Under the pieces are notes generated by a model that saw only the letters and a list, made by a program, of their open reading frames with translations, did not search any database and was not told the DNA's origin. A DNA stretch of 49,832 nucleotides. Source: a virus. Numbering within the stretch: position 1 is the stretch's first letter; every line of letters begins with the position of its first letter. Location: the IMG/VR virus record IMGVR_UViG_3300017934_000060, positions 1-49,832 of that record; one strand, 5' to 3'. The position numbers were made by a program, and so were the translations under genes. This document shows, in pieces, positions 1 through 49,832 of the stretch.

Positions 1-494
1 ACGCGCAGGTACGGGAAGACCATCGCGCCGAGTTTGGCGAGCGTCTCGACCGCGGCCTTGATGGTTGCGCCGATCATGTCGGTGCGATACGTCGGCAGCT
101 TGTCGATGGTCACGACTTTCTTTTCAAAGTCGGCGAAGCGTGTGTCGAGCGTAGTGGAGAGAGCGTTCAACTTTTCCAGGATGGCTGCGGAGTCGCCGGT
201 GTCCGTGGCCTGCACGACGGAGGCGGATGTGGTCTTGGCGGCCTCAGCGGCACGGACAGCGGCGGCCCTTGCGGCCTCTACCTTCGCGGCCTCAGCGGTT
301 TTCGCGGCTTCGGCGGCCTTGGCAGCCTGCGCGGCGGTGTCGTCTTCACCAGGCTCCCCGTAGATGGCAAGCAGGTCACCGGCGAGGCTGTCGGTCACCT
401 TCAACGTCGGGTTGGCTTCAATCTTCGCCCTCACCGCTGCTTGTTCCTCGGGGCTGAGCACTTCCATCAGCCTGTCCAGCATCGTCTTGGCCAT
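1..494 (-). CDS. Alanine-rich coiled-coil head-region protein, C-terminus cut by the left edge
   Basis: The frame opens at an ATG at 494 behind a GGAAGGA-type ribosome site and is still open at base 1, so about 164 residues are visible. Residues 1-50 are mixed and acidic. Residues about 53-95 are a run of Ala-Ala-Glu/Lys repeats that should form a long coiled coil. A further helical, charged part follows. The gene is the most distal one in the leftward portal-side transcript, where siphophages usually carry scaffold, decoration or capsid genes. A scaffold or capsid-assembly role is inferred from position and composition only; no family was recognised. Confidence 0.7.
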   Translation of the reverse strand, partial: MAKTMLDRLMEVLSPEEQAAVRAKIEANPTLKVTDSLAGDLLAIYGEPGEDDTAAQAAKAAEAAKTAEAAKVEAARAAAVRAAEAAKTTSASVVQATDTGDSAAILEKLNALSTTLDTRFADFEKKVVTIDKLPTYRTDMIGATIKAAVETLAKLGAMVFPYLR

Positions 495-553
495 GATCTT
501 GTCCTTCCTTCCATCGAAATTACATCAGTACTACAGTCGAACGATTCCGGGTC

Positions 554-949
554 TTACACTGGGGCCGGGGCCGGTAACGCCGCTTCTCCTCCACCCGCGC
601 CAGCGCCTGCGCCAGTGGTAGCCGCAGCTGCCGGACTCATCCCCTCGGTCGCGCCCGTGGTCGCCGCAGCCGATGCGGGCTTGCCCTGCACCTTGTCCAC
701 ATACTGCTGCGCCAGGGTGACCATCTGCTGGATGAGTTCCTTGTTGGCGGGGTCGGTTTCCAGTTTGTCCATCTTCTTGACTACTTCGAGCAGGGCGACG
801 GCGGTCGAGACTTTCTCGCCTGTGGCGGCGGCATCGGCACCGCCGGGTTTACCAGCCGCCTTGTCGCCCCCCGCGTAGCCCGGCATCGCGCCGATCGCCG
901 AGTACACGTTCGGGAGCGAGGGCTTACGGGATGAAGTGGAGTCGGTCAT
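554..949 (-). CDS. Hypothetical head-region protein with Ala/Gly/Pro-rich tail
   Basis: This is a 131-residue protein. It has a Ser/Gly-rich start, one charged amphipathic helix region at about residues 48-88, and a low-complexity Ala-Thr-Gly-Pro tail. The ATG at 949 has no clear Shine-Dalgarno, but it lies only six bases beyond the stop of the gene before it, so it is probably translated by coupling. The gene lies between the portal and the left edge among small head-region genes. I do not recognise the family. A minor capsid or scaffold-associated role is a guess from position. Confidence 0.65.
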   Translation of the reverse strand: MTDSTSSRKPSLPNVYSAIGAMPGYAGGDKAAGKPGGADAAATGEKVSTAVALLEVVKKMDKLETDPANKELIQQMVTLAQQYVDKVQGKPASAAATTGATEGMSPAAAATTGAGAGAGGGEAALPAPAPV

Positions 950-955
950 CGCAGA

Positions 956-1204
956 TTACGGTTTCGGCCCCTTCGTGCCCTGATCGTAGCCCTTGGGGAA
1001 GCCGGTCTTCACGTCCGGCGAGACGGTGTTCGGCGGCCAGACGCCAGGGTGGATTTTGTGGCCGAAGGTGCACATCTCGCCGCCGCCGACCGCGATTTTG
1101 CCAGGCGCGCCGCCGAAGGACTCTTCGGTCGAACCCCGGCCATGGCCGGGGCCTTTGGCGACTTCCTTGTTGGCGCCGCCTTTCTTGCCGCTGTATCGAG
1201 CCAT
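956..1204 (-). CDS. Hypothetical Gly/Lys-rich small protein
   Basis: This is an 82-residue basic protein. Its first 40 residues are rich in Gly and Lys, and the only Cys is near residue 45. The ATG at 1204 follows a clear AAGGAG ribosome site with normal spacing, which supports expression. It precedes 554-949 on the same strand with a gap of only a few bases. No domain is recognised. Small glycine-rich proteins in this position occur in phage head operons, but no function can be assigned. Confidence 0.65.
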   Translation of the reverse strand: MARYSGKKGGANKEVAKGPGHGRGSTEESFGGAPGKIAVGGGEMCTFGHKIHPGVWPPNTVSPDVKTGFPKGYDQGTKGPKP

Positions 1205-1304
1205 CGGGAACTCCTTACAACAGGTGCGTGAAGCAGTGAATGGTTAATGTTGTAGGGGCCGACCGCGATGAACCGCCGCCGACCCCGTGGTTGGGGTGCG
1301 GGTA

Positions 1305-1358
1305 CTACTTACGGGATTTCTTGCGCCGTCCGTGGCGCCGTTTCTTGCCGCGAGCCAT
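1305..1358 (-). CDS. Possible 17-residue arginine/lysine-rich microprotein
   Basis: An ATG at 1358 stands five bases after AAAGGAGAG, one of the strongest ribosome sites in the window. It opens a 17-codon frame ending in TAG. The product is almost only Arg, Lys, Gly and His (begins MARGKKRRHG). It is the first possible gene downstream of two candidate promoters (1379-1407 and 1505-1534) and precedes the head genes. A nucleic-acid-binding or leader-peptide role is conceivable. The strong ribosome site could also simply be a leftover from a shortened gene. Confidence 0.5.
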   Translation of the reverse strand: MARGKKRRHGRRKKSRK

Positions 1359-1378
1359 AGCGACTCTCCTTTCTTCCG

Positions 1379-1407
1379 AGTATCCTGACCGCAGATATCT
1401 CGGAAAG
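1379..1407 (-). promoter_or_regulatory. Candidate promoter with AGATATCT in the spacer
   Basis: On the minus strand, CTTTCC (1407-1402) and GATACT (1384-1379) are 17 bases apart. The spacer contains the palindrome AGATATCT (1393-1400) followed by GCGG. The same arrangement is seen upstream of the gene starting at 46216. The -35 box is weak, so a bound activator would be needed if this is a true promoter. Confidence 0.35.
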
Positions 1408-1504
1408 CGCTGGACGTTTTGTCGAGGTCAGAACCTCTGGCTCCAATTTGTGCGTCCACTCGGAGGGCGAACCGTAAAACCGTGGTTCACCGCCTGATAG
1501 CGCA

Positions 1505-1534
1505 AGAATCTGTGATTTTGTTACTACCTGTCAA
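1505..1534 (-). promoter_or_regulatory. Candidate promoter upstream of head genes
   Basis: On the minus strand a perfect TTGACA (1534-1529) is followed after 18 bases by GATTCT (1510-1505). It lies just downstream of the terminator at 1599-1630 and would restart transcription into the head genes. The rest of the 1359-1678 gap shows no other gene. Confidence 0.4.
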
Positions 1535-1598
1535 CTTTCTGCTGAACAATATTTTGGGAGGAGATGCGGACAACGGCGGTGCCGAGGGCGGAACGAAG

Positions 1599-1630
1599 AT
1601 AAAAAGGGGGCAGAATGGTTCGCCCCCTTT
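1599..1630 (-). terminator. Rho-independent terminator
   Basis: On the minus strand a perfect 9-bp stem AAAGGGGGC / GCCCCCTTT closes a 10-base loop and runs straight into a T tract. It follows the 1679-1966 gene and should end the portal-side transcript before the head genes are restarted. Confidence 0.85.
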
Positions 1631-1678
1631 GGCCCGAACAGCAGTGTTTATGCGGTTTCCAGCAACACCAGATGTATG

Positions 1679-1966
1679 TTATCCGACATCTTCGGCGCGT
1701 GGCAGAACTTTGAACTTCAGTTCTCCACTGCCCCAGACGATTTTACCCACGTCGGTCGGGTCGGGCGCGGAACCGGGAGGATATGTCGGCTGCCTGACCT
1801 CCGTGTGTCCGTTCGACTCGACGTACAGCACCTTGTCGTCCGGCACCTGCTCGGCGATGCCCTTCACTGCGTCCTTGATAGCCTGCGGGCAGTACGCCCC
1901 CGCATCGCGTTCGACCTTTGCGGATACTGCGCTTGCCTTGCCTGCGTAAGTGAATCCCCAACTCAT
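1679..1966 (-). CDS. Hypothetical phage protein
   Basis: This is a 95-residue protein whose ATG at 1966 follows AGGAGGCGTT, a near-perfect ribosome site. It is soluble, with a helical N-terminal half and a Pro/Gly-rich, beta-like C-terminal half. There is one Cys and no membrane segment. It is transcribed with the portal and is followed by a strong terminator. No family is recognised; a small virion or assembly protein is possible from its position. Confidence 0.7.
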   Translation of the reverse strand: MSWGFTYAGKASAVSAKVERDAGAYCPQAIKDAVKGIAEQVPDDKVLYVESNGHTEVRQPTYPPGSAPDPTDVGKIVWGSGELKFKVLPRAEDVG

Positions 1967-2083
1967 AACGCCTCCTTTATTGGCGGTTGGCTATGTCTCA
2001 GTTGATGGTTACGACCGTCCGTGGACTGCGCACTCAGAATGTGCGCGTGGCCCGAACGCCATCGTGTCGGATTAGAAGAACCC

Positions 2084-2512
2084 TTATCCCGTTCGCCTTA
2101 TCGTGACTGCACAACTGGCGTGGTCGCAGTAGCGATTTCGGGCACACCTTACCTGCTCCTTCGGACGATGCACCTTTACCAGCTCATAGCCGACAATGTC
2201 GGCCAAGATGCCATGCCAAGTTTCTTCCGTCAATGGGCCATCAAGCAAGTCATTACCGCGGTTCCAATCTTCGCCAGCACGCGGCTTGCGAGATGAGGCA
2301 ATACAACCGAGATACGTCCTTCCGGGTTGCGGCCCTGTGCACGCAGATATCCGATATGAGTTAATGTCGGTGTAGAGACGGATGGAGAAGTAATACTCCT
2401 CGTGGTCACCTTCTCCGCGCGTCCAGTTCTCGACAACTTCTACGTTCTCCCCCCAACGTGCGTAACGCACGTCACGGTCGAACCACTTCATCAGGTCTTT
2501 CACGTCGGCCAT
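2084..2512 (-). CDS. Hypothetical conserved-looking phage protein
   Basis: This is a 142-residue soluble protein starting at an ATG at 2512 behind AAGGAGG. It is rich in Trp, Tyr and charged residues in its first 60 residues and has several Cys in the last 30, near CARNRYCDH. It follows the portal with a gap of about 30 bases and belongs to the same transcript. No domain is recognised. The 118-base gap after it holds only a small GCGCAC...GTGCGC hairpin (2028-2046) without a T tract. Confidence 0.7.
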   Translation of the reverse strand: MADVKDLMKWFDRDVRYARWGENVEVVENWTRGEGDHEEYYFSIRLYTDINSYRISACTGPQPGRTYLGCIASSRKPRAGEDWNRGNDLLDGPLTEETWHGILADIVGYELVKVHRPKEQVRCARNRYCDHASCAVTIRRTG

Positions 2513-2545
2513 AACAGCCTCCTTGGTTGGATTTACGACAACACT

Positions 2546-4417
2546 TTATTTGCGCTTGCCTCCCGCCGCGCCCTTTCCCGTCAACGCAGCGGCGGCAGCG
2601 GCCACCAATATCTTCGTGCGGGCTTCAGCCAGCAACTCCGCTCGGTTCTCGTCGTAATTGAAATTGCTATCAAGAATTTTGAACAACTGCTTGTCGCTGA
2701 TCTTCCCCATCTTTGACAGCGCGAACGCCCACTGGATTTTCTGGTCTTTCTGTGACTGCAACAGGGTATCGCGCCTGATAACACCCTGGAACTTGCGTAC
2801 GAACTCCTCCGGTTTCATCCCCTGCGGGATAGCCTCGCCGTAGATAGGACGGTAATCAGCAGAGGAGATACCTTGAGCCCCGAGAATAGCGACGCGATGG
2901 CCGACGCCATAAAACTGCAACATGTCGCTGATGACCATTTGTCCGGCGTCCTCGATGAACGACGCCAGCGCCTTGGACTCGACCTTCACGGGCAGTGACC
3001 GCGAGGACATAATCATCTCCAACGAGTCGCCGCCAGGGACTTGTTTCTTGGCCAGCGCCTGCTGCACAGCGGCGGCCCCGGAGGACATATCGAACTCTTT
3101 GCTCACCTCCTGCAGATAACTGAACACCCAGCCGGGGATCTCGGCGCGCTTAGCGAACTCGGGGGCACGCGGAGCGTTGTTGTTGTAGCGAATCTTGCCG
3201 CCGAACGCCCCCGGGTCGAGGGCGTCCCAGTCAGCAGCCGGGAACAAACCCTTGGGGCCGATCAGGGTGGGCTCGACAATGGCGTTAATCATATCCAGCA
3301 CGCCGCCCATTATTCTATTAGTGATCGACTGCATCTGCATCCATGACCGTGCTACCGGATCGCCCGAGAGCTTCCATGGCACGCGGAAGGGACGGAACAC
3401 GGGGAAGGGGAAGCGGGCGTGCCAGTAGGGATTGCAGGTGTCTTCCAGTACCTTGCCGCCCGCCGTGACGATAACGCGACCGCGCGGAAACAGCGGCTCG
3501 CCGGGTTCGACGCGATAGGCCCAGTTGACCAGCGGATTACCCTGACTATCGGCTGGCCCGACGGTAACGGTTTCGCCTGACTCGTTGACCGAATCGTCGC
3601 GTAGCCAAAACTCCTTCTGCATCGCCATCGGGTAAGCGGCGTCCCCGGCGGTAGAGGACTTGCGAATACCCAGCGACACACGCAGGGCCTCACCCATCCT
3701 CGACCACGACTCTTTCGATATCCGTGATGGCCGGTGGAATGAGCCGCCCAGTTGGCCGCCGTATTCCATGTCGTACTCGACGCGCGAGGCTAGGTGTTTG
3801 CCGAAACGTCTGGCGATGGCGTCGCGCGTGACGATGGGGAAGAAAATTTGACACTCGGCCTGCTGCGGGTCAGTCCCCGCCCCCAGCACCGCCCACTGCC
3901 AGGGCGCGATAGACACCATCTCCACGTCGCCCATGCCGCCAGCGAGTTGGGAGTTCCACTGGATCTTGGCGGGGCCGGTGTGGAGAAGACCGTAGAGGAT
4001 GACATCATGAAGGCGGTCTTCCAGATGGGACTTCATCGCCCAATGGACGGCCAACTCGTTCAGGATGCGCTGAAAATCGGAATAGCTGTTGAGGGTGTCA
4101 AAAAGTTTAACGGTGAAGTCGATGGAGAGGTCGGTGAGGAGTCCTACGTTATCGACGAAGTGGCGGCGCAGCTTGTTCAGGACTGGACGGTTTCTGGCGT
4201 AGCGGGCGCGCTCTCCCCACTGTTCTCCCTCCAGATATCTGATTATCTTGGTGGTCTCGCGGGTTTCACGCTCACGGTCACGGTCTTCCGTGGCCTGCTC
4301 ATAGAGTCTGTCCGTGTACTCGACCACATCGCGTTCCAGCTCCTCGGCACGTGACGGAGAGATGAGAGAAGGGCGCGGGGTCTCGGCGGCGGGAGCGGAG
4401 ATAGCGGAGGTCGCCAT
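2546..4417 (-). CDS. Phage portal protein
   Basis: The product (623 residues) forms the dodecameric ring at the capsid vertex through which DNA enters and leaves. Length and layout fit large portals: a charged helical N-terminus, a central part with YHARFPFPVFRP and PVARSWMQMQ segments, the MGGVLDMINAIVEPT stretch typical of the portal core, and a helical C-terminus ending in an Ala/Lys tail. It lies downstream of TerL with accessory genes between, the usual order. Upstream GTG (4423) and ATG (4417) starts compete; neither has a Shine-Dalgarno. An extended -10 (TGGTATAAC) ends eight bases before the ATG, so a leaderless start at 4417 is likely. The N-terminal 25 residues are low complexity. 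Confidence 0.85.
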   Translation of the reverse strand: MATSAISAPAAETPRPSLISPSRAEELERDVVEYTDRLYEQATEDRDRERETRETTKIIRYLEGEQWGERARYARNRPVLNKLRRHFVDNVGLLTDLSIDFTVKLFDTLNSYSDFQRILNELAVHWAMKSHLEDRLHDVILYGLLHTGPAKIQWNSQLAGGMGDVEMVSIAPWQWAVLGAGTDPQQAECQIFFPIVTRDAIARRFGKHLASRVEYDMEYGGQLGGSFHRPSRISKESWSRMGEALRVSLGIRKSSTAGDAAYPMAMQKEFWLRDDSVNESGETVTVGPADSQGNPLVNWAYRVEPGEPLFPRGRVIVTAGGKVLEDTCNPYWHARFPFPVFRPFRVPWKLSGDPVARSWMQMQSITNRIMGGVLDMINAIVEPTLIGPKGLFPAADWDALDPGAFGGKIRYNNNAPRAPEFAKRAEIPGWVFSYLQEVSKEFDMSSGAAAVQQALAKKQVPGGDSLEMIMSSRSLPVKVESKALASFIEDAGQMVISDMLQFYGVGHRVAILGAQGISSADYRPIYGEAIPQGMKPEEFVRKFQGVIRRDTLLQSQKDQKIQWAFALSKMGKISDKQLFKILDSNFNYDENRAELLAEARTKILVAAAAAALTGKGAAGGKRK

Positions 4418-4425
4418 CAGCACAG

Positions 4426-4434
4426 GTTATACCA
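4426..4434 (-). promoter_or_regulatory. Extended -10 promoter for the portal gene
   Basis: On the minus strand TGG immediately precedes TATAAC (4431-4426), an extended -10 element; no good -35 is present. The expected start of transcription falls at or next to the portal ATG, matching the lack of a ribosome site there. Confidence 0.4.
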
Positions 4435-4455
4435 CTAAATGAACGACGAGGCCAT

Positions 4456-4962
4456 TTACCCCTCGCCTACCGTTGACCTTAGCATCTGCTGCATCCGCTC
4501 CAGGCGCTCGACGGCCTCGCTGCGCTCTTTCTCCATCTGCTTGAAAGAGTCAAGGGCACTCAATATTTGGGAGCCGTTGACCAGACCGCGCTTGCGCAGT
4601 TCAGCGGCCTCCGAGCCCTGTATGAACAATATTGCGTCGTCCGCCAGCAGGTCGAGCATGGTGCCGATGGTGGTGTAGAGGCGACCAGCGAGTTTCTCCT
4701 CCAGCGCCGTCTTGGTCTGCGGCATTACCCACACCGGCCACTTGATGGCCGTCGGATTAGGCTGTTCCTTTAGGATGGCCGACATGGGCACCATTTCGGC
4801 GTGCATACGCTGGAGTTGCAACCAGTCGAACGTGTGTTGGAACGGACAGCAAAATTTGTGCATCTCCCTTTTCAGGGGAACATTGGGCGTGCCGTTGTCG
4901 CGACAAGCGGGGCAATGGACGTAGGCTTGCGATTCATCAAGAGGAGGCACTAGGTTTGGCAC
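4456..4962 (-). CDS. Zinc-ribbon protein upstream of the portal
   Basis: This is a 168-residue protein. An N-terminal CPAC pair (residues about 18-21) and a CC pair at about 38-39 probably bind one metal ion. Long helices follow, the last of them (about 130-160) strongly charged and coiled-coil-like. The GTG start at 4962 lies inside the 3' end of the homing endonuclease gene, behind AGAAGG. It lies directly upstream of the portal gene. No family is recognised; a head-assembly role is inferred only from position. Confidence 0.65.
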   Translation of the reverse strand: MPNLVPPLDESQAYVHCPACRDNGTPNVPLKREMHKFCCPFQHTFDWLQLQRMHAEMVPMSAILKEQPNPTAIKWPVWVMPQTKTALEEKLAGRLYTTIGTMLDLLADDAILFIQGSEAAELRKRGLVNGSQILSALDSFKQMEKERSEAVERLERMQQMLRSTVGEG

Positions 4963-5618
4963 GTTGCGGCCTTCTTTCTCCTAACGGTTCTGTCGAACGG
5001 CACCGTAAGAGCCTCTTCATCACTCCAACCCCGATTCAGTCTGTTAAGAAGGCTACCCCGATTCACTCCAATAATCTCGGCCCACTCGCTGGCGCATTTA
5101 GTTTTTCCGCGAAAAGTAACTATGCGGTTGCTGCTCTGATTGCGCGCGGACTCTTTAGGGGTGACGAACCGACAATTAGATGGACAGTACGGCGAGTTCT
5201 CCCCCGCAATACGATCCAACCACAGTCCGCGCTTATAACCGTTGGAGATCGCCCATCGGAAAAACTTGCTACGATCCAGTATCCACTCCTCATAAACGGT
5301 TACACCCTTGCCGCCATAACTATCGAAATTAGAAGCCCACTCCGGTCGATAGCAGCGCTTCATCATGTCCTCATATACCCAGTTGAGAGGATGCCGAGAC
5401 ATGCCGTGCGTCGTGGAGCGTAGCCTTACGGATTCGCGGCGCAGGCAACCGCAACTTTTAACCTTACCCGCAATGAGACAACCGCTCTGTGCTGTATGAA
5501 AGTTGCCGCAATCACAAAGACAAAGCCAGCGGGCAGAGGTTCTGCCAGGATTCTCTACCCGAGCAACCACAATAAGCCGCGCGAACCTTTGACCAGTCAG
5601 ATCAGTGAATTGTCCCAC
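4950..5618 (-). CDS. Free-standing homing endonuclease, HNH/AP2 type
   Basis: This is a 222-residue protein with the layout of phage homing endonucleases. A zinc-ribbon repeat (CDCGN at about 35 and SCGC at about 55) comes first. Then comes the HNH-like core WLDRIAGENSPYCPSNCRFV, and last a DNA-recognition tail containing WAEIIGVNRGSLLNRLNRGW that looks like a helix-turn-helix. Such enzymes cut cognate alleles lacking the gene and spread by repair. The GTG start at 5618 follows AGAGG. It overlaps both neighbours by a few bases, so it is inserted between genes, not inside one. It has no expected role in virion assembly. Confidence 0.85.
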   Translation of the reverse strand: MGQFTDLTGQRFARLIVVARVENPGRTSARWLCLCDCGNFHTAQSGCLIAGKVKSCGCLRRESVRLRSTTHGMSRHPLNWVYEDMMKRCYRPEWASNFDSYGGKGVTVYEEWILDRSKFFRWAISNGYKRGLWLDRIAGENSPYCPSNCRFVTPKESARNQSSNRIVTFRGKTKCASEWAEIIGVNRGSLLNRLNRGWSDEEALTVPFDRTVRRKKAATCQT

Positions 5619-5943
5619 TGACGGCCTCTCTCGTCTTGATGGAACGTCGACGGCTGGGGTGACAGTGGGCTACGAACTTTCTTCCCTCCCGACGATAGTC
5701 GTGAAATCGCCCAACGAAGTGCGTGCTCTCGCCCAGCGCCCTCAATTCGTCGGCGAGGGCAGTCACTCCGTCATAACACAACCCTTGACGGTGAGACCTC
5801 TCAATAGAGCGAACGACCTTCGAGGCAGATCTTGCCAACAGTGCCACGAACTCTTCGGAGGCGGACTCACTGTTGCTGAACCCGTAGGCGGTCGCTAGCG
5901 ATTGCACCAACGGACGCAGACGAAATCTGTCCACTTTACTCAT
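5602..5943 (-). CDS. Hypothetical protein beside XRE regulator
   Basis: This is a 113-residue soluble, basic protein with a Ser/Ala-rich helical middle and a His/Arg-rich C-terminus. It starts at an ATG at 5943 that overlaps the stop of the XRE regulator by four bases, so the two are translationally coupled. That spacing suggests a functional link, for example a partner or antagonist of the regulator, but no family is recognised. Confidence 0.6.
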   Translation of the reverse strand: MSKVDRFRLRPLVQSLATAYGFSNSESASEEFVALLARSASKVVRSIERSHRQGLCYDGVTALADELRALGESTHFVGRFHDYRREGRKFVAHCHPSRRRSIKTREAVSGTIH

Positions 5944-6149
5944 AGACTGTGCTCCTTTTTCGGATGAGGTTTATTGTTCTCTGCCAACAGCCACAGCAGT
6001 ATTGCGCGCAGTGTACGGGTATTAGGAAGTTTGCCCTGCTCGATACGCAACAGAGTAGAGGCGTTAGTGCCAATCTGCTGGGCAACGGTACGGAGATCGA
6101 GTTCTTCCATCAGTCGCCAACGGCGCAGCACCCGTCCCAAGTTCATCAT
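5940..6149 (-). CDS. XRE-family helix-turn-helix regulator
   Basis: This is a 69-residue Cro/CI-type DNA-binding protein. The helix-turn-helix covers about residues 16-45: LDLRTVAQQIGTNASTLLRIEQGK fits the family pattern of helix 2, turn, recognition helix and the following E-x-G. The frame also allows a TTG at 6167. The ATG at 6149 is preferred because TTGCAG and TACAAT boxes end seven bases before it, predicting a leaderless message. It lies just after terL and may repress late or head transcription, or act in immunity; the sequence does not say which. Confidence 0.75.
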   Translation of the reverse strand: MMNLGRVLRRWRLMEELDLRTVAQQIGTNASTLLRIEQGKLPNTRTLRAILLWLLAENNKPHPKKEHSL

Positions 6150-6157
6150 AAAGTTGG

Positions 6158-6186
6158 ATTGTAGCAAGAAGATAAGAGGACTGCAA
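6158..6186 (-). promoter_or_regulatory. Promoter for the XRE regulator, predicted leaderless transcript
   Basis: On the minus strand TTGCAG (6186-6181) and TACAAT (6163-6158) are separated by exactly 17 bases. Only seven bases lie between the -10 box and the ATG at 6149, so transcription should begin at or next to the start codon. No Shine-Dalgarno is present. CI-type repressors of lambdoid phages use the same arrangement. Confidence 0.6.
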
Positions 6187-6190
6187 CGAA

Positions 6191-8401
6191 TTATATTTCG
6201 TCGTCCGCGTCACCGGAATAATGCCGTGCGGTGAGCAAATCTCGCTGAGCAGACACCACGTCCGGTAAAATGTGCTTCGGTTCCATTCCCTGCTGATACA
6301 ACTGGCCTTCGGCGCTATCCGGGGCGTCAAAAATCGGACTAAATACTGTATTCGCTTTCATGGCCACGACGGCCTGCACGCGCCACGGCAACTTGAACTT
6401 GTACTGCCTCTCGCATTTGGCGATCATCTCGTGGGCAGCCTGTTCACTGGGGAACTGGTCTTGCACCTGCCGTCCGTACTGGTCGATGATAATCCACTGC
6501 TGCGGCGCCTTGGGCATCACCCCGGCGGCGGTGGCCGAGTTGGCAGAGGTGCCCATGGCCATGCGGTCAGTCAACTCCGCACGTTTGCCCCCCTGATGGG
6601 AGGCGCAGATGGCGATGATGTGGGCGAGCACGAGGTCATCGTTGTTGTAGATACCGGCGGCCTTGGTCTCGCCCTCGTAGCGACCGAAGTCGCGCATTTC
6701 CTCAATGGCGTGGCGGCTACGGATGACGATCATGTGGTCGAGCAGGCGTTCACCCATGCGGTTGATGGCATCCTCGCGGGTGCGCGAATTGGTGACCCAG
6801 TGGATATGCTGGGTGGCCACGTTGGTCACCTTATCTAAGTGTTTCCACCTATAGATGTTTGGAAAATCTAACGTCCATCTAAGCTCATCGCAGGTGGTGA
6901 TACCAGCCAGTGCATATTCGCAGGCCAGTTCGCAATCCCCGTACCAGTGTCCGATAGCGGCCAGTACGCGAGCGAAATGACTGGCGTTGATGTGACCGTG
7001 CCACTCTGCTACCTGCACGTCAGGCTCGTTGCCCCAGCCAAGGCGATAGACGGCGGCGGCAGAAAAGTCGTTGCCCTCGCCAGACCCGCCCACGTCGGCA
7101 GCCAGATAGTATTCAGCAGCGGAGGATTCAAAGTCTGGATATTCCCAGACCCAGAACCTGTTCTGCCAGTCCGGCTTGTCCATCAACTCGGCTTCCACAG
7201 GCTTATGGAGATGGAGAATGGGCGGCGTGTCCATCGAGGTGTACTCGATTTCGCCGATAGCCACGGGGTCGATCACATTTTCGCGCTGCTGACGATTCAG
7301 TTCCTTGCGCGGGAAGGCGCAGAAGCCGCTGGAGATGAAGGCCTCGCCCGGAGTTGTCGGGTAGGCCTCGTAATGGGTCTCATCCGAACCCGTAGAGTTG
7401 ATGGTCTCAATGATGTCCTGACGTCGCCATTTGAAGAATCCCAAGGGGATGACGAAATTTTCTTTTTTGCGTACGGCTTCGCGCAGAGCTCGCTCCTCGG
7501 GCGTGAGCACGAAGTTGTCGCTCCTGCGCACTGGCAGCGAATACTTCCGCACTTTGTAAACGGGGATGAAAATAGGTACCCAAATGGAGCGTCCCGACTC
7601 CGCCGCCCGCCACATATTCCAGAACAGCCCGGTACGACCAAAAGCCGTGGACTCCAAGATGGCGATGATGTCGGGGGCATTCATGGAGGGCTTGATATCT
7701 GCGGTCCAAGCATTGGCATCAGGCCAACGCGAGACCTCGCTGGCATGTAGGTTACGCAGACTGCGACCGATAGCGATACCGGTAGACTTCTGCGCATTGG
7801 ATACGATAAGCGTTGAACCCAGCCCAGGGTCAGTGATGCGCCGCGTCTCGTCCGAGCGCTGGAAAATGACGTGCAGACCCTGCTGCTTGGACAGATACTC
7901 GGGGCGGAGAAAAGGGGGGAGGTTATGGTAGGCATCCATCATACGCTGGAAGATTTCCAGCGACACACGGTCATCCTGCGCCATGGCCAATGAGTAAGTC
8001 TGAGGAACGAAGATGGTGCCGTGGAAGACGATGGATGCTGCCCAAGTAGTGCCAGTGGCTTGCCGTGGTTTGAGAACGATGCCTCGAAAGCAACCCCGCT
8101 CACGCCACTCGCGTTCCAGTATCTCCTGCAAGAACTCCTGCTGATCGAGCAGCGGATACATGGTCTTGAGCACACCCTGCTCATCGCGGATGACATGATA
8201 ATTCTCCATGTAGTAGCGACGGCTGGTAATGCAACGTTCCAATTCACGATCTACAAAATCGGATTCGTCGCTATCAAGGGATTCCCAGAAGCGGAGATAC
8301 GTTTCCAGATCAGTTTTAGAGGCGTGCTGGGCAAGCAGGAATTTTTCGTCCAGCACCTCGATGGCGTCGTTGAGGGAATCGTCTTTGCGGGGGAGACGCA
8401 T
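6191..8401 (-). CDS. terL: Terminase large subunit
   Basis: This is the ATP-driven DNA packaging motor and headful nuclease, 736 residues. The ATPase domain shows a Walker A variant KPRQATGTT at about 111-119 and a Walker B/SE motif LHASEVSRW ending near 226, typical of phage TerL. The RNase H-like nuclease domain begins near AADVGGSGEGNDFS (catalytic Asp at about 436). The C-terminal 150 residues are an extra region. The ATG directly follows the TAG of the terS gene. TerS, TerL, accessory genes and portal lie in the usual order on one leftward transcript. Confidence 0.93.
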   Translation of the reverse strand: MRLPRKDDSLNDAIEVLDEKFLLAQHASKTDLETYLRFWESLDSDESDFVDRELERCITSRRYYMENYHVIRDEQGVLKTMYPLLDQQEFLQEILEREWRERGCFRGIVLKPRQATGTTWAASIVFHGTIFVPQTYSLAMAQDDRVSLEIFQRMMDAYHNLPPFLRPEYLSKQQGLHVIFQRSDETRRITDPGLGSTLIVSNAQKSTGIAIGRSLRNLHASEVSRWPDANAWTADIKPSMNAPDIIAILESTAFGRTGLFWNMWRAAESGRSIWVPIFIPVYKVRKYSLPVRRSDNFVLTPEERALREAVRKKENFVIPLGFFKWRRQDIIETINSTGSDETHYEAYPTTPGEAFISSGFCAFPRKELNRQQRENVIDPVAIGEIEYTSMDTPPILHLHKPVEAELMDKPDWQNRFWVWEYPDFESSAAEYYLAADVGGSGEGNDFSAAAVYRLGWGNEPDVQVAEWHGHINASHFARVLAAIGHWYGDCELACEYALAGITTCDELRWTLDFPNIYRWKHLDKVTNVATQHIHWVTNSRTREDAINRMGERLLDHMIVIRSRHAIEEMRDFGRYEGETKAAGIYNNDDLVLAHIIAICASHQGGKRAELTDRMAMGTSANSATAAGVMPKAPQQWIIIDQYGRQVQDQFPSEQAAHEMIAKCERQYKFKLPWRVQAVVAMKANTVFSPIFDAPDSAEGQLYQQGMEPKHILPDVVSAQRDLLTARHYSGDADDEI

Positions 8402-9088
8402 CTAGTCACCGTGCGGCTGCGGCGAGCCAATAGCCTCACCAACTTTATTATCTATCGTGTCGCCGTTATCGCCCTCGCCGACCTCACCATCGTCATCGGT
8501 CTCCATATCGCTACCGTCGTCTACGATATCTTCGGCGTCGATGACGTTGGCGGGAGCGGCATTCAGGCCCAACTGTTCGCGCTTGACCCGCACCCGCTGC
8601 TCGAAACTGCGTCCGCCGCCATTGCCTCCAACATTGGTCTGCACACCGACATTGACGTTGACCCCCGTGCCATCGTCGCGGACGGACTTGACTAGCGCAG
8701 CGGTGGCCTTGGCGGCCTCAATGCGCGTCACGTGGTCAGGTTCATAGACCGCCGGGGAAACCACTGTACCGGTCTCAGGGTCAGTGACAGCCGGAGCGGC
8801 CAAGCGGCGTGCGCGCTGACCGTCGACCAGGGTACGCCCGAGCGGTTGGATGGCGACCATGACCTGCTCGTTCATGGCGGCCTCGACCAACTCGCGCGAG
8901 TGCGAGCCCTTCCAGCGCTCGACGCGAGAGATAGCGGTGATGATATCGGCGGGCGTGGAGTTCATGGCCAGCGCTATCTCGTCGGGGGTCTTGGACTGTT
9001 GCGCCAGCGCCCAGCACTGGCGATCGAAGGGCGATATGCGGAGGCGGCTATTCCGCGCCCTCGCCGCTTTCGTCAGCAAGGTCCGCAC
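8402..9088 (-). CDS. terS: Probable terminase small subunit
   Basis: About 228 residues. A helical DNA-binding region at about residues 12-60 (SPFDRQCWALAQQ, then TPDEIALAMNSTPADIITAISRVE) reads as a helix-turn-helix. A linker region and a strongly acidic C-terminal tail follow, a common TerS layout, and terL follows directly. The frame stays open to an ATG at 9325. That extension is Ser/Pro/Arg-rich and lies wholly inside another gene, so I chose the GTG at 9088, which has GGAG just before it. The gene then overlaps its upstream neighbour by 41 bases. The assignment rests on the helix-turn-helix and position, not on a recognised sequence match. Confidence 0.7.
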   Translation of the reverse strand: MRTLLTKAARARNSRLRISPFDRQCWALAQQSKTPDEIALAMNSTPADIITAISRVERWKGSHSRELVEAAMNEQVMVAIQPLGRTLVDGQRARRLAAPAVTDPETGTVVSPAVYEPDHVTRIEAAKATAALVKSVRDDGTGVNVNVGVQTNVGGNGGGRSFEQRVRVKREQLGLNAAPANVIDAEDIVDDGSDMETDDDGEVGEGDNGDTIDNKVGEAIGSPQPHGD

Positions 9089-9515
9089 GGTCTCCGATTG
9101 CCGTACGATTGAGCGTGACGTGGCGCTCACCGGTTTCGGCGGCGTAGTCCTCCGGGGCGAGGCCGCTCTTTTTGACCCGTTCAAGCCCGAGCGTTTCCTC
9201 GCTGAGGAGACTGCGGGCGAGTTCTCCGAAGGCGACACAGGCGATTTCGATGCGCTTGGCGGACTGGAGAATGGTCCCACTCGCCCGCTGGAGTTCCTCG
9301 CCGCGGATGTGCGAGATTTTGGCATTGAGTAGACCTATCTGTTCAGTGAGTGTAGTACGGTACTCGGCGATGAGCAAGGGCGTCTGGGATTCCACGCGCA
9401 GCAGGGTGCGGCGGGTACGGTAGCCCTCGAAGGCCAGATAGGCGGTGAGGCCGGTGATGAGGGCGAGAAAGAAGCCGATGATGATGGAGACGGCGACGAT
9501 ACCGACAGTGCTCAC
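9048..9515 (-). CDS. Membrane-anchored coiled-coil protein upstream of terminase
   Basis: This is a 155-residue protein with one strong N-terminal transmembrane segment (about residues 5-29). A Lys/Arg-rich stop-transfer patch and about 80 residues of amphipathic helix follow. The tail is acidic. The topology suggests a membrane anchor with a soluble helical domain, as in i-spanins, but no lysis genes lie next to it. It starts four bases inside the stop of the next gene. Membrane proteins are unusual immediately before a terminase gene. Function unknown. Confidence 0.7.
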   Translation of the reverse strand: MSTVGIVAVSIIIGFFLALITGLTAYLAFEGYRTRRTLLRVESQTPLLIAEYRTTLTEQIGLLNAKISHIRGEELQRASGTILQSAKRIEIACVAFGELARSLLSEETLGLERVKKSGLAPEDYAAETGERHVTLNRTAIGDRADLADESGEGAE

Positions 9516-9763
9516 TCGGTCGCGACCTTAGGCGCTGCGTATTCCGCTTTGGCCGCCTCGTGCTCTATCATCACCACCGAATCTATCGGGAGGGCCAACA
9601 TCGACTCCAGTCTCGTCGTTCTCGCCATCGGCGGCTGTTGAGAGTCCAAGACTTTGCGACGGAAAATCACGAACGAATCACACTCGCTGTAGTCGTCGGC
9701 CTCTACCGACAGACTGGATACACCGCCTGCGCGATTGACGTAACTTACTTTGTACTTAGCCAT
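9512..9763 (-). CDS. Hypothetical small protein
   Basis: This is an 83-residue protein. The longer frame begins at 9778, but the ATG at 9763 follows GGAAGG with seven-base spacing and is the likely start. It begins with a short beta-like stretch (MAKYKVSYVNRAGG) and contains one Cys. It overlaps the membrane-protein gene by four bases. No family is recognised. Confidence 0.65.
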   Translation of the reverse strand: MAKYKVSYVNRAGGVSSLSVEADDYSECDSFVIFRRKVLDSQQPPMARTTRLESMLALPIDSVVMIEHEAAKAEYAAPKVATE

Positions 9764-9791
9764 AGAGATGCCTTCCATTCGGTTCTCGAAA

Positions 9792-10058
9792 TCACTTAGA
9801 TGGGCCTCCCGGCGCGTCGGGAAATTCCCGTTCGGCTTCCGTGCGCTCTATCAGGTCGCGGGATTCCTCTTCGCTGATGCCGTCCGGAGGGCTCTCCCGA
9901 CTCCAACCGTCATAGAATCCGTCTTGGGTGAACCAGTGCTGCATACCTGTGGAGGTGAGCAGACTGTTCAATTTCTTGCCGCGTACGACGACCAGAGGTT
10001 CGGTCAGCGTAATCACCTCCGGTGTCCGCCGATCTCCGTGCATAACCACGATTCTCAT
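9792..10058 (-). CDS. Hypothetical small acidic protein
   Basis: This is an 88-residue soluble protein whose ATG at 10058 follows GGTGAG. The first half is beta-rich, with VVMHGDRRTPEVI and EPLVVVRGKK segments, and the second half is strongly acidic. Neighbours on both sides are close-packed and co-directional. No family is recognised. Confidence 0.65.
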   Translation of the reverse strand: MRIVVMHGDRRTPEVITLTEPLVVVRGKKLNSLLTSTGMQHWFTQDGFYDGWSRESPPDGISEEESRDLIERTEAEREFPDAPGGPSK

Positions 10059-10084
10059 GCGCTCACCTTACGCCGCTCGTCCAG

Positions 10085-10237
10085 TCAGTCAAAATAAAAG
10101 TGCAACAGCGCCGCCAGATTCAACTCCACAATCCGTCCGCACACGCACCGTCCCGGTATTCGCCCGAGCACAAAATCTTTCACCCGCCCGCAGCGACCGC
10201 AGAACCAGACGCGACGCCAGATGCGTCGACCAACCAT
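10085..10237 (-). CDS. Zinc-ribbon microprotein
   Basis: This is a 50-residue frame. The product is basic, with a CGRC pair at residues 13-16 and a CVC pair at 31-33, as in short zinc ribbons. The ATG at 10237 lies six bases after the stop of the HerA-like gene, behind AGGA. The Cys pattern and tight spacing support a real gene. The partner, either DNA or a protein, is unknown. Confidence 0.65.
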   Translation of the reverse strand: MVGRRIWRRVWFCGRCGRVKDFVLGRIPGRCVCGRIVELNLAALLHFYFD

Positions 10238-10242
10238 ATCCG

Positions 10243-12147
10243 TTATTCCTGCTCCAGCCATAGCAGCGCCTTCGGCACGACCTTACCCTCGCTGTATTCC
10301 ACCAGTCCCAGCGTGCGCAGCCGACCGCGCGGGTTATTGTATCCGCCACTGCCGAACGTGTATCCGGCCTTCCCTGCCAATTCCTCGTTGCTCAGCCCGT
10401 CACGGTGCTCCAGCAATACCCTCAGAATTTTGCTCTCCGGCCCCGGCAAACGCTCCAGCACCATCTTCTGCAATTCTTCCGAGTCCAGCGGCGTATCCGG
10501 GCACTGCGCCAGCGCGCGACCCGCATCGGTCAAAGCAATGCGATTACCCGAGAGATACGACACCATACCCTTGGTATTGAGAGCGCCACGAGGATTGTTA
10601 AACCCGCCACCGCCAAAAGTATAACCGGCGAGAAAGGCGACGGCTGTCTGCTCAGGCTCATGAACGCCGATGGAGTTCATCCAAGCGATGGCGTTCAAGA
10701 TGCGCTGCTCGGGGCCGGTGACAGAGCCGTCGCCGTTGCCCTGAACCGCAATATGTGCGGGCTTGTGGGGAGCCGTCACCGTGAACGGTTCCCGCTTGCG
10801 CACCTCGACCTCTACCGATAACTCGTCATCTTTCTGGTTAAGCAATCGGCCCAGCCGGGACGACACGCGCGCCGCCTGCTTTTTGAGTTCCGATAGCTCA
10901 GCGCCACGCGCGATGATTTTGCGCTCCGCCAGTTTGGCAACCTGGTCAGCGGCGGAAGCCATAGCCTTGGTGACATCCTCTTTGGTCACCCCGACGGCAT
11001 CGAAACCCACGGCATTGATTTTGACGATAACTTTCATGGCCTCCCTCAATTCTCGGCGCAGATCGCCCATCAGCTTTTGCGCAGACAACTGCGCTGCCCT
11101 CACGGCACGGGCAATCGCAGACTGATCGACGACCGTCTGCTTCTGAATCTTGCCAACCGTCGGCGTTGCAGTCTTCCGCAGTTGCCGCCGCAGGTCGGCA
11201 ATCTCCCGCTTCATTTCGGCCACCGTGCGCTCTCGGGCCTCGGCTTCCTGCGGCAAATCCGCCAGTTGCGGCAGCAGGGCTTTGATCTTGTCCGGCGTAG
11301 GCGGCGGCGCCATCGACAGCTTGCCGCCGATTTCAGGATGCGTAGTTTCGACGCTGCCCACTTGCACCAACAGTCGTTCCGTGGTGATGGCCCGTCCAAT
11401 GGCATAAAAGTTACCCGGTTCCAGCACCCGAAGACCGCGCCGGAACTCGTGCTTTTCCTCCTTGGAGACACTGAGCAGATCCACGGCGCGATCAATATCC
11501 ACATCTTCAAAAGTCAGTCCGACCAGACGGTTGAGCAGCTCGGCAGAGGCATCCTTGTCCAGTTTGGCCAACCGTTGTGTCGCCCAGATGGCACAGAACG
11601 CCCGCTTGCGCCCGGTGGTGGCCAAGGAAATCATGGCTTCCTTGCAGCGCATGATATCAGCGCGTTCCTGGCTGCTACCGGCACGCGGCATCTCCTGTGG
11701 ACAGAACTTGTGACTCTCATCCACGATCACCAGTAACGGATGCCATAGCGACTTAGGAGCATCAATCAAGGCTTCCAGAAACGCCGCTACCCAAGCCCGA
11801 CGCTGACTGGGCGACTTGCGGAACGCCTCGTAGAGGTCGCATACGGCGGAGACGCGCAATTCCAACAGACGCTGAGCAAGCAGGCCAGCGGCACGTACGT
11901 CCGCCGGGGTCTCGCCACCCTCACCGGCCAGCACATAGGCATACTTTTCGCGCAGCGAGGCAAATTCCCCTTCCGGGTCGATCAGGATAGTCTGCACCTT
12001 GCCGAACGCTTGCTCGGCGATACGGCGCAGCAAAAATGATTTGCCGCCACCGGAGTTGGCCTCCACCAGCAGGCGGCTGCGCAACAGGGCTGGAATGTCG
12101 ATTGAGACGTTGCGGCGACCGGACTGACCGATGACAATCTTGGACAT
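10243..12147 (-). CDS. HerA/DUF87-like ATPase with two C-terminal winged-helix repeats
   Basis: This is a 634-residue P-loop ATPase of the HerA/FtsK superfamily. Walker A is EANSGGGKS at about 29-37. The HerA-type IDPEGEF follows at about 56-62. Walker B is LLVIVDESHKF at about 138-148, and an arginine-rich stretch with WATQRLAK follows. A long charged coiled coil (about 300-440) leads to two copies of a winged-helix-like repeat, with AGYTFGGGGFNNPRG and AGYTFGSGGYNNPRG. HerA ATPases pump DNA and usually work with a nuclease such as NurA. No NurA-like nuclease is adjacent. The ATG at 12147 is preferred over the GTG at 12150 because it has GAGG at six bases. Packaging, ejection or anti-host roles are all possible. 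Confidence 0.8.
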   Translation of the reverse strand: MSKIVIGQSGRRNVSIDIPALLRSRLLVEANSGGGKSFLLRRIAEQAFGKVQTILIDPEGEFASLREKYAYVLAGEGGETPADVRAAGLLAQRLLELRVSAVCDLYEAFRKSPSQRRAWVAAFLEALIDAPKSLWHPLLVIVDESHKFCPQEMPRAGSSQERADIMRCKEAMISLATTGRKRAFCAIWATQRLAKLDKDASAELLNRLVGLTFEDVDIDRAVDLLSVSKEEKHEFRRGLRVLEPGNFYAIGRAITTERLLVQVGSVETTHPEIGGKLSMAPPPTPDKIKALLPQLADLPQEAEARERTVAEMKREIADLRRQLRKTATPTVGKIQKQTVVDQSAIARAVRAAQLSAQKLMGDLRRELREAMKVIVKINAVGFDAVGVTKEDVTKAMASAADQVAKLAERKIIARGAELSELKKQAARVSSRLGRLLNQKDDELSVEVEVRKREPFTVTAPHKPAHIAVQGNGDGSVTGPEQRILNAIAWMNSIGVHEPEQTAVAFLAGYTFGGGGFNNPRGALNTKGMVSYLSGNRIALTDAGRALAQCPDTPLDSEELQKMVLERLPGPESKILRVLLEHRDGLSNEELAGKAGYTFGSGGYNNPRGRLRTLGLVEYSEGKVVPKALLWLEQE

Positions 12148-12157
12148 CACAGACCTC

Positions 12158-12186
12158 GTATAGACCCGAGTAGATATCTGCCAGCC
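12158..12186 (-). promoter_or_regulatory. Possible promoter of the HerA-like gene with AGATATCT in the spacer
   Basis: On the minus strand CTATAC (12163-12158) is preceded after 17 bases by GGCTGG, a poor -35. AGATATCT (12172-12179) lies in the spacer, in the same position as in the promoters at 1379 and 46269. An activator-dependent promoter is possible; the -35 alone would not support one. Confidence 0.3.
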
Positions 12187-12194
12187 TGCCTATA

Positions 12195-12734
12195 CTACCA
12201 CTGTCCATGCCGTCTGAGTTTAGATATCTTTCGCACGATACTCGACCGTCGCAGACTGGACAGGGCATGAATATAAAGCAGGCCATGCAAGTGCTCGACC
12301 TCGTGCACGAGCGCCCGCGCCAGCAGTCCTTCGCCGGTTCGCTCGAAGCGCTCACCGAAGATGTTCCAGTACTCGACATGCACGGTTCCGGGCCGCGCGA
12401 CCTTGGCGCGGAACCCGGGCAGACTGAGACAGCCCTCGTCGGCTATATCGTTGCCCCAAACACCTAGAATTTTGGGATTGACCAGTGTAAAGCGTGCACG
12501 CGGGTCGCGTCCGAAACTGATATCGACGATGGCCACCCGCAGGCCGACGCCGACCTGGGGAGCAGCCAGACCAATACCGTTCGCGCCATACATCGTGCAA
12601 TACATGTCGTCGATCAGCCGGGCGAGCGCATCGCGACCGGAACCGTCGAACTGGGTGACCTCGACGGCCGGACGGGTCAGTATCGGGTCACCATAGCGGA
12701 CGACCTTGCGGATTTGGGCGTGGGTCAGGCTCAT
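12195..12734 (-). CDS. def: Peptide deformylase
   Basis: This metalloenzyme removes the formyl group from new proteins. In 179 residues all three family motifs are present: GIGLAAPQVG at about 53-62, EGCLSLPG at about 101-108 with the metal-binding Cys, and HEVEHLHG at about 144-151 with the two metal-binding His and the catalytic Glu. Most deformylases have HExDH, so Glu in place of that Asp is a variant. Phage deformylases are known and are thought to act on phage or photosystem proteins. It lies upstream of the HerA-like gene and overlaps the previous gene by four bases. Confidence 0.93.
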   Translation of the reverse strand: MSLTHAQIRKVVRYGDPILTRPAVEVTQFDGSGRDALARLIDDMYCTMYGANGIGLAAPQVGVGLRVAIVDISFGRDPRARFTLVNPKILGVWGNDIADEGCLSLPGFRAKVARPGTVHVEYWNIFGERFERTGEGLLARALVHEVEHLHGLLYIHALSSLRRSSIVRKISKLRRHGQW

Positions 12735-13018
12735 TGCGAAACACTCAGTCCACCGACGACGGGAGCGTAGAAATAGCTCAACACCCGCTTGCCCTTGCTG
12801 TCCTTGACGATGATGCTGCCGCGACCCTCGCTGTCGCGCGGACTGAATACGTGCTTATACATCGCAGTCAGTAGCGACAAATCGGCGGGATTGTGCGCAT
12901 CCAGATGCAGACTGCCCACCATCTCTGTCAGACAGCACGGGCGCTTCAACTTCTTAGCAATGGCCTTGTCGGCACCGCGCTTCCAACCGCGCGATTTCGT
13001 ATTGGCGTGAATCAGCAT
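12731..13018 (-). CDS. Hypothetical protein between Fic and deformylase
   Basis: This is a 95-residue protein starting at an ATG at 13018 behind AAGGAGAATTC. The frame is open upstream, but that part lies in the Fic gene region and lacks a ribosome site. The protein is basic with a CC pair (KRPCCLTEM) near residue 28 and a beta-like second half. The stop overlaps the deformylase start. No family is recognised. Confidence 0.65.
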   Translation of the reverse strand: MLIHANTKSRGWKRGADKAIAKKLKRPCCLTEMVGSLHLDAHNPADLSLLTAMYKHVFSPRDSEGRGSIIVKDSKGKRVLSYFYAPVVGGLSVSQ

Positions 13019-13041
13019 GAATTCTCCTTTGCCGCGAACGG

Positions 13042-13536
13042 CTATGGATTCCTTATCGGTTGTCCCCAGAAGTCGTCGGGCGGACGGATGGGATTCAACA
13101 GCGACCCATTCACCCAATTCAGCTTCAGCAGGATTTTTCCAGTGCGTCCGTTGCCGTCTACGAACGGATGGATGAATTCAAACTCTCGGTAGAAATCCAG
13201 CGGTTCTGCAAATTTTGGCTTTTGGCGCGCTACGAAATCGGTGACCAAGTCAGGTACGTATTCAGGCGGGGGACAAGCTCTGCCTCCTGCCCAAACATTT
13301 ACCAGACGAAAGCCTGACTTGTTCTTTTCCGGCTCAACGTAGCGACCGAGAGATTCTATAAAACGTACAGCCTTAACCGGTCGCGGCCCCCGTGTACCGT
13401 AATACTCGGAAAGGTCGCAGCGCAGAGCGTAAGCCCAAGCGTTCAGCATCCAACCGGTACGCTCAATACCGTCCAGGACGGAGAGATCGTGGCCTTGGCG
13501 TTCCACTTCGTCGGCGATATAGTCGATGACGTTCAC
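13042..13536 (-). CDS. Fic/DOC family protein
   Basis: Fic enzymes transfer AMP or another nucleotide-derived group onto target proteins; phage Doc is a kinase of EF-Tu. This 164-residue protein carries the signature HPFVDGNGRTG at residues 123-133, including the catalytic His and the anion-binding GNGR. The last basic position of the classic motif is Lys here, not Arg. No clear inhibitory (S/T)xxxE(G/N) helix is visible, and no antitoxin-like partner is recognised next to it. A host-directed modification during infection is the simplest idea. It lies in a close-packed leftward cluster with a deformylase. Confidence 0.88.
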   Translation of the reverse strand: MNVIDYIADEVERQGHDLSVLDGIERTGWMLNAWAYALRCDLSEYYGTRGPRPVKAVRFIESLGRYVEPEKNKSGFRLVNVWAGGRACPPPEYVPDLVTDFVARQKPKFAEPLDFYREFEFIHPFVDGNGRTGKILLKLNWVNGSLLNPIRPPDDFWGQPIRNP

Positions 13537-13766
13537 GCTTTCAATGCCCCCTTGGCCGATGGTTGTAGTGTCTCGTTCTTGGTCACGGTTATCCTCGACG
13601 CCTGCTCTTGGGCTATCTTCGCCCTCACCTCAGTCGTCGGCCACGTCACCTGCTCCACGTCGATGCGGTAGCGACTGGTACAGTACGGACACTGAATGAT
13701 GGTCTGCTTGATGATGACCTTGGTGAGCATCATTGGACGGTCGCATTCACGGCAGGTGAAGATCAT
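13533..13766 (-). CDS. Zinc-ribbon protein
   Basis: This is a 77-residue protein with two Cys pairs, CREC at about 5-8 and CPYC at about 26-29, giving a four-Cys zinc ribbon at the N-terminus and a helical tail. The frame is open to 13796, but the ATG at 13766 follows GGAGGAGGG and overlaps the upstream gene in ATGA fashion. Stop and start overlaps with the Fic gene suggest co-translation. A regulator or adaptor is possible. Confidence 0.7.
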   Translation of the reverse strand: MIFTCRECDRPMMLTKVIIKQTIIQCPYCTSRYRIDVEQVTWPTTEVRAKIAQEQASRITVTKNETLQPSAKGALKA

Positions 13767-13912
13767 GACCGGCCCTCCTCCGGCGCGGGCAGGCACGGTT
13801 TCGCTCCCAACTCCGCCTTGAGCTTCTGGTAGTTCTCCTCGACTTCTGCCCGCCCTTTCTCCACTCTGGCGAAGTAGCAGCAGCGGCAGATGCGCACCTC
13901 AGCGATCGGCAT
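13763..13912 (-). CDS. Cys-rich microprotein
   Basis: This is a 49-residue frame. The product has CRCC at residues 9-12, a charged helix in the middle and a Cys near residue 40. Its stop overlaps the next start by four bases. The ribosome site at 13912 is weak, so the exact start is uncertain. It belongs to a series of small metal-binding-looking proteins in this cluster. Confidence 0.55.
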   Translation of the reverse strand: MPIAEVRICRCCYFARVEKGRAEVEENYQKLKAELGAKPCLPAPEEGRS

Positions 13913-13914
13913 TG

Positions 13915-14037
13915 TTAAATGGAGCCAGCGGGCGGATATTCCACGCTCTTGTTGGTGGTTGTTTTAGGCGGACAGGTGTTCTCAACCGACTTCCCGCCAC
14001 AGGTGAAACCGCCGCCGCTGGCATATTCCCCGTTCAC
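13915..14037 (-). CDS. Hypothetical 40-residue protein with two cysteines
   Basis: The GTG at 14037 directly follows the TGA of the upstream gene, and the frame ends two bases before the next ATG. The product is Gly/Ser/Thr-rich with Cys at about residues 13 and 22. Close packing on both sides is the main support; no ribosome site is obvious, so coupling must drive translation. Confidence 0.5.
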   Translation of the reverse strand: MNGEYASGGGFTCGGKSVENTCPPKTTTNKSVEYPPAGSI

Positions 14038-14262
14038 TCAGAGAATCTTTCGGGTCTTAGTTATCTTTTCCGCGCCGCGCGCTCCGAAAATGCTCTCAAC
14101 TTCGGGGTCACGCGGCGATAGTTGGATGCTGAACCACGCGCCATCTTCGCAATCAATTTCAAACGTCGGTTGCGGTGGCCCTTCCGAACCGTCGTCCAAA
14201 CAAAACGTAGCCTTCTTGATAACTTTTCCCCTCAATTCCGAAAATACCGTCTTAGCGTACAC
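14038..14262 (-). CDS. Hypothetical small protein
   Basis: This is a 74-residue protein starting at GTG 14262 behind AAAGGAG. Composition is mixed alpha/beta, with an acidic centre and a basic C-terminus (KITKTRKIL). It has two Cys at about 21 and 38. No family is recognised. It is followed without a gap by the next gene. Confidence 0.65.
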   Translation of the reverse strand: MYAKTVFSELRGKVIKKATFCLDDGSEGPPQPTFEIDCEDGAWFSIQLSPRDPEVESIFGARGAEKITKTRKIL

Positions 14263-14298
14263 GCTTTGCTCCTTTCCCCGTTCACTCCCTGCCGCCTC

Positions 14299-14388
14299 TC
14301 ACCCACGAGGACACAAGTGAGAAGGGGGCATATAGGCGTCGCTTGCCAATCTGCATTTTTCGCAGGTGCAACCAGAGCCATATATCAT
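14299..14388 (-). CDS. Possible 29-residue cysteine-cluster peptide
   Basis: A 29-codon frame starts at ATG 14388, seven bases after AGGTG. It encodes CTCEKC at residues 7-12 and HLCPRG near the end, enough ligands for a single zinc site. An overlapping 37-codon frame from an ATG twelve bases upstream lacks Cys and is less convincing. Treat as a probable but unproven gene. Confidence 0.4.
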   Translation of the reverse strand: MIYGSGCTCEKCRLASDAYMPPSHLCPRG

Positions 14389-14451
14389 TTCGCATCACCT
14401 ACCTTTGGTCGGCGGTTCCGGCGTGGATGGGGGCGCGGCGTGAAAGTTCCT

Positions 14452-14652
14452 TTAACTTCCGAACGCCTCAATCCTAGCGGCAAGAATGTTGGAATATTCG
14501 AGCATCACGTCCCATTGGCGATTCAAGCGTCGCCGTTCTCCCTCTGGCAGCGTCTTGAAAGTTGGGTTCTCGGTGATGAAGGTTTTAAGTTTGTTGAGCT
14601 TCTCATCCAGTTCTTTCTTTTCCGTGACAACTCTTTCTTGATGCGGTTGCAT
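14452..14652 (-). CDS. Small phage helical-hairpin protein, crAss001_48-like
   Basis: This is a 66-residue protein starting at ATG 14652 behind AAAGGAG; the frame is open to 14700 but without a ribosome site. It begins QPHQERVVTEKKELDEKL and ends with RRLNRQWDVMLEYSNILAARI. That pattern recurs in many unrelated phages and is annotated in databases as crAss001_48-related; I recall it from memory. It should form an antiparallel helical hairpin. Function is unknown. A link to small anti-defence hairpin proteins has not been established from this sequence. Confidence 0.7.
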   Translation of the reverse strand: MQPHQERVVTEKKELDEKLNKLKTFITENPTFKTLPEGERRRLNRQWDVMLEYSNILAARIEAFGS

Positions 14653-14700
14653 AGTGCTCCTTTCAAAATCTGTGAAATAGGTTGTGAGTCCGTCGAACAT

Positions 14701-14871
14701 CTAGTTCGTCCCCCGCGTCACCCAAATTAGCGGGTCGGCAGTGTTGTAAGCAATCTCGCCGTTCGGGTAGAGGGTATACTCGGTTCGGCATACTGAACAA
14801 ATGAGGACAATGACCTTGCCGGGGACATCAAGACTACGAATCCACCGCGCACACCCATCACATCCAATCAT
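14701..14871 (-). CDS. Zinc-ribbon protein
   Basis: This is a 56-residue frame. ATG 14871 follows GGAGGGG. The product has CDGC at 4-7 and CSVC at 25-28 with beta strands between and after, a classic short zinc ribbon. It ends in TAG directly before the next gene. Function unknown; it is one of several such proteins in this cluster. Confidence 0.7.
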   Translation of the reverse strand: MIGCDGCARWIRSLDVPGKVIVLICSVCRTEYTLYPNGEIAYNTADPLIWVTRGTN

Positions 14872-15291
14872 CTACCCCTCCTGCGCTGCCCGTGCAGCGG
14901 CGAGAATTTTGGTTACGAATTCGTCCCATTCGTGTGCGGCTGCAAGGTATCCGTCGCAGTAATCCCTGCTGTGGTGGGCGATGTGCATGGTGATAAGCGG
15001 CGAATCTGCCATCGCTTCCACCAGCCCCGCCAGCCGCTTGCGTAGCTCGACGTTCTCGCGCTCAGCATCGGTTGCGCGTTTGCGCCAAGCATTGTGCATC
15101 TCCTGCTCGGTACGAAATTGGATACGGAATCGCAAACCACAGGTACAGTCCTCCCAGCGATTGGGGATGAGTGCCGGACAGCTTCGTGTGTGGGTCGGAG
15201 GTTCGCCGCTTGCTTCCGGCTGCTTCGGCTCTGGCCCCGGTCTCTGTGTCGGTACTGGCGATGTAACATCTTTCGGGAATTCGTTGTTCAC
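14872..15291 (-). CDS. Hypothetical protein with proline-rich N-terminus
   Basis: This is a 139-residue protein starting at GTG 15291 behind AAAGGAG. Residues 1-35 are Pro/Glu-rich and disordered. Residues 38-51 have CPALIPNRWEDCTCG, three Cys that may bind metal. The rest is helical with a charged coiled-coil stretch. The stop and start overlaps show it is translated with 15288-16019, whose C-terminal part has a similar helical pattern. Confidence 0.65.
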   Translation of the reverse strand: MNNEFPKDVTSPVPTQRPGPEPKQPEASGEPPTHTRSCPALIPNRWEDCTCGLRFRIQFRTEQEMHNAWRKRATDAERENVELRKRLAGLVEAMADSPLITMHIAHHSRDYCDGYLAAAHEWDEFVTKILAAARAAQEG

Positions 15292-16019
15292 TCACGCTCT
15301 CCTTTCGGCCCGGCAGCGAGAGCAATATCAGTGCGCTGCTTTAGGTCAGGTGTTCGATTGCCGTGCCGCCATTCTCTCAGCATGTTCAGTAGCACGATAT
15401 TCTCGCGCTCGGCAGTAGCAAATGCCTTCACTACGCTGTCAGCAAGTGAGTCGGAACGACTCATCGAATGATTGAAAAATCCGTGCAGCCAGGCATCAAG
15501 TCGTTGAGGCGTGCCTTGCGCGAACTGGCTAGCCCATTGTGCGGCACGTGCCTTCCTTGTCTCTAGCGTTTCTGGCGCTTCTGCGGGCGGAGCGGAGGGC
15601 GCGGGTACGGGCGTAGCATGTGGATCGCCAGCCGGCGCGGCGGCATCAGCGGCTAATCCTTCGTACACTTCAGGGTATCCGCAATTAGGACACATTTTCG
15701 GCCCCTCGCCGGATTGCGCCGCGTAGGCTTTCAATAACTCGGGAATAGATACGGGCTGGTCAGCGTAACCGCTGATTCGGCGCGAATTGTAGAATTGCTC
15801 AAGCCATTCTTCCGGCGACACCCGTTCCGTGGGCGGGCACATCGGCGTAGTAGCTTCTCCGCGCCCAGCCCACTCTTGTCCACACAAAGGGCAGAATCTC
15901 GGCGTGAACGTGTTGGGCGCAATCCAATTCGTATCGTAGAAATAAAACACACTAGCGCACTGAGCACACTGGAACCGTGTGGCGAGGACGGCGGCTTCGG
16001 CTCGGTCGTGGTTGGTCAT
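15288..16019 (-). CDS. Double zinc-ribbon protein
   Basis: This is a 243-residue protein behind AAAAGGAGGAG. It has two separate metal sites: CAQC at about 18-21 paired with CPLC at about 43-46, and CPNC at about 109-112. A Pro/Ala linker (about 125-150) leads to a helical C-terminus. Architecture with N-terminal ribbons and a long helical tail suggests an adaptor or nucleic-acid-binding protein. No family is recognised. Confidence 0.65.
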   Translation of the reverse strand: MTNHDRAEAAVLATRFQCAQCASVFYFYDTNWIAPNTFTPRFCPLCGQEWAGRGEATTPMCPPTERVSPEEWLEQFYNSRRISGYADQPVSIPELLKAYAAQSGEGPKMCPNCGYPEVYEGLAADAAAPAGDPHATPVPAPSAPPAEAPETLETRKARAAQWASQFAQGTPQRLDAWLHGFFNHSMSRSDSLADSVVKAFATAERENIVLLNMLREWRHGNRTPDLKQRTDIALAAGPKGERE

Positions 16020-16201
16020 CGGCTCCTCCTTTTGAGCGGCGCGAGCGGGCCAAGACTCTTAATCCACTCTTGGACTTCGGGATCAGTCGCCGCGATACGC
16101 AACGCCTCTTTGTCCACGTGGCGACCGTCTGGCGACAGCAACTCATCAGCATGAACCACAACAGTGGCTAACTTGGACGCGAGCGCGACGCTGATGCTCA
16201 T
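16016..16201 (-). CDS. Hypothetical small protein
   Basis: This is a 61-residue protein. The frame is open to 16252. I chose the ATG at 16201, which lies just after the stop of the preceding gene; the ribosome site (GTGAG) is weak and an ATG at 16222 is also possible. The product is a single helical domain with a basic tail. No family is recognised. Confidence 0.55.
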   Translation of the reverse strand: MSISVALASKLATVVVHADELLSPDGRHVDKEALRIAATDPEVQEWIKSLGPLAPLKRRSR

Positions 16202-16208
16202 CGGCTTC

Positions 16209-16421
16209 TCACTTCTTGGCATGGCCGGGCCTCGTGAGTTCCTCGACCACAATTGTGCTGCAACCGTCTAGGGGGCTTAGTCTCGTCGCAAGGTCGCGGG
16301 CGTACATCTGCGCGGCACCCCTGCTTGAAAAGTGTGTCGGCGTCCCATCTACTTCATGGACGTAGCGTTTATGACCATTCTCGTAGGTCAGCGCGATCAC
16401 AAATGGGCCTTCACTTGGCAT
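16209..16421 (-). CDS. Hypothetical small protein
   Basis: This is a 70-residue protein starting at ATG 16421 behind CGGAGG. The sequence looks like a short beta-beta-alpha domain (FVIALTYENGHKRYVHEV, then a helix with RGAAQMYARDLATRL). It overlaps the zinc-ribbon gene upstream by eleven bases. Function unknown. Confidence 0.65.
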   Translation of the reverse strand: MPSEGPFVIALTYENGHKRYVHEVDGTPTHFSSRGAAQMYARDLATRLSPLDGCSTIVVEELTRPGHAKK

Positions 16422-16743
16422 GCTGCCTCCGGGATGCGGCGCGAGGTTTGAACGGATTCGGCACGTATATCTTGTCTTTCCACGTTAGCGCCTTATAGTT
16501 TTTGCGACAGGTCTCGCAATTATGCCCGATTCGCACAGACTTCGGCCCATTGGCAAAACTGCCCATGAGCTGGTCGGCGATTTTCGCCCCGCAGCGTCCG
16601 CAGTAAACCTCGCCAAAGAAACCATCCACGATGAGGGAATGGCCAATCATGGCGCAGACCACCTTGTTGCGCGTCTCCTTCTTCATCTTGCCCATCACGG
16701 CGAGACGGTTGAATAAATCGGCGCGTGTTTCAATTTCGGCCAC
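16411..16743 (-). CDS. Zinc-ribbon protein
   Basis: This is a 110-residue protein from GTG 16743 behind AAGGAG. CGRC at about 48-51 and CETC at about 76-79 form one four-Cys zinc site separated by a basic loop. The N-terminus is helical and the C-terminus is very basic, which fits nucleic-acid binding. It is one of several such proteins in this leftward cluster. Confidence 0.68.
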   Translation of the reverse strand: MAEIETRADLFNRLAVMGKMKKETRNKVVCAMIGHSLIVDGFFGEVYCGRCGAKIADQLMGSFANGPKSVRIGHNCETCRKNYKALTWKDKIYVPNPFKPRAASRRQHAK

Positions 16744-16744
16744 G

Positions 16745-16885
16745 TTACTTCTCCTTCTCGAGCGCGGCGGCGACAGCGCGTCTTGTTCTGCATGATGGGC
16801 ACCATGCGGAGAGCGCTACTTCTTCACCAATGTCTGGACACGGTATCGCATAAACACATTTCGGCAGCGCCGCCAAGCAACGCAT
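16745..16885 (-). CDS. Cys-rich microprotein
   Basis: This is a 46-residue protein from ATG 16885, chosen because upstream sequence in this frame belongs to the nucleotidyltransferase gene. Cys at 3, 10 and 16, then CPSC at 29-32, suggest metal binding. A ribosome site is not evident, so expression is less sure than for its neighbours. Confidence 0.45.
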   Translation of the reverse strand: MRCLAALPKCVYAIPCPDIGEEVALSAWCPSCRTRRAVAAALEKEK

Positions 16886-16920
16886 TGGCGAAATCGTTTC
16901 AGCACGCCCCTTCCCCTCTC

Positions 16921-17766
16921 TTAGTAGCCATGGGTCAGCGAACCCCGTCTTTCTTTTTCGTCTGCTTTCCCCGGCCAGCGCCGTTCCAGTAATGTCTGAG
17001 CGAGAACTTCCACCAGCCACTTCTCGATTCCCGCGCGGTTTGGTTCGGCGGGGAGCGTTGTGCGACCGTCCTCTTCCTTGAAGGAACGGAATAGTGCTTC
17101 TGACACTTCACGTACTTTCGCCAACGGCCACTCGCCGCGCTTGATCGCCAACAGTTCGGCGGCATCCTCTCGAACAACGTAGAGCCTGCCATCGCGCAGG
17201 AATTCAATCCCCATGCGGAGCAGGCGAATCAGGTGAGACGCGTTCTTGGTGTCGTAGCCGAACTGCTCGACCAGGCGCTTGCGCTTCTCGCCCATGTACC
17301 CGGCGAACACGCCCTCGGTTGCGAACATCTTCTTGAGTTGCGCTTGGGCGTACCCGTAGAAGGCATTGAATACGTGCTTGCCAACAAACAGATCACGGTG
17401 GACAAGGAGCGATTCCCACTGCCAGTCGCAATCTAGAATCAGTTCGCGCGGCAACCAGAGCGACGAGAGCACGTTCGGATTGCCTTGCGACAGCAGGCTT
17501 ACGAACTTGCGGAGGTCGTAGTAGACCGCATCCCAGTGGCCCTTCTTGATTTCCTTGGTGCCCCGACTGCCCCATTCCCGCAGACCCAGATGGAATTCAA
17601 TAGGTGAGATAACGACGCCCAGCACATCCACGTCGTCGATCGCGGTGGGTTCCGCGGGCGGTTGGTATGTCCCATGCGCCACGGAGCCGCGGTAGCCAAG
17701 AAATATCATTCCATCCGGGTACGGCTTTAGCTCGCCCACATCGTGGAACATCGGCTCTATTTTCAT
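16921..17766 (-). CDS. Pol-beta superfamily nucleotidyltransferase (YcgL/COG3541 type)
   Basis: This is a 281-residue protein with the nucleotidyltransferase signature near the start: GYRGSVAHGTY at about 24-34, then DDVDVLG at about 44-50, whose two Asp bind the catalytic metal. The rest is helical, as in COG3541 proteins, which occur in many phages and in bacterial RNA-repair-like operons. The substrate is unknown. The gene is one of the first in the leftward transcript, just after the control-region regulator, so it may act early, for example on host or phage RNA. Confidence 0.8.
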   Translation of the reverse strand: MKIEPMFHDVGELKPYPDGMIFLGYRGSVAHGTYQPPAEPTAIDDVDVLGVVISPIEFHLGLREWGSRGTKEIKKGHWDAVYYDLRKFVSLLSQGNPNVLSSLWLPRELILDCDWQWESLLVHRDLFVGKHVFNAFYGYAQAQLKKMFATEGVFAGYMGEKRKRLVEQFGYDTKNASHLIRLLRMGIEFLRDGRLYVVREDAAELLAIKRGEWPLAKVREVSEALFRSFKEEDGRTTLPAEPNRAGIEKWLVEVLAQTLLERRWPGKADEKERRGSLTHGY

Positions 17767-17812
17767 TCTGGCTCCGTCATCCGGCTCTGGGCCTCGACCA
17801 CTGGTCGGTTCA

Positions 17813-18109
17813 TCAACGCTGTCGGTACAGTACGCATCTCTCCAGCCTCAAATATTTCAGCACCGCGCCCTGCGGCTTCCTCTGCCCCATAATCACTCTG
17901 CCTAAGTGCTGGAACGATATCGCGCTGCCGGTCGCCGTCCGTATGGCCGCCGCCAGCTTGACCAGCCCGCCGCGCGACCGCCGCTCACTGTCCAGCCGCC
18001 GGGCCACGTCGCGGGCGGTAAGATAGCGCGCACGTTCAGCGGCGGCAATCTTGGCCTTGGCAGTATCGGCGGCGACCAATCTGCGATACGCGTCCGTAAC
18101 CGTCGCCAT
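17813..18109 (-). CDS. Small helix-turn-helix regulator at the divergent control region
   Basis: This is a 98-residue basic protein. The last 50 residues contain a likely helix-turn-helix ending in VIMGQRKPQGAVLKYLRLER, a pattern seen in Cro-like regulators where the recognition helix is followed by G-x-R-x-P and a closing helix. The frame is open to 18475. ATGs at 18130 and 18109 are the plausible starts, and I prefer 18109 because the -10 box of the best promoter touches 18130. Its position at the head of the leftward genes, facing the rightward early genes, is that of a switch regulator. Its own promoter spacer has a dyad (18137-18150). Confidence 0.65.
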   Translation of the reverse strand: MATVTDAYRRLVAADTAKAKIAAAERARYLTARDVARRLDSERRSRGGLVKLAAAIRTATGSAISFQHLGRVIMGQRKPQGAVLKYLRLERCVLYRQR

Positions 18110-18131
18110 ATATGACGAACCCCGAGACATC

Positions 18132-18160
18132 ACACTACGACCCCGGTCGTGGATTGTCAA
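18132..18160 (-). promoter_or_regulatory. Leftward promoter with operator-like dyad
   Basis: On the minus strand a perfect TTGACA (18160-18155) and TAGTGT (18137-18132) are 17 bases apart. The spacer carries a perfect 6-bp dyad, ACGACC-CC-GGTCGT at 18137-18150, well placed for repression of the regulator gene by its own product. Confidence 0.5.
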
Positions 18161-18463
18161 GGCCAAAATTGACGAAGGTGAGGATATCTGAAAAGTTGGT
18201 AAAATTTTCGCTTGACATCTAGGGCGCAAATGTAGTTCACCTGAAATGGAGAAGAAAAATAGGGGAGAAAATTTTTGCAACGTCCATGGAGGTTCACGCC
18301 ATTCCAAACGGACGGGGCGAACCTCCCCCCTACCCCTTGGACCGGGCGCCCGCGCGGCCGAATCGGGGCAATTCCGCTGGGACCCCCATAGAGGTGGCCG
18401 CTCCCCAGCCCAATCCCAGCCTGTGTGATTGTGTTCAATAGGCTGAACACGGCCCGATTGCGG
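18161..18463. other. Control region without a clear gene
   Basis: This stretch separates leftward and rightward transcription. It has a rightward TTGACA at 18212-18217 with a weak -10, a near copy of AGATATCT (GGATATCT, 18182-18189), and an 8-bp inverted repeat GGAGGTTC / GAACCTCC (18288-18295 and 18319-18326). A 60-codon frame at 18246 lacks a ribosome site and looks non-coding. Confidence 0.5.
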
Positions 18464-18492
18464 TTGACATGGCATGATACACGTGTTACACA
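18464..18492 (+). promoter_or_regulatory. Rightward early promoter with TGATACACGTGTTACA operator
   Basis: TTGACA (18464-18469) and TACACA (18487-18492) are 17 bases apart. The spacer and -10 are covered by TGATACACGTGTTACA (18475-18490), whose core ACACGTGT is a perfect palindrome. The reverse complement shares TGTAACACGTG with the element at 31882. It drives the DUF932-type gene. Confidence 0.6.
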
Positions 18493-18541
18493 GGATAGGA
18501 CGATAAATCGCCGGAGAGCGTTAACCTCTGAGGTGCGGATT

Positions 18542-19751
18542 ATGGCTCACAATATCTGGAAAGACTCGGACGGACTGGCGCACATGTTCTGTGTCGGCGC
18601 GGGCGCGGAGGCGGCTTGGCATATGCTGGGACAGCGCACGCCAGACGCGGTCACCTGGGAAAAGGCGATGGAGCTGGCCGGGCTCAATTGGCGCGTGGTG
18701 CTCATGCCGCTGGCGACGCGCAAGCCATCGGCGGCGGATCAGCGCGACCGCAATGGACGGCTGTTGCGGGGAGCGGGTGAGGTGATTACGGTCCCGGGAA
18801 ACTTTGCTGTGATGCGCGATATGGACGGCGCGTTTCTCGGCGTGGTAGGCGACCAATACACGGTGATTCAGAACCGGGATGCCTTCGGGTTTGTCGACTC
18901 ACTGCTTGCGGCGGAGGCGGGCGCGCATTACGAGTCAGCGGGCGCCCTGGGCAATGGCGAGCGTATATGGTGCTTGGCGCGAGTGCCCGGCGCGGACTTC
19001 AACGTACTCGGGCAAGAATCCGCATCAGACATACCTCCTCTTTACTACCGCGCATGACGGCTCACAGTCAGCGGTCGCGAAACTCACGGACGTCCGCGTG
19101 GTTTGCCAGAACACACTGACTAGCGCGCTGTCGGCGAACGGCGCGTGCATGCGCATTAAGCACACGGCGGCTGCCTTCGACCGCATGCAGCTCGCGCAAC
19201 GGTACATGGCCGGCGTCGCTGCGGATGCCAAGGCGCTGGCGGCGAAAATGGAGGCGCTTGCACAGGCGCGGTTGACGCGCGACTCCATGACTACCATTAT
19301 TGACCGCCTGTTTCCCAAGCCTCCGGCCGGGCAGAACCAAACCCGCCGCGAGAATACGGTCGCGGAGGTGCTGGCTTTGTTCGAATCGAACGACAACAAT
19401 GCCATACCGGCCATACGCGGCACGGGTTACAACCTGCTCAATGCCGTGACGCAATGGACGGACCACCAGCGCAGTGCACGAATCACGGATGACCGCAAGG
19501 CCGCCGGTTACACGGTGGCGAAGGCGCGGGCGGAGAATGCGCTGTTCGGCACAGGGGAGACGCTGAAGTCATCCGCGCTGCAGACCATCATTGACGTAAC
19601 CTCCGGCAAGGCCAGCTCCGCGGCGGCGGCGGTCGCTGTGATGGAGGCGGAAGATACCGACGTCAATGGTGATGCTGAGGTGACTCCGGATCAGCAATCG
19701 CGCATTGACGACATTGTGCGCCATTACTTCGACAACCTGCCCAACCTCTAA
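18542..19751 (+). pseudogene. DUF932 phage/plasmid-like protein gene, interrupted by a +1 frameshift
   Basis: The first frame (ATG 18542, behind GAGGTG) encodes about 170 residues through RIWCLARVPGADFNVLGQ, then ends at 19057. The downstream family sequence continues in another frame from about 19014 (HQTYLLFTTAHDGS, then LTDVRVVCQNTLTSAL) to 19751. Joined, they give about 400 residues of the DUF932 (TIGR03299-like) family, common on phages and plasmids and of unknown function. The two frames join if one base is skipped near GGGCAAG at 19010-19016. This is either a mutation, a sequence error or programmed frameshifting. The first gene of the early transcript is thus not expressed as one simple frame. 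Confidence 0.75.
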
Positions 19752-19780
19752 CCTAACCTCAGGCACAACCGGCAGCAAAT

Positions 19781-19810
19781 CGGGCGCCCGTTCAATGGGG
19801 CGCCCGTTCT
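19781..19810 (+). terminator. Rho-independent terminator
   Basis: A perfect 9-bp GC stem, CGGGCGCCC (19781-19789) and GGGCGCCCG (19798-19806), closes an 8-base loop and is followed by TTCT. It ends the DUF932 transcript 30 bases after its stop. The T tract is short. Confidence 0.7.
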
Positions 19811-19890
19811 ATTGGGCCGCTAGTGTTTGCGTGCCGAGTCAGTGTGGCTCTGCCTCCTCTATTTCCCGCTCTACTCTCGCCACTTCCTCA

Positions 19891-20214
19891 TTATATCGTG
19901 TCACGATACAGCTTGGGCGGCTCATTCAACCGTGACAAATGCGCGGCTTTGCTGCGCCCCGGAGGCGCGATGCGAAAGTCACTCGGATTGCTTGAACCTT
20001 GGACTATGGGATTCGCGCTCCAAGCCGCCCGCGCGGTCGGATATCCCAGCCGGACGGCCAATCCCCACAGATCGGAATACTGTCGCCACTCGGCGAAGTC
20101 ACGGTAATTGTTCCGCAGTCGCGTGCGCTAGCCCATCAGACCGGAAGCGCATCGTATCTGGTAGACTCGTCGTTTATCGGAGGGCTTCGGAGCGGGTTTG
20201 TTCGGAGTGTTCAT
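19891..20214 (-). pseudogene. Phage gene with in-frame amber codon
   Basis: On the minus strand an ATG at 20214 behind GGAGG opens a frame of 107 codons to TAA at 19891, broken only by TAG at 20130-20128 (codon 29). Both sides read as protein. The downstream part includes FAEWRQYSDLWGLAVRLGY and AAWSANPIVQGSSNPSDFR, a style found in small conserved phage proteins. A CAG-to-TAG change would restore Gln. TAG is a normal stop elsewhere in the window, so this is either an inactivated gene or one relying on readthrough. It is transcribed away from the adjacent early genes. Confidence 0.6.
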
Positions 20215-20447
20215 GAGGCATTAACCTCCATGCGGGAATTTCACTATCCAGTGTAGCATGGCATACCAACCGCTATCATATGTCAAGCACAAAATCGCCA
20301 GTAAACATGCCTATTTGACGACGTGTAACACATGTCGCATACGATTTTGCTTGACATCGGAAATAGGGTATGTGTAACATGCCAACAAATGATGAGGGAC
20401 GGACATAGGGACGGACAGATTGCAGATATCTCTGAGGAGGTGCGGAC
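20215..20447. promoter_or_regulatory. Divergent promoter region with repeated TGTAACA elements
   Basis: Rightward, TTGACA (20351-20356) and TAACAT (20375-20380) are 18 bases apart, and TTGACG (20315-20320) precedes a possible upstream promoter. Two operator-like elements lie here: TGTAACACATGTCGCA (20324-20339) and TGTAACAT (20373-20380). Leftward, TTGACA (20286-20281) is followed by an extended -10 like TGGTATGCC, facing the amber-interrupted gene. AGATATCT occurs at 20424-20431, just before the ribosome site of the next gene. Confidence 0.6.
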
Positions 20448-20765
20448 ATGGCAACCATTACAGTAATCGGATACAGTGACCCGTTCGCCGACCCGGTGGC
20501 GGTACCGTGCTGGCAACGGCGCGCCGTGTACGAATGTGGCGTATGCGGTTGTTATCATCCTTGGGATTGGGACGGCGACTGCCGCGAGGATGACAACCGC
20601 TTTGGCTCGCCGGAAGAATATGCGGAGCAATGCGGCGTCGATCCGTTCAATGTCGAAGTCCGCAGCATGGAGGACCGTTTGCGGGCGGACACCGGCGAGT
20701 ATGGCGAGCGTGACGCGGAGGCGGCGGACGATCCGGCGGCGGAGTTGTACGCCGACGAAACCTAA
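20448..20765 (+). CDS. Hypothetical acidic early protein
   Basis: This is a 105-residue, very acidic protein. The first half holds Cys at about 21, 30, 33, 35 and 45, including CGVCGC, which may bind metal. The second half is Asp/Glu/Ala-rich. ATG 20448 follows GAGGAGGTGCGGAC, a leader shared with two other early genes. Early, small and acidic phage proteins often bind host factors, but no target can be named. Confidence 0.65.
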   Translation: MATITVIGYSDPFADPVAVPCWQRRAVYECGVCGCYHPWDWDGDCREDDNRFGSPEEYAEQCGVDPFNVEVRSMEDRLRADTGEYGERDAEAADDPAAELYADET

Positions 20766-20843
20766 GGCGCCCGATTCAGCGGGCTTGCAGATTGCAAGTG
20801 GAACGCAACAAAACGCGGCACAGTAGAAGGGAGATAGGCAGCC

Positions 20844-21056
20844 ATGGCAAAACTTGATTACTTTGGAGCGGAACAATTTCGCACGGAAGAGGATAAGCAG
20901 CGCGACAAGCTGATTTGTGCGGGATGCGGCAAGCCTAAGGATACTGGGTTGATTGTTTGCTGGGAGTGCTTTAAGCGCGGCCCCAACCCGTACAAATACT
21001 TCCAAGGCACATTTGAACAATGGCTGGCAATGATTTATGCAGACCAGCACAGCTAG
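20844..21056 (+). CDS. Zinc-finger early protein
   Basis: This is a 70-residue protein behind GAAGGGAG. CAGC at about 25-28 and CWEC at about 39-42 form a four-Cys zinc site in the middle, and the C-terminus is aromatic. It lies in the early run after the promoter at 20351. No specific family is recognised. Confidence 0.7.
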   Translation: MAKLDYFGAEQFRTEEDKQRDKLICAGCGKPKDTGLIVCWECFKRGPNPYKYFQGTFEQWLAMIYADQHS

Positions 21057-21156
21057 GCCCAGCAGTTTCTAATTCAACCGTGGAGGGGGTCGGGGCAGTT
21101 CCGGCGAGGTCTGCCGAACCAAAATCCAGCCAGAAAATAGTGAGGTGCGGACAATC

Positions 21157-21807
21157 ATGACAGTCAAAGCGGCGATCAAAGTGAGGGCCGATTCCAAAAT
21201 CACTACCAGCTACGGCCGTGTGGCCGAAGTCAACGGCTTGCCCACGCCTTACCTGTACGGCGCTGGCTACGGTAAGGACGCGGAGTTGAGCAAGTGTGCC
21301 GACCGCGCGGCCGCGGCACTGGTACGGGCATTCAATTTGCCGGTAGAGAAGCGGGGCAACTCCGACGGCCAAAGCGTAGGCGCCCACTACGACGGCGAGT
21401 TTCCTATCGGCTTGGGTGCGTTTCGTTACGGCGACAGGATGTTGGATGAGAGTGCGGAGTGGATCGCGAATCCGCTCGCCGGACAGGTAGCCTGGGATGC
21501 AAGTTTCTCTATCCGACCGTTCGACCGCGCGGAGGTGCGCGCCCAGGTGCCGAATCGCGGCGGCTACGGCTTGGATGACCGTTCGCACGAGTATCGGGCA
21601 AGGTGCGGGCTGGAAGCGATTGAGGTGGTGTCCGTGTACAGTCCTAATTTCAAGACCATGCGCGAGGCCTTGGCATGGCTGAGGAAGTGGGGGACGAGGT
21701 ATTGCCCGGCACCTGGCGCGGCCCGGTCCCAGGCTAAAGACGGTTACTGGGCAAACAATTTGGAAATGAGAGTCGAAGGGTGTGGACAACGGGAGGTGAG
21801 TTTGTGA
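21157..21807 (+). CDS. Hypothetical early protein
   Basis: This is a 216-residue soluble protein. The frame is open from a GTG at 21145, but the ATG at 21157 has the GAGGTGCGGA leader (21142-21151) also seen before 18542 and 20448. It shows mixed alpha/beta segments with many Tyr and Gly (SYGRVAEVNGLPTPYLYGAG, GAHYDGEFPIGLGAF). No motif is recognised. The stop overlaps a GTG start by four bases. Confidence 0.65.
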   Translation: MTVKAAIKVRADSKITTSYGRVAEVNGLPTPYLYGAGYGKDAELSKCADRAAAALVRAFNLPVEKRGNSDGQSVGAHYDGEFPIGLGAFRYGDRMLDESAEWIANPLAGQVAWDASFSIRPFDRAEVRAQVPNRGGYGLDDRSHEYRARCGLEAIEVVSVYSPNFKTMREALAWLRKWGTRYCPAPGAARSQAKDGYWANNLEMRVEGCGQREVSL

Positions 21808-21861
21808 GCAAACTAATCGTTTACGGTAAGCTTCAGCGCAGCGCGAGACCACTTCGCCTTC

Positions 21862-22164
21862 ATGTCCGCACAGGTAGCGGACACGCTCGACCGTTATTGC
21901 GAGGTCTGTGCGCTAACCAAGTTGGCGAAACCGAGCGATTGCCTGCGCGAGTTTCTTAAGCAGAGTGACAATGGGGACTGGCTGGGGCCGATGCTGGGGC
22001 CGGTCGGGGCCGTCATTTACGTCCGCCAGAGCTATCACAAAATTGAAACCAGTTTGGCGTGGTCCGGCACGGAGGCGATGCTGGATGCGCTTGAGGGATT
22101 CAAACCCAAACGATACTGGGCGATCACGCCCTACATCCGGCGATTTGCTCGCCGGGGATTGTGA
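21862..22164 (+). CDS. Hypothetical early protein, possibly 5'-shifted
   Basis: This is a 100-residue protein with CEVC at about 13-16 and a helical middle. The ATG at 21862 has no ribosome site. The sequence just before it in the same frame (SFSAARDHFAF) also reads as protein but has no start codon. A GTG at 21804 with a strong GGGAGGTGAG site opens another frame (MSKLIVYGK...) that ends at 21959. Joining the two near 21828 with a one-base skip would give a longer, well-initiated protein. The plain ATG start, the 51-residue frame, or a frameshifted product are all possible. Confidence 0.5.
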   Translation: MSAQVADTLDRYCEVCALTKLAKPSDCLREFLKQSDNGDWLGPMLGPVGAVIYVRQSYHKIETSLAWSGTEAMLDALEGFKPKRYWAITPYIRRFARRGL

Positions 22165-22472
22165 GTGAGCGGGTGGGTGAATGGGCAGAAGATGGGGTTA
22201 CGTCGGCGGCTTCCGTGCCCGGAGCTACGCCTGTGCCCGTCCGTTTCCGCTGCGAGGCCGCTACCTATAACGACCACGTGCGGGTACGGGTGTATGTCCG
22301 CGAGGGCGCAGAGTCTCCGTGGCAGTACGTCGGGGCCGTCTCGCTGACCGCGAACGCCTGGAAGGCCATGCGCGGGTTGCTGGCCAAGGTACGGGTGAAG
22401 GTCGTGGAGTACGAGCACCAGCCGCCTGCGTTGAGACCCAAAGCCATACCGTTAACCACTGGAAGGGAGTGA
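22161..22472 (+). CDS. Hypothetical early protein
   Basis: This is a 103-residue protein from GTG 22161, overlapping the previous stop by four bases. Residues about 25-60 look like beta strands (VPVRFRCEAATYNDHVRVRV), followed by a helix. No family is recognised. Position in the early run is the only functional hint. Confidence 0.55.
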   Translation: MSERVGEWAEDGVTSAASVPGATPVPVRFRCEAATYNDHVRVRVYVREGAESPWQYVGAVSLTANAWKAMRGLLAKVRVKVVEYEHQPPALRPKAIPLTTGRE

Positions 22473-22474
22473 CA

Positions 22475-22741
22475 ATGGCGAGTGCACGAAGTCCAAAATT
22501 TCCCTGCCCTGCGTGTGGAAAGGTGGTAGCAGTCACGCGTGTGCTGTTCAGCCACATGGGGCGACACCGCCATAAATGTCCTCACGGACGCGCCTGCCGT
22601 GGCGGAGATCCCTGGGTGAAACGCTGCGATGAGTGCGCGCCGAATCGAGAATCACATCGAAAGGCGGCAGCAATGGCGGAGTTCGAGTGGTCGCAGAAAA
22701 TAGCGAGGCAAAGCCGTGCTGCCAAGTGGACGGTTCAGTGA
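22475..22741 (+). CDS. Zinc-finger protein
   Basis: This is an 88-residue basic protein from ATG 22475 behind GGAAGGGAG. It carries CPAC at about 10-13, then a His/Cys-rich stretch with HMGRHRHKCPHGRAC and CDEC near 58-61, enough for two metal sites. It is the last rightward gene before the repeat cluster at 22.86-23.1 kb. Confidence 0.65.
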   Translation: MASARSPKFPCPACGKVVAVTRVLFSHMGRHRHKCPHGRACRGGDPWVKRCDECAPNRESHRKAAAMAEFEWSQKIARQSRAAKWTVQ

Positions 22742-22860
22742 GAGGTTGACCGTCATGTCCGCCGCTCTTTGTGGGTCTGGTTAGTACTGGAGGAAATCGC
22801 TGGAAAAGCCAAAAATCAATCTGATTTTGTTTACCATTTAGTTATCCTGTTGTACCCCCC

Positions 22861-23112
22861 TTTGGGTGTGGTGATATTTTGAGCATATCGCACTTAACCC
22901 TACTGTAATCATATCCGTAGGGCAAATGCTCACGGTTTCAAATGCTATGAGCATTTGCTCAAAATATCACCTCTGCTCAACCCCCCATTGAGCACTGTAA
23001 TTGTATGAGCAGCGGGCAGTTAAGTGCAAATGCTCAAAATATCACACATATATATATAGTCTTTAACTACAAGGACAAGGGGGATGGATTTTCGATGGGG
23101 TTTTATTGCTCA
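22861..23112. repeat. Iteron-like repeat cluster, candidate replication origin
   Basis: This AT-rich non-coding stretch holds about eight copies of TGAGCA/TGCTCA in 250 bases. Three are the 15-mer TGCTCAAAATATCAC: 22956-22970 and 23031-23045 on plus, 22871-22885 on minus. The outer two extend with GTTAAGTG to form an inverted pair. Perfect dyads occur, such as TGAGCA-TT-TGCTCA (22948-22961) and AAATGCT-ATG-AGCATTT (22940-22956). The cluster lies at the 3' side of the AAA ATPase gene and ends inside its last codons. It has the look of replication iterons or a dense operator. A rightward gene ends before it and a leftward one faces it. Confidence 0.6.
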
Positions 23113-24071
23113 AATGGTAACTGGTAGCGCCCGTGACCAGCGTGGATGAGCAGGCCCACTTCGCACATTTCGCTGACGTAGCGGCGGCAGCTGCTGTCAG
23201 GAATGCTGAGAGTGTGGGCCATGTCGATGAGTTCGCGGAGGGTGAATTCCTGCCCGTTCTCGTGGGCCGCCACCAAGGTCTCAAAGCTGGCTTGGGCATC
23301 CGAGGGCGTGCGGGTTTCCAGCGCCGCGTCCTTGCAGGGTATCAGCGCGCCGGCCTTAGTGAACTGCCAGTCTTGGGTACCGCTGGGGGCGACGCTGGTT
23401 TCGATGGTGATGAGGCGGCGGTGATCCGAGGGTGTGAGAGGATCGCGATGGTCGATGCTGAGGAAGGTCGGCGGGCGCTCGGTCCACGCCTGGTTGCCCA
23501 TGAAGCGCTCGATGGCCCTGAGGTGGCTGTTCTCGCGCGGCTTGGCTGACCGGCCGACGGCCACCAGTGCCAGTTTGTGCTTGCCTAGGCTCTCCTCAAT
23601 GTCCTCTAGCAGGCTGGCGACCGGGTTGTAGTCGATGATGGAACCTTGGCGCTGCAGGCGGTAGATGCCGTCCACGAACAACACTTCCAGTTCCGGGCAC
23701 TGTTTGCGGGCGGTCGTGCAGATGGCGTCAAAGGCCGAACCCGTGGAGTCCTTGCTGCGGTCGATGCGCACCTTGACGATGGGCATCTGGCGGGCGCCTA
23801 CGCGCTCGGCTATTTCCTGTATGGCATCGGCGGAGTGACTCAGCGGCACGTAGGCGACGGAGGCCGCATAGGTCGGAAAGTCCATTACTGGCTGTCCGTC
23901 CTCGATGTCGCGCGCCATCTGCACGGCGAAGGTGGACTTGCCGCCGCGGCTGGCCCCGCCGATAAGCAAGATGCCGCGCTGGCGACGCAGCAGGGGATAG
24001 ATGATGTGGGTCTTGGAGTGGTCGGCATCGGCGGGGGTTGGGGTCAGGGATTTCGCGCGCGGAATGGCCAT
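23103..24071 (-). CDS. RepA/KaiC-like AAA ATPase, probable replicative helicase
   Basis: This is a 322-residue P-loop ATPase of the AAA_25/RepA type. Walker A is GGASRGGKST at about 26-35. Walker B is LEVLFVDGIYRL at about 115-126. The core resembles hexameric helicases of the RepA/DnaB superfamily. The C-terminal 80 residues look like a winged helix (FTLRELIDMAHTLSIP, then CRRYVSEMCEVGLL), which could bind origin DNA. It is the only leftward gene for some distance and abuts an iteron-like cluster, so helicase loading at that origin is likely. ATGs at 24107 and 24071 are possible; a -10 box touches the first, so I chose the second. No primase gene was recognised. Confidence 0.75.
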   Translation of the reverse strand: MAIPRAKSLTPTPADADHSKTHIIYPLLRRQRGILLIGGASRGGKSTFAVQMARDIEDGQPVMDFPTYAASVAYVPLSHSADAIQEIAERVGARQMPIVKVRIDRSKDSTGSAFDAICTTARKQCPELEVLFVDGIYRLQRQGSIIDYNPVASLLEDIEESLGKHKLALVAVGRSAKPRENSHLRAIERFMGNQAWTERPPTFLSIDHRDPLTPSDHRRLITIETSVAPSGTQDWQFTKAGALIPCKDAALETRTPSDAQASFETLVAAHENGQEFTLRELIDMAHTLSIPDSSCRRYVSEMCEVGLLIHAGHGRYQLPFEQ

Positions 24072-24107
24072 GACGGGGTGCTTCGGAAAAGAGGAAGCGG
24101 CTGGCAT

Positions 24108-24135
24108 CCTATAACAATGGTGGGTGGGGTTGCAA
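24108..24135 (-). promoter_or_regulatory. Promoter for the RepA-like ATPase
   Basis: On the minus strand TTGCAA (24135-24130) and TATAGG (24113-24108) are 16 bases apart. It faces away from the rightward promoter at 24167, so the two form a divergent pair. Confidence 0.4.
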
Positions 24136-24166
24136 GGATTAGGTAAAACTTTTTTACACTTTTTGT

Positions 24167-24196
24167 TTGACAACTGCATCACCGTAGAACTATCCT
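24167..24196 (+). promoter_or_regulatory. Rightward promoter before the SLOG/DinG genes
   Basis: A perfect TTGACA (24167-24172) is followed after 18 bases by TATCCT (24191-24196). Only 13 bases separate the -10 from the ATG at 24210, so the leader is very short. Confidence 0.6.
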
Positions 24197-24209
24197 TCGA
24201 TGGCTCTTT

Positions 24210-24458
24210 ATGGAACCCCACTTCATTGACTTGCTGCATAGTGAGCTGCCTTCCCCAGCGCCTGCCGACGGGCCTGCACAGACGGTAAGGTTCGCCCACT
24301 GGCGCGAAATCTGGCAGGGCCAGCGGGCAGCCAAGGCTCTGCATATTTCGTTTAATACCTACATCCGGGCCGTGGTGGGGGCGTACAGCGAGACGGTGCT
24401 GGCCAGAGTGGGGAAAGGTCGCGGTAAGCGCCGTCGGCGCCGCAACGGTGCCGCCTAA
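24210..24458 (+). CDS. Hypothetical small protein with basic tail
   Basis: This is an 82-residue protein with a helical core and a C-terminal run of Arg/Lys (GKGRGKRRRRR) suited to nucleic-acid binding. It is the first gene after the promoter at 24167. No ribosome site precedes the ATG, which fits a near-leaderless start. The stretch ALHISFNTYIRAVVGAY resembles a short helix-turn-helix but is not conclusive. Confidence 0.55.
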   Translation: MEPHFIDLLHSELPSPAPADGPAQTVRFAHWREIWQGQRAAKALHISFNTYIRAVVGAYSETVLARVGKGRGKRRRRRNGAA

Positions 24459-24463
24459 CCTCC

Positions 24464-24898
24464 ATGTCCACCGATGGCGTCATCATCGTCGGTTTCACCG
24501 GTACGCGCGAGGGCATGACCGCCGACCAGATGGAAGGCGTCGCCGCATTGCTTGACCAGTACCGAACAGCCGGGGCCAAGATAGCTCATCACGGTGTCTG
24601 TACGGGTTCGGATGACGACTTCGACTGGCTGGCGAAACTGGCCGGTTATCAGACCATCGGTCATCCCGGCGTCAATGCCCACGGGCAGTGTCCGACTAGG
24701 GGACGGCGCAAACCGGACGTAATGCTGGCCGAGGAACCTTTTCTCGTGCGCGACCGCAAAATAGTGGATGTCATTACCGTGCTGATAGCGACGCCCAAGA
24801 GCCGCTTCGAGGAGACGCGATCAGGTACGTGGGCGACCGTGCGGTATGCGCGGCAGGTGCGCCGGGAGATAGCAATTGTCTATCCAGAAACAGTCTGA
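24464..24898 (+). CDS. SLOG-superfamily Rossmann nucleotide-binding protein
   Basis: This is a 144-residue single-domain protein of the SLOG/LOG type. It opens with the strand-loop GVIIVGFTGTREGM, has HHGVCTGSDDDFDWLAKLAG in the middle, and ends with RSGTWATVRYAR, the glycine-rich phosphate-binding segment of the family. SLOG proteins bind or cut nucleotide-derived molecules and are common in phages and in defence or signalling systems. The substrate here is unknown. It is transcribed with the DinG-like helicase. Confidence 0.75.
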   Translation: MSTDGVIIVGFTGTREGMTADQMEGVAALLDQYRTAGAKIAHHGVCTGSDDDFDWLAKLAGYQTIGHPGVNAHGQCPTRGRRKPDVMLAEEPFLVRDRKIVDVITVLIATPKSRFEETRSGTWATVRYARQVRREIAIVYPETV

Positions 24899-25064
24899 CC
24901 ACACCATCGCCGCCGCTGGTATCGCTGCGCCCGAACAGGCGCTGCGCGAAAGTTTCGAGGGCTGCGTTATTCAGTGCTCTAAATGCGATTTCCAGTTGTG
25001 CCAGCGTGAGCAGGACGACATCGCCAGCATCATCGCCAGCATCGGCAGCATCGGTCTCAAATAG
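24876..25064 (+). CDS. Hypothetical Cys-containing small protein
   Basis: This is a 62-residue protein from TTG 24876 behind GGGAG, overlapping the SLOG gene by 23 bases. CSKCDFQLC near residues 34-42 may bind metal. The C-terminus repeats Ile-Ala-Ser-Ile. The TTG start makes this less certain than its neighbours. Confidence 0.5.
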   Translation: MSIQKQSDHTIAAAGIAAPEQALRESFEGCVIQCSKCDFQLCQREQDDIASIIASIGSIGLK

Positions 25065-25072
25065 ACGTTCAA

Positions 25073-26815
25073 ATGATCCCGCGCCACAACCACACCTCGA
25101 TCGTTACCATCTCGCCGCACGCAATTGCCACGCCCCGCGGCGCTCCTGTTCCTCGCGACTTTGGTTTGCCGGAAAAGTTCTCCGCTTGGCGTCCGGGTCA
25201 ATGGGACGCCATACAGCTAATTCTGGATTCCCCGCAGCGTTTCATCGTGCTGTGTTGCCCGACCGGTAGCGGCAAATCGGTCACCTCCGTCGCCGCCGCC
25301 CTCCTGAGCGGTCGCCGCACGGTGATCTGCACGAGCACGAAAGGTCTCCAGACGCAGTACGTCGAGACCTTGGGAGAACTCCTCCATGACGTGCGGGGAA
25401 TGGCTAACTACACTTGTCCCATCGCGCCGCAGTTAGGTTTATCTGAGCGTACCAGCGTGGCAGAGGCTCCGTGCCAATGTGGTTATCCGTGTGCGTTGAG
25501 ATTCAACGGCGGATGCGAATACTTCTCCCGTTATCGCGCTGCCCAGAGCGCGCCGTTGGTTATTGCAAATTTACAAGCATGGCAATTCGACGCTCTCAAG
25601 GGCTCGGACGGTCTGCATATCCCGCAGGATATCTACGACCCAGACGATGAGAAAGACCCGCGCATACCGATAGATATGCTCGTGGCGGACGAGGCATCAG
25701 ACTGCGGAGAGGAATTAAGTAGGTTCATCGGCGTCCAGATATCTCGCCGTGAGTGTCTCCAGCTCCACTTGGACTGGCCCGACCAGGGACTCGGGATGCC
25801 CGACTGGCGGCAGTGGGCGGGAGTCAACCATCTGGCCGTGACCCGCCGCTTGGAGGAGTGGCAAAGTAGACTACGCAACGGCCAAGGTGGCGGCAATGGC
25901 TCGGGTCGCGGCTGGTCGAGGGAGTTCAAGTTGCTCAGGGATATGCAACGGAAACTCTCTCGCCTCTCCACTGTCCGCGCCGAGGACGACTGGGTGATGG
26001 ACGAGCAGACGACCGAGGGCGATGGTGACATGTATGCCATGAGGTTCGCTCCCTTGTCGCCCGCGAGGTATGCCGAACAAGCCCTGTGGAGGAGCGTCAA
26101 AAAGATTGTGCTGATGTCGGCCACCATCCGGCCCAAGACCTGTGAGTTGCTGGGGATTCCACCTGACGAGATGGTGTTCGCCGAGTATCCGTCCACTTTC
26201 CCCCGTGAGCGGCGGCCCATCATCGTAGTTCCCTCAGTGCAATTAAATTACCGCACTGAACTCGACGACCATACGATGATCCGCTGGTTGCACAGAATTG
26301 ACGCCGTCATCGCCAAGCGCCTTGACCGCAAGGGCGTCATTCACAGCCATAGCTACAAGCGAGCCAAGTTCCTGAAGGACAACTCCGAGTTCGGCCAGTA
26401 CATGATGATTCATGACGCCGCCAGCCGGGCAGATATCGTAGAGGAGTTCCGTCGCTCGACGCCACCCGCCATTCTGGTCTCGCCCAGTGTCGGCACCGGT
26501 TACGATTTCAAAGACAACGAGGCCAGATGGATTATCGTCGCCAAACTCCCCTTCGCGTCCGTCTCCGACAAACTGGTGAAGGCCCGCCAGCAGCGCGACT
26601 CTGAATACTCCACGTTCATGGCGGCGCAGGCACTAATCCAAATGACGGGACGTGCGACGAGGGCGGCGACCGACTGGAGCGAGGTTTTGCTGATGGACGA
26701 CAGTTTCGACAACTGGTTTTACCGGCGAGCCAGAAAGTTCATGCCCGCTTGGTGGACGGAGAGCGTCGAGTGGGCGCAGGGCGTACCGGAGCCATTGGAG
26801 GAACCACAACCATGA
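25073..26815 (+). CDS. DinG/XPD-like superfamily 2 DNA helicase
   Basis: This is a 580-residue helicase. Motif I is CPTGSGKS at about 61-68, motif II is VADEAS at about 203-208, and the C-terminal RecA-like half has SPSVGTGYDF and motif VI QMTGRATRA near 525-533. Cys between motifs I and II (TCP, CQCGYPC, GGCEYF) match the iron-sulfur cluster region of DinG/XPD enzymes, which unwind 5'-to-3'. It probably serves phage replication or recombination with the nearby exonuclease and annealing ATPase. The frame contains one AGATATCT (25737-25744). Confidence 0.88.
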   Translation: MIPRHNHTSIVTISPHAIATPRGAPVPRDFGLPEKFSAWRPGQWDAIQLILDSPQRFIVLCCPTGSGKSVTSVAAALLSGRRTVICTSTKGLQTQYVETLGELLHDVRGMANYTCPIAPQLGLSERTSVAEAPCQCGYPCALRFNGGCEYFSRYRAAQSAPLVIANLQAWQFDALKGSDGLHIPQDIYDPDDEKDPRIPIDMLVADEASDCGEELSRFIGVQISRRECLQLHLDWPDQGLGMPDWRQWAGVNHLAVTRRLEEWQSRLRNGQGGGNGSGRGWSREFKLLRDMQRKLSRLSTVRAEDDWVMDEQTTEGDGDMYAMRFAPLSPARYAEQALWRSVKKIVLMSATIRPKTCELLGIPPDEMVFAEYPSTFPRERRPIIVVPSVQLNYRTELDDHTMIRWLHRIDAVIAKRLDRKGVIHSHSYKRAKFLKDNSEFGQYMMIHDAASRADIVEEFRRSTPPAILVSPSVGTGYDFKDNEARWIIVAKLPFASVSDKLVKARQQRDSEYSTFMAAQALIQMTGRATRAATDWSEVLLMDDSFDNWFYRRARKFMPAWWTESVEWAQGVPEPLEEPQP

Positions 26816-27072
26816 CCAGAGTCTATGATTCCTTACTCACGCAAGCCGGTCACGACTGGGGCGAGCACGCGACCGACGCTTGGAACCACGCCGCCCGCGC
26901 CCTCAACTCGCTGGCCAAACTATTGCTGACGGCCGTCATCGGGTTGTGTTTCGCCGTGGCATGGGTGGCTGATTACGTCGTCCGCTATCTGGAACGCGAC
27001 GGACGCCACGGACACGGTGAGCGTGAGGGTCGTGAGCGGGCCGCTCCGGTGGTTGACCAAATTGGTACTTGA
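26812..27072 (+). CDS. Small membrane protein
   Basis: This is an 86-residue protein from ATG 26812, overlapping the helicase stop by four bases behind GGAGGA. One transmembrane helix (about residues 36-58, LLLTAVIGLCFAVAWVADYV) is followed by a charged, His/Arg-rich tail. Function unknown. Confidence 0.6.
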   Translation: MTRVYDSLLTQAGHDWGEHATDAWNHAARALNSLAKLLLTAVIGLCFAVAWVADYVVRYLERDGRHGHGEREGRERAAPVVDQIGT

Positions 27073-27130
27073 CACGCCGGGGGTCGGGGAGATATCTTAC
27101 GGGGCACTTGACAATCGGCGTGTAACATGC
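27069..27130 (+). promoter_or_regulatory. Tandem early promoter elements with both repeat motifs
   Basis: TTGACA (27069-27074) is followed after 18 bases by TATCTT (27093-27098), whose -10 lies inside AGATATCT (27090-27097). A second TTGACA (27108-27113) is followed by TGTAACATGC (27121-27130), the element also present at 20373. Both signals overlap the end of the membrane-protein gene. Confidence 0.55.
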
Positions 27131-27131
27131 A

Positions 27132-27467
27132 ATGGTTAATGCTATGGCACACATGAGACCGCGACACGGAGCCAAGACCGCCAAAGGCGAGACCGAGACC
27201 GATAAGGCGACGACCAAACCCAGATTCAAGCCCCGCCACTGTGAGGCCCGCAAATGTCCGGTCAAGGGCGGTCGTCTATTCACGCCCCTGACCTCCTGGC
27301 AGAAGTTCTGCTCCCATGCTTGTGGTAACAGCGAGCGCCACCAGCGCGTGTGGGACCGGTACCGCCGGTGGCGCGACCAGCAGCGCGGCCAGCAGCGCGG
27401 CCAGCAGCGCGGCAAGAAAGATTCGCAAGTCTCGCAGGTTTCCGTCAAACCCTCGGTAAGCGCCTGA
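27132..27467 (+). CDS. Zinc-binding basic protein with tandem QQRG repeats
   Basis: This is a 111-residue protein (an ATG at 27144 is also possible; neither has a ribosome site). CEARKC at about 37-42 and CSHAC at about 60-64 form a treble-clef-like zinc site, followed by a very basic helix RHQRVWDRYRRWRD. A 12-base unit is repeated three times without change (27378-27413), giving Gln-Arg-Gly repeats. A nucleic-acid-binding role is likely from charge alone. Confidence 0.6.
   Translation: MVNAMAHMRPRHGAKTAKGETETDKATTKPRFKPRHCEARKCPVKGGRLFTPLTSWQKFCSHACGNSERHQRVWDRYRRWRDQQRGQQRGQQRGKKDSQVSQVSVKPSVSA
27378..27413 (+). repeat. Three perfect 12-bp tandem repeats in coding sequence
   Basis: The unit CAGCAGCGCGGC occurs three times head to tail and encodes a Gln-Gln-Arg-Gly repeat. 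Identity at the third codon positions implies recent slippage expansion. Confidence 0.8.
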
Positions 27468-27564
27468 CGACCCAGTGACCGGCCAACATCGGCATCGCTG
27501 GCCATCCGGACGTTCACCTTCAACCTCAACCCTTTAACCATCGATGGAAGGAGCATTACTCGAA

Positions 27565-28491
27565 ATGGCCATTCAGAAGAAACCCAATGCCAAACCTGCC
27601 GCCGTCGCCAGCCGGGCACCCGCTCGGCCGACTGCACGCGCGGCGGCACAACCCGCAACCGCACGCGCTGCCGAACCCGATGAGCAGCTCGTACCCATGA
27701 ACGTACTCTCCAGCGGTCTGGTCGATGACATCGACGGAACCGTCACCGACGTTGCCGCCGTGGAGTGGGATATGAACGGCAAAGCCCCTCTCGGTCCCTA
27801 CTTGGCTGTCGAGTGGACAGACCCGAATGGCGCTGCACACGTCGAGTATTACTCGAACGGGACACTGCAGGACTGGCGAGCGGCTAAGAGCGGTCGCGGT
27901 TTTGTCGCCGCCAGTGGCAAGACCATGATAAGCCAAGTCAGCAACTTGGGTTACCTGCTGGAATCGCTGCGTATAGCTGGCTTCCCGCAGGATGACCCCA
28001 ATCTTGCTGCTGGCGACCTGCAGGCGGCGCTGACCGGCCTCAAGGCGCACGTCCTGCGCAAGAGCATTGAGCGCAAAGGGCTGGTGCGGCGCCCCAGCGA
28101 CACAGACAGACAGAGTGCGGGGCCGCTGTTGGTGACCAAGATCATCCAGTTACCGACAGGTGATGAGGTTGCCGCCTCGGTTGCGGCCAAGACGACTGCC
28201 GCCTCTAGCAAAGGCAACAGCCACGCCGAGGCCGCAACCGTCGAAGCCTCGGATATGGACACCCAGGTCGTAGGGGCTTTGGTCGCGGCTCTCTCAGAGG
28301 AAGGCGTGGAGGCGATCGACAAGAAGCAGATCAGCAAGATCGTCTTCCAGACCTTCACCGAAGCCGGAGCCACACCGGTCGAGAGGTCCAAGGCCATCGT
28401 GCGCTGCGGCCAGCAGGAGTTTCTGAAGTCGCTGGCTGAGCAGGGCATTGAGTATGATGGCGCGCAGATCCGCTGGGCGCAGACGCAGTAA
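27565..28491 (+). CDS. Hypothetical early protein with Ala-rich N-terminus
   Basis: This is a 308-residue protein. ATG 27565 follows GGAAGGAG; an ATG at 27544 precedes that site. Residues 1-40 are an Ala/Pro/Arg disordered tail. Residues about 45-160 look like a compact beta-rich domain (VEWDMNGKAPLGPYLAVEW). The C-terminal 90 residues are helical. Abundant early proteins of this layout are often single-strand DNA binding, but no OB-fold signature is clear. It is followed by a strong terminator. Confidence 0.6.
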   Translation: MAIQKKPNAKPAAVASRAPARPTARAAAQPATARAAEPDEQLVPMNVLSSGLVDDIDGTVTDVAAVEWDMNGKAPLGPYLAVEWTDPNGAAHVEYYSNGTLQDWRAAKSGRGFVAASGKTMISQVSNLGYLLESLRIAGFPQDDPNLAAGDLQAALTGLKAHVLRKSIERKGLVRRPSDTDRQSAGPLLVTKIIQLPTGDEVAASVAAKTTAASSKGNSHAEAATVEASDMDTQVVGALVAALSEEGVEAIDKKQISKIVFQTFTEAGATPVERSKAIVRCGQQEFLKSLAEQGIEYDGAQIRWAQTQ

Positions 28492-28552
28492 ACAGGGTCG
28501 GCGTCAACCGTTTAATTTCGGAGGCCACCGTGGGATGATGGCTTCCGGGTCT

Positions 28553-28595
28553 GGGAGATGCTGGAGTGACTGCCTCCGGCGTCTCCCGATTTTTC
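28553..28595 (+). terminator. Rho-independent terminator
   Basis: A 14-bp stem (28553-28566 with 28574-28587, two G-T pairs) closes a 7-base loop and is followed by GATTTTTC. It ends the transcript of the preceding gene. The stem-loop is the strongest rightward terminator in the window. Confidence 0.88.
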
Positions 28596-28617
28596 AACCA
28601 CAATAAGGAGACCAGCC

Positions 28618-29082
28618 ATGCCAGCCACGGCTAAAGCAGCCCCGATTCCAGAGTCGAAGTGGAAGTGGTTTGGCGATGCTGGACATTTTATTTGTTCGCA
28701 GTGGTGCCAGTTTCACCTCTGCACCCTAGTCGGCAAATATCTCATCTCGACGGTCGGCAAGTAGCCGGACGAGGGTACGCGCGAGATTACTGCCAACTGT
28801 CGCGGTATCCATCTGGAAGGCCGGGGCGATGAGCGGCTGGCAGATTACATGCAGAAGATCGGTTATGAAACGATGGGGGCTAGCCCGCACATTTTCGAGA
28901 CGATGGTGTTCAAGGCCGGGAAACCTTGCACTGCCGCGCAATGCAACTGTGGATTGCCGGAGATCGACCCGACGGAGTTAGACGGCACGCGCTACATGAC
29001 CGCCGGCGAGGCAACCAAGGGGCACTACAAATTCTGCCGCAAGTTCGCCCGCCTGAAACGCGAGGTGCCCAATGCCAGCTAA
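28618..29082 (+). pseudogene. Conserved-type phage gene with in-frame amber codon
   Basis: ATG 28618 follows AAGGAG and opens a 154-codon frame interrupted only by TAG at 28762-28764 (codon 49). Sequence on both sides is strongly protein-like: WKWFGDAGHFICSQWCQFHL and KYLISTVGK before, GIHLEGRGDERLADYM and HIFETMVFKAGKPC after. I recall a common phage protein family with this layout and no stop. Expected sequence at the gap is close to STVGEYxPD, so the TAG probably replaced a Tyr or Gln codon. The gene is either inactive or needs readthrough. The downstream part could restart at ATG 28849. Confidence 0.7.
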
Positions 29083-29446
29083 AGCAGCCCAACATACACC
29101 GGGACCATGGACGATTCGGCCCGTGTTTATCGCCCAGAAGGACTCCCAGTCGCTTCACTTCGGCGAATACGCTCTGAACTTGTGGGGTATCGCTGGCCGC
29201 TCTACTCGGCTCAACACCTCGCCAACTCTTCCGCGCTGCGAAGCAGAAGCGAACGCCCTGCTCATGGCCGCCGCGCCGGAACTGCTGGAAGCGCTGGAAA
29301 ATCTGACCGCGCTCATAGGAAATGATCTTGTGCGGAACACGGCAGAGGACTCTAACTTCATGGCGTTTACGCGCCAAAGCGTACGAATCGTTGAAGTACT
29401 CAAGCAGGCCGAATCCCTGCTCGCCCGCCTGAAAGGTGGTGAGTGA
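29072..29446 (+). CDS. Conserved-type small phage protein (HTPGPW family)
   Basis: This is a 124-residue protein. It starts with a QHTPGPWTI motif, and its middle is EANALLMAAAPELLEALENL. Both segments recur in small phage and prophage proteins of unknown function. It is helical after residue 60. The ATG overlaps the previous gene by eleven bases. No biochemical role is known. Confidence 0.75.
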   Translation: MPAKAAQHTPGPWTIRPVFIAQKDSQSLHFGEYALNLWGIAGRSTRLNTSPTLPRCEAEANALLMAAAPELLEALENLTALIGNDLVRNTAEDSNFMAFTRQSVRIVEVLKQAESLLARLKGGE

Positions 29447-29670
29447 TGGCCGACATGCGCCGACTTCTCAACCGACTGACGTGCTGGCTCCTTGGTCACA
29501 TCTACGTCACTCGGGCGTCTGCGCCGCAGTTGCTTCGTTGCCTTCTCAATCCCAAAACTGAAAGCTATTGTCTGCGTTGCCTGCATGAGCGGGAATCGCT
29601 GGCCGAGAATTTTTTCAAGAAGTCGCCGCTGCAAGAACGACTGGAAAATCAATGTCCGACATCCCGCTAG
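29446..29670 (+). CDS. Hypothetical small protein
   Basis: This is a 74-residue basic protein from ATG 29446, overlapping the previous stop. It has an N-terminal amphipathic helix (LLNRLTCWLLGHIYV) that may touch the membrane, and CLRC near residue 45. No family is recognised. Confidence 0.55.
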   Translation: MADMRRLLNRLTCWLLGHIYVTRASAPQLLRCLLNPKTESYCLRCLHERESLAENFFKKSPLQERLENQCPTSR

Positions 29671-29819
29671 TTCGGCAGTACGGCGATATCACTGTATCGC
29701 GAGGGGATGACGGTAAGGTGCGAACCACGACCGCCGCCGATGACACCCCGCTCGCCGAGTTGGAGTCGGCGATCGGCAAATTTCTGGACGAGGAACGCAA
29801 TGGTCGGCAGGGTTCCTGA
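29652..29819 (+). CDS. Hypothetical acidic microprotein
   Basis: This is a 55-residue acidic frame that overlaps both neighbours. It has a short beta-like start and a C-terminal helix. The ribosome site is weak, and support comes mainly from packing and composition. Confidence 0.5.
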   Translation: MSDIPLVRQYGDITVSRGDDGKVRTTTAADDTPLAELESAIGKFLDEERNGRQGS

Positions 29820-30081
29820 ACTCGGTGGGATGTATCTCTGCGAATGGCTCGACCACTCCTGCGGCAACTCTTGGACGCCCGTTGAGTTCGCATCAAAGGA
29901 AAACAAGGCGGCGCGAATCCTCAGCGTCGGCTGGCTCGTGGCGGTTTCCAAACAGGCCATCACGCTCGCAGCATCTTGGGACGACCCGACGCGACAGTAC
30001 ACGGATTATCAAATCGTGCTACGGTCGGATATCGTCAGCCTGAAAAGAATCCATGCGAAGTCGATAAAGTTGGAGTCATGA
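29800..30081 (+). CDS. Conserved-type small phage protein
   Basis: This is a 93-residue protein from ATG 29800 behind GAGGA. It contains YLCEWLDHSCGNSWTPVEF and RILSVGWLVAVSKQAITLA, a pattern (D-x-C...W, then SVGWLV) that I recall from small hypothetical proteins of many phages. It should fold as a compact beta domain. Role unknown. Confidence 0.65.
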   Translation: MVGRVPELGGMYLCEWLDHSCGNSWTPVEFASKENKAARILSVGWLVAVSKQAITLAASWDDPTRQYTDYQIVLRSDIVSLKRIHAKSIKLES

Positions 30082-30314
30082 CCACTGATAAAGAGACATC
30101 GTGTCATGTACGGGTCGGCGACATCGTTAAATTCCAGCTCAATGCACCATTTTGTTCGCCCCAAGACCGCGCCAAAGTGAAAGAGGTTGTGCCTAACTGT
30201 CGTTGTGAGTCCGGCTTCATGGTCGAGGTATGGTTCATCATTGACGGATTCCCAGACGGTTACAGCAAAATGTCGGAGTATGTGGACTCCAACTGGCTAG
30301 AGCGGGTGTCATGA
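30078..30314 (+). CDS. Hypothetical small protein
   Basis: This is a 78-residue protein from ATG 30078, overlapping the previous stop by four bases. Residues 10-75 look like a small beta barrel (VRVGDIVKFQL, then MVEVWFIIDGF) with Cys at several positions. No family is recognised. Confidence 0.6.
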   Translation: MTTDKETSCHVRVGDIVKFQLNAPFCSPQDRAKVKEVVPNCRCESGFMVEVWFIIDGFPDGYSKMSEYVDSNWLERVS

Positions 30315-30907
30315 TTGTCCGAGAATTCACCCCCGAACCCAGCTATCCCCGCTGCATCCTCGGCCCGCCGTCGCCGACGCCCGTGCGCTCCACCCATCGT
30401 CCGCACCTGACCGATATTCTGCGCGATATGGCCACCACGGCGGGCATCGGCAAAGAGACGGGCGAGTTCAGCCAGCGGGATTTAGAGTGGTTTGCGGCAG
30501 GTGGCTGGTTGTTTGAAAGAGTATTCGATATGGCTCATCAAGAAGCCATAGACCGCGGCGACATGTGGTCGCCAGGAGAATTGGAACTGGATGGAATTGT
30601 GGGTACCCCTGACCGTATCGACTGGACGCGACCGGCGGTAATCGAACTGAAGTGCAGATGGAAGTCCTCGCGGAAGTTCGATGCGCTCGAAAAAGAGTTC
30701 TGCATTGAGTTGATGCAGGTGAAGGGCTACTGCTGGATGTTGAAGATTCTGGAAGCCGACCTCATCGTGTTTTTCGTTGCTGGCCGATGGTCGTCGTCGA
30801 TTGTCCCCGAAGTGCGCGCCGCGAACCTCAGATTCACGGAGCAAGAACTAGCGGAGAATTGGCGGTCGGTTTTGCTGCACGCCAAGCGCATGGGAGTGCT
30901 AAAATAG
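30311..30907 (+). CDS. PD-(D/E)XK nuclease, RecB/lambda-exonuclease-like
   Basis: This is a 198-residue protein. The nuclease core is GTPDRIDWTRPAVIELKCRW at about 98-117, with Asp of PD and the E-x-K (IELK) that bind metal. A preceding Glu-rich helix and a following Gln (LMQVKGYCW) complete the fold. Phages use such enzymes to resect DNA ends for single-strand annealing. The Sak4-like ATPase about 1.2 kb downstream is a natural partner. It overlaps the previous gene by four bases. Confidence 0.82.
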   Translation: MIVREFTPEPSYPRCILGPPSPTPVRSTHRPHLTDILRDMATTAGIGKETGEFSQRDLEWFAAGGWLFERVFDMAHQEAIDRGDMWSPGELELDGIVGTPDRIDWTRPAVIELKCRWKSSRKFDALEKEFCIELMQVKGYCWMLKILEADLIVFFVAGRWSSSIVPEVRAANLRFTEQELAENWRSVLLHAKRMGVLK

Positions 30908-30913
30908 GGGGAT

Positions 30914-30936
30914 GTCGGGAGTTGTAAGCTCCCGGC
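30914..30936 (+). other. Hairpin upstream of the HNH gene
   Basis: GTCGGGAG and CTCCCGGC pair across a 7-base loop (one G-T pair). The stem is followed by CAAAAAG, not T residues, so it is probably not a terminator on this strand. It lies between the nuclease stop and the HNH start and may limit read-in or mark an insertion edge. Confidence 0.4.
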
Positions 30937-30965
30937 AAAAAGCCTAATCGCTGATTGGAGCGACC

Positions 30966-31631
30966 GTGACATCCCCTCAGAAGAATTATCGCACACTCGC
31001 CGAATGGCTGGCCGATGCCGTAAAGAGGCGCGACCCCGATAAATGCCTGATGTGGCCATGGGGTTGCGACAAAGACGGCTACGGAAAACTGACCATTCGG
31101 GTAGATGGGGAAATGATGCATGTGCGCGCACACCGCTTATCTTTCTATCTCGTCCGCAAGAGATGGCCGGAGCCGTACGGACTCCACAACTGTGATACTC
31201 CCGGGTGCTTTAATCCCGCTCACATCTACGAGGGAGATGCGCGGAAAAACAACGAAGACATGGCCAACAGGAACCGGTCGTGTTATGGAGAGAAAAATAA
31301 CACAACCGTACTAACGGAAAAGATCGTCGTTCAATCTCGCAAGGAATATGCTGCCGGGGCCACATTTGCCGTATTGGCCGCGCGTTACGGAGTGACCAAG
31401 CAGACCATGCGATATGCAGTTATCGGAAAGAACTGGAGACGGGTTAAAGGAGCCGTGAAACCCCGACCGAGCGCAGCGGTTTCATGGACGCACTGTAAAC
31501 GCGGTCATCCGTTGACGCCAAGCAACTGTTACAACTCTAAGAGTGGTGGTCGATGCTGCCGAACTTGTGCCATAGCGAGAGCCTCGTTGTATTACCAACT
31601 GCATCGAACCGGTAAACAGGAGCAAAGATGA
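30966..31631 (+). CDS. HNH homing endonuclease
   Basis: This is a 221-residue protein. The HNH_3 core spans about 53-98: VRAHRLSFYLV, then LHNCDTPGCFNPAHIYEGDARKNN split across the catalytic His and Asn. A helix-turn-helix-like segment (FAVLAARYGVTKQTMRYAV) follows, then a C-terminal Cys cluster with CKRGHPLT and CCRTC. This is the free-standing homing enzyme type common in phages. Start GTG 30966 is preceded by GGAG. It is inserted between nuclease and recombinase genes. Confidence 0.85.
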   Translation: MTSPQKNYRTLAEWLADAVKRRDPDKCLMWPWGCDKDGYGKLTIRVDGEMMHVRAHRLSFYLVRKRWPEPYGLHNCDTPGCFNPAHIYEGDARKNNEDMANRNRSCYGEKNNTTVLTEKIVVQSRKEYAAGATFAVLAARYGVTKQTMRYAVIGKNWRRVKGAVKPRPSAAVSWTHCKRGHPLTPSNCYNSKSGGRCCRTCAIARASLYYQLHRTGKQEQR

Positions 31632-31873
31632 ACAGGCATAAGATTCGCAATCGACCGGTACCATCGCCAGAGAAACCGCGTGAACCGGGAGTGCACGCCT
31701 GCCGTACGGATGAGGCTACCGGCGAGATTATCTACATGGAAGATCAGATCATGGAGATGGAACTCAGGCGCAAACTCGCGGAGGGGGAGATGGTGCGGCA
31801 CAAAAACGGCAATCCGTTGGACAATCGCAGGAGCAACTTGGAGGTCGTGCAGATATCTCCATTTCGCGCTTGA
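31628..31873 (+). CDS. Short HNH-like fragment protein
   Basis: This is an 81-residue protein. Its last part, MVRHKNGNPLDNRRSNLEVV, matches the second half of an HNH_3 site (H-x-N-G, then N-R-x-x-N-L). The usual leading catalytic His region is reduced. ATG 31628 follows CAGGAG and overlaps the HNH gene. It may be a remnant of a second homing endonuclease or a small nicking domain. Confidence 0.6.
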   Translation: MNRHKIRNRPVPSPEKPREPGVHACRTDEATGEIIYMEDQIMEMELRRKLAEGEMVRHKNGNPLDNRRSNLEVVQISPFRA

Positions 31874-31899
31874 CTTAACCATGTAACACGTGATACACG
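31870..31899 (+). promoter_or_regulatory. Early promoter with TGTAACACGTGATACA operator
   Basis: TTGACT (31870-31875) is followed six bases later by TGTAACACGTGATACA (31882-31897), covering the spacer and the likely -10 (GATACA, 31892-31897, 16-base spacing). It shares TGTAACACGTG with the reverse complement of the 18475 element. AGATATCT lies just upstream (31851-31858). Confidence 0.55.
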
Positions 31900-31906
31900 A
31901 TACCTG

Positions 31907-32116
31907 ATGCGCGATATGGCTAGAGTGACCGAGACGACGATAGACCGGAAGACCTTGCGGCGTTTGCAGCGCGGACTGACCGTGCTCACCGTCCGCTTCG
32001 CGCCGCCTGCCAAGGGCGTCAGTACCGCCTTGATACAGGCCATATTGTCGGATTTGAAAAATCTCGGTCTTGAAGACGTATCCATAGAATTCGATTCGCG
32101 TAAGAAAGGAACCTGA
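31907..32116 (+). CDS. Hypothetical small protein before the annealing ATPase
   Basis: This is a 69-residue protein after the promoter at 31870. It has a helix-rich start and an LEDVSIEFDSR beta segment. An ATG at 31916 is also possible, and no ribosome site is visible. No family is recognised. It is two bases from the Sak4-like gene, so a joint role is possible. Confidence 0.55.
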   Translation: MRDMARVTETTIDRKTLRRLQRGLTVLTVRFAPPAKGVSTALIQAILSDLKNLGLEDVSIEFDSRKKGT

Positions 32117-32118
32117 CC

Positions 32119-32949
32119 ATGGCTATCCCCCGCCGTCCGCAACCCGCCGCCGCCACTGCTGGTGAGTCCGCCGAACCCGCACCGTCGGTCATTCGACGGC
32201 CCACACCGAGACCCGCTGCCTCTGTCAAATCCACATTCGTCCGCTCCTCCGCTGTCACCAAAGAGCGGCTCATTATGAGCATCGAAGGCGAGGAGAAGTC
32301 GGGAAAATCGCATACTGGACTTACGGCCCAAACTCCCATTTTTGTGCACTCCTTCGATATCGGATTGGAGGGCGTTATCTCCAAGTTCGATAAGGACAAG
32401 GAAATCTACGTCGCTGAGTACGAGTTGACCATCCAGCCGGGGGCAGGTAGCGCTCAAGAGGTAGCGGAGGCCGCCGACGAAGTCTGGAACCAGTTCGTCG
32501 CCAACTATCGGGACTCGTTGGCCTCGACACGTAACGCCGGTACGGTAATTTGGGATTCGTCAACTGAATGTTGGGAGTTGCTGCGTCTCGCGCGCTTCGG
32601 CAAGCTCACTCAGGTCATGCCGCACCAGTACACCAGCGTCAATGCTGAGATGCGCGACCTGATACGCGAGGCTTACGCCTCCACCAACATGATTCACCTC
32701 ATCAAGAAGGTCGACCAGTACGAGAACTACGTCGATTCTCAGGGCCGGGAAAAGGGGCGCAAGACCGGACTGAAGGAACCCAAGCAATTCAAAGACCTGC
32801 CATTTTTGGTACAGACCATTACGGAAGTGGAAAGGGTAGGTGCTGCCGATTTTCAGTTAACGATCAAGGATTGCCGTCAGAACCCCGAGGTCAACGGCGT
32901 AACCATACCGAACGATTTTGAAGTACTGCTTATGACGGTATTTTCATAA
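32119..32949 (+). CDS. Sak4-like RecA-fold ATPase (AAA_24)
   Basis: This is a 276-residue protein. After a disordered Ala/Pro N-terminus (1-45), the RecA-like core begins with Walker A GEEKSGKSH at about 56-64; a Walker B-like VIWDSST follows at about 140-146. The layout fits AAA_24/Sak4 phage proteins, which promote single-strand DNA annealing with an SSB and a resecting nuclease. ATG 32119 follows AAAGGA. The PD-(D/E)XK enzyme upstream and DinG-like helicase fit a recombination module. Confidence 0.8.
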   Translation: MAIPRRPQPAAATAGESAEPAPSVIRRPTPRPAASVKSTFVRSSAVTKERLIMSIEGEEKSGKSHTGLTAQTPIFVHSFDIGLEGVISKFDKDKEIYVAEYELTIQPGAGSAQEVAEAADEVWNQFVANYRDSLASTRNAGTVIWDSSTECWELLRLARFGKLTQVMPHQYTSVNAEMRDLIREAYASTNMIHLIKKVDQYENYVDSQGREKGRKTGLKEPKQFKDLPFLVQTITEVERVGAADFQLTIKDCRQNPEVNGVTIPNDFEVLLMTVFS

Positions 32950-32965
32950 CGGAAGAGTCTGTTCC

Positions 32966-33331
32966 ATGCCTGCCCGATGGCTACCTAAACGACTTGATAA
33001 GCGCGAGGTGCTGGACTGTCTTTTACCTAACCTGTACGTGGCGGGCAAGCGTAATTGCTGGATTTGGGTGAACCCCCACGGTCGAGTAGAGCGCTATCCG
33101 CAGCGCGATATTGGCGGGAAACCGTACAGGCTCGCAGCTCTGTTGCTTTGGGCTCTGGGCTGGACGGATGAAGTGTTGGCAGGAGATCGCAGCGTGTTTC
33201 GCGCTTTCTGCCGCTGGTGTAGACGAGTGACCAACCATTGTGGTCGTTGCCGAGAATGTCTGGAATGCAGTTGTGACTGCCGCGATGAGATAGATGTATT
33301 GAACGAGGTATCCGACAATGCAAATCGCTGA
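32966..33331 (+). CDS. Cys-rich hypothetical protein
   Basis: This is a 121-residue basic protein. The C-terminus is a dense Cys cluster (CRWCRRV, then HCGRCRECLECSCDC) with at least eight Cys, enough for two zinc ions. The first half has many aromatic residues. It overlaps thyX by 14 bases. Function unknown; metal-dependent DNA or RNA binding is plausible. Confidence 0.6.
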   Translation: MPARWLPKRLDKREVLDCLLPNLYVAGKRNCWIWVNPHGRVERYPQRDIGGKPYRLAALLLWALGWTDEVLAGDRSVFRAFCRWCRRVTNHCGRCRECLECSCDCRDEIDVLNEVSDNANR

Positions 33332-33965
33332 GCCCTACGCACGCCTTATGGACGTACCTGACCACGCTGCAGGTATCCGTCTCCTGAAGAAGATTGAGTG
33401 GTGCGGACGCATTTCCCATCGCTCTGAGGAAGCCCAATCCGAGGACAGCTACGATCGGTTCATCCGCACCGTCGTCCTTGGGCACGGCGACTGGTCGATT
33501 GTCGAACACGCATCGGCTACGGTTGATGCCTTGGTAGACCGCGGGGTCACACACGAATGGGTGCGGCACCGTCTATTCTCCTACACGCAGGAGAGTACGC
33601 GGTTCGTCAACTATCAGAAGAAGATGCCGCCCAGCTTCATCTGCCCTTTCCCTTACGAGATGAAGAACGGCAGTCCGTGGCCCAAGCGCGAGGAAGATAA
33701 TTGTGAACTCCGCTATCGGGAGATGATTGCGCAAGGCGAGGCACCCCAGATTGCGCGCTCCGTATTCCCTAACGCTTTGGCCAGCCGCATCATCGTCACC
33801 GGTAATCTTCGTAACTGGCGGCATTTTTTCATCATGCGCACGACCGCTGAGGCCCATCCCCAGATGCGACAGGTGACTATTCCGCTACTGGCGGAGTTTC
33901 AGGCAAAGATTCCGATACTGTTCGACGACATCGTGCCCATGACGAAGCAGTCAGTCTGGCTCTAG
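33318..33965 (+). CDS. thyX: Flavin-dependent thymidylate synthase
   Basis: ThyX makes dTMP from dUMP with FAD and NADPH. The 215-residue protein carries the signature RHRx7S, here R83-H84-R85 to S93 (RHRLFSYTQES). EHAS is upstream and the conserved NLRNWRHFFIMR helix is near 172-183. Its length is normal for the family. It supplies thymidine for phage DNA together with the Dcd-like enzyme at 41286. It ends in TAG. Confidence 0.95.
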   Translation: MQIAEPYARLMDVPDHAAGIRLLKKIEWCGRISHRSEEAQSEDSYDRFIRTVVLGHGDWSIVEHASATVDALVDRGVTHEWVRHRLFSYTQESTRFVNYQKKMPPSFICPFPYEMKNGSPWPKREEDNCELRYREMIAQGEAPQIARSVFPNALASRIIVTGNLRNWRHFFIMRTTAEAHPQMRQVTIPLLAEFQAKIPILFDDIVPMTKQSVWL

Positions 33966-34022
33966 CGTCTTGGTGCGCCTGCATCGCTGAAGTCGATGGC
34001 CAAGATTCGATAGAGGATTGCG

Positions 34023-34310
34023 ATGAGTTCTGACCAAATCCGAGTGCGACGAGGAGGCGTCTGCTGCTTCTATTGCGGCACTGCGCTTACAGCCTCCCAT
34101 AACGCCGCCGACCAGCAGACCACCGACCATCTCCAGCCCCGGCACAGGGGCGGACACTCAGTGGCTGCGAACCGCGTAGATGCCTGCCGGAAGTGCAATC
34201 TGGACAAAGGCGGACTGACGTTAGAAGAGTATCGGGTGGTGGTCGCCTATCGGCGGGGAGTGCTGCGGTTGGCAGAGTTGGGGAAGATCGTGAAGTTTTG
34301 GGGCGAGTAA
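34023..34310 (+). CDS. HNH endonuclease, McrA-like
   Basis: This is a 95-residue protein with the compact HNH layout. CFYCG at about 15-19 is the first zinc pair, TTDHLQPRHRGG at about 33-44 carries the catalytic His, and CRKCNLDKG at about 56-64 is the second pair and the Asn. Such small enzymes cut DNA during phage replication or packaging, or are mobile. ATG follows AGAGGAT. The stop overlaps the ERCC4 gene start. Confidence 0.85.
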   Translation: MSSDQIRVRRGGVCCFYCGTALTASHNAADQQTTDHLQPRHRGGHSVAANRVDACRKCNLDKGGLTLEEYRVVVAYRRGVLRLAELGKIVKFWGE

Positions 34311-35062
34311 TGATTCAGATAGACACCCGCGCCGGTTCCGAGCAGTTCATTCCGCTCGTCCGCAACCTGGGCCTAGAAGTCGAACCCTGTCGGCTGGATT
34401 TTGGCGACGCCTGCTTCATGGGCTGGGGGCCGAACCAGGCGCTCTGTTCGGTCGGGCTGGAAATCAAGTCCGTCTCCGATTGCATCGCGTGCGTCATCTC
34501 GGGCCGATTCGCGGGTCACCAACTCCCTGGGCTGATTCGGTCATACGATCATATCTGGCTGCTGGTTTACGGCATCTGCCGCACCCGCGCCGATGGAATT
34601 CTGGAGGAAGCCAGATATCCGCAGCGCGGTGGTATGTACTTCGCGCCCATCGGGGGCGGGAAGCGTCTGTGGTTCGCGCGGGACTTGGAGAGTTGGTTTC
34701 TATCGATGCAGATCATGGGCGGTCTGCGCGTGCATCGCGTGGGAACGGTCGCGGAGGCGGCGCAATGGCTCAAGACGCTGTATGCGTGGCATCAGCGCGA
34801 GGAGCACAAGTCACATCTCGCCATGTATTCGTCGAAAGAGATTTATTCAGACGCCGCCCTGCTAGCCAAGCCGTCTTTGGCGCGCAGAATTGCGGCGCAG
34901 TTACCGGGCGTAGGATACGTGAAGTCATCGGCAGTCGCAGCGCAGTTTAAGAGCGTAGAAGAGATGGTCGCAGCGGCACCCGGGGATTGGGCACAGATAG
35001 ACGGTATTGGTAAGCAGTTATCTCAGCGTATCTGGATGGCTATTCATCAACGTAATAGTTAG
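34310..35062 (+). CDS. ERCC4-type (XPF/Mus81-like) nuclease
   Basis: This is a 250-residue protein. The nuclease domain starts with MIQIDTRAGS and has the active-site segment GLEIKSVSDCIACVISGRF at about 50-68, a variant of ER-K-x3-D. The C-terminal 60 residues are a helix-hairpin-helix pair (QLPGVGYVKS, then QIDGIGKQLSQRIW), as in XPF/Mus81 enzymes that cut branched DNA. It probably resolves replication forks or junctions. Start at ATG 34310 (TAATG overlap) replaces a longer out-of-frame start. Confidence 0.85.
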   Translation: MIQIDTRAGSEQFIPLVRNLGLEVEPCRLDFGDACFMGWGPNQALCSVGLEIKSVSDCIACVISGRFAGHQLPGLIRSYDHIWLLVYGICRTRADGILEEARYPQRGGMYFAPIGGGKRLWFARDLESWFLSMQIMGGLRVHRVGTVAEAAQWLKTLYAWHQREEHKSHLAMYSSKEIYSDAALLAKPSLARRIAAQLPGVGYVKSSAVAAQFKSVEEMVAAAPGDWAQIDGIGKQLSQRIWMAIHQRNS

Positions 35063-35069
35063 CTATAAT
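35041..35069 (+). promoter_or_regulatory. Possible promoter with perfect -10
   Basis: TATAAT (35064-35069) directly follows the ERCC4 gene. A weak -35 (TATTCA, 35041-35046) is 17 bases upstream. It may allow the HNH gene its own expression, as is common for inserted homing genes. Confidence 0.4.
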
Positions 35070-35106
35070 GGCGACGCTGCATCACGAAGGCTTTCTAGGA
35101 GCCGCC

Positions 35107-35724
35107 ATGACAAACCCGCGTAAACGGGGCGCAACGCCGCCATCGATTCATTCTAGCATCCAAGCGCTTTTCGGCTATTGTCGCTGTGGCTGTAACCGCA
35201 AGACTCCGTTGGCACGTTATACCAGTGCACGACGGGGACACGTCAAGGGGGAACCTCTCTATTTCCTGCGGGGCCATCAACGCTGTGTTGCCCCTATCGC
35301 ACGTTTTTGGGGACGTGTGACGAAATCCCCAGACAAGGCAGGTTGCTGGCTATACGGAGCAAAACCCCACAGATATGGGTCTTTGGCCATTCACGGGATT
35401 AGGGTGTACGCTCACCGTTTCTCATTTGAGTTGCATTGCGGAAGCGTTCCTGTTGGCAAACACGTATTGCATAAGTGTGATGTACCCGCTTGCGTGCGCC
35501 CTGACCATCTCTTTCTTGGAAGTCACAAGGACAACATGCGAGATAGAGACAGAAAAGAGCGTAGTTGCAAGAAACTCAGTCACGCAGATGCAGCGCTCAT
35601 CAGAGAACGTCATGCCGACGGGATTACTATAAAGGCGCTAGCCCGTGAGTTTCGCGTATCCCGCACAATGGTGGGATACATAGTCAATGGCGTGTGGCAT
35701 AGGAGCGAGGAGCGTGTATCGTGA
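35107..35724 (+). CDS. HNH homing endonuclease
   Basis: This is a 205-residue protein. It has an N-terminal CRCGC cluster (about 26-30) and an HNH_3-type core: YAHRFSFELHCG, then VLHKCDVPACVRPDHLFLG with catalytic His, followed by HKDNMRDRDRK. A C-terminal helix-turn-helix (IKALAREFRVSRTMVGYIV) recognises DNA. ATG 35107 follows GGAG. It has the same overall plan as the enzyme at 30966. Confidence 0.85.
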   Translation: MTNPRKRGATPPSIHSSIQALFGYCRCGCNRKTPLARYTSARRGHVKGEPLYFLRGHQRCVAPIARFWGRVTKSPDKAGCWLYGAKPHRYGSLAIHGIRVYAHRFSFELHCGSVPVGKHVLHKCDVPACVRPDHLFLGSHKDNMRDRDRKERSCKKLSHADAALIRERHADGITIKALAREFRVSRTMVGYIVNGVWHRSEERVS

Positions 35725-35933
35725 AGTTGCGTGACTGCCTCCTCTACATCACCAACAACGAGACCGTCTCGCGCCACGAGGAACTGTTCGACATCGCCTT
35801 CCTCATCGTCAACACCGTGGCCTTGGGGTTCGGTGTCTGGATGTTCGTGCGGCATGGGGAGAGCCAGTGGATACCCGTGCTGGTGATTGAGTACACGTGG
35901 GCCTTGGATTCGATGAGGCATAACCGACCATGA
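35721..35933 (+). CDS. Small membrane protein
   Basis: This is a 70-residue protein from GTG 35721, overlapping the HNH stop by four bases. One transmembrane helix lies at about 24-44 (FDIAFLIVNTVALGFGVWMF). Ends are charged. No family is recognised. Confidence 0.55.
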   Translation: MKLRDCLLYITNNETVSRHEELFDIAFLIVNTVALGFGVWMFVRHGESQWIPVLVIEYTWALDSMRHNRP

Positions 35934-36355
35934 CAACCATAGCCAAAACCGCGACCAAGTCGCTCAAACTCGCCGACATTGCCGCCCGTATCTGTGCGCA
36001 TCTCAAGCGTTTTGAACTCGACCCCAAAATCAATCGTTATCCCGACAAGGCGCGCGAAAACCTGAACCCCTACTATATGCCCGTCGCTGGAGCCAGCGGG
36101 CGCTTCGTGTACGTCACTTACATCAGCTATCAGGGCCAGTCACATCTCGTACGTGCCGAGGCCGAAGCGTATTTGGCGTGGCTGGACGCAGGCTCGCAAT
36201 GCGTTGATGAAGTCGGCTACACCGGAAACTTCTGGCGGATTCTTTGCCAAGTCAAGTGTGAACGCTGCGGCCGAGAGTGTCTCGGCTACGGCTGCTACTG
36301 GCAATCGGACGGGGAGAGAGGAGAGGAACATGCCGACGCTAGTCCCCCTCGCTAG
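35930..36355 (+). CDS. Hypothetical zinc-site protein
   Basis: This is a 141-residue protein. The middle (YYMPVAGASGRFVYVTYISY) is beta-rich. Near the C-terminus CERCGREC at about 110-117 plus a later Cys suggest a metal site. It overlaps both neighbours. Function unknown, expressed ahead of the DNA polymerase. Confidence 0.6.
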   Translation: MTTIAKTATKSLKLADIAARICAHLKRFELDPKINRYPDKARENLNPYYMPVAGASGRFVYVTYISYQGQSHLVRAEAEAYLAWLDAGSQCVDEVGYTGNFWRILCQVKCERCGRECLGYGCYWQSDGERGEEHADASPPR

Positions 36356-36860
36356 GGTTATCGCTTGGTGCGCGCTGTCGTTTTTTGGCGGCATGATGGT
36401 CGCCAATGCGATATGGATGATCCTACGTCCTAGCGCGAACTTGACCGTACCGAGAAAGGAACCCGTCATGGCTAACCAGAATCCGAACTCACCCTTACCG
36501 CCGCTGATGACCGGTCCGCTGGGCGACCTCATTGACCGCGTCAATCAGAAGTTGCAGGTGGCGATGGGGGCGTGCGCGGGGAACGCCGAGGGGGAGACGG
36601 CGATAGCGGAGGTCGCGCAAATGTTGAGGGAGTATTATCGCTCACAAAAGTCGACAGTCGACCCTTCGGGTTGCTATCTCCATCTGGCCGCCAAGTGCCT
36701 AGCCTGCGGTAAAGATTTGCAGTGGTTGAACTGGCACGCGGAAGCACGCGAACTCAGCCTGTTTCGCACTGTAGGGTGTCTCAATGGCGACTGTCGCGCT
36801 TGCTCTAGGAAGTGGCGAATGAATCTATTGACTGGCGCAGCCGAAAGGCTCACGCCCTGA
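36330..36860 (+). CDS. Hypothetical protein with removable membrane segment (two possible starts)
   Basis: ATG 36330 follows GGGGAGAGAGGAGAGG and gives a 176-residue protein with a transmembrane helix at about 10-32 (VIAWCALSFFGGMMVANAIW). An in-frame ATG at 36468 (residue 47) has its own AGAAAGGAAC site and would give a 130-residue soluble form. The soluble part has CLACGKDL at about 125-132 and two later Cys, a probable zinc site. Two products from one frame are possible. Confidence 0.6.
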   Translation: MPTLVPLARVIAWCALSFFGGMMVANAIWMILRPSANLTVPRKEPVMANQNPNSPLPPLMTGPLGDLIDRVNQKLQVAMGACAGNAEGETAIAEVAQMLREYYRSQKSTVDPSGCYLHLAAKCLACGKDLQWLNWHAEARELSLFRTVGCLNGDCRACSRKWRMNLLTGAAERLTP

Positions 36861-36876
36861 TTGAGCCAAGTGACCT

Positions 36877-39522
36877 GTGCCTTACCCCTCCACCTTCCGC
36901 CGCTCTACCTCGGCCAATCCATTCCAGCGCCAGCCGCAGCGCGTGCCGGGCGTTGGGCCACAGCCTTGTCGCTGTATGCTGGTGGCCGAACGCCCTGGCC
37001 GAGAAGAAGCTATCCATAGGCCAAAACCCATGCCCTTGGTCGGGCTGAGCGGTCGCTATTTCGATGTCTACACGCAGGCCGCCAACGTCGAGCGCGCTGA
37101 CTGCTACATCACCAACTTGGTCAAGGATTTCCGCGAATACGCCAAGCCCACCGCCGCCGATATCGCTGCCGACCACGATGAACTGGTTCAGGAGATCCGC
37201 GATTGCGACCCGGAGGTTATCGGGCTAATCGGCGCGTGGGCGGTGGAGAACGTCATGGGCAAGCAGCGGGCCGACATTGAGCGCACCCACGGCGTTCCTG
37301 TCCACGTTGATGCGCTGTTCGGCGGCGAACTCTCCCGTCCGCAGGGCTACATCTGCCTGCCTATACTGCATCCGGCCAACGTCATTCATCAGCCGGAGAT
37401 GGCCCCTCAGGTTCTGGACGACTTTCTCACCTTGGGCAAACTGCTGGACGGCGAAATCACAGTGCGCGAGACCGACCCGTACGAGGGCAAGGAAAATTAC
37501 GCCGTCCAGCCGTGCGATGAGGCCAGAATAATTCTCCCTGCCGGAGTGGACACCGAGGGCGATCGCGCTCGGCCTTGGTGCGTCACCTACGCGACCGTGC
37601 CGGGGGCGGCCTTCATCGCGCATCCCCCCCAGCGCGCCCAGTTCGCTGACTTGGTATGGCTGCACAACTCCCTCCATGATTTGGGAGTACTTCGGGAGCT
37701 AGGCATCGAACTGGCAGAAGATCAGTTCATCGACACCATGGTGCTGGCCTATCATCTCTGTATAGAGCCGCAAGCCCTCAAGTCTCTCGCTTATCGTTAC
37801 TGCGGCGCTGAACGCTCTAGCTACGATGAAATGGTAGCCCCGGCGCAGGAAGCTATCTCTCTCGCTTACCTGATGCAGGTTATCGAACGCAGCGAGCAAT
37901 GGCCGCTACCGGAACCCGAAGTCATCTATGAAGGCGGTAACCTGCGCGTCTACAAGCCTCAATCCATTTTCCGCCGCGCCAACAAGATCCTCACAGACTA
38001 TATGGAGTGGCAGACGGGCAAGCGTGAGAAGTCCGTGGACATCCGCGAACGCTGGAGACAGATCGACTACAAGTTGCGCGCTCCTGTCATCGCCGCGTTG
38101 GGTGACATGCGACACGCTGATCTGTCCGACATTGAGTACGGCAAAGCGATGACCTATGCTTGCCACGATGCCTCCGATACGCTGCGCGTCGGCCCCATCT
38201 TGATGGAGAAAATCAAGGCCATGGAATTGGAGGAGGCCGTCAAGGTCGATCACGACATCCTCGCGATGGTGGATCGCATGCAAACCGTGGGCATTCAGCT
38301 CGCGCCCCCCTCGTTCTGGGACGATATGGAGCACCGTTGCCAGCAGCAGATGGATAAGGCGCGCTGGCAGATTTACCAGATGACAAGTCGCGACCTCAAT
38401 CCTGCCTCAGGGGATCAGGTAGCCGACCTGCTGTATGGTGCGACGGTGGACGGCGGCTTGGCCTTGACGCCACCGATGCTGACCGACGGCGGCAAGACCG
38501 GCAAACGACGCGGTTCAACCAACGACAAGTGTTTGGAGAACTTGCTAGCTGAGACGTCCGTGGTGCAGCCCATCATGGATTACCGTGAGGCTGACAAGAT
38601 ACGGGGCACCTACGTCGAGCCTCTACGCGAGATTGCTTCTACTGGCGATGGACGGGTGCGGGCGACGTTTCGGGTCACGCGCACCACCAGCGGGCGCCTC
38701 TCTACGGCGGAACCCAATCTGCAATCGCTGCCCATCATGTCGGAGTTAGGTGTGCGGATACGTTACGGTCTGATTGCCCGTCTCGGCTGGACGCTGTACG
38801 ACGCCGACCTCTCCCAGATCGAGATGCGGGTCATGGCCCACGAGTCGCGTGATGAGCGCCTGTGTCAAGTGTTCTACGACCATCGCGACATTCACGCCAT
38901 GAGCGCCCACGTCATGTTCGGCACGTCTATCGAACAGGTAACGAAGTGGCAACGCAATGCTGCGAAGCACGTAAATTTTGGAATAATTAACGGTACCACG
39001 GAGCACGGCTTGGTGAACCAGATGATTCTCTATCGGGCCACCCGGGAGGATGGTTCGCGCTGGACGCTAGATGACTGTGCCAACATGATACGTGAATGGT
39101 TCGGCTACTACAAGGGGGTTAAAAGATTCCAGAACGCGTGCATCGCAGAAACCCAGCAGACGGGCCTGACGCGGGAGAATATCAGCGGGCGTATTCGTTA
39201 TTTGCCAGGGGTCTGGGCTCCGCAGAAGGTGGTGCGGGAGGAAGCCGAGCGTTGCAGCTATGTGCATAAAGTGCAGGGGGGCGCACAGGCCTTGTTGAAG
39301 CGGGCGATGAAGGTGATGTGGGATGGTCTCAAGCACCTTGACGGCGTCGAGCCTTTATTGCAGGTGCATGACGAGCAAATCTGGGAGGTACGCGATGAGG
39401 AGTCGCTCAGAGAACTGGTGGACTTGACGGTGATTCATGCCATGACCACCACGACGAAGTTACGGGTGCCGGTTGAGGCGGATGGAGGGTTCGGTGACAG
39501 TTGGGGGTCAGCGAAACAATGA
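36877..39522 (+). CDS. Family A DNA polymerase with N-terminal uracil-DNA-glycosylase-like domain
   Basis: This is an 881-residue fusion. Residues about 30-190 resemble family 4/5 uracil-DNA glycosylases: AERPGREE, PLVGLSGRYFD, ITNLVKDF and ILHPANVIH. The 3'-5' exonuclease is intact, with D225-T226-E227, HNSLHDLG and CHDASDT. Polymerase motif A is D642-A-D644-LSQIE, motif B is R693-x3-K697-x3-F701-G-x2-N705-G, and motif C is H831-D832-E833. Motif B normally has Tyr where Asn705 stands. Similar UDG-PolA fusions occur in some phages such as SPO1-like ones. GTG 36877 is the start; upstream sequence is short and lacks a clear ribosome site. This is the replicative polymerase. Confidence 0.92.
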   Translation: MPYPSTFRRSTSANPFQRQPQRVPGVGPQPCRCMLVAERPGREEAIHRPKPMPLVGLSGRYFDVYTQAANVERADCYITNLVKDFREYAKPTAADIAADHDELVQEIRDCDPEVIGLIGAWAVENVMGKQRADIERTHGVPVHVDALFGGELSRPQGYICLPILHPANVIHQPEMAPQVLDDFLTLGKLLDGEITVRETDPYEGKENYAVQPCDEARIILPAGVDTEGDRARPWCVTYATVPGAAFIAHPPQRAQFADLVWLHNSLHDLGVLRELGIELAEDQFIDTMVLAYHLCIEPQALKSLAYRYCGAERSSYDEMVAPAQEAISLAYLMQVIERSEQWPLPEPEVIYEGGNLRVYKPQSIFRRANKILTDYMEWQTGKREKSVDIRERWRQIDYKLRAPVIAALGDMRHADLSDIEYGKAMTYACHDASDTLRVGPILMEKIKAMELEEAVKVDHDILAMVDRMQTVGIQLAPPSFWDDMEHRCQQQMDKARWQIYQMTSRDLNPASGDQVADLLYGATVDGGLALTPPMLTDGGKTGKRRGSTNDKCLENLLAETSVVQPIMDYREADKIRGTYVEPLREIASTGDGRVRATFRVTRTTSGRLSTAEPNLQSLPIMSELGVRIRYGLIARLGWTLYDADLSQIEMRVMAHESRDERLCQVFYDHRDIHAMSAHVMFGTSIEQVTKWQRNAAKHVNFGIINGTTEHGLVNQMILYRATREDGSRWTLDDCANMIREWFGYYKGVKRFQNACIAETQQTGLTRENISGRIRYLPGVWAPQKVVREEAERCSYVHKVQGGAQALLKRAMKVMWDGLKHLDGVEPLLQVHDEQIWEVRDEESLRELVDLTVIHAMTTTTKLRVPVEADGGFGDSWGSAKQ

Positions 39523-39779
39523 GCACAGACGACGTTCCTCATCATTCCGACCTCTACACCGTGATTTACGACGAGCGCAATGGCGGGCCACCGACAGGAT
39601 TCCGTTGCGAACAAGAGCGCATCATCATGTTCGGCTATACGCGCTACACTAATAAAGAGACGTGCGGTCGCCGTACCCGTACCGAACGCGGCATGATTCG
39701 GCATCTGCGACAGGTGCATGGCATCGAGCGGCAGGGACGAATGTTTGACGCTGACGAACCTGCGGGCGAACCCGGATAG
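39519..39779 (+). CDS. Hypothetical small zinc-finger-like protein
   Basis: This is an 86-residue protein from ATG 39519, overlapping the polymerase stop. It contains FRCEQE, CGRRTRTERGMIRHLRQVHG with a C2H2-like spacing of His-Leu-Arg-Gln-Val-His, and an acidic tail. A single zinc finger is plausible. Confidence 0.6.
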   Translation: MSTDDVPHHSDLYTVIYDERNGGPPTGFRCEQERIIMFGYTRYTNKETCGRRTRTERGMIRHLRQVHGIERQGRMFDADEPAGEPG

Positions 39780-39794
39780 TTACTCACTGGGTAC

Positions 39795-39822
39795 TTGACA
39801 GTTGCGTCCCGCTTGCTATAAC
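39795..39822 (+). promoter_or_regulatory. Strong sigma70-like promoter
   Basis: A perfect TTGACA (39795-39800) and TATAAC (39817-39822) are 16 bases apart in the gap after the polymerase operon. It drives the block of small genes up to the Dcd-like enzyme. It lacks the TGTAACA element of the earlier promoters. Confidence 0.75.
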
Positions 39823-39845
39823 GTGACTATGCTGTGAGTGATGCC

Positions 39846-40034
39846 ATGAGACACGGCAACAATGGTGGTCGCGACGATTGGGAGGCCGAGCACGCAGAGT
39901 GGATTTTCGTACCGTGTGGGCCGTCAAGGAGCGAGAGCAGGAAGCGTGCGTGGCCTGATTACGTCGCCGCCTTATTGACCCTGCTGCTGGTCTGGGGCTT
40001 GCTGGCATGGATGATATTGGAGAGCGTGCGATGA
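39846..40034 (+). CDS. Small membrane protein
   Basis: This is a 62-residue protein from ATG 39846 (a GTG at 39834 is also open). The hydrophilic first half is followed by a C-terminal transmembrane helix (YVAALLTLLLVWGLLAWMIL), a tail-anchor layout. It is the first gene after the promoter at 39795. Function unknown. Confidence 0.6.
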   Translation: MRHGNNGGRDDWEAEHAEWIFVPCGPSRSESRKRAWPDYVAALLTLLLVWGLLAWMILESVR

Positions 40035-40417
40035 CAACGCGAGCGCGAGCTAAAACGCAGACCCAGCGGTCGGACAAGCGGCTGTCCATGCGCGAGCGTC
40101 TCACCGTCGCCCGATCCGGCGGCAAACAGATCGTCAAGCCCTCCGTCATCTCTCCTTATCTCGGCCTCGACCCCGAACTCGCCGCCGCCCTGGCCGAGTC
40201 CTTCCCGGCACCCAACCCGGACTTGGTGAAGTTGCGGCGGCTGAGGAACAAGGTCATGGCCGGGGCCAACAAGGAAGGTAAGTTCTCCGTGTACATCAAC
40301 GTCCCGGCGGAGGTCTTGGCCGTGGTCGGGTGGCGGACGGGGGACAGTATATTGGTGAGCGCGTGGGCCGAGGGCGTATGTCGGCTTACTCGCGTGCCGG
40401 AAGGAAGAGAGGACTAG
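40031..40417 (+). CDS. Hypothetical protein with AbrB-like C-terminus
   Basis: This is a 128-residue basic protein from ATG 40031, overlapping the previous stop. Residues about 85-120 (FSVYINVPAEVLAVVGWRTGDSI, split here as VYINVPAEVL and GWRTGDSILV) look like the swapped-hairpin AbrB/MazE fold. The N-terminus is disordered and basic. A DNA-binding regulator is possible. Confidence 0.6.
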   Translation: MTTRARAKTQTQRSDKRLSMRERLTVARSGGKQIVKPSVISPYLGLDPELAAALAESFPAPNPDLVKLRRLRNKVMAGANKEGKFSVYINVPAEVLAVVGWRTGDSILVSAWAEGVCRLTRVPEGRED

Positions 40418-40418
40418 C

Positions 40419-40637
40419 GTGGCTTTACAATTTCCGTTCGATCGTCTGCATCCTACGCCCGCGCCCATAAGGTTGTCGAGACCCGTCACCTTCCGCGAAT
40501 TGTTCGAGCGGGAGTTCGCGACCTTGAAAGACAAGCACGGTCACGGCGTCTACAGTTGGGCCGAGGGCATGAACCGCCGGGTGGCTCGCAAGATTGCCCG
40601 CACCCGGGCACGTCGTCGTATGTCGAAAGGAGAGTAA
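40419..40637 (+). CDS. Hypothetical basic protein
   Basis: This is a 72-residue protein from GTG 40419, one base after the previous TAG, behind AAGGAAGAGAGG. The C-terminus is a strongly basic helix (RVARKIARTRARRR). No family is recognised. Confidence 0.6.
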   Translation: MALQFPFDRLHPTPAPIRLSRPVTFRELFEREFATLKDKHGHGVYSWAEGMNRRVARKIARTRARRRMSKGE

Positions 40638-40640
40638 GTC

Positions 40641-40844
40641 ATGGCCCGCATCAGTAGCGGTCGCGTCTATTATCAATGCACGGAATGCCTGCGCGAGTTC
40701 ACCGGCCACTGTCGCACGGGCGACGACTGCCCTGATTGCGGTGCCCTGTGTTCGCTCGTGGAGTTGTGCAGCGATTGCGGCCAGCCTACGGATGAGCATC
40801 CACCACTGGGCTGCGACCGGGACAGGGCGACGGTGAGCGTATGA
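40641..40844 (+). CDS. Double zinc-ribbon protein
   Basis: This is a 67-residue protein behind AAAGGAG. CTEC, CPDC and CSDC pairs plus further Cys give two zinc sites in a very short chain. It ends in an ATGA overlap with the next gene. Role unknown. Confidence 0.7.
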   Translation: MARISSGRVYYQCTECLREFTGHCRTGDDCPDCGALCSLVELCSDCGQPTDEHPPLGCDRDRATVSV

Positions 40845-40969
40845 ATCACGTCCGGCGGGCGTGGGTATGGTATTGGCTGCTGAGTCCGGTGCGGCTGCTG
40901 GTGCGGGCGTGGAAGTTGTGGAGACGCGCCGCGAAGGAGCGGACAGATGGAAGTGGTATTCCAGCGTGA
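40841..40969 (+). CDS. Cationic amphipathic microprotein
   Basis: This is a 42-residue frame from ATG 40841 in an ATGA overlap. It is almost a single helix with alternating Trp/Leu/Val and Arg/Lys (RRAWVWYWLLSPVRLLVRAW), the pattern of a membrane-surface-binding peptide. The next gene begins 23 bases before its stop. Confidence 0.55.
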   Translation: MNHVRRAWVWYWLLSPVRLLVRAWKLWRRAAKERTDGSGIPA

Positions 40970-41153
40970 TCGTGACCGCCAGACCTGCACGGCCTTGGTC
41001 AACCTCGCCTGCGGTAAGACGGTGGATGCGCGTGTCGCTGACCGACTGAGATATCTGGGCTGGACGAATCGCAAAGGCCAGTTGACGCCGCTGGGCCAGC
41101 AGATGGCGGAGATGCTAAAGGAAGGAGACAGCCATGTCGGAACCGGGAGATAA
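40947..41153 (+). CDS. Possible winged-helix protein
   Basis: This is a 68-residue protein from ATG 40947 behind AAGGAG. Its second half, VADRLRYLGWTNRKGQLTPLGQQM, reads as a winged-helix wing and end helix. It contains AGATATCT at 41049-41056. It could be a small regulator. Confidence 0.6.
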   Translation: MEVVFQRDRDRQTCTALVNLACGKTVDARVADRLRYLGWTNRKGQLTPLGQQMAEMLKEGDSHVGTGR

Positions 41154-41289
41154 TCCAGAAGCCGAGGACGAATTCTGTCCCGATTGCTATATGCGCTGGT
41201 CGGATTGCATCTGTGAGCGCGACTATGGCATAGCGAACGACGAGTTCGAGTACGACCCTGACATAGACAGCGAGGACGTGATCTCTTGA
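41134..41289 (+). CDS. Acidic zinc-site microprotein
   Basis: This is a 51-residue acidic frame behind AAGGAGACAGCC. CPDC at 15-18 and CIC at 25-27 form a metal site, and the tail is Asp/Glu-rich. Its stop overlaps the TTG start of the Dcd-like gene. Confidence 0.6.
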   Translation: MSEPGDNPEAEDEFCPDCYMRWSDCICERDYGIANDEFEYDPDIDSEDVIS

Positions 41290-41753
41290 TTCTCAGCGGA
41301 CGCGATGTTGAGTGGTATGTGGCGAACGGTCTTCTTACGTTCTTGCCCATCCTAGCGCCGGAGCAGTTCCAGCAGAACGGCGTGGACTTGATATTGGATG
41401 AGTCTTCTCCGCGCCAACTGGCGCACGGCTGTTTTTGTCTTGGACGTACCCGCGAACTGGTCACGCTGCCCAATGACCTAATGGCGTTTGTGCAGTTGCG
41501 CTCAACTTGGGCGCGTCGCGGCATCATGTTGCCGCCAACCATAGTGGATGCCGGTTTTCACGGCACACTTACGCTGGAGATAGCGGCGTTCGGGGCTAAA
41601 TATCCTGACGATGTAAGAGACTACTATACCGTTGATCTTCCGGTTGGTCAGCGCTTCGTGCATTTGATCTTTGCCAAGCTGACCAATCCGACGACGCCGT
41701 ATCGGGGTAAGTATCAAGGCCAAGTGGAAATCACCGGCCCAATCAAAGACTGA
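41286..41753 (+). CDS. dcd: dCTP deaminase/dUTPase family protein
   Basis: This is a 155-residue protein with the family core: NGVDLIL, FVQLRSTWARRGI (the R-S-x2-A-R phosphate-binding segment), VDAGFHGTLTLEI with the catalytic-position Glu, and PYRGKYQGQ near the end. Dcd makes dUTP from dCTP; related dUTPases make dUMP. Which reaction occurs cannot be read safely. Either feeds ThyX, and dUTPase activity would fit the UDG-like domain of the polymerase. Start is TTG 41286. Confidence 0.85.
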   Translation: MILSGRDVEWYVANGLLTFLPILAPEQFQQNGVDLILDESSPRQLAHGCFCLGRTRELVTLPNDLMAFVQLRSTWARRGIMLPPTIVDAGFHGTLTLEIAAFGAKYPDDVRDYYTVDLPVGQRFVHLIFAKLTNPTTPYRGKYQGQVEITGPIKD

Positions 41754-41765
41754 AAGGACACTGTT

Positions 41766-42188
41766 ATGACCCCTACCGAAACCCAGAAACTCGCCCAAGA
41801 AATCAAATCCAACGCCACCCCTACTCCGGTCTGGTCGAACGTGGAGGAACTGGTCGACATGCGCCACCCCATCACCATCGACGGCCGCAAGCGCCAGCTC
41901 ACCTTCGCCAAGGCCGTCGAACTCTACAAGGCCCTGGACGCCGAGATAGAGCAGAAAGAGGCGATCAAGCGGGAGCTGAAGAAGGCCATCGAGGCCGCCA
42001 TGCTCATGTCCGGTGAGCAGCAGGTCGCGTGCGAGGACTACAAGGTGACGATGATTACCAAGTCGGGGACAAAGAAGATCGTGCCCGAGAAGCTGCTCGA
42101 ATTGGGCGTCGACGCAATGGTCATCGCCAAGGCGACCGAGGTCGGCAAGGAGACCACGTACGCGCAGATCACGAAGAACAAGGAGTAA
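41766..42188 (+). CDS. Conserved-type phage helical protein
   Basis: This is a 140-residue protein behind AAAGGA. Residues about 55-80 are a charged helix (KALDAEIEQKEAIKRELKKA). The C-terminus, with KIVPEKLLELGVDAMVIAKATEVGKE, recurs in hypothetical proteins of siphophages as I recall it. It should be a helical dimer. Role unknown. Confidence 0.7.
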   Translation: MTPTETQKLAQEIKSNATPTPVWSNVEELVDMRHPITIDGRKRQLTFAKAVELYKALDAEIEQKEAIKRELKKAIEAAMLMSGEQQVACEDYKVTMITKSGTKKIVPEKLLELGVDAMVIAKATEVGKETTYAQITKNKE

Positions 42189-42198
42189 GTCTAGCGCC

Positions 42199-42468
42199 GT
42201 GGTGAGCCCCATGCACGAAATCCGCCGCTCGCCCCGCCGACGCCGCAACCACCCGGATATCGGCGGGGCCATCAGTTTGCTGAGGGTGGCCCACGGGATG
42301 AGTGCACGTCAGGTGGCGGCGGCGATGTCCACCAGCCGGTCGTACGTGACCGCCGTAGAGATGGGCTACCGATTGCCGACCCTGCCGCAACTGGAGAGGT
42401 TCGCCCGCGCCTTGGGGGTCACGGTGTACCAGTTGATAACGCTAGCGACGCTGGAGACCCCCTCGTAA
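42199..42468 (+). CDS. XRE-family helix-turn-helix regulator
   Basis: This is an 89-residue protein (ATG 42211 also possible; GTG 42199 taken). The helix-turn-helix spans about 35-65: MSARQVAAAMSTSRSYVTAVEMG fits the XRE pattern, followed by the usual closing helices (LPQLERFARALGVTVYQLI). The basic N-terminal tail is an extra. It lies far from the control region, at the end of the rightward block, so it may control late genes. Confidence 0.85.
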   Translation: MVSPMHEIRRSPRRRRNHPDIGGAISLLRVAHGMSARQVAAAMSTSRSYVTAVEMGYRLPTLPQLERFARALGVTVYQLITLATLETPS

Positions 42469-42508
42469 GGCTGGACTTTCCCCTGCCCCTAGTGTTCTAC
42501 TATCCGCG

Positions 42509-42754
42509 ATGTCCCGGTCGATGAAGCGCCGTATGCAGGCCCGGCGGGCTAAGCGTCACCATCAGCGCCAGCGTGGGCCGAAACTGTCGCCCGCCGCCCG
42601 CGAGAGGGTCTCGGACAAGATATCTGTCTTGCGACATGAGGGCGAGCGGCCCGATACGGCAATTGCTACCAGCCTGAACATGGAGCGCAAGCACCGTCTG
42701 CGCAAGGGCGGTCGCTACGTGCACGTGAAGCGCAAATCAAGGTCGCGCAGTTAG
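42509..42754 (+). CDS. Small very basic phage protein
   Basis: This is an 81-residue protein, about one third Arg/Lys/His. The middle, KISVLRHEGERPDTAIATSL, resembles a motif (LRHEG.p.~qAIAi) of small basic phage and virion proteins. ATG 42509 has no ribosome site. It contains AGATATCT (42618-42625). DNA binding is likely. Confidence 0.65.
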   Translation: MSRSMKRRMQARRAKRHHQRQRGPKLSPAARERVSDKISVLRHEGERPDTAIATSLNMERKHRLRKGGRYVHVKRKSRSRS

Positions 42755-42768
42755 CGGAGGTAACGTCA

Positions 42769-43269
42769 ATGGCTTTTAAGGCCGCTCCCAAGAAGTCCAC
42801 GCCAGCATCTGCGTCAGCGTCAACGCCAGCGTCCACGTTCGTGCCGACACCTGCACCTGAGCCTACGCCTGTGCCTGCCGCGGTGACGCCCTCCCCAGCC
42901 GTCATCGTCGCACCGCCCCCGACGGCCAAACCCATCCCGCTACCCGAATTCGATCGCGAACTGCTCGACCGCCTCCGTCACCTCACACCCGAACAGCGAG
43001 CGGCCATCCGCTCCAGCATGAGCGCCGAAGGTATACTGGCGTCTACGCCGAGGACGCGGGCTGACGGTTCCGTCATATGTTCTATTCGCATTGATCCGGA
43101 TCTTGTAGAGCAGATCAAAACCTGGGCGGAGGAAAGCCGCAAGAGCTTCGAGGAGCAGGTGCAGGAACTGGTGGACGTGACTCTCAGCGGCTACCTGCAG
43201 GGCGATTGGGGGATGCAGATGGTTCCACAGGCGGCGCAGGCCGTTCCTCCTGCCGCAACGGCCAAATAA
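42769..43269 (+). CDS. Hypothetical protein with Pro/Thr-rich N-terminus
   Basis: This is a 166-residue protein. Residues 1-60 are Pro/Ala/Thr repeats and disordered. Residues about 65-145 form a helical domain with SVICSIRIDPDLVEQIKTW, which resembles a ribbon-helix-helix core (a strand then a helix). ATG 42769 has only a moderate site (GGAGG further upstream). A DNA-binding regulator is possible. Confidence 0.6.
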   Translation: MAFKAAPKKSTPASASASTPASTFVPTPAPEPTPVPAAVTPSPAVIVAPPPTAKPIPLPEFDRELLDRLRHLTPEQRAAIRSSMSAEGILASTPRTRADGSVICSIRIDPDLVEQIKTWAEESRKSFEEQVQELVDVTLSGYLQGDWGMQMVPQAAQAVPPAATAK

Positions 43270-43339
43270 CCCGTCAGGATGGCCCGCCGCAGCGCCAGAA
43301 TCGGTTTATAGGGCCTCGGAGACTGTCAGATAGGGAAAT

Positions 43340-43687
43340 ATGCCTTCCGCCGGCGACATCGGAACGCTATACCAAGCTAAGTACAACAATATCAACTGGT
43401 CACAGCCCGGAGGTAAGGGCACACAGGTGTTCCCGGCGCAAGCGGATGGTCAGCCGTTCTCAGCGTATCCAGTTCCAGGGCAGATATTCGTAGAGGCGGG
43501 AGAGGCACTTTGGCGCGCGGGCTGCGGCCATGGATTCGACGCTTTCCGCATCCAGCAGGACTATGACCCCACGACCAAGAGTTCCTGTGCGCTGATACTG
43601 TGCCCCATCTGCAGCTATCTGATTAATGTTATAGAGCCATACGAATTAGTTTATTCGGTCACTCAGCATCCGATCATCGTTGGCTGA
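43340..43687 (+). CDS. Hypothetical protein, 3' end antisense to homing endonuclease
   Basis: This is a 115-residue protein behind AGATAGGGA. It is beta-rich, with a Gly/Pro/Gln-rich first half and CPIC near residue 92. Its last 42 bases overlap the 3' end of the leftward HNH gene, the only convergent coding overlap of this kind in the window. No family is recognised. Confidence 0.6.
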   Translation: MPSAGDIGTLYQAKYNNINWSQPGGKGTQVFPAQADGQPFSAYPVPGQIFVEAGEALWRAGCGHGFDAFRIQQDYDPTTKSSCALILCPICSYLINVIEPYELVYSVTQHPIIVG

Positions 43688-44431
43688 CGAGCACTGCGTT
43701 GCTCTAACTCCCTCTTGAAATGCTGTCACGCGCCGACAGTGCGCGATGAAAGCATCTGCCGGTTTCTCCATTTTTGCTCTATTGCATTCGCTGCAACATG
43801 AGACTGAATTGTCCTGCGTATACCCTTTGCCGCTGTCTATGCGATCCACTCCGTTGCTGACGTAAACGGATGGCCCCGAAGTCCATACTGTGCACGGTTC
43901 CCGACCACAATATGTACAGGGTAGGGCAAGCATGACGAAAAACTCGCTCTTGGATAATTCCCAAACCAGATGGCGCTTCCTAGCGTTGGCTGTATAGGCT
44001 TCCCATATTCTGTTCTTTGCGGAATCTTCGGGATTGGGTAGAGATATTCTCTCTATGCGAATACAACCGCAACTTTTTGTCTGTCCTTGGCGTAGGGAGT
44101 ATCCGCGCACTACTGTCTCATTGCCGCAATCGCAGCGACATAACCAGAGTAGTTGGCCGTCTTTTGTACGTTGAGGATATTCGGATATCACAATCAGCCT
44201 GCCAGAGCGTAGACCGATTATGGGTATTTTCCTTCCCCTACCGCATGGCTTGCGGTGCTTAACGTGGCCGCAACTTCTGGTCTTGCCGTGAACGAGAGCA
44301 ATGGATCTTACTATCTTCGATACACCGCAATCGCAGCGTACGAGATATCTGCGTTGCCACTTTATCGAGGGTTCTGGACTAAGTACGGTCAGATAGCCAA
44401 ACCTGTGACCAACTAGGTCGGGAGCCTTCAT
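43646..44431 (-). CDS. HNH homing endonuclease with duplicated zinc-ribbon repeat
   Basis: This is a 261-residue protein. Two tandem copies of a zinc-ribbon module come first (CDCGVSK with SCGH, then CDCGNET with SCGC). An HNH site follows: CTYCGREP at about 171-178, NGVDRIDSGKGYTQDNSV, and CCSECNRAKM. The enzyme at 4950 has one copy of the same module, so the duplication is specific to this one. It contains AGATATCT (44343-44350). Its 3' end runs into the convergent gene. Confidence 0.85.
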   Translation of the reverse strand: MKAPDLVGHRFGYLTVLSPEPSIKWQRRYLVRCDCGVSKIVRSIALVHGKTRSCGHVKHRKPCGRGRKIPIIGLRSGRLIVISEYPQRTKDGQLLWLCRCDCGNETVVRGYSLRQGQTKSCGCIRIERISLPNPEDSAKNRIWEAYTANARKRHLVWELSKSEFFVMLALPCTYCGREPCTVWTSGPSVYVSNGVDRIDSGKGYTQDNSVSCCSECNRAKMEKPADAFIAHCRRVTAFQEGVRATQCSSANDDRMLSDRIN

Positions 44432-44961
44432 GTTGTGTTCCCCGACCGCAGCGACAGGATGAACTCTTTCTGCGCGGGCATACGCAGACCATATTGCACT
44501 GCCTCATCCAGCGCCTGATCGACAGGGAACTTCTGCACCAGCACCCGGAATGCCGCGCAAAAAACGCCGGTTCTCCCCTTCCCCTGTTCACAATGAACGT
44601 AGGTCGGGGAGGCCGCGACCGTGGACAGAAATAGAGATATCTCATCGGGCGTGGGCACCGTGTTGTCGCGCACGGGCAGGTTGACCGGTGTCAGTCCGGC
44701 GGCGATGACCTCAGCGTCCTGTTTGCGCTCCGAGCACAGGTTGACCACCGTGCGGATGCCTTGTCGGGACAGCAGGTCGAGTTCCGCCGGGGATGGCCAC
44801 GAGCCACGCATCAATCGGTCAGGCACGACTACTGCCGAGTAGGGCGTGATGTGATACCAGGGGTTGCCCGTGGCGTCCTCGAACTCGCCGTATTCTTCCC
44901 CGGCGGCGTCAACAACATCAGATGTGAGGGCGGTCCATGCCCGCCTGAGACGAGTCAACAT
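44428..44961 (-). CDS. Dual-specificity/tyrosine-type protein phosphatase
   Basis: This is a 177-residue protein with the catalytic P-loop HCEQGKGRTG at about 131-140 (Cys nucleophile and the Arg that binds phosphate) and a preceding general-acid loop region near LPVRDN. The layout fits the dual-specificity class, which can act on Tyr, Ser or Thr or on RNA 5' ends and nucleotides. It is unusual in a phage late region; the target is unknown. It overlaps the HNH gene by four bases and contains AGATATCT (44635-44642). Confidence 0.85.
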   Translation of the reverse strand: MLTRLRRAWTALTSDVVDAAGEEYGEFEDATGNPWYHITPYSAVVVPDRLMRGSWPSPAELDLLSRQGIRTVVNLCSERKQDAEVIAAGLTPVNLPVRDNTVPTPDEISLFLSTVAASPTYVHCEQGKGRTGVFCAAFRVLVQKFPVDQALDEAVQYGLRMPAQKEFILSLRSGNTT

Positions 44962-44981
44962 ATAGCACCTCGCTACCTCGG

Positions 44982-45716
44982 CTACTTCTTAAAAAATCCG
45001 TAGACCCATTGACTAACCTCAGCACCCTTGCTGAGAATCAGGCCTCCGACGTTTTCCAGAAAAGTTGCTGGCTTGAGCGCCCGTTCGGCGTAGACGTGCA
45101 CCACTTTTTTTGTGTCCTCGGTAATTGCCTGCCCGTTCGATGCCGTCTGATTCAGATGCCCCATCGCCTCCGCACCCTGCTTGCTCATGGCGTCCACGTT
45201 GGTCAGAGTTTCATGCCACGCTGGGTCGGTGAGCAGACCTTTCAACGCCGTCAGGTTTTCATTAAACGCCCGCAGGCTCTGGCGGGAATCCTTGGCTACC
45301 TGTCCGATGTCCCCGGCGGCGTCACCAGCCTTGGCCAGCGACGTGTTCAAGGTGTTTACCGTCCGGTCAAGGTCAGGGAGGATGCCCGTGTACACCTGCC
45401 GGGTCTTGACATCCACTCCGCCGTAGAGATTCAGATTGAGCAGTCGCAGCGAGTCGCTGGTTTGGCGCGAGATGAGCTTCCAGTAGAGACGCTGTTCCTC
45501 GGCTGTCTGGTTGACTTTGGCTTCGGTGCGTGCGGCTTGGAAACCGAGAAGGTAGACCTGCGCCGCGGATGACTCGACCGATGACCGTAATATCTTGTTG
45601 GTCGTGACGATGTCCAGCGCTAGGTAGCCGATCGAGATAAGGGTGAGGATGGCCGTGACCAGCAGCCCGCAGATGAGGCCGTTGCGGACACGCGCCCAGG
45701 CTGGCGTCGCCGTCAC
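44982..45716 (-). CDS. Membrane-anchored coiled-coil protein
   Basis: This is a 244-residue protein from GTG 45716 behind GAGAGGAT; the longer frame to 45872 overlaps another gene. One N-terminal transmembrane helix (about 14-37, ICGLLVTAILTLISIGYLAL) is followed by about 180 residues of helical, coiled-coil-like sequence and a short C-terminal hydrophobic patch. Phage proteins with this topology include lysis or tail-tip factors. It lies near holin-like genes. Confidence 0.65.
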   Translation of the reverse strand: MTATPAWARVRNGLICGLLVTAILTLISIGYLALDIVTTNKILRSSVESSAAQVYLLGFQAARTEAKVNQTAEEQRLYWKLISRQTSDSLRLLNLNLYGGVDVKTRQVYTGILPDLDRTVNTLNTSLAKAGDAAGDIGQVAKDSRQSLRAFNENLTALKGLLTDPAWHETLTNVDAMSKQGAEAMGHLNQTASNGQAITEDTKKVVHVYAERALKPATFLENVGGLILSKGAEVSQWVYGFFKK

Positions 45717-45742
45717 AGTACAGTCATCCTCTCGGTGCCCGG

Positions 45743-46216
45743 CTATCCGCCGCCGACCGGAGGCTCGGTCGGAGGAGCGGGAGGCGCGGGCGGTACACCG
45801 GTAGTCGGCTTCGTCGCCGGTTGCGTTACCGCTGGGAGTCCATTCAGGAACCCTACGATGGAATTCACCCAAGCCGTGACCGTGGTGTTATCGGTGGGCA
45901 GGCCGAATTCGGCCAGCGTCTTTTCCGCCGTCGGCCCGATGATAGCCAGCACCTCGGCTAGTTTCTGCGTGCCGGTGCCAGTCTGCTTGCCCATGGCGGC
46001 GAACTTCTGCTCGACCGATAGGACGGCGGCGAAGATGGTCTGCGATACAGCGGCGATAGCGGGGGCGACGCCGGGCAGCGCCAAGGTCAGCACGGGCATG
46101 GCTAACTGCTCGGCCTTTTGGGCGTCGCTGATGATGGTGGGACCGTGCGAGACAATCCATTCGATGCCGTCTTGGAAAGCCTCACCGACGGAGGAGAGAA
46201 AACTCTTGAAGGACAT
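45743..46216 (-). CDS. Ala-rich helical phage protein
   Basis: This is a 157-residue protein behind AGGAGA. The hydrophobic central helix VLTLALPGVAPAIAAVSQTI may span or touch a membrane, and the C-terminus is Pro-rich (PPAPPAPPTEPP). It is preceded by the promoter at 46269. A lysis-associated role is conceivable from its neighbours only. Confidence 0.65.
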   Translation of the reverse strand: MSFKSFLSSVGEAFQDGIEWIVSHGPTIISDAQKAEQLAMPVLTLALPGVAPAIAAVSQTIFAAVLSVEQKFAAMGKQTGTGTQKLAEVLAIIGPTAEKTLAEFGLPTDNTTVTAWVNSIVGFLNGLPAVTQPATKPTTGVPPAPPAPPTEPPVGGG

Positions 46217-46268
46217 GACGATGGTCTCCTGTGCTCGAAATGCGAAGTGGAAGTGTTAAGTCCGACCT

Positions 46269-46297
46269 AATCTACACCCGCAGATATCTAATGGCAA
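46269..46297 (-). promoter_or_regulatory. Promoter with AGATATCT in the spacer
   Basis: On the minus strand TTGCCA (46297-46292) and TAGATT (46274-46269) are 17 bases apart, with AGATATCT (46282-46289) followed by GCGGG in the spacer. The 1379 promoter has the same design. It drives the 46216 gene. Confidence 0.55.
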
Positions 46298-46317
46298 GCG
46301 CAAATTTACCGTGACCG

Positions 46318-46806
46318 TCAGACGCTGATTTCCGGGTCAACGGCGATGGGCACAGGAGGCGGAGCGGTGATGGCGATGGTCAACTCCAAGTCCTCGGCGT
46401 TCAGCCGCTGATTGAAGTCCCGCACGGCGTCGGCGGACATCAGCACTGCCATCTGCCGCTCCAACAAGCCGACCGAGTGACCCAGCGCCATACAGCCTTC
46501 CAGCTGGCACAGGTAGGGTTCGCCCGTCGCCGGATTAGTCACGGTGGTGTCGCCCATCCAGTTGGCAGAGTGGATTTCGATTTCGCTGCGACCGTCGGGT
46601 ACGCCCGTGATGTGATAGCACCAGCCATGTTTCGGCGACAGCAGCCACTTGCAGACGTAGACGCCGGGAGGAATCGAGGAGATCCTTGGCTGGTCGTTGC
46701 GCCATGGTAACTCGCCGGTCTTGTAGGCCGTGCCGTCGTCTAGTTTCATGTCCCCGAACGTCCCGGCGTCAGTCGATGGCCCGCGCAGTACCGTGGCTGT
46801 TCTCAT
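46318..46806 (-). CDS. DUF5675 family protein
   Basis: This is a 162-residue protein with the DUF5675 pattern: IPPGVYVCKW near 45-54, IEIHSANWMGDT near 76-87, and LEGCMALG near 102-109. The His and Cys positions are reminiscent of an active site. The family is common in phages and of unproven function, though its genes often lie near lysis genes. It overlaps the next holin-like gene by four bases, which fits a lysis cassette. Confidence 0.8.
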   Translation of the reverse strand: MRTATVLRGPSTDAGTFGDMKLDDGTAYKTGELPWRNDQPRISSIPPGVYVCKWLLSPKHGWCYHITGVPDGRSEIEIHSANWMGDTTVTNPATGEPYLCQLEGCMALGHSVGLLERQMAVLMSADAVRDFNQRLNAEDLELTIAITAPPPVPIAVDPEISV

Positions 46807-47093
46807 CGTTGCCTCTCCTCCATCATGGTCACCACGCGCGTCATCAACTGCGTTTGCTGGTTCGAGGCCGTGATGATTTCGCGCTGGTTGCTCATGATGC
46901 CGTCCAATATCCTGACCTGATTGGCGGCGAAGGCCCGCATCTCGGCCCGAATGGCGGCGCTCTCCGGGGTCGTGCCGTTCAACTTGCGCTTGTTGAGGAA
47001 GGTGAGCACTTCGCGCAGCAACAGGATGGCGATGGCGCCGCCGCCGAGCACGTCGCCGATGCTGGACGGCGGCAATGGTAGTGGTATCTGCAT
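46803..47093 (-). CDS. Holin-like or spanin-like membrane protein
   Basis: This is a 96-residue protein with one transmembrane helix (about 12-33, IGDVLGGGAIAILLLREVL), then a charged cytoplasmic helix. It is flanked by a DUF5675 gene and another membrane protein, the layout of a lysis cassette. No catalytic endolysin is identified beside it. Confidence 0.6.
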   Translation of the reverse strand: MQIPLPLPPSSIGDVLGGGAIAILLLREVLTFLNKRKLNGTTPESAAIRAEMRAFAANQVRILDGIMSNQREIITASNQQTQLMTRVVTMMEERQR

Positions 47094-47094
47094 C

Positions 47095-47439
47095 CTATTT
47101 GCTCACTGGCGTCGATGATGGTGCCGTCTGTTGTCCTGCCTGCTGTCCAGTCTGCGCCGCCTTCTGTTCCGGCGTCCACTGCTCACGCGGCAACTGGGCC
47201 TTCACGTTCCGGTAAGCCACCAGCGCCGCCAGTACCCCGACCGACACGGCATGCCTGACCAGCGCCCAGTGGAATCCCACGGTCAGGCCCTCGATGATGG
47301 ACTCCAAGAAGGCCGTGAAGAACGCGCCCTCGCACGCCGCATAGTAAGTCCTGAGCTTGACCTGCGTCGTGACCGGCAATTCATTCCAGAAGTCGTTGAA
47401 CTGGTTGCGGGTTGAAGTGTACAAAGTGGCGAGACTCAT
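47095..47439 (-). CDS. Holin-like membrane protein
   Basis: This is a 114-residue protein with two hydrophobic segments (about 38-56 and 60-77) and a charged Gln/Lys-rich C-terminal tail, a class II holin-like topology. It lies directly between the tail fibre and the lysis-like genes. The ribosome site is AAGGACG. No holin family is recognised. Confidence 0.6.
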   Translation of the reverse strand: MSLATLYTSTRNQFNDFWNELPVTTQVKLRTYYAACEGAFFTAFLESIIEGLTVGFHWALVRHAVSVGVLAALVAYRNVKAQLPREQWTPEQKAAQTGQQAGQQTAPSSTPVSK

Positions 47440-47451
47440 AGAGTCGTCCTT

Positions 47452-49832
47452 TCAATCCATCAGGGAGAAAGTGAAGCACCCCGGATTCACGCTCACCGTT
47501 CCCAGTGTGATCGTGAAACTCATGCCCGCTGATATCGAAGTCACCAACGGTCCCGCTGGCAGTACGCTGCTGGTATTGCAGGTCACGCTCAGTCTTGACC
47601 CCGCGTAAGTCACCTGCTGCACGGTAACATTTGAGTTCGATGTCACCGCCGTGGTGCTTACCACGCAGGTGCCTGTGGAGGCCGCGGGGTCGCAGCTAAA
47701 CGCCCCCGCTGGAGCCGCTCCGCAAGCCACCAGCGATGGATTGGCTGCCGAACCCTTGGCCGCGCAGTTGGTAGTCGTTGCATAAGTGGCCGACGAGGTC
47801 TGGCCGCTGACGGTCAGGTTGTTGGACACCGAGGCCGAACCGTTGCTCACCGCCAAGGCCCCGGCGGTAACGTTGATTCCCGTAGCGCTGACGTTGGCGA
47901 TGGTGCCGGTGCCCGCCACCGTCAGGTTAATGACCTGCCCGGTTTTCGCGCCTAGGTAGGTATTGTTGTCCGCGCCCATGGCGATGAGGCCGCGGGCTAC
48001 GGCACCGTTGTCGAGTCCCTGCAGGTAGACGCCGTTACCGAGAGTGATCGTAGGAGTAGTTAGCACGCAACCGGTGGTCATACATAACGAACCTGTTCCG
48101 CTCTGATTACTGCTTGTGAGCGAAGTGCCGCTGTTGATGACCAGTCCGCCAGTAGTGACGTTCAATCCCCCAGCGGTGATATTGGCGATCGTCCCGGTAC
48201 CAGCGACCGAGAAGCTCAGCGCCTTTCCGGCCAGCGCCGTCAGATAGGTGTTATTGGAGGCATCGAAGGGCAGGAAACTGTTACGGATGGTGCCGCCGGA
48301 GTCCTTGGCCTGCAGCCACTGATTGTTGCCCAGGTACATGCCCTGAAACAGCGCTGCGGTCGAGGCGTCACCCTCGCTGTTGCCGTAGATGCCGGTATTG
48401 GGATTGTCGCTCAGAAAGCAGGCCGTACCGATCGATCCAGTACACAGGTTGTTGCCGATCAGGTCGCGGCCCAAGGTGTGCCCCGGATTCTGGATCTCCC
48501 GTATGCCGTAACGGTAATGCGGGCTGGTCGCGGAACGGATGGATACCCCGGAGATCAGGTTGCCGAAGGAGTCCTCGATGTGGATGGCGTCCACCGTGTT
48601 ATCGGACGGCGGCGTGCAGAAGGTAAAGCCAGTCACGCACGGGCCGTTGAAGATGCCCGTGATGATGTTGGCGCTCGCCCCCCAGGTGCCGGAACCGCTG
48701 TCCCAACCGGCGATGAACACGTCCGGCCCGCCGTTGTTGCCGAACTGCGCGGCGAACCCGTTGCCCACACAGCCCCAGTTGGTACTCGTGCCGTAGCACT
48801 TGATGCCCCCGGCGTTATTGCCTCCGATGTTGGTGATCGAGTTGAACTGCCACCCAGCGCAGTTATTGAGTTCCGCGCCGTAGCCAGTGCTGTTCTGCAA
48901 CTGCGCGCCGTCAATGAAGCCGTTGGTCGTCTTCTCACAATAGAGCGCATCGCCCCCGGCGCCGATGGAGATGAGGTGCCGGATTTTGGGTGCCGCCGCC
49001 TGATTGTTGGTGCCGGTGCTGAGGAACTTGATGTTGTGGGAGGTAAAATTCTGGACTTGGCAATGGTCAAGGTCGGCCCGCAGGCCGGTGACGTTGAGAC
49101 CGATGACGCCCGTGTGGTTGCCGTCGATCAGCAAGTCGCGGCAGAAAGCCTCGGCGCCTGTAAAGTTGATGGCCGAGGCCAATCCGGTCGAAGAGGTCAG
49201 CGTGACCGGACAGGTGTTCACCCCGTCCACGTCGCCGCAGGCCTGTCCCATGATGCCCGCCCCCTGCGCCAAGGTGATGCCGCTGTGCGTATAATGGCCG
49301 GGCAGGAACTCGACTACGTGCTGGGCGCTGATCGACACTGCCGTGCTCAGCGTGGCACCCAACGGGGTCTTGGCGCTCACCAATATCTTGCCCGGCGTGG
49401 CCCCCAAGTTGGTGTCGGCGGCGTTGAGGGCCGCGCCGAGGTCGGCCCCCGTGAAGTTGATGCCGTCCACATAGCGCACTTGGTTCAGAATGTTGACGTT
49501 GAGGCTGGTGGTGGTGGGCTGGTCGATGTACTGGGAAATGGCCGGGGCGAGCAACACGACCTGACTAGAGGCCACGGGGGCCGTCAACTGGTAACTGTAG
49601 ACGACGCTGGGGACGGGTGTCTCCTGCACGAGATAGGTGCCGGAGTTGGTGCAGAAGTAATACATCCCGTTGCCGTCGGTGGTCAACGGATTGGCGATGG
49701 GCTGGGTGAGCGCCGGGTCGGAATAGAGAGTATTGGAGGTCAGGGGGGAACAAGGCGTCCCTGTGGCCGTGGAGGTGCAGACGCGAACGGGAACGTTCTG
49801 GGCTGGTGCGCCGTCGCTGACGGGCTGGGGCG
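47452..49832 (-). CDS. Tail fibre or depolymerase with beta-helix region, N-terminus beyond the right edge
   Basis: The frame is open through base 49832; at least 793 residues are visible. A region of imperfect Asn/Gly/Thr-rich repeats typical of right-handed beta-helices spans the middle (SGNVTG-like steps, with GADLGAALNAADTN and SISAQHVVEFLPGHY). Three or more copies of a GTGTIANITAGGLNVT-like unit follow. A final Cys-containing beta domain ends with ITLGTVSVNPGCFTF. The protein should bind or degrade host surface glycan. The first residues and the attachment domain are outside the window. Confidence 0.8.
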   Translation of the reverse strand, partial: PQPVSDGAPAQNVPVRVCTSTATGTPCSPLTSNTLYSDPALTQPIANPLTTDGNGMYYFCTNSGTYLVQETPVPSVVYSYQLTAPVASSQVVLLAPAISQYIDQPTTTSLNVNILNQVRYVDGINFTGADLGAALNAADTNLGATPGKILVSAKTPLGATLSTAVSISAQHVVEFLPGHYTHSGITLAQGAGIMGQACGDVDGVNTCPVTLTSSTGLASAINFTGAEAFCRDLLIDGNHTGVIGLNVTGLRADLDHCQVQNFTSHNIKFLSTGTNNQAAAPKIRHLISIGAGGDALYCEKTTNGFIDGAQLQNSTGYGAELNNCAGWQFNSITNIGGNNAGGIKCYGTSTNWGCVGNGFAAQFGNNGGPDVFIAGWDSGSGTWGASANIITGIFNGPCVTGFTFCTPPSDNTVDAIHIEDSFGNLISGVSIRSATSPHYRYGIREIQNPGHTLGRDLIGNNLCTGSIGTACFLSDNPNTGIYGNSEGDASTAALFQGMYLGNNQWLQAKDSGGTIRNSFLPFDASNNTYLTALAGKALSFSVAGTGTIANITAGGLNVTTGGLVINSGTSLTSSNQSGTGSLCMTTGCVLTTPTITLGNGVYLQGLDNGAVARGLIAMGADNNTYLGAKTGQVINLTVAGTGTIANVSATGINVTAGALAVSNGSASVSNNLTVSGQTSSATYATTTNCAAKGSAANPSLVACGAAPAGAFSCDPAASTGTCVVSTTAVTSNSNVTVQQVTYAGSRLSVTCNTSSVLPAGPLVTSISAGMSFTITLGTVSVNPGCFTFSLMD

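What the first reader, a model, noticed from the sequence alone, without database searches (positions are those of the whole stretch)
22861..23112. Iteron-like TGAGCA/TGCTCA cluster beside a RepA-like ATPase
About eight copies of the 6-mer or its complement occur in 250 bases, with three 15-mers TGCTCAAAATATCAC, a long inverted pair and two perfect dyads. The region is AT-rich and non-coding and lies next to the only leftward gene in the early region, a RepA/KaiC-like ATPase. This fits a replication origin with its own initiator/helicase.
Basis: partly seen in the sequence, partly recalled or inferred. Interest (0 to 1): 0.62.

Follow-up and report, generated by a model that had tools for sequence, protein, structure and literature searches.

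The report
Phage origin beside RepA-like helicase
A 180-base, AT-rich stretch of an unknown phage genome, packed with short repeats in both directions and lying just behind the gene of a RepA-like motor protein, is most likely the phage's own replication start site; two other phages have swapped the motor's DNA-gripping end and the neighbouring repeats together, which suggests such proteins read such repeats.

Summary
Nine TGAGCA/TGCTCA copies lie in 22880-23112, eight of them non-coding. No hexamer exceeds 5 in 2000 shuffles. It is by far the strongest short-repeat cluster and the least stable 50-200 bp DNA in the window. The repeats are also the arms of one long nested inverted repeat (z about -6.3 on either strand). 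The cluster lies 3' of the ATPase gene, between convergent genes, so it cannot simply be that gene's operator. The ATPase matches Pfam AAA_25 (the RepA helicase family), with a probable C-terminal winged helix.

Best reading: a replication origin whose repeats are bound by the ATPase's C-terminal domain. The support is comparative. In three of seven other phages or contigs carrying AAA_25 ATPases, the genome's top repeat cluster also abuts that gene, each with its own motif (chance about 4e-4). In MW202867 two of the three DnaA boxes sit beside it. Two Vibrio phages share 98-100% of the ATPase core but differ in its last ~80 residues, and exactly there the repeats switch from ATGTCC to TGTAYTGGGT while the flanks stay nearly identical.

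Nothing shows binding or initiation in this phage. About ten other phages with AAA_25 ATPases show no cluster. New variant of a known kind.

The parts
22866..23050 (.). Nested long inverted repeat: outer arms about 22866-22910 and 23010-23050, inner hairpins 22920-22961 and 22974-22994; candidate origin core
   Evidence: RNA fold z -6.33 (+) and -6.38 (-), DNA fold z -7.0, 0 of 200 shuffles fold as well; the only inverted repeat of its quality in the window
22880..23112 (.). Nine TGAGCA/TGCTCA repeats in both orientations (iteron-like sites)
22871..22885 (-). 15-mer TGCTCAAAATATCAC, copy 1
22956..22970 (+). 15-mer TGCTCAAAATATCAC, copy 2
23031..23045 (+). 15-mer TGCTCAAAATATCAC, copy 3, within the 20-mer GCAAATGCTCAAAATATCAC (23026-23045)
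23019..23070 (.). Least stable 50 bp of the window (ACACATATATATATAG tract): candidate DNA unwinding element
   Evidence: nearest-neighbour stability scan; function inferred
23103..24071 (-). RepA-like RecA-fold ATPase (Pfam AAA_25) with probable C-terminal winged helix (about the last 55 residues); ORF opens at 24344 but the likely start is 24071 (or 24107)
   Evidence: PF13481 29.9 bits against cut-off 27; WHD_MCM8 E 0.003, below cut-off; RecA/RadA/KaiC-like fold hits for a low-confidence model, pLDDT 48
24210..24458 (+). 82-aa ORF resembling a ribbon-helix-helix protein by eye; rival candidate binder of the repeats
   Evidence: translation; no Pfam hit and no match to the relatives' RHH-like model
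24167..24196 (+). sigma-70-like promoter (TTGACA-18-TATCCT) of the rightward replication genes, divergent from the ATPase
   Evidence: a consensus match only
22475..22741 (+). 3' end of the rightward gene convergent with the ATPase (small zinc-finger-like protein)
   Evidence: weak HVO_2753 zinc-finger hit
25073..26815 (+). DinG/XPD-like helicase, first gene of the replication cassette conserved in relatives
36877..39522 (+). Uracil-DNA-glycosylase-domain fused to family A DNA polymerase, last gene of that cassette

Best explanation
The element is the phage's replication origin. The RepA-like ATPase is initiator and probably replicative helicase in one. Its C-terminal winged helix binds the TGCTCA repeats just behind its own gene. 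Several bound protomers, on repeats facing both ways, bend or extrude the nested inverted repeat and open the adjacent AT tract (23019-23070). The RecA-fold ATPase then assembles as a ring on the exposed strand(s), and the phage's own cassette (DinG-like helicase, UDG-PolA and others) extends forks. Shown here: repeats, structure, AT-richness, position, ATPase family, and the recurrence of such clusters beside AAA_25 ATPases. Inferred: binding by the C-terminus (from the paired exchange in Vibrio phages), melting, ring loading and priming.
For: Repeat cluster far beyond chance and unique in the genome. Least stable DNA of the window. Nested inverted repeat. Location between convergent genes, beside an AAA_25 ATPase and the replication cassette. 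Same anatomy with other motifs beside AAA_25 ATPases: contig G023, GTTGTA, 3'; Vibrio phage 19E33.1, 11 ATGTCC plus an AT-rich palindrome, 3', fold z -7.8; MW202867, TGGGACA x8 at the stop codon with two exact DnaA boxes 10-60 bp on, of three in the genome; MW202742, GCGGAAA x6, 5', second best in its genome. In 3 of 7 other whole or nearly whole genomes scanned the top cluster abuts the ATPase, chance 4e-4. Vibrio 19E33.1 against 168E36-1: ATPase 98-100% identical over residues 150-500, about 43% over the last ~80; repeats ATGTCC 11 to 0 and ATTGGGT 0 to 6; block identity 40-59%, flanks 94-100% including the AT-rich palindrome. Published precedent: the pRN1 origin is a stem-loop 3' of its winged-helix replication gene, and phage BIP-1 looks the same (PMC4234260).
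Against: No binding or replication data for this phage. No close homologue of this ATPase, so the paired exchange is seen only in another phage group with about 15% identity. The winged helix of the window protein is a sub-threshold Pfam hit and low-confidence in the model. Of the other AAA_25 phages sampled, about ten show no adjacent cluster (G019, Lebethron, Serbin, a Helicobacter prophage, BFK20, CAM-P21, Pam2, MA12/buks, Baee/RedMaple, Superphikiman; BcepGomr weak), so adjacency is not a rule. Most polymerase relatives of the window lack a recognisable AAA_25 gene. No DnaA box near the cluster in the window. GC skew does not point here.
Confidence: 0.64

Rival explanations
1. Origin or control region bound by another phage protein, such as a ribbon-helix-helix (RHH) protein, with the ATPase only a neighbour or a helicase recruited by it (as RepC binds iterons and RepA unwinds in RSF1010).
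For: 17 or more polymerase relatives carry an RHH-like protein directly upstream of the helicase. Relative L166 has eight GTATGAC repeats in both orientations around a 16-bp palindrome beside that gene, with no ATPase in the stretch held. The window has an RHH-like 82-aa ORF at 24210. RHH proteins classically bind arrays of short sites (general knowledge).
Against: The 24210 ORF has no Pfam hit and no match to the relatives' RHH model and lies 1.1 kb away with its own promoter. Most RHH-bearing relatives show no such cluster. The Vibrio exchange ties the repeats to the ATPase C-terminus, not to an RHH gene.
Confidence: 0.15
2. A transcriptional operator, bidirectional terminator or partition-like site rather than an origin.
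For: Short inverted sites and dyads are also typical of operators (general knowledge); convergent genes, as here, need termination between them.
Against: No gene starts within or just beyond the cluster in either direction; no U-run follows the long stems; no ParA-type gene was recognised; the site is the least stable DNA of the genome, as expected of an origin.
Confidence: 0.12
3. A structured RNA or a miniature inverted-repeat (transposon-like) insertion that only looks like an origin.
For: Strong fold on both strands. A comparable inverted-repeat element of relative L160 is missing from its 93-97% identical relative L161.
Against: No Rfam match; a single copy in the genome; repeats recur inside the element in a binding-site pattern; equal fold z on both strands points to DNA symmetry rather than one RNA.
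Confidence: 0.07

Closest known systems
Archaeal plasmid pRN1 (ORF904) and Bordetella phage BIP-1 origins (PMC4234260)
   Same: Origin lies 3' of the replication-protein gene, is a large stem-loop, and the protein ends in a winged helix; sequence diverges between relatives while the anatomy stays
   Different: Their protein is AEP primase plus SF3 helicase; here it is a RecA-fold AAA_25 ATPase without a recognised primase domain. pRN1 lacks iterons; the window has nine repeats
Phage P4 alpha protein with ori/crr
   Same: Helicase with a C-terminal winged helix that binds short repeats at the origin (as described in PMC4234260)
   Different: P4 alpha carries a TOPRIM primase, absent here. Fold class of the P4 helicase (SF3, from memory) differs from the RecA fold here. 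No second distant repeat region was seen in the window, though MW202742 has its motif at two places
RSF1010 RepA/RepB'/RepC replicon
   Same: RepA-family helicase beside an iteron origin
   Different: In RSF1010 a separate protein, RepC, reads the iterons (PMC4234260); here the ATPase's own C-terminus is proposed to do so
PrimPol-PV1/PrimQH multidomain primases with RepA-type helicase and C-terminal WH (PMC5862659); phage BFK20 gp43-like proteins
   Same: RepA-type ATPase domain followed by a WH suggested to recognise the origin; MW202867 has the Prim-Pol, PriCT-1 and AAA_25 form
   Different: The window protein has no Prim-Pol domain; BFK20 shows no repeat cluster beside gp43 in our scan

Membership tests
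AAA_25 / RepA-type RecA-fold ATPase | Pfam PF13481 score above its curated cut-off, with Walker A and B | tested here: met
   29.9 bits against 27; Walker A GGASRGGKST and Walker B LEVLFVDG read
AAA_25 / RepA-type RecA-fold ATPase | RecA-like fold | tested here: inconclusive
   Foldseek best hits RecA/RadA/KaiC/DnaB, E about 1e-6 to 1e-4, but TM only 0.3-0.4 and mean pLDDT 48
AAA_25 / RepA-type RecA-fold ATPase | Hexameric 5'-3' helicase activity | not testable with these tools
   needs biochemistry
Iteron-type replication origin | Multiple short repeats clustered beyond chance | tested here: met
Iteron-type replication origin | Adjacent AT-rich, easily melted tract | tested here: met
   least stable 50/100/200 bp of the window
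Iteron-type replication origin | Regularly spaced direct repeats | tested here: not met
   repeats face both ways with irregular spacings of 47, 21, 8, 18, 15, 17, 25 and 76 bases between starts
Iteron-type replication origin | Cognate initiator gene next to the repeats and binding them | tested here: inconclusive
   ATPase adjacent; binding not testable; paired exchange of C-terminus and repeats only in Vibrio phages
Iteron-type replication origin | DnaA box (common, not universal) | tested here: not met
   none near the cluster in the window; two beside the MW202867 cluster
P4-alpha / pRN1-type initiator | C-terminal winged helix | tested here: inconclusive
   WHD_MCM8 E 0.003, below cut-off; three C-terminal helices at low confidence; the G023 protein's C-terminus passes MarR_2 and HTH_24 cut-offs
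P4-alpha / pRN1-type initiator | SF3 helicase and primase domain | tested here: not met
   only AAA_25 found
P4-alpha / pRN1-type initiator | Stem-loop 3' of the replication gene (pRN1/BIP-1) | tested here: met
   and gene positions
Known structured RNA | Match to an Rfam family | tested here: not met
   none at gathering threshold

The most novel reading that the evidence does not exclude
A widespread but unrecognised class of phage replicon: a RepA-type RecA-fold helicase carries its own origin-reading C-terminal domain, and that domain plus the repeats behind the gene travel together as an exchangeable specificity cassette, while the helicase core and the melting element stay fixed.
Probability: 0.4. 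Interest if true: 0.72.

Novelty: new variant of a known kind. Interest (0 to 1): 0.56.

Why it matters
Origins of most uncultured phages are unknown, and initiators of the RepA type are usually annotated only as 'AAA ATPase' or 'regulatory protein RepA'. If the C-terminal domain reads the repeats behind its own gene, origins could be predicted from sequence in many phages, and the Vibrio pair gives a ready test of how initiator specificity changes. It would also give a single-protein initiator-helicase of the RecA fold, where the well-studied single-protein cases (P4, pRN1) have other helicase types.

Tried and rejected
GC skew as origin evidence: the minimum near 18 kb coincides with the gene-orientation switch, and third-position skew is inconsistent. 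DnaA boxes near the cluster: none. The 15-mer in other viral contigs: 116 stretches; every listed one holds a single, chance-like match, and no TGAGCA cluster occurs in any locus fetched by then. Direct homologues of the ATPase: none in viral, phage, plasmid or genome collections. Long inverted repeats as a general mark upstream of the helicase in polymerase relatives: only marginal enrichment (p 0.03-0.11), and the L160 element is missing in L161, so dropped as main evidence. Clusters inside likely coding repeats (L154 14 kb, L164, L205) were set aside. Conserved RHH-like protein of relatives as the binder: no HMM match in the window; kept as a rival. Structured RNA: no Rfam match.

Full report
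What was checked. The cluster is real. Nine TGAGCA/TGCTCA copies lie between 22880 and 23112. Shuffling the region 2000 times never gave more than five copies of any hexamer nor more than two of this one. Across the whole window no other 250-bp stretch comes close (score -10.7 against -2.4), and the least stable 50, 100 and 200 bp of the window lie here. The three 15-mers are confirmed and occur nowhere else in the window.

Folding either strand of 22861-23102 gives one nested structure with z of -6.3 to -6.4 (none of 200 shuffles as good), and DNA parameters agree (z -7.0 for 22861-23060). The outer arms run about 40 bases and include the exact 9-mer pair GCACTTAAC/GTTAAGTGC, which is not part of the repeat, so the symmetry is more than a by-product of scattered sites. 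Two hairpins lie inside. It is the only inverted repeat of that quality in the window, and such repeats are rare in 1.4 Mb of relatives' DNA.

Position. The ATPase gene reads leftward and ends at 23103. The gene on the other side reads rightward and ends at 22741. The cluster therefore lies between two gene ends. It is about 1 kb from the ATPase start, so it is not that gene's operator. The 413-aa ORF is over-long; the likely start is 24071 or 24107, leaving divergent promoters near 24110-24210 (for the rightward one).

The ATPase and its setting. It scores above the Pfam cut-off for AAA_25, the family of RepA helicase (29.9 against 27). Its last 55 residues give a weak winged-helix hit (WHD_MCM8, E 0.003). 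A three-sequence AlphaFold model is poor overall (pLDDT 48), with a better core that matches RecA, RadA, KaiC and DnaB folds. The window is a phage record of 49832 bases with portal and terminase genes. Its replication cassette runs from a DinG-like helicase (25073) to a uracil-glycosylase-domain/PolA fusion (36877), and parts of it recur in order in many IMG/VR contigs.

Comparison with other AAA_25 phages. Since no homologue of this ATPase could be found directly, I looked at the family at large. One polymerase relative, G023, has an AAA_25 ATPase with a clear C-terminal HTH, and directly 3' of it seven GTTGTA repeats in both orientations, including GGTTGTATTACAACC. Vibrio phage 19E33.1 has 11 ATGTCC repeats and an AT-rich palindrome 3' of its AAA_25 gene. 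MW202867 has eight TGGGACA repeats starting at the stop codon of its Prim-Pol/AAA_25 gene, with two of its three exact DnaA boxes 10-60 bp further on. MW202742 has six GCGGAAA repeats 5' of its gene and more of the same motif at 34.5 kb. In G023, 19E33.1 and MW202867 this is the top cluster of the genome. Three of seven by chance has probability 4e-4; this treats the choice of phages as independent of the result, and they came from one tblastn list plus two polymerase relatives. MW202711 has its second-best cluster, GGGACA x9, 1.4 kb 3' of its gene. Ten or so other AAA_25 phages show no cluster, so the arrangement is common but not general.

A natural exchange. Vibrio phages 19E33.1 and 168E36-1 have AAA_25 proteins that are nearly identical for 500 residues and only about 43% identical over the last ~80. 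The DNA difference begins in the codons of that last domain and continues through the repeats: 11 ATGTCC become none, and ATTGGGT goes from none to six (TGTAYTGGGT). Identity then returns to 94-99% at the AT-rich palindrome. Core and melting element stay while the C-terminal domain and the repeats change as one block. The simplest explanation is that the domain reads the repeats. This is inference from two genomes of another phage group, not a binding result, and a block exchange of neighbouring DNA could also occur without a functional link.

Mechanism proposed. By analogy with pRN1 and phage BIP-1, whose proposed origins are stem-loops 3' of winged-helix replication genes (PMC4234260), and with the suggestion that C-terminal WH domains of RepA-type primase-helicases recognise origins (PMC5862659): the ATPase binds TGCTCA sites through its C-terminus, several protomers distort the inverted repeat, the AT tract at 23019-23070 opens, and the RecA-fold domains load as a ring. 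Who primes is unknown; the conserved unknown proteins at 27544 and 30311 are candidates only by position.

Rivals. An RHH-like protein conserved upstream of the helicase in relatives, with a similar cluster in L166, is the main alternative binder. Operator, terminator, RNA and insertion readings are less likely for the reasons listed.

Novelty. Iteron origins, stem-loop origins 3' of the initiator gene, and initiator-helicases with winged helices are all known. What is new as far as the tools show is the combination with a RepA-type RecA-fold ATPase in phages, and the evidence that C-terminus and repeats are exchanged together.

Noticed in passing
window 25073-39522: Replication cassette (DinG-like helicase, two unknown proteins, AAA_24 ATPase, ERCC4/XPF-type nuclease with HHH, UDG-PolA fusion) conserved in order in many IMG/VR contigs; no primase was recognised among its proteins.
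   Followed up: partly
L205 13423-14136, L199 9954-10622, L166 729-1145 and other relatives: A conserved ~200-aa protein with an RHH-like N-terminal part sits directly upstream of the helicase in 17 or more relatives but is not recognisable in the window.
   Followed up: partly
L166 350-560: Eight GTATGAC repeats in both orientations around a 16-bp AT-rich palindrome upstream of the RHH-like gene and helicase: likely the origin or operator of that phage.
   Followed up: partly
L154 7131-7162 and 7269-7300: A perfect 32-bp inverted repeat in an AT-rich gap between the glycosylase-domain gene and the polymerase gene.
   Followed up: no
L160 1094-1210 against L161: An inverted-repeat element with TATGGACAGT repeats is present in one and missing in a 93-97% identical relative: mobile, dispensable or lost in assembly.
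   Followed up: no
L199 11510-14182: The helicase reading frame holds a long insertion ending in NYIANGIVMHNS, which looks like an intein, with an HNH-like ORF (12429-13085) inside.
   Followed up: no
L222 34526-34776: MW202742 has a second, stronger cluster of its GCGGAAA motif near the terminase gene, 6 kb from the one beside repA, reminiscent of the ori/crr pair of P4.
   Followed up: no
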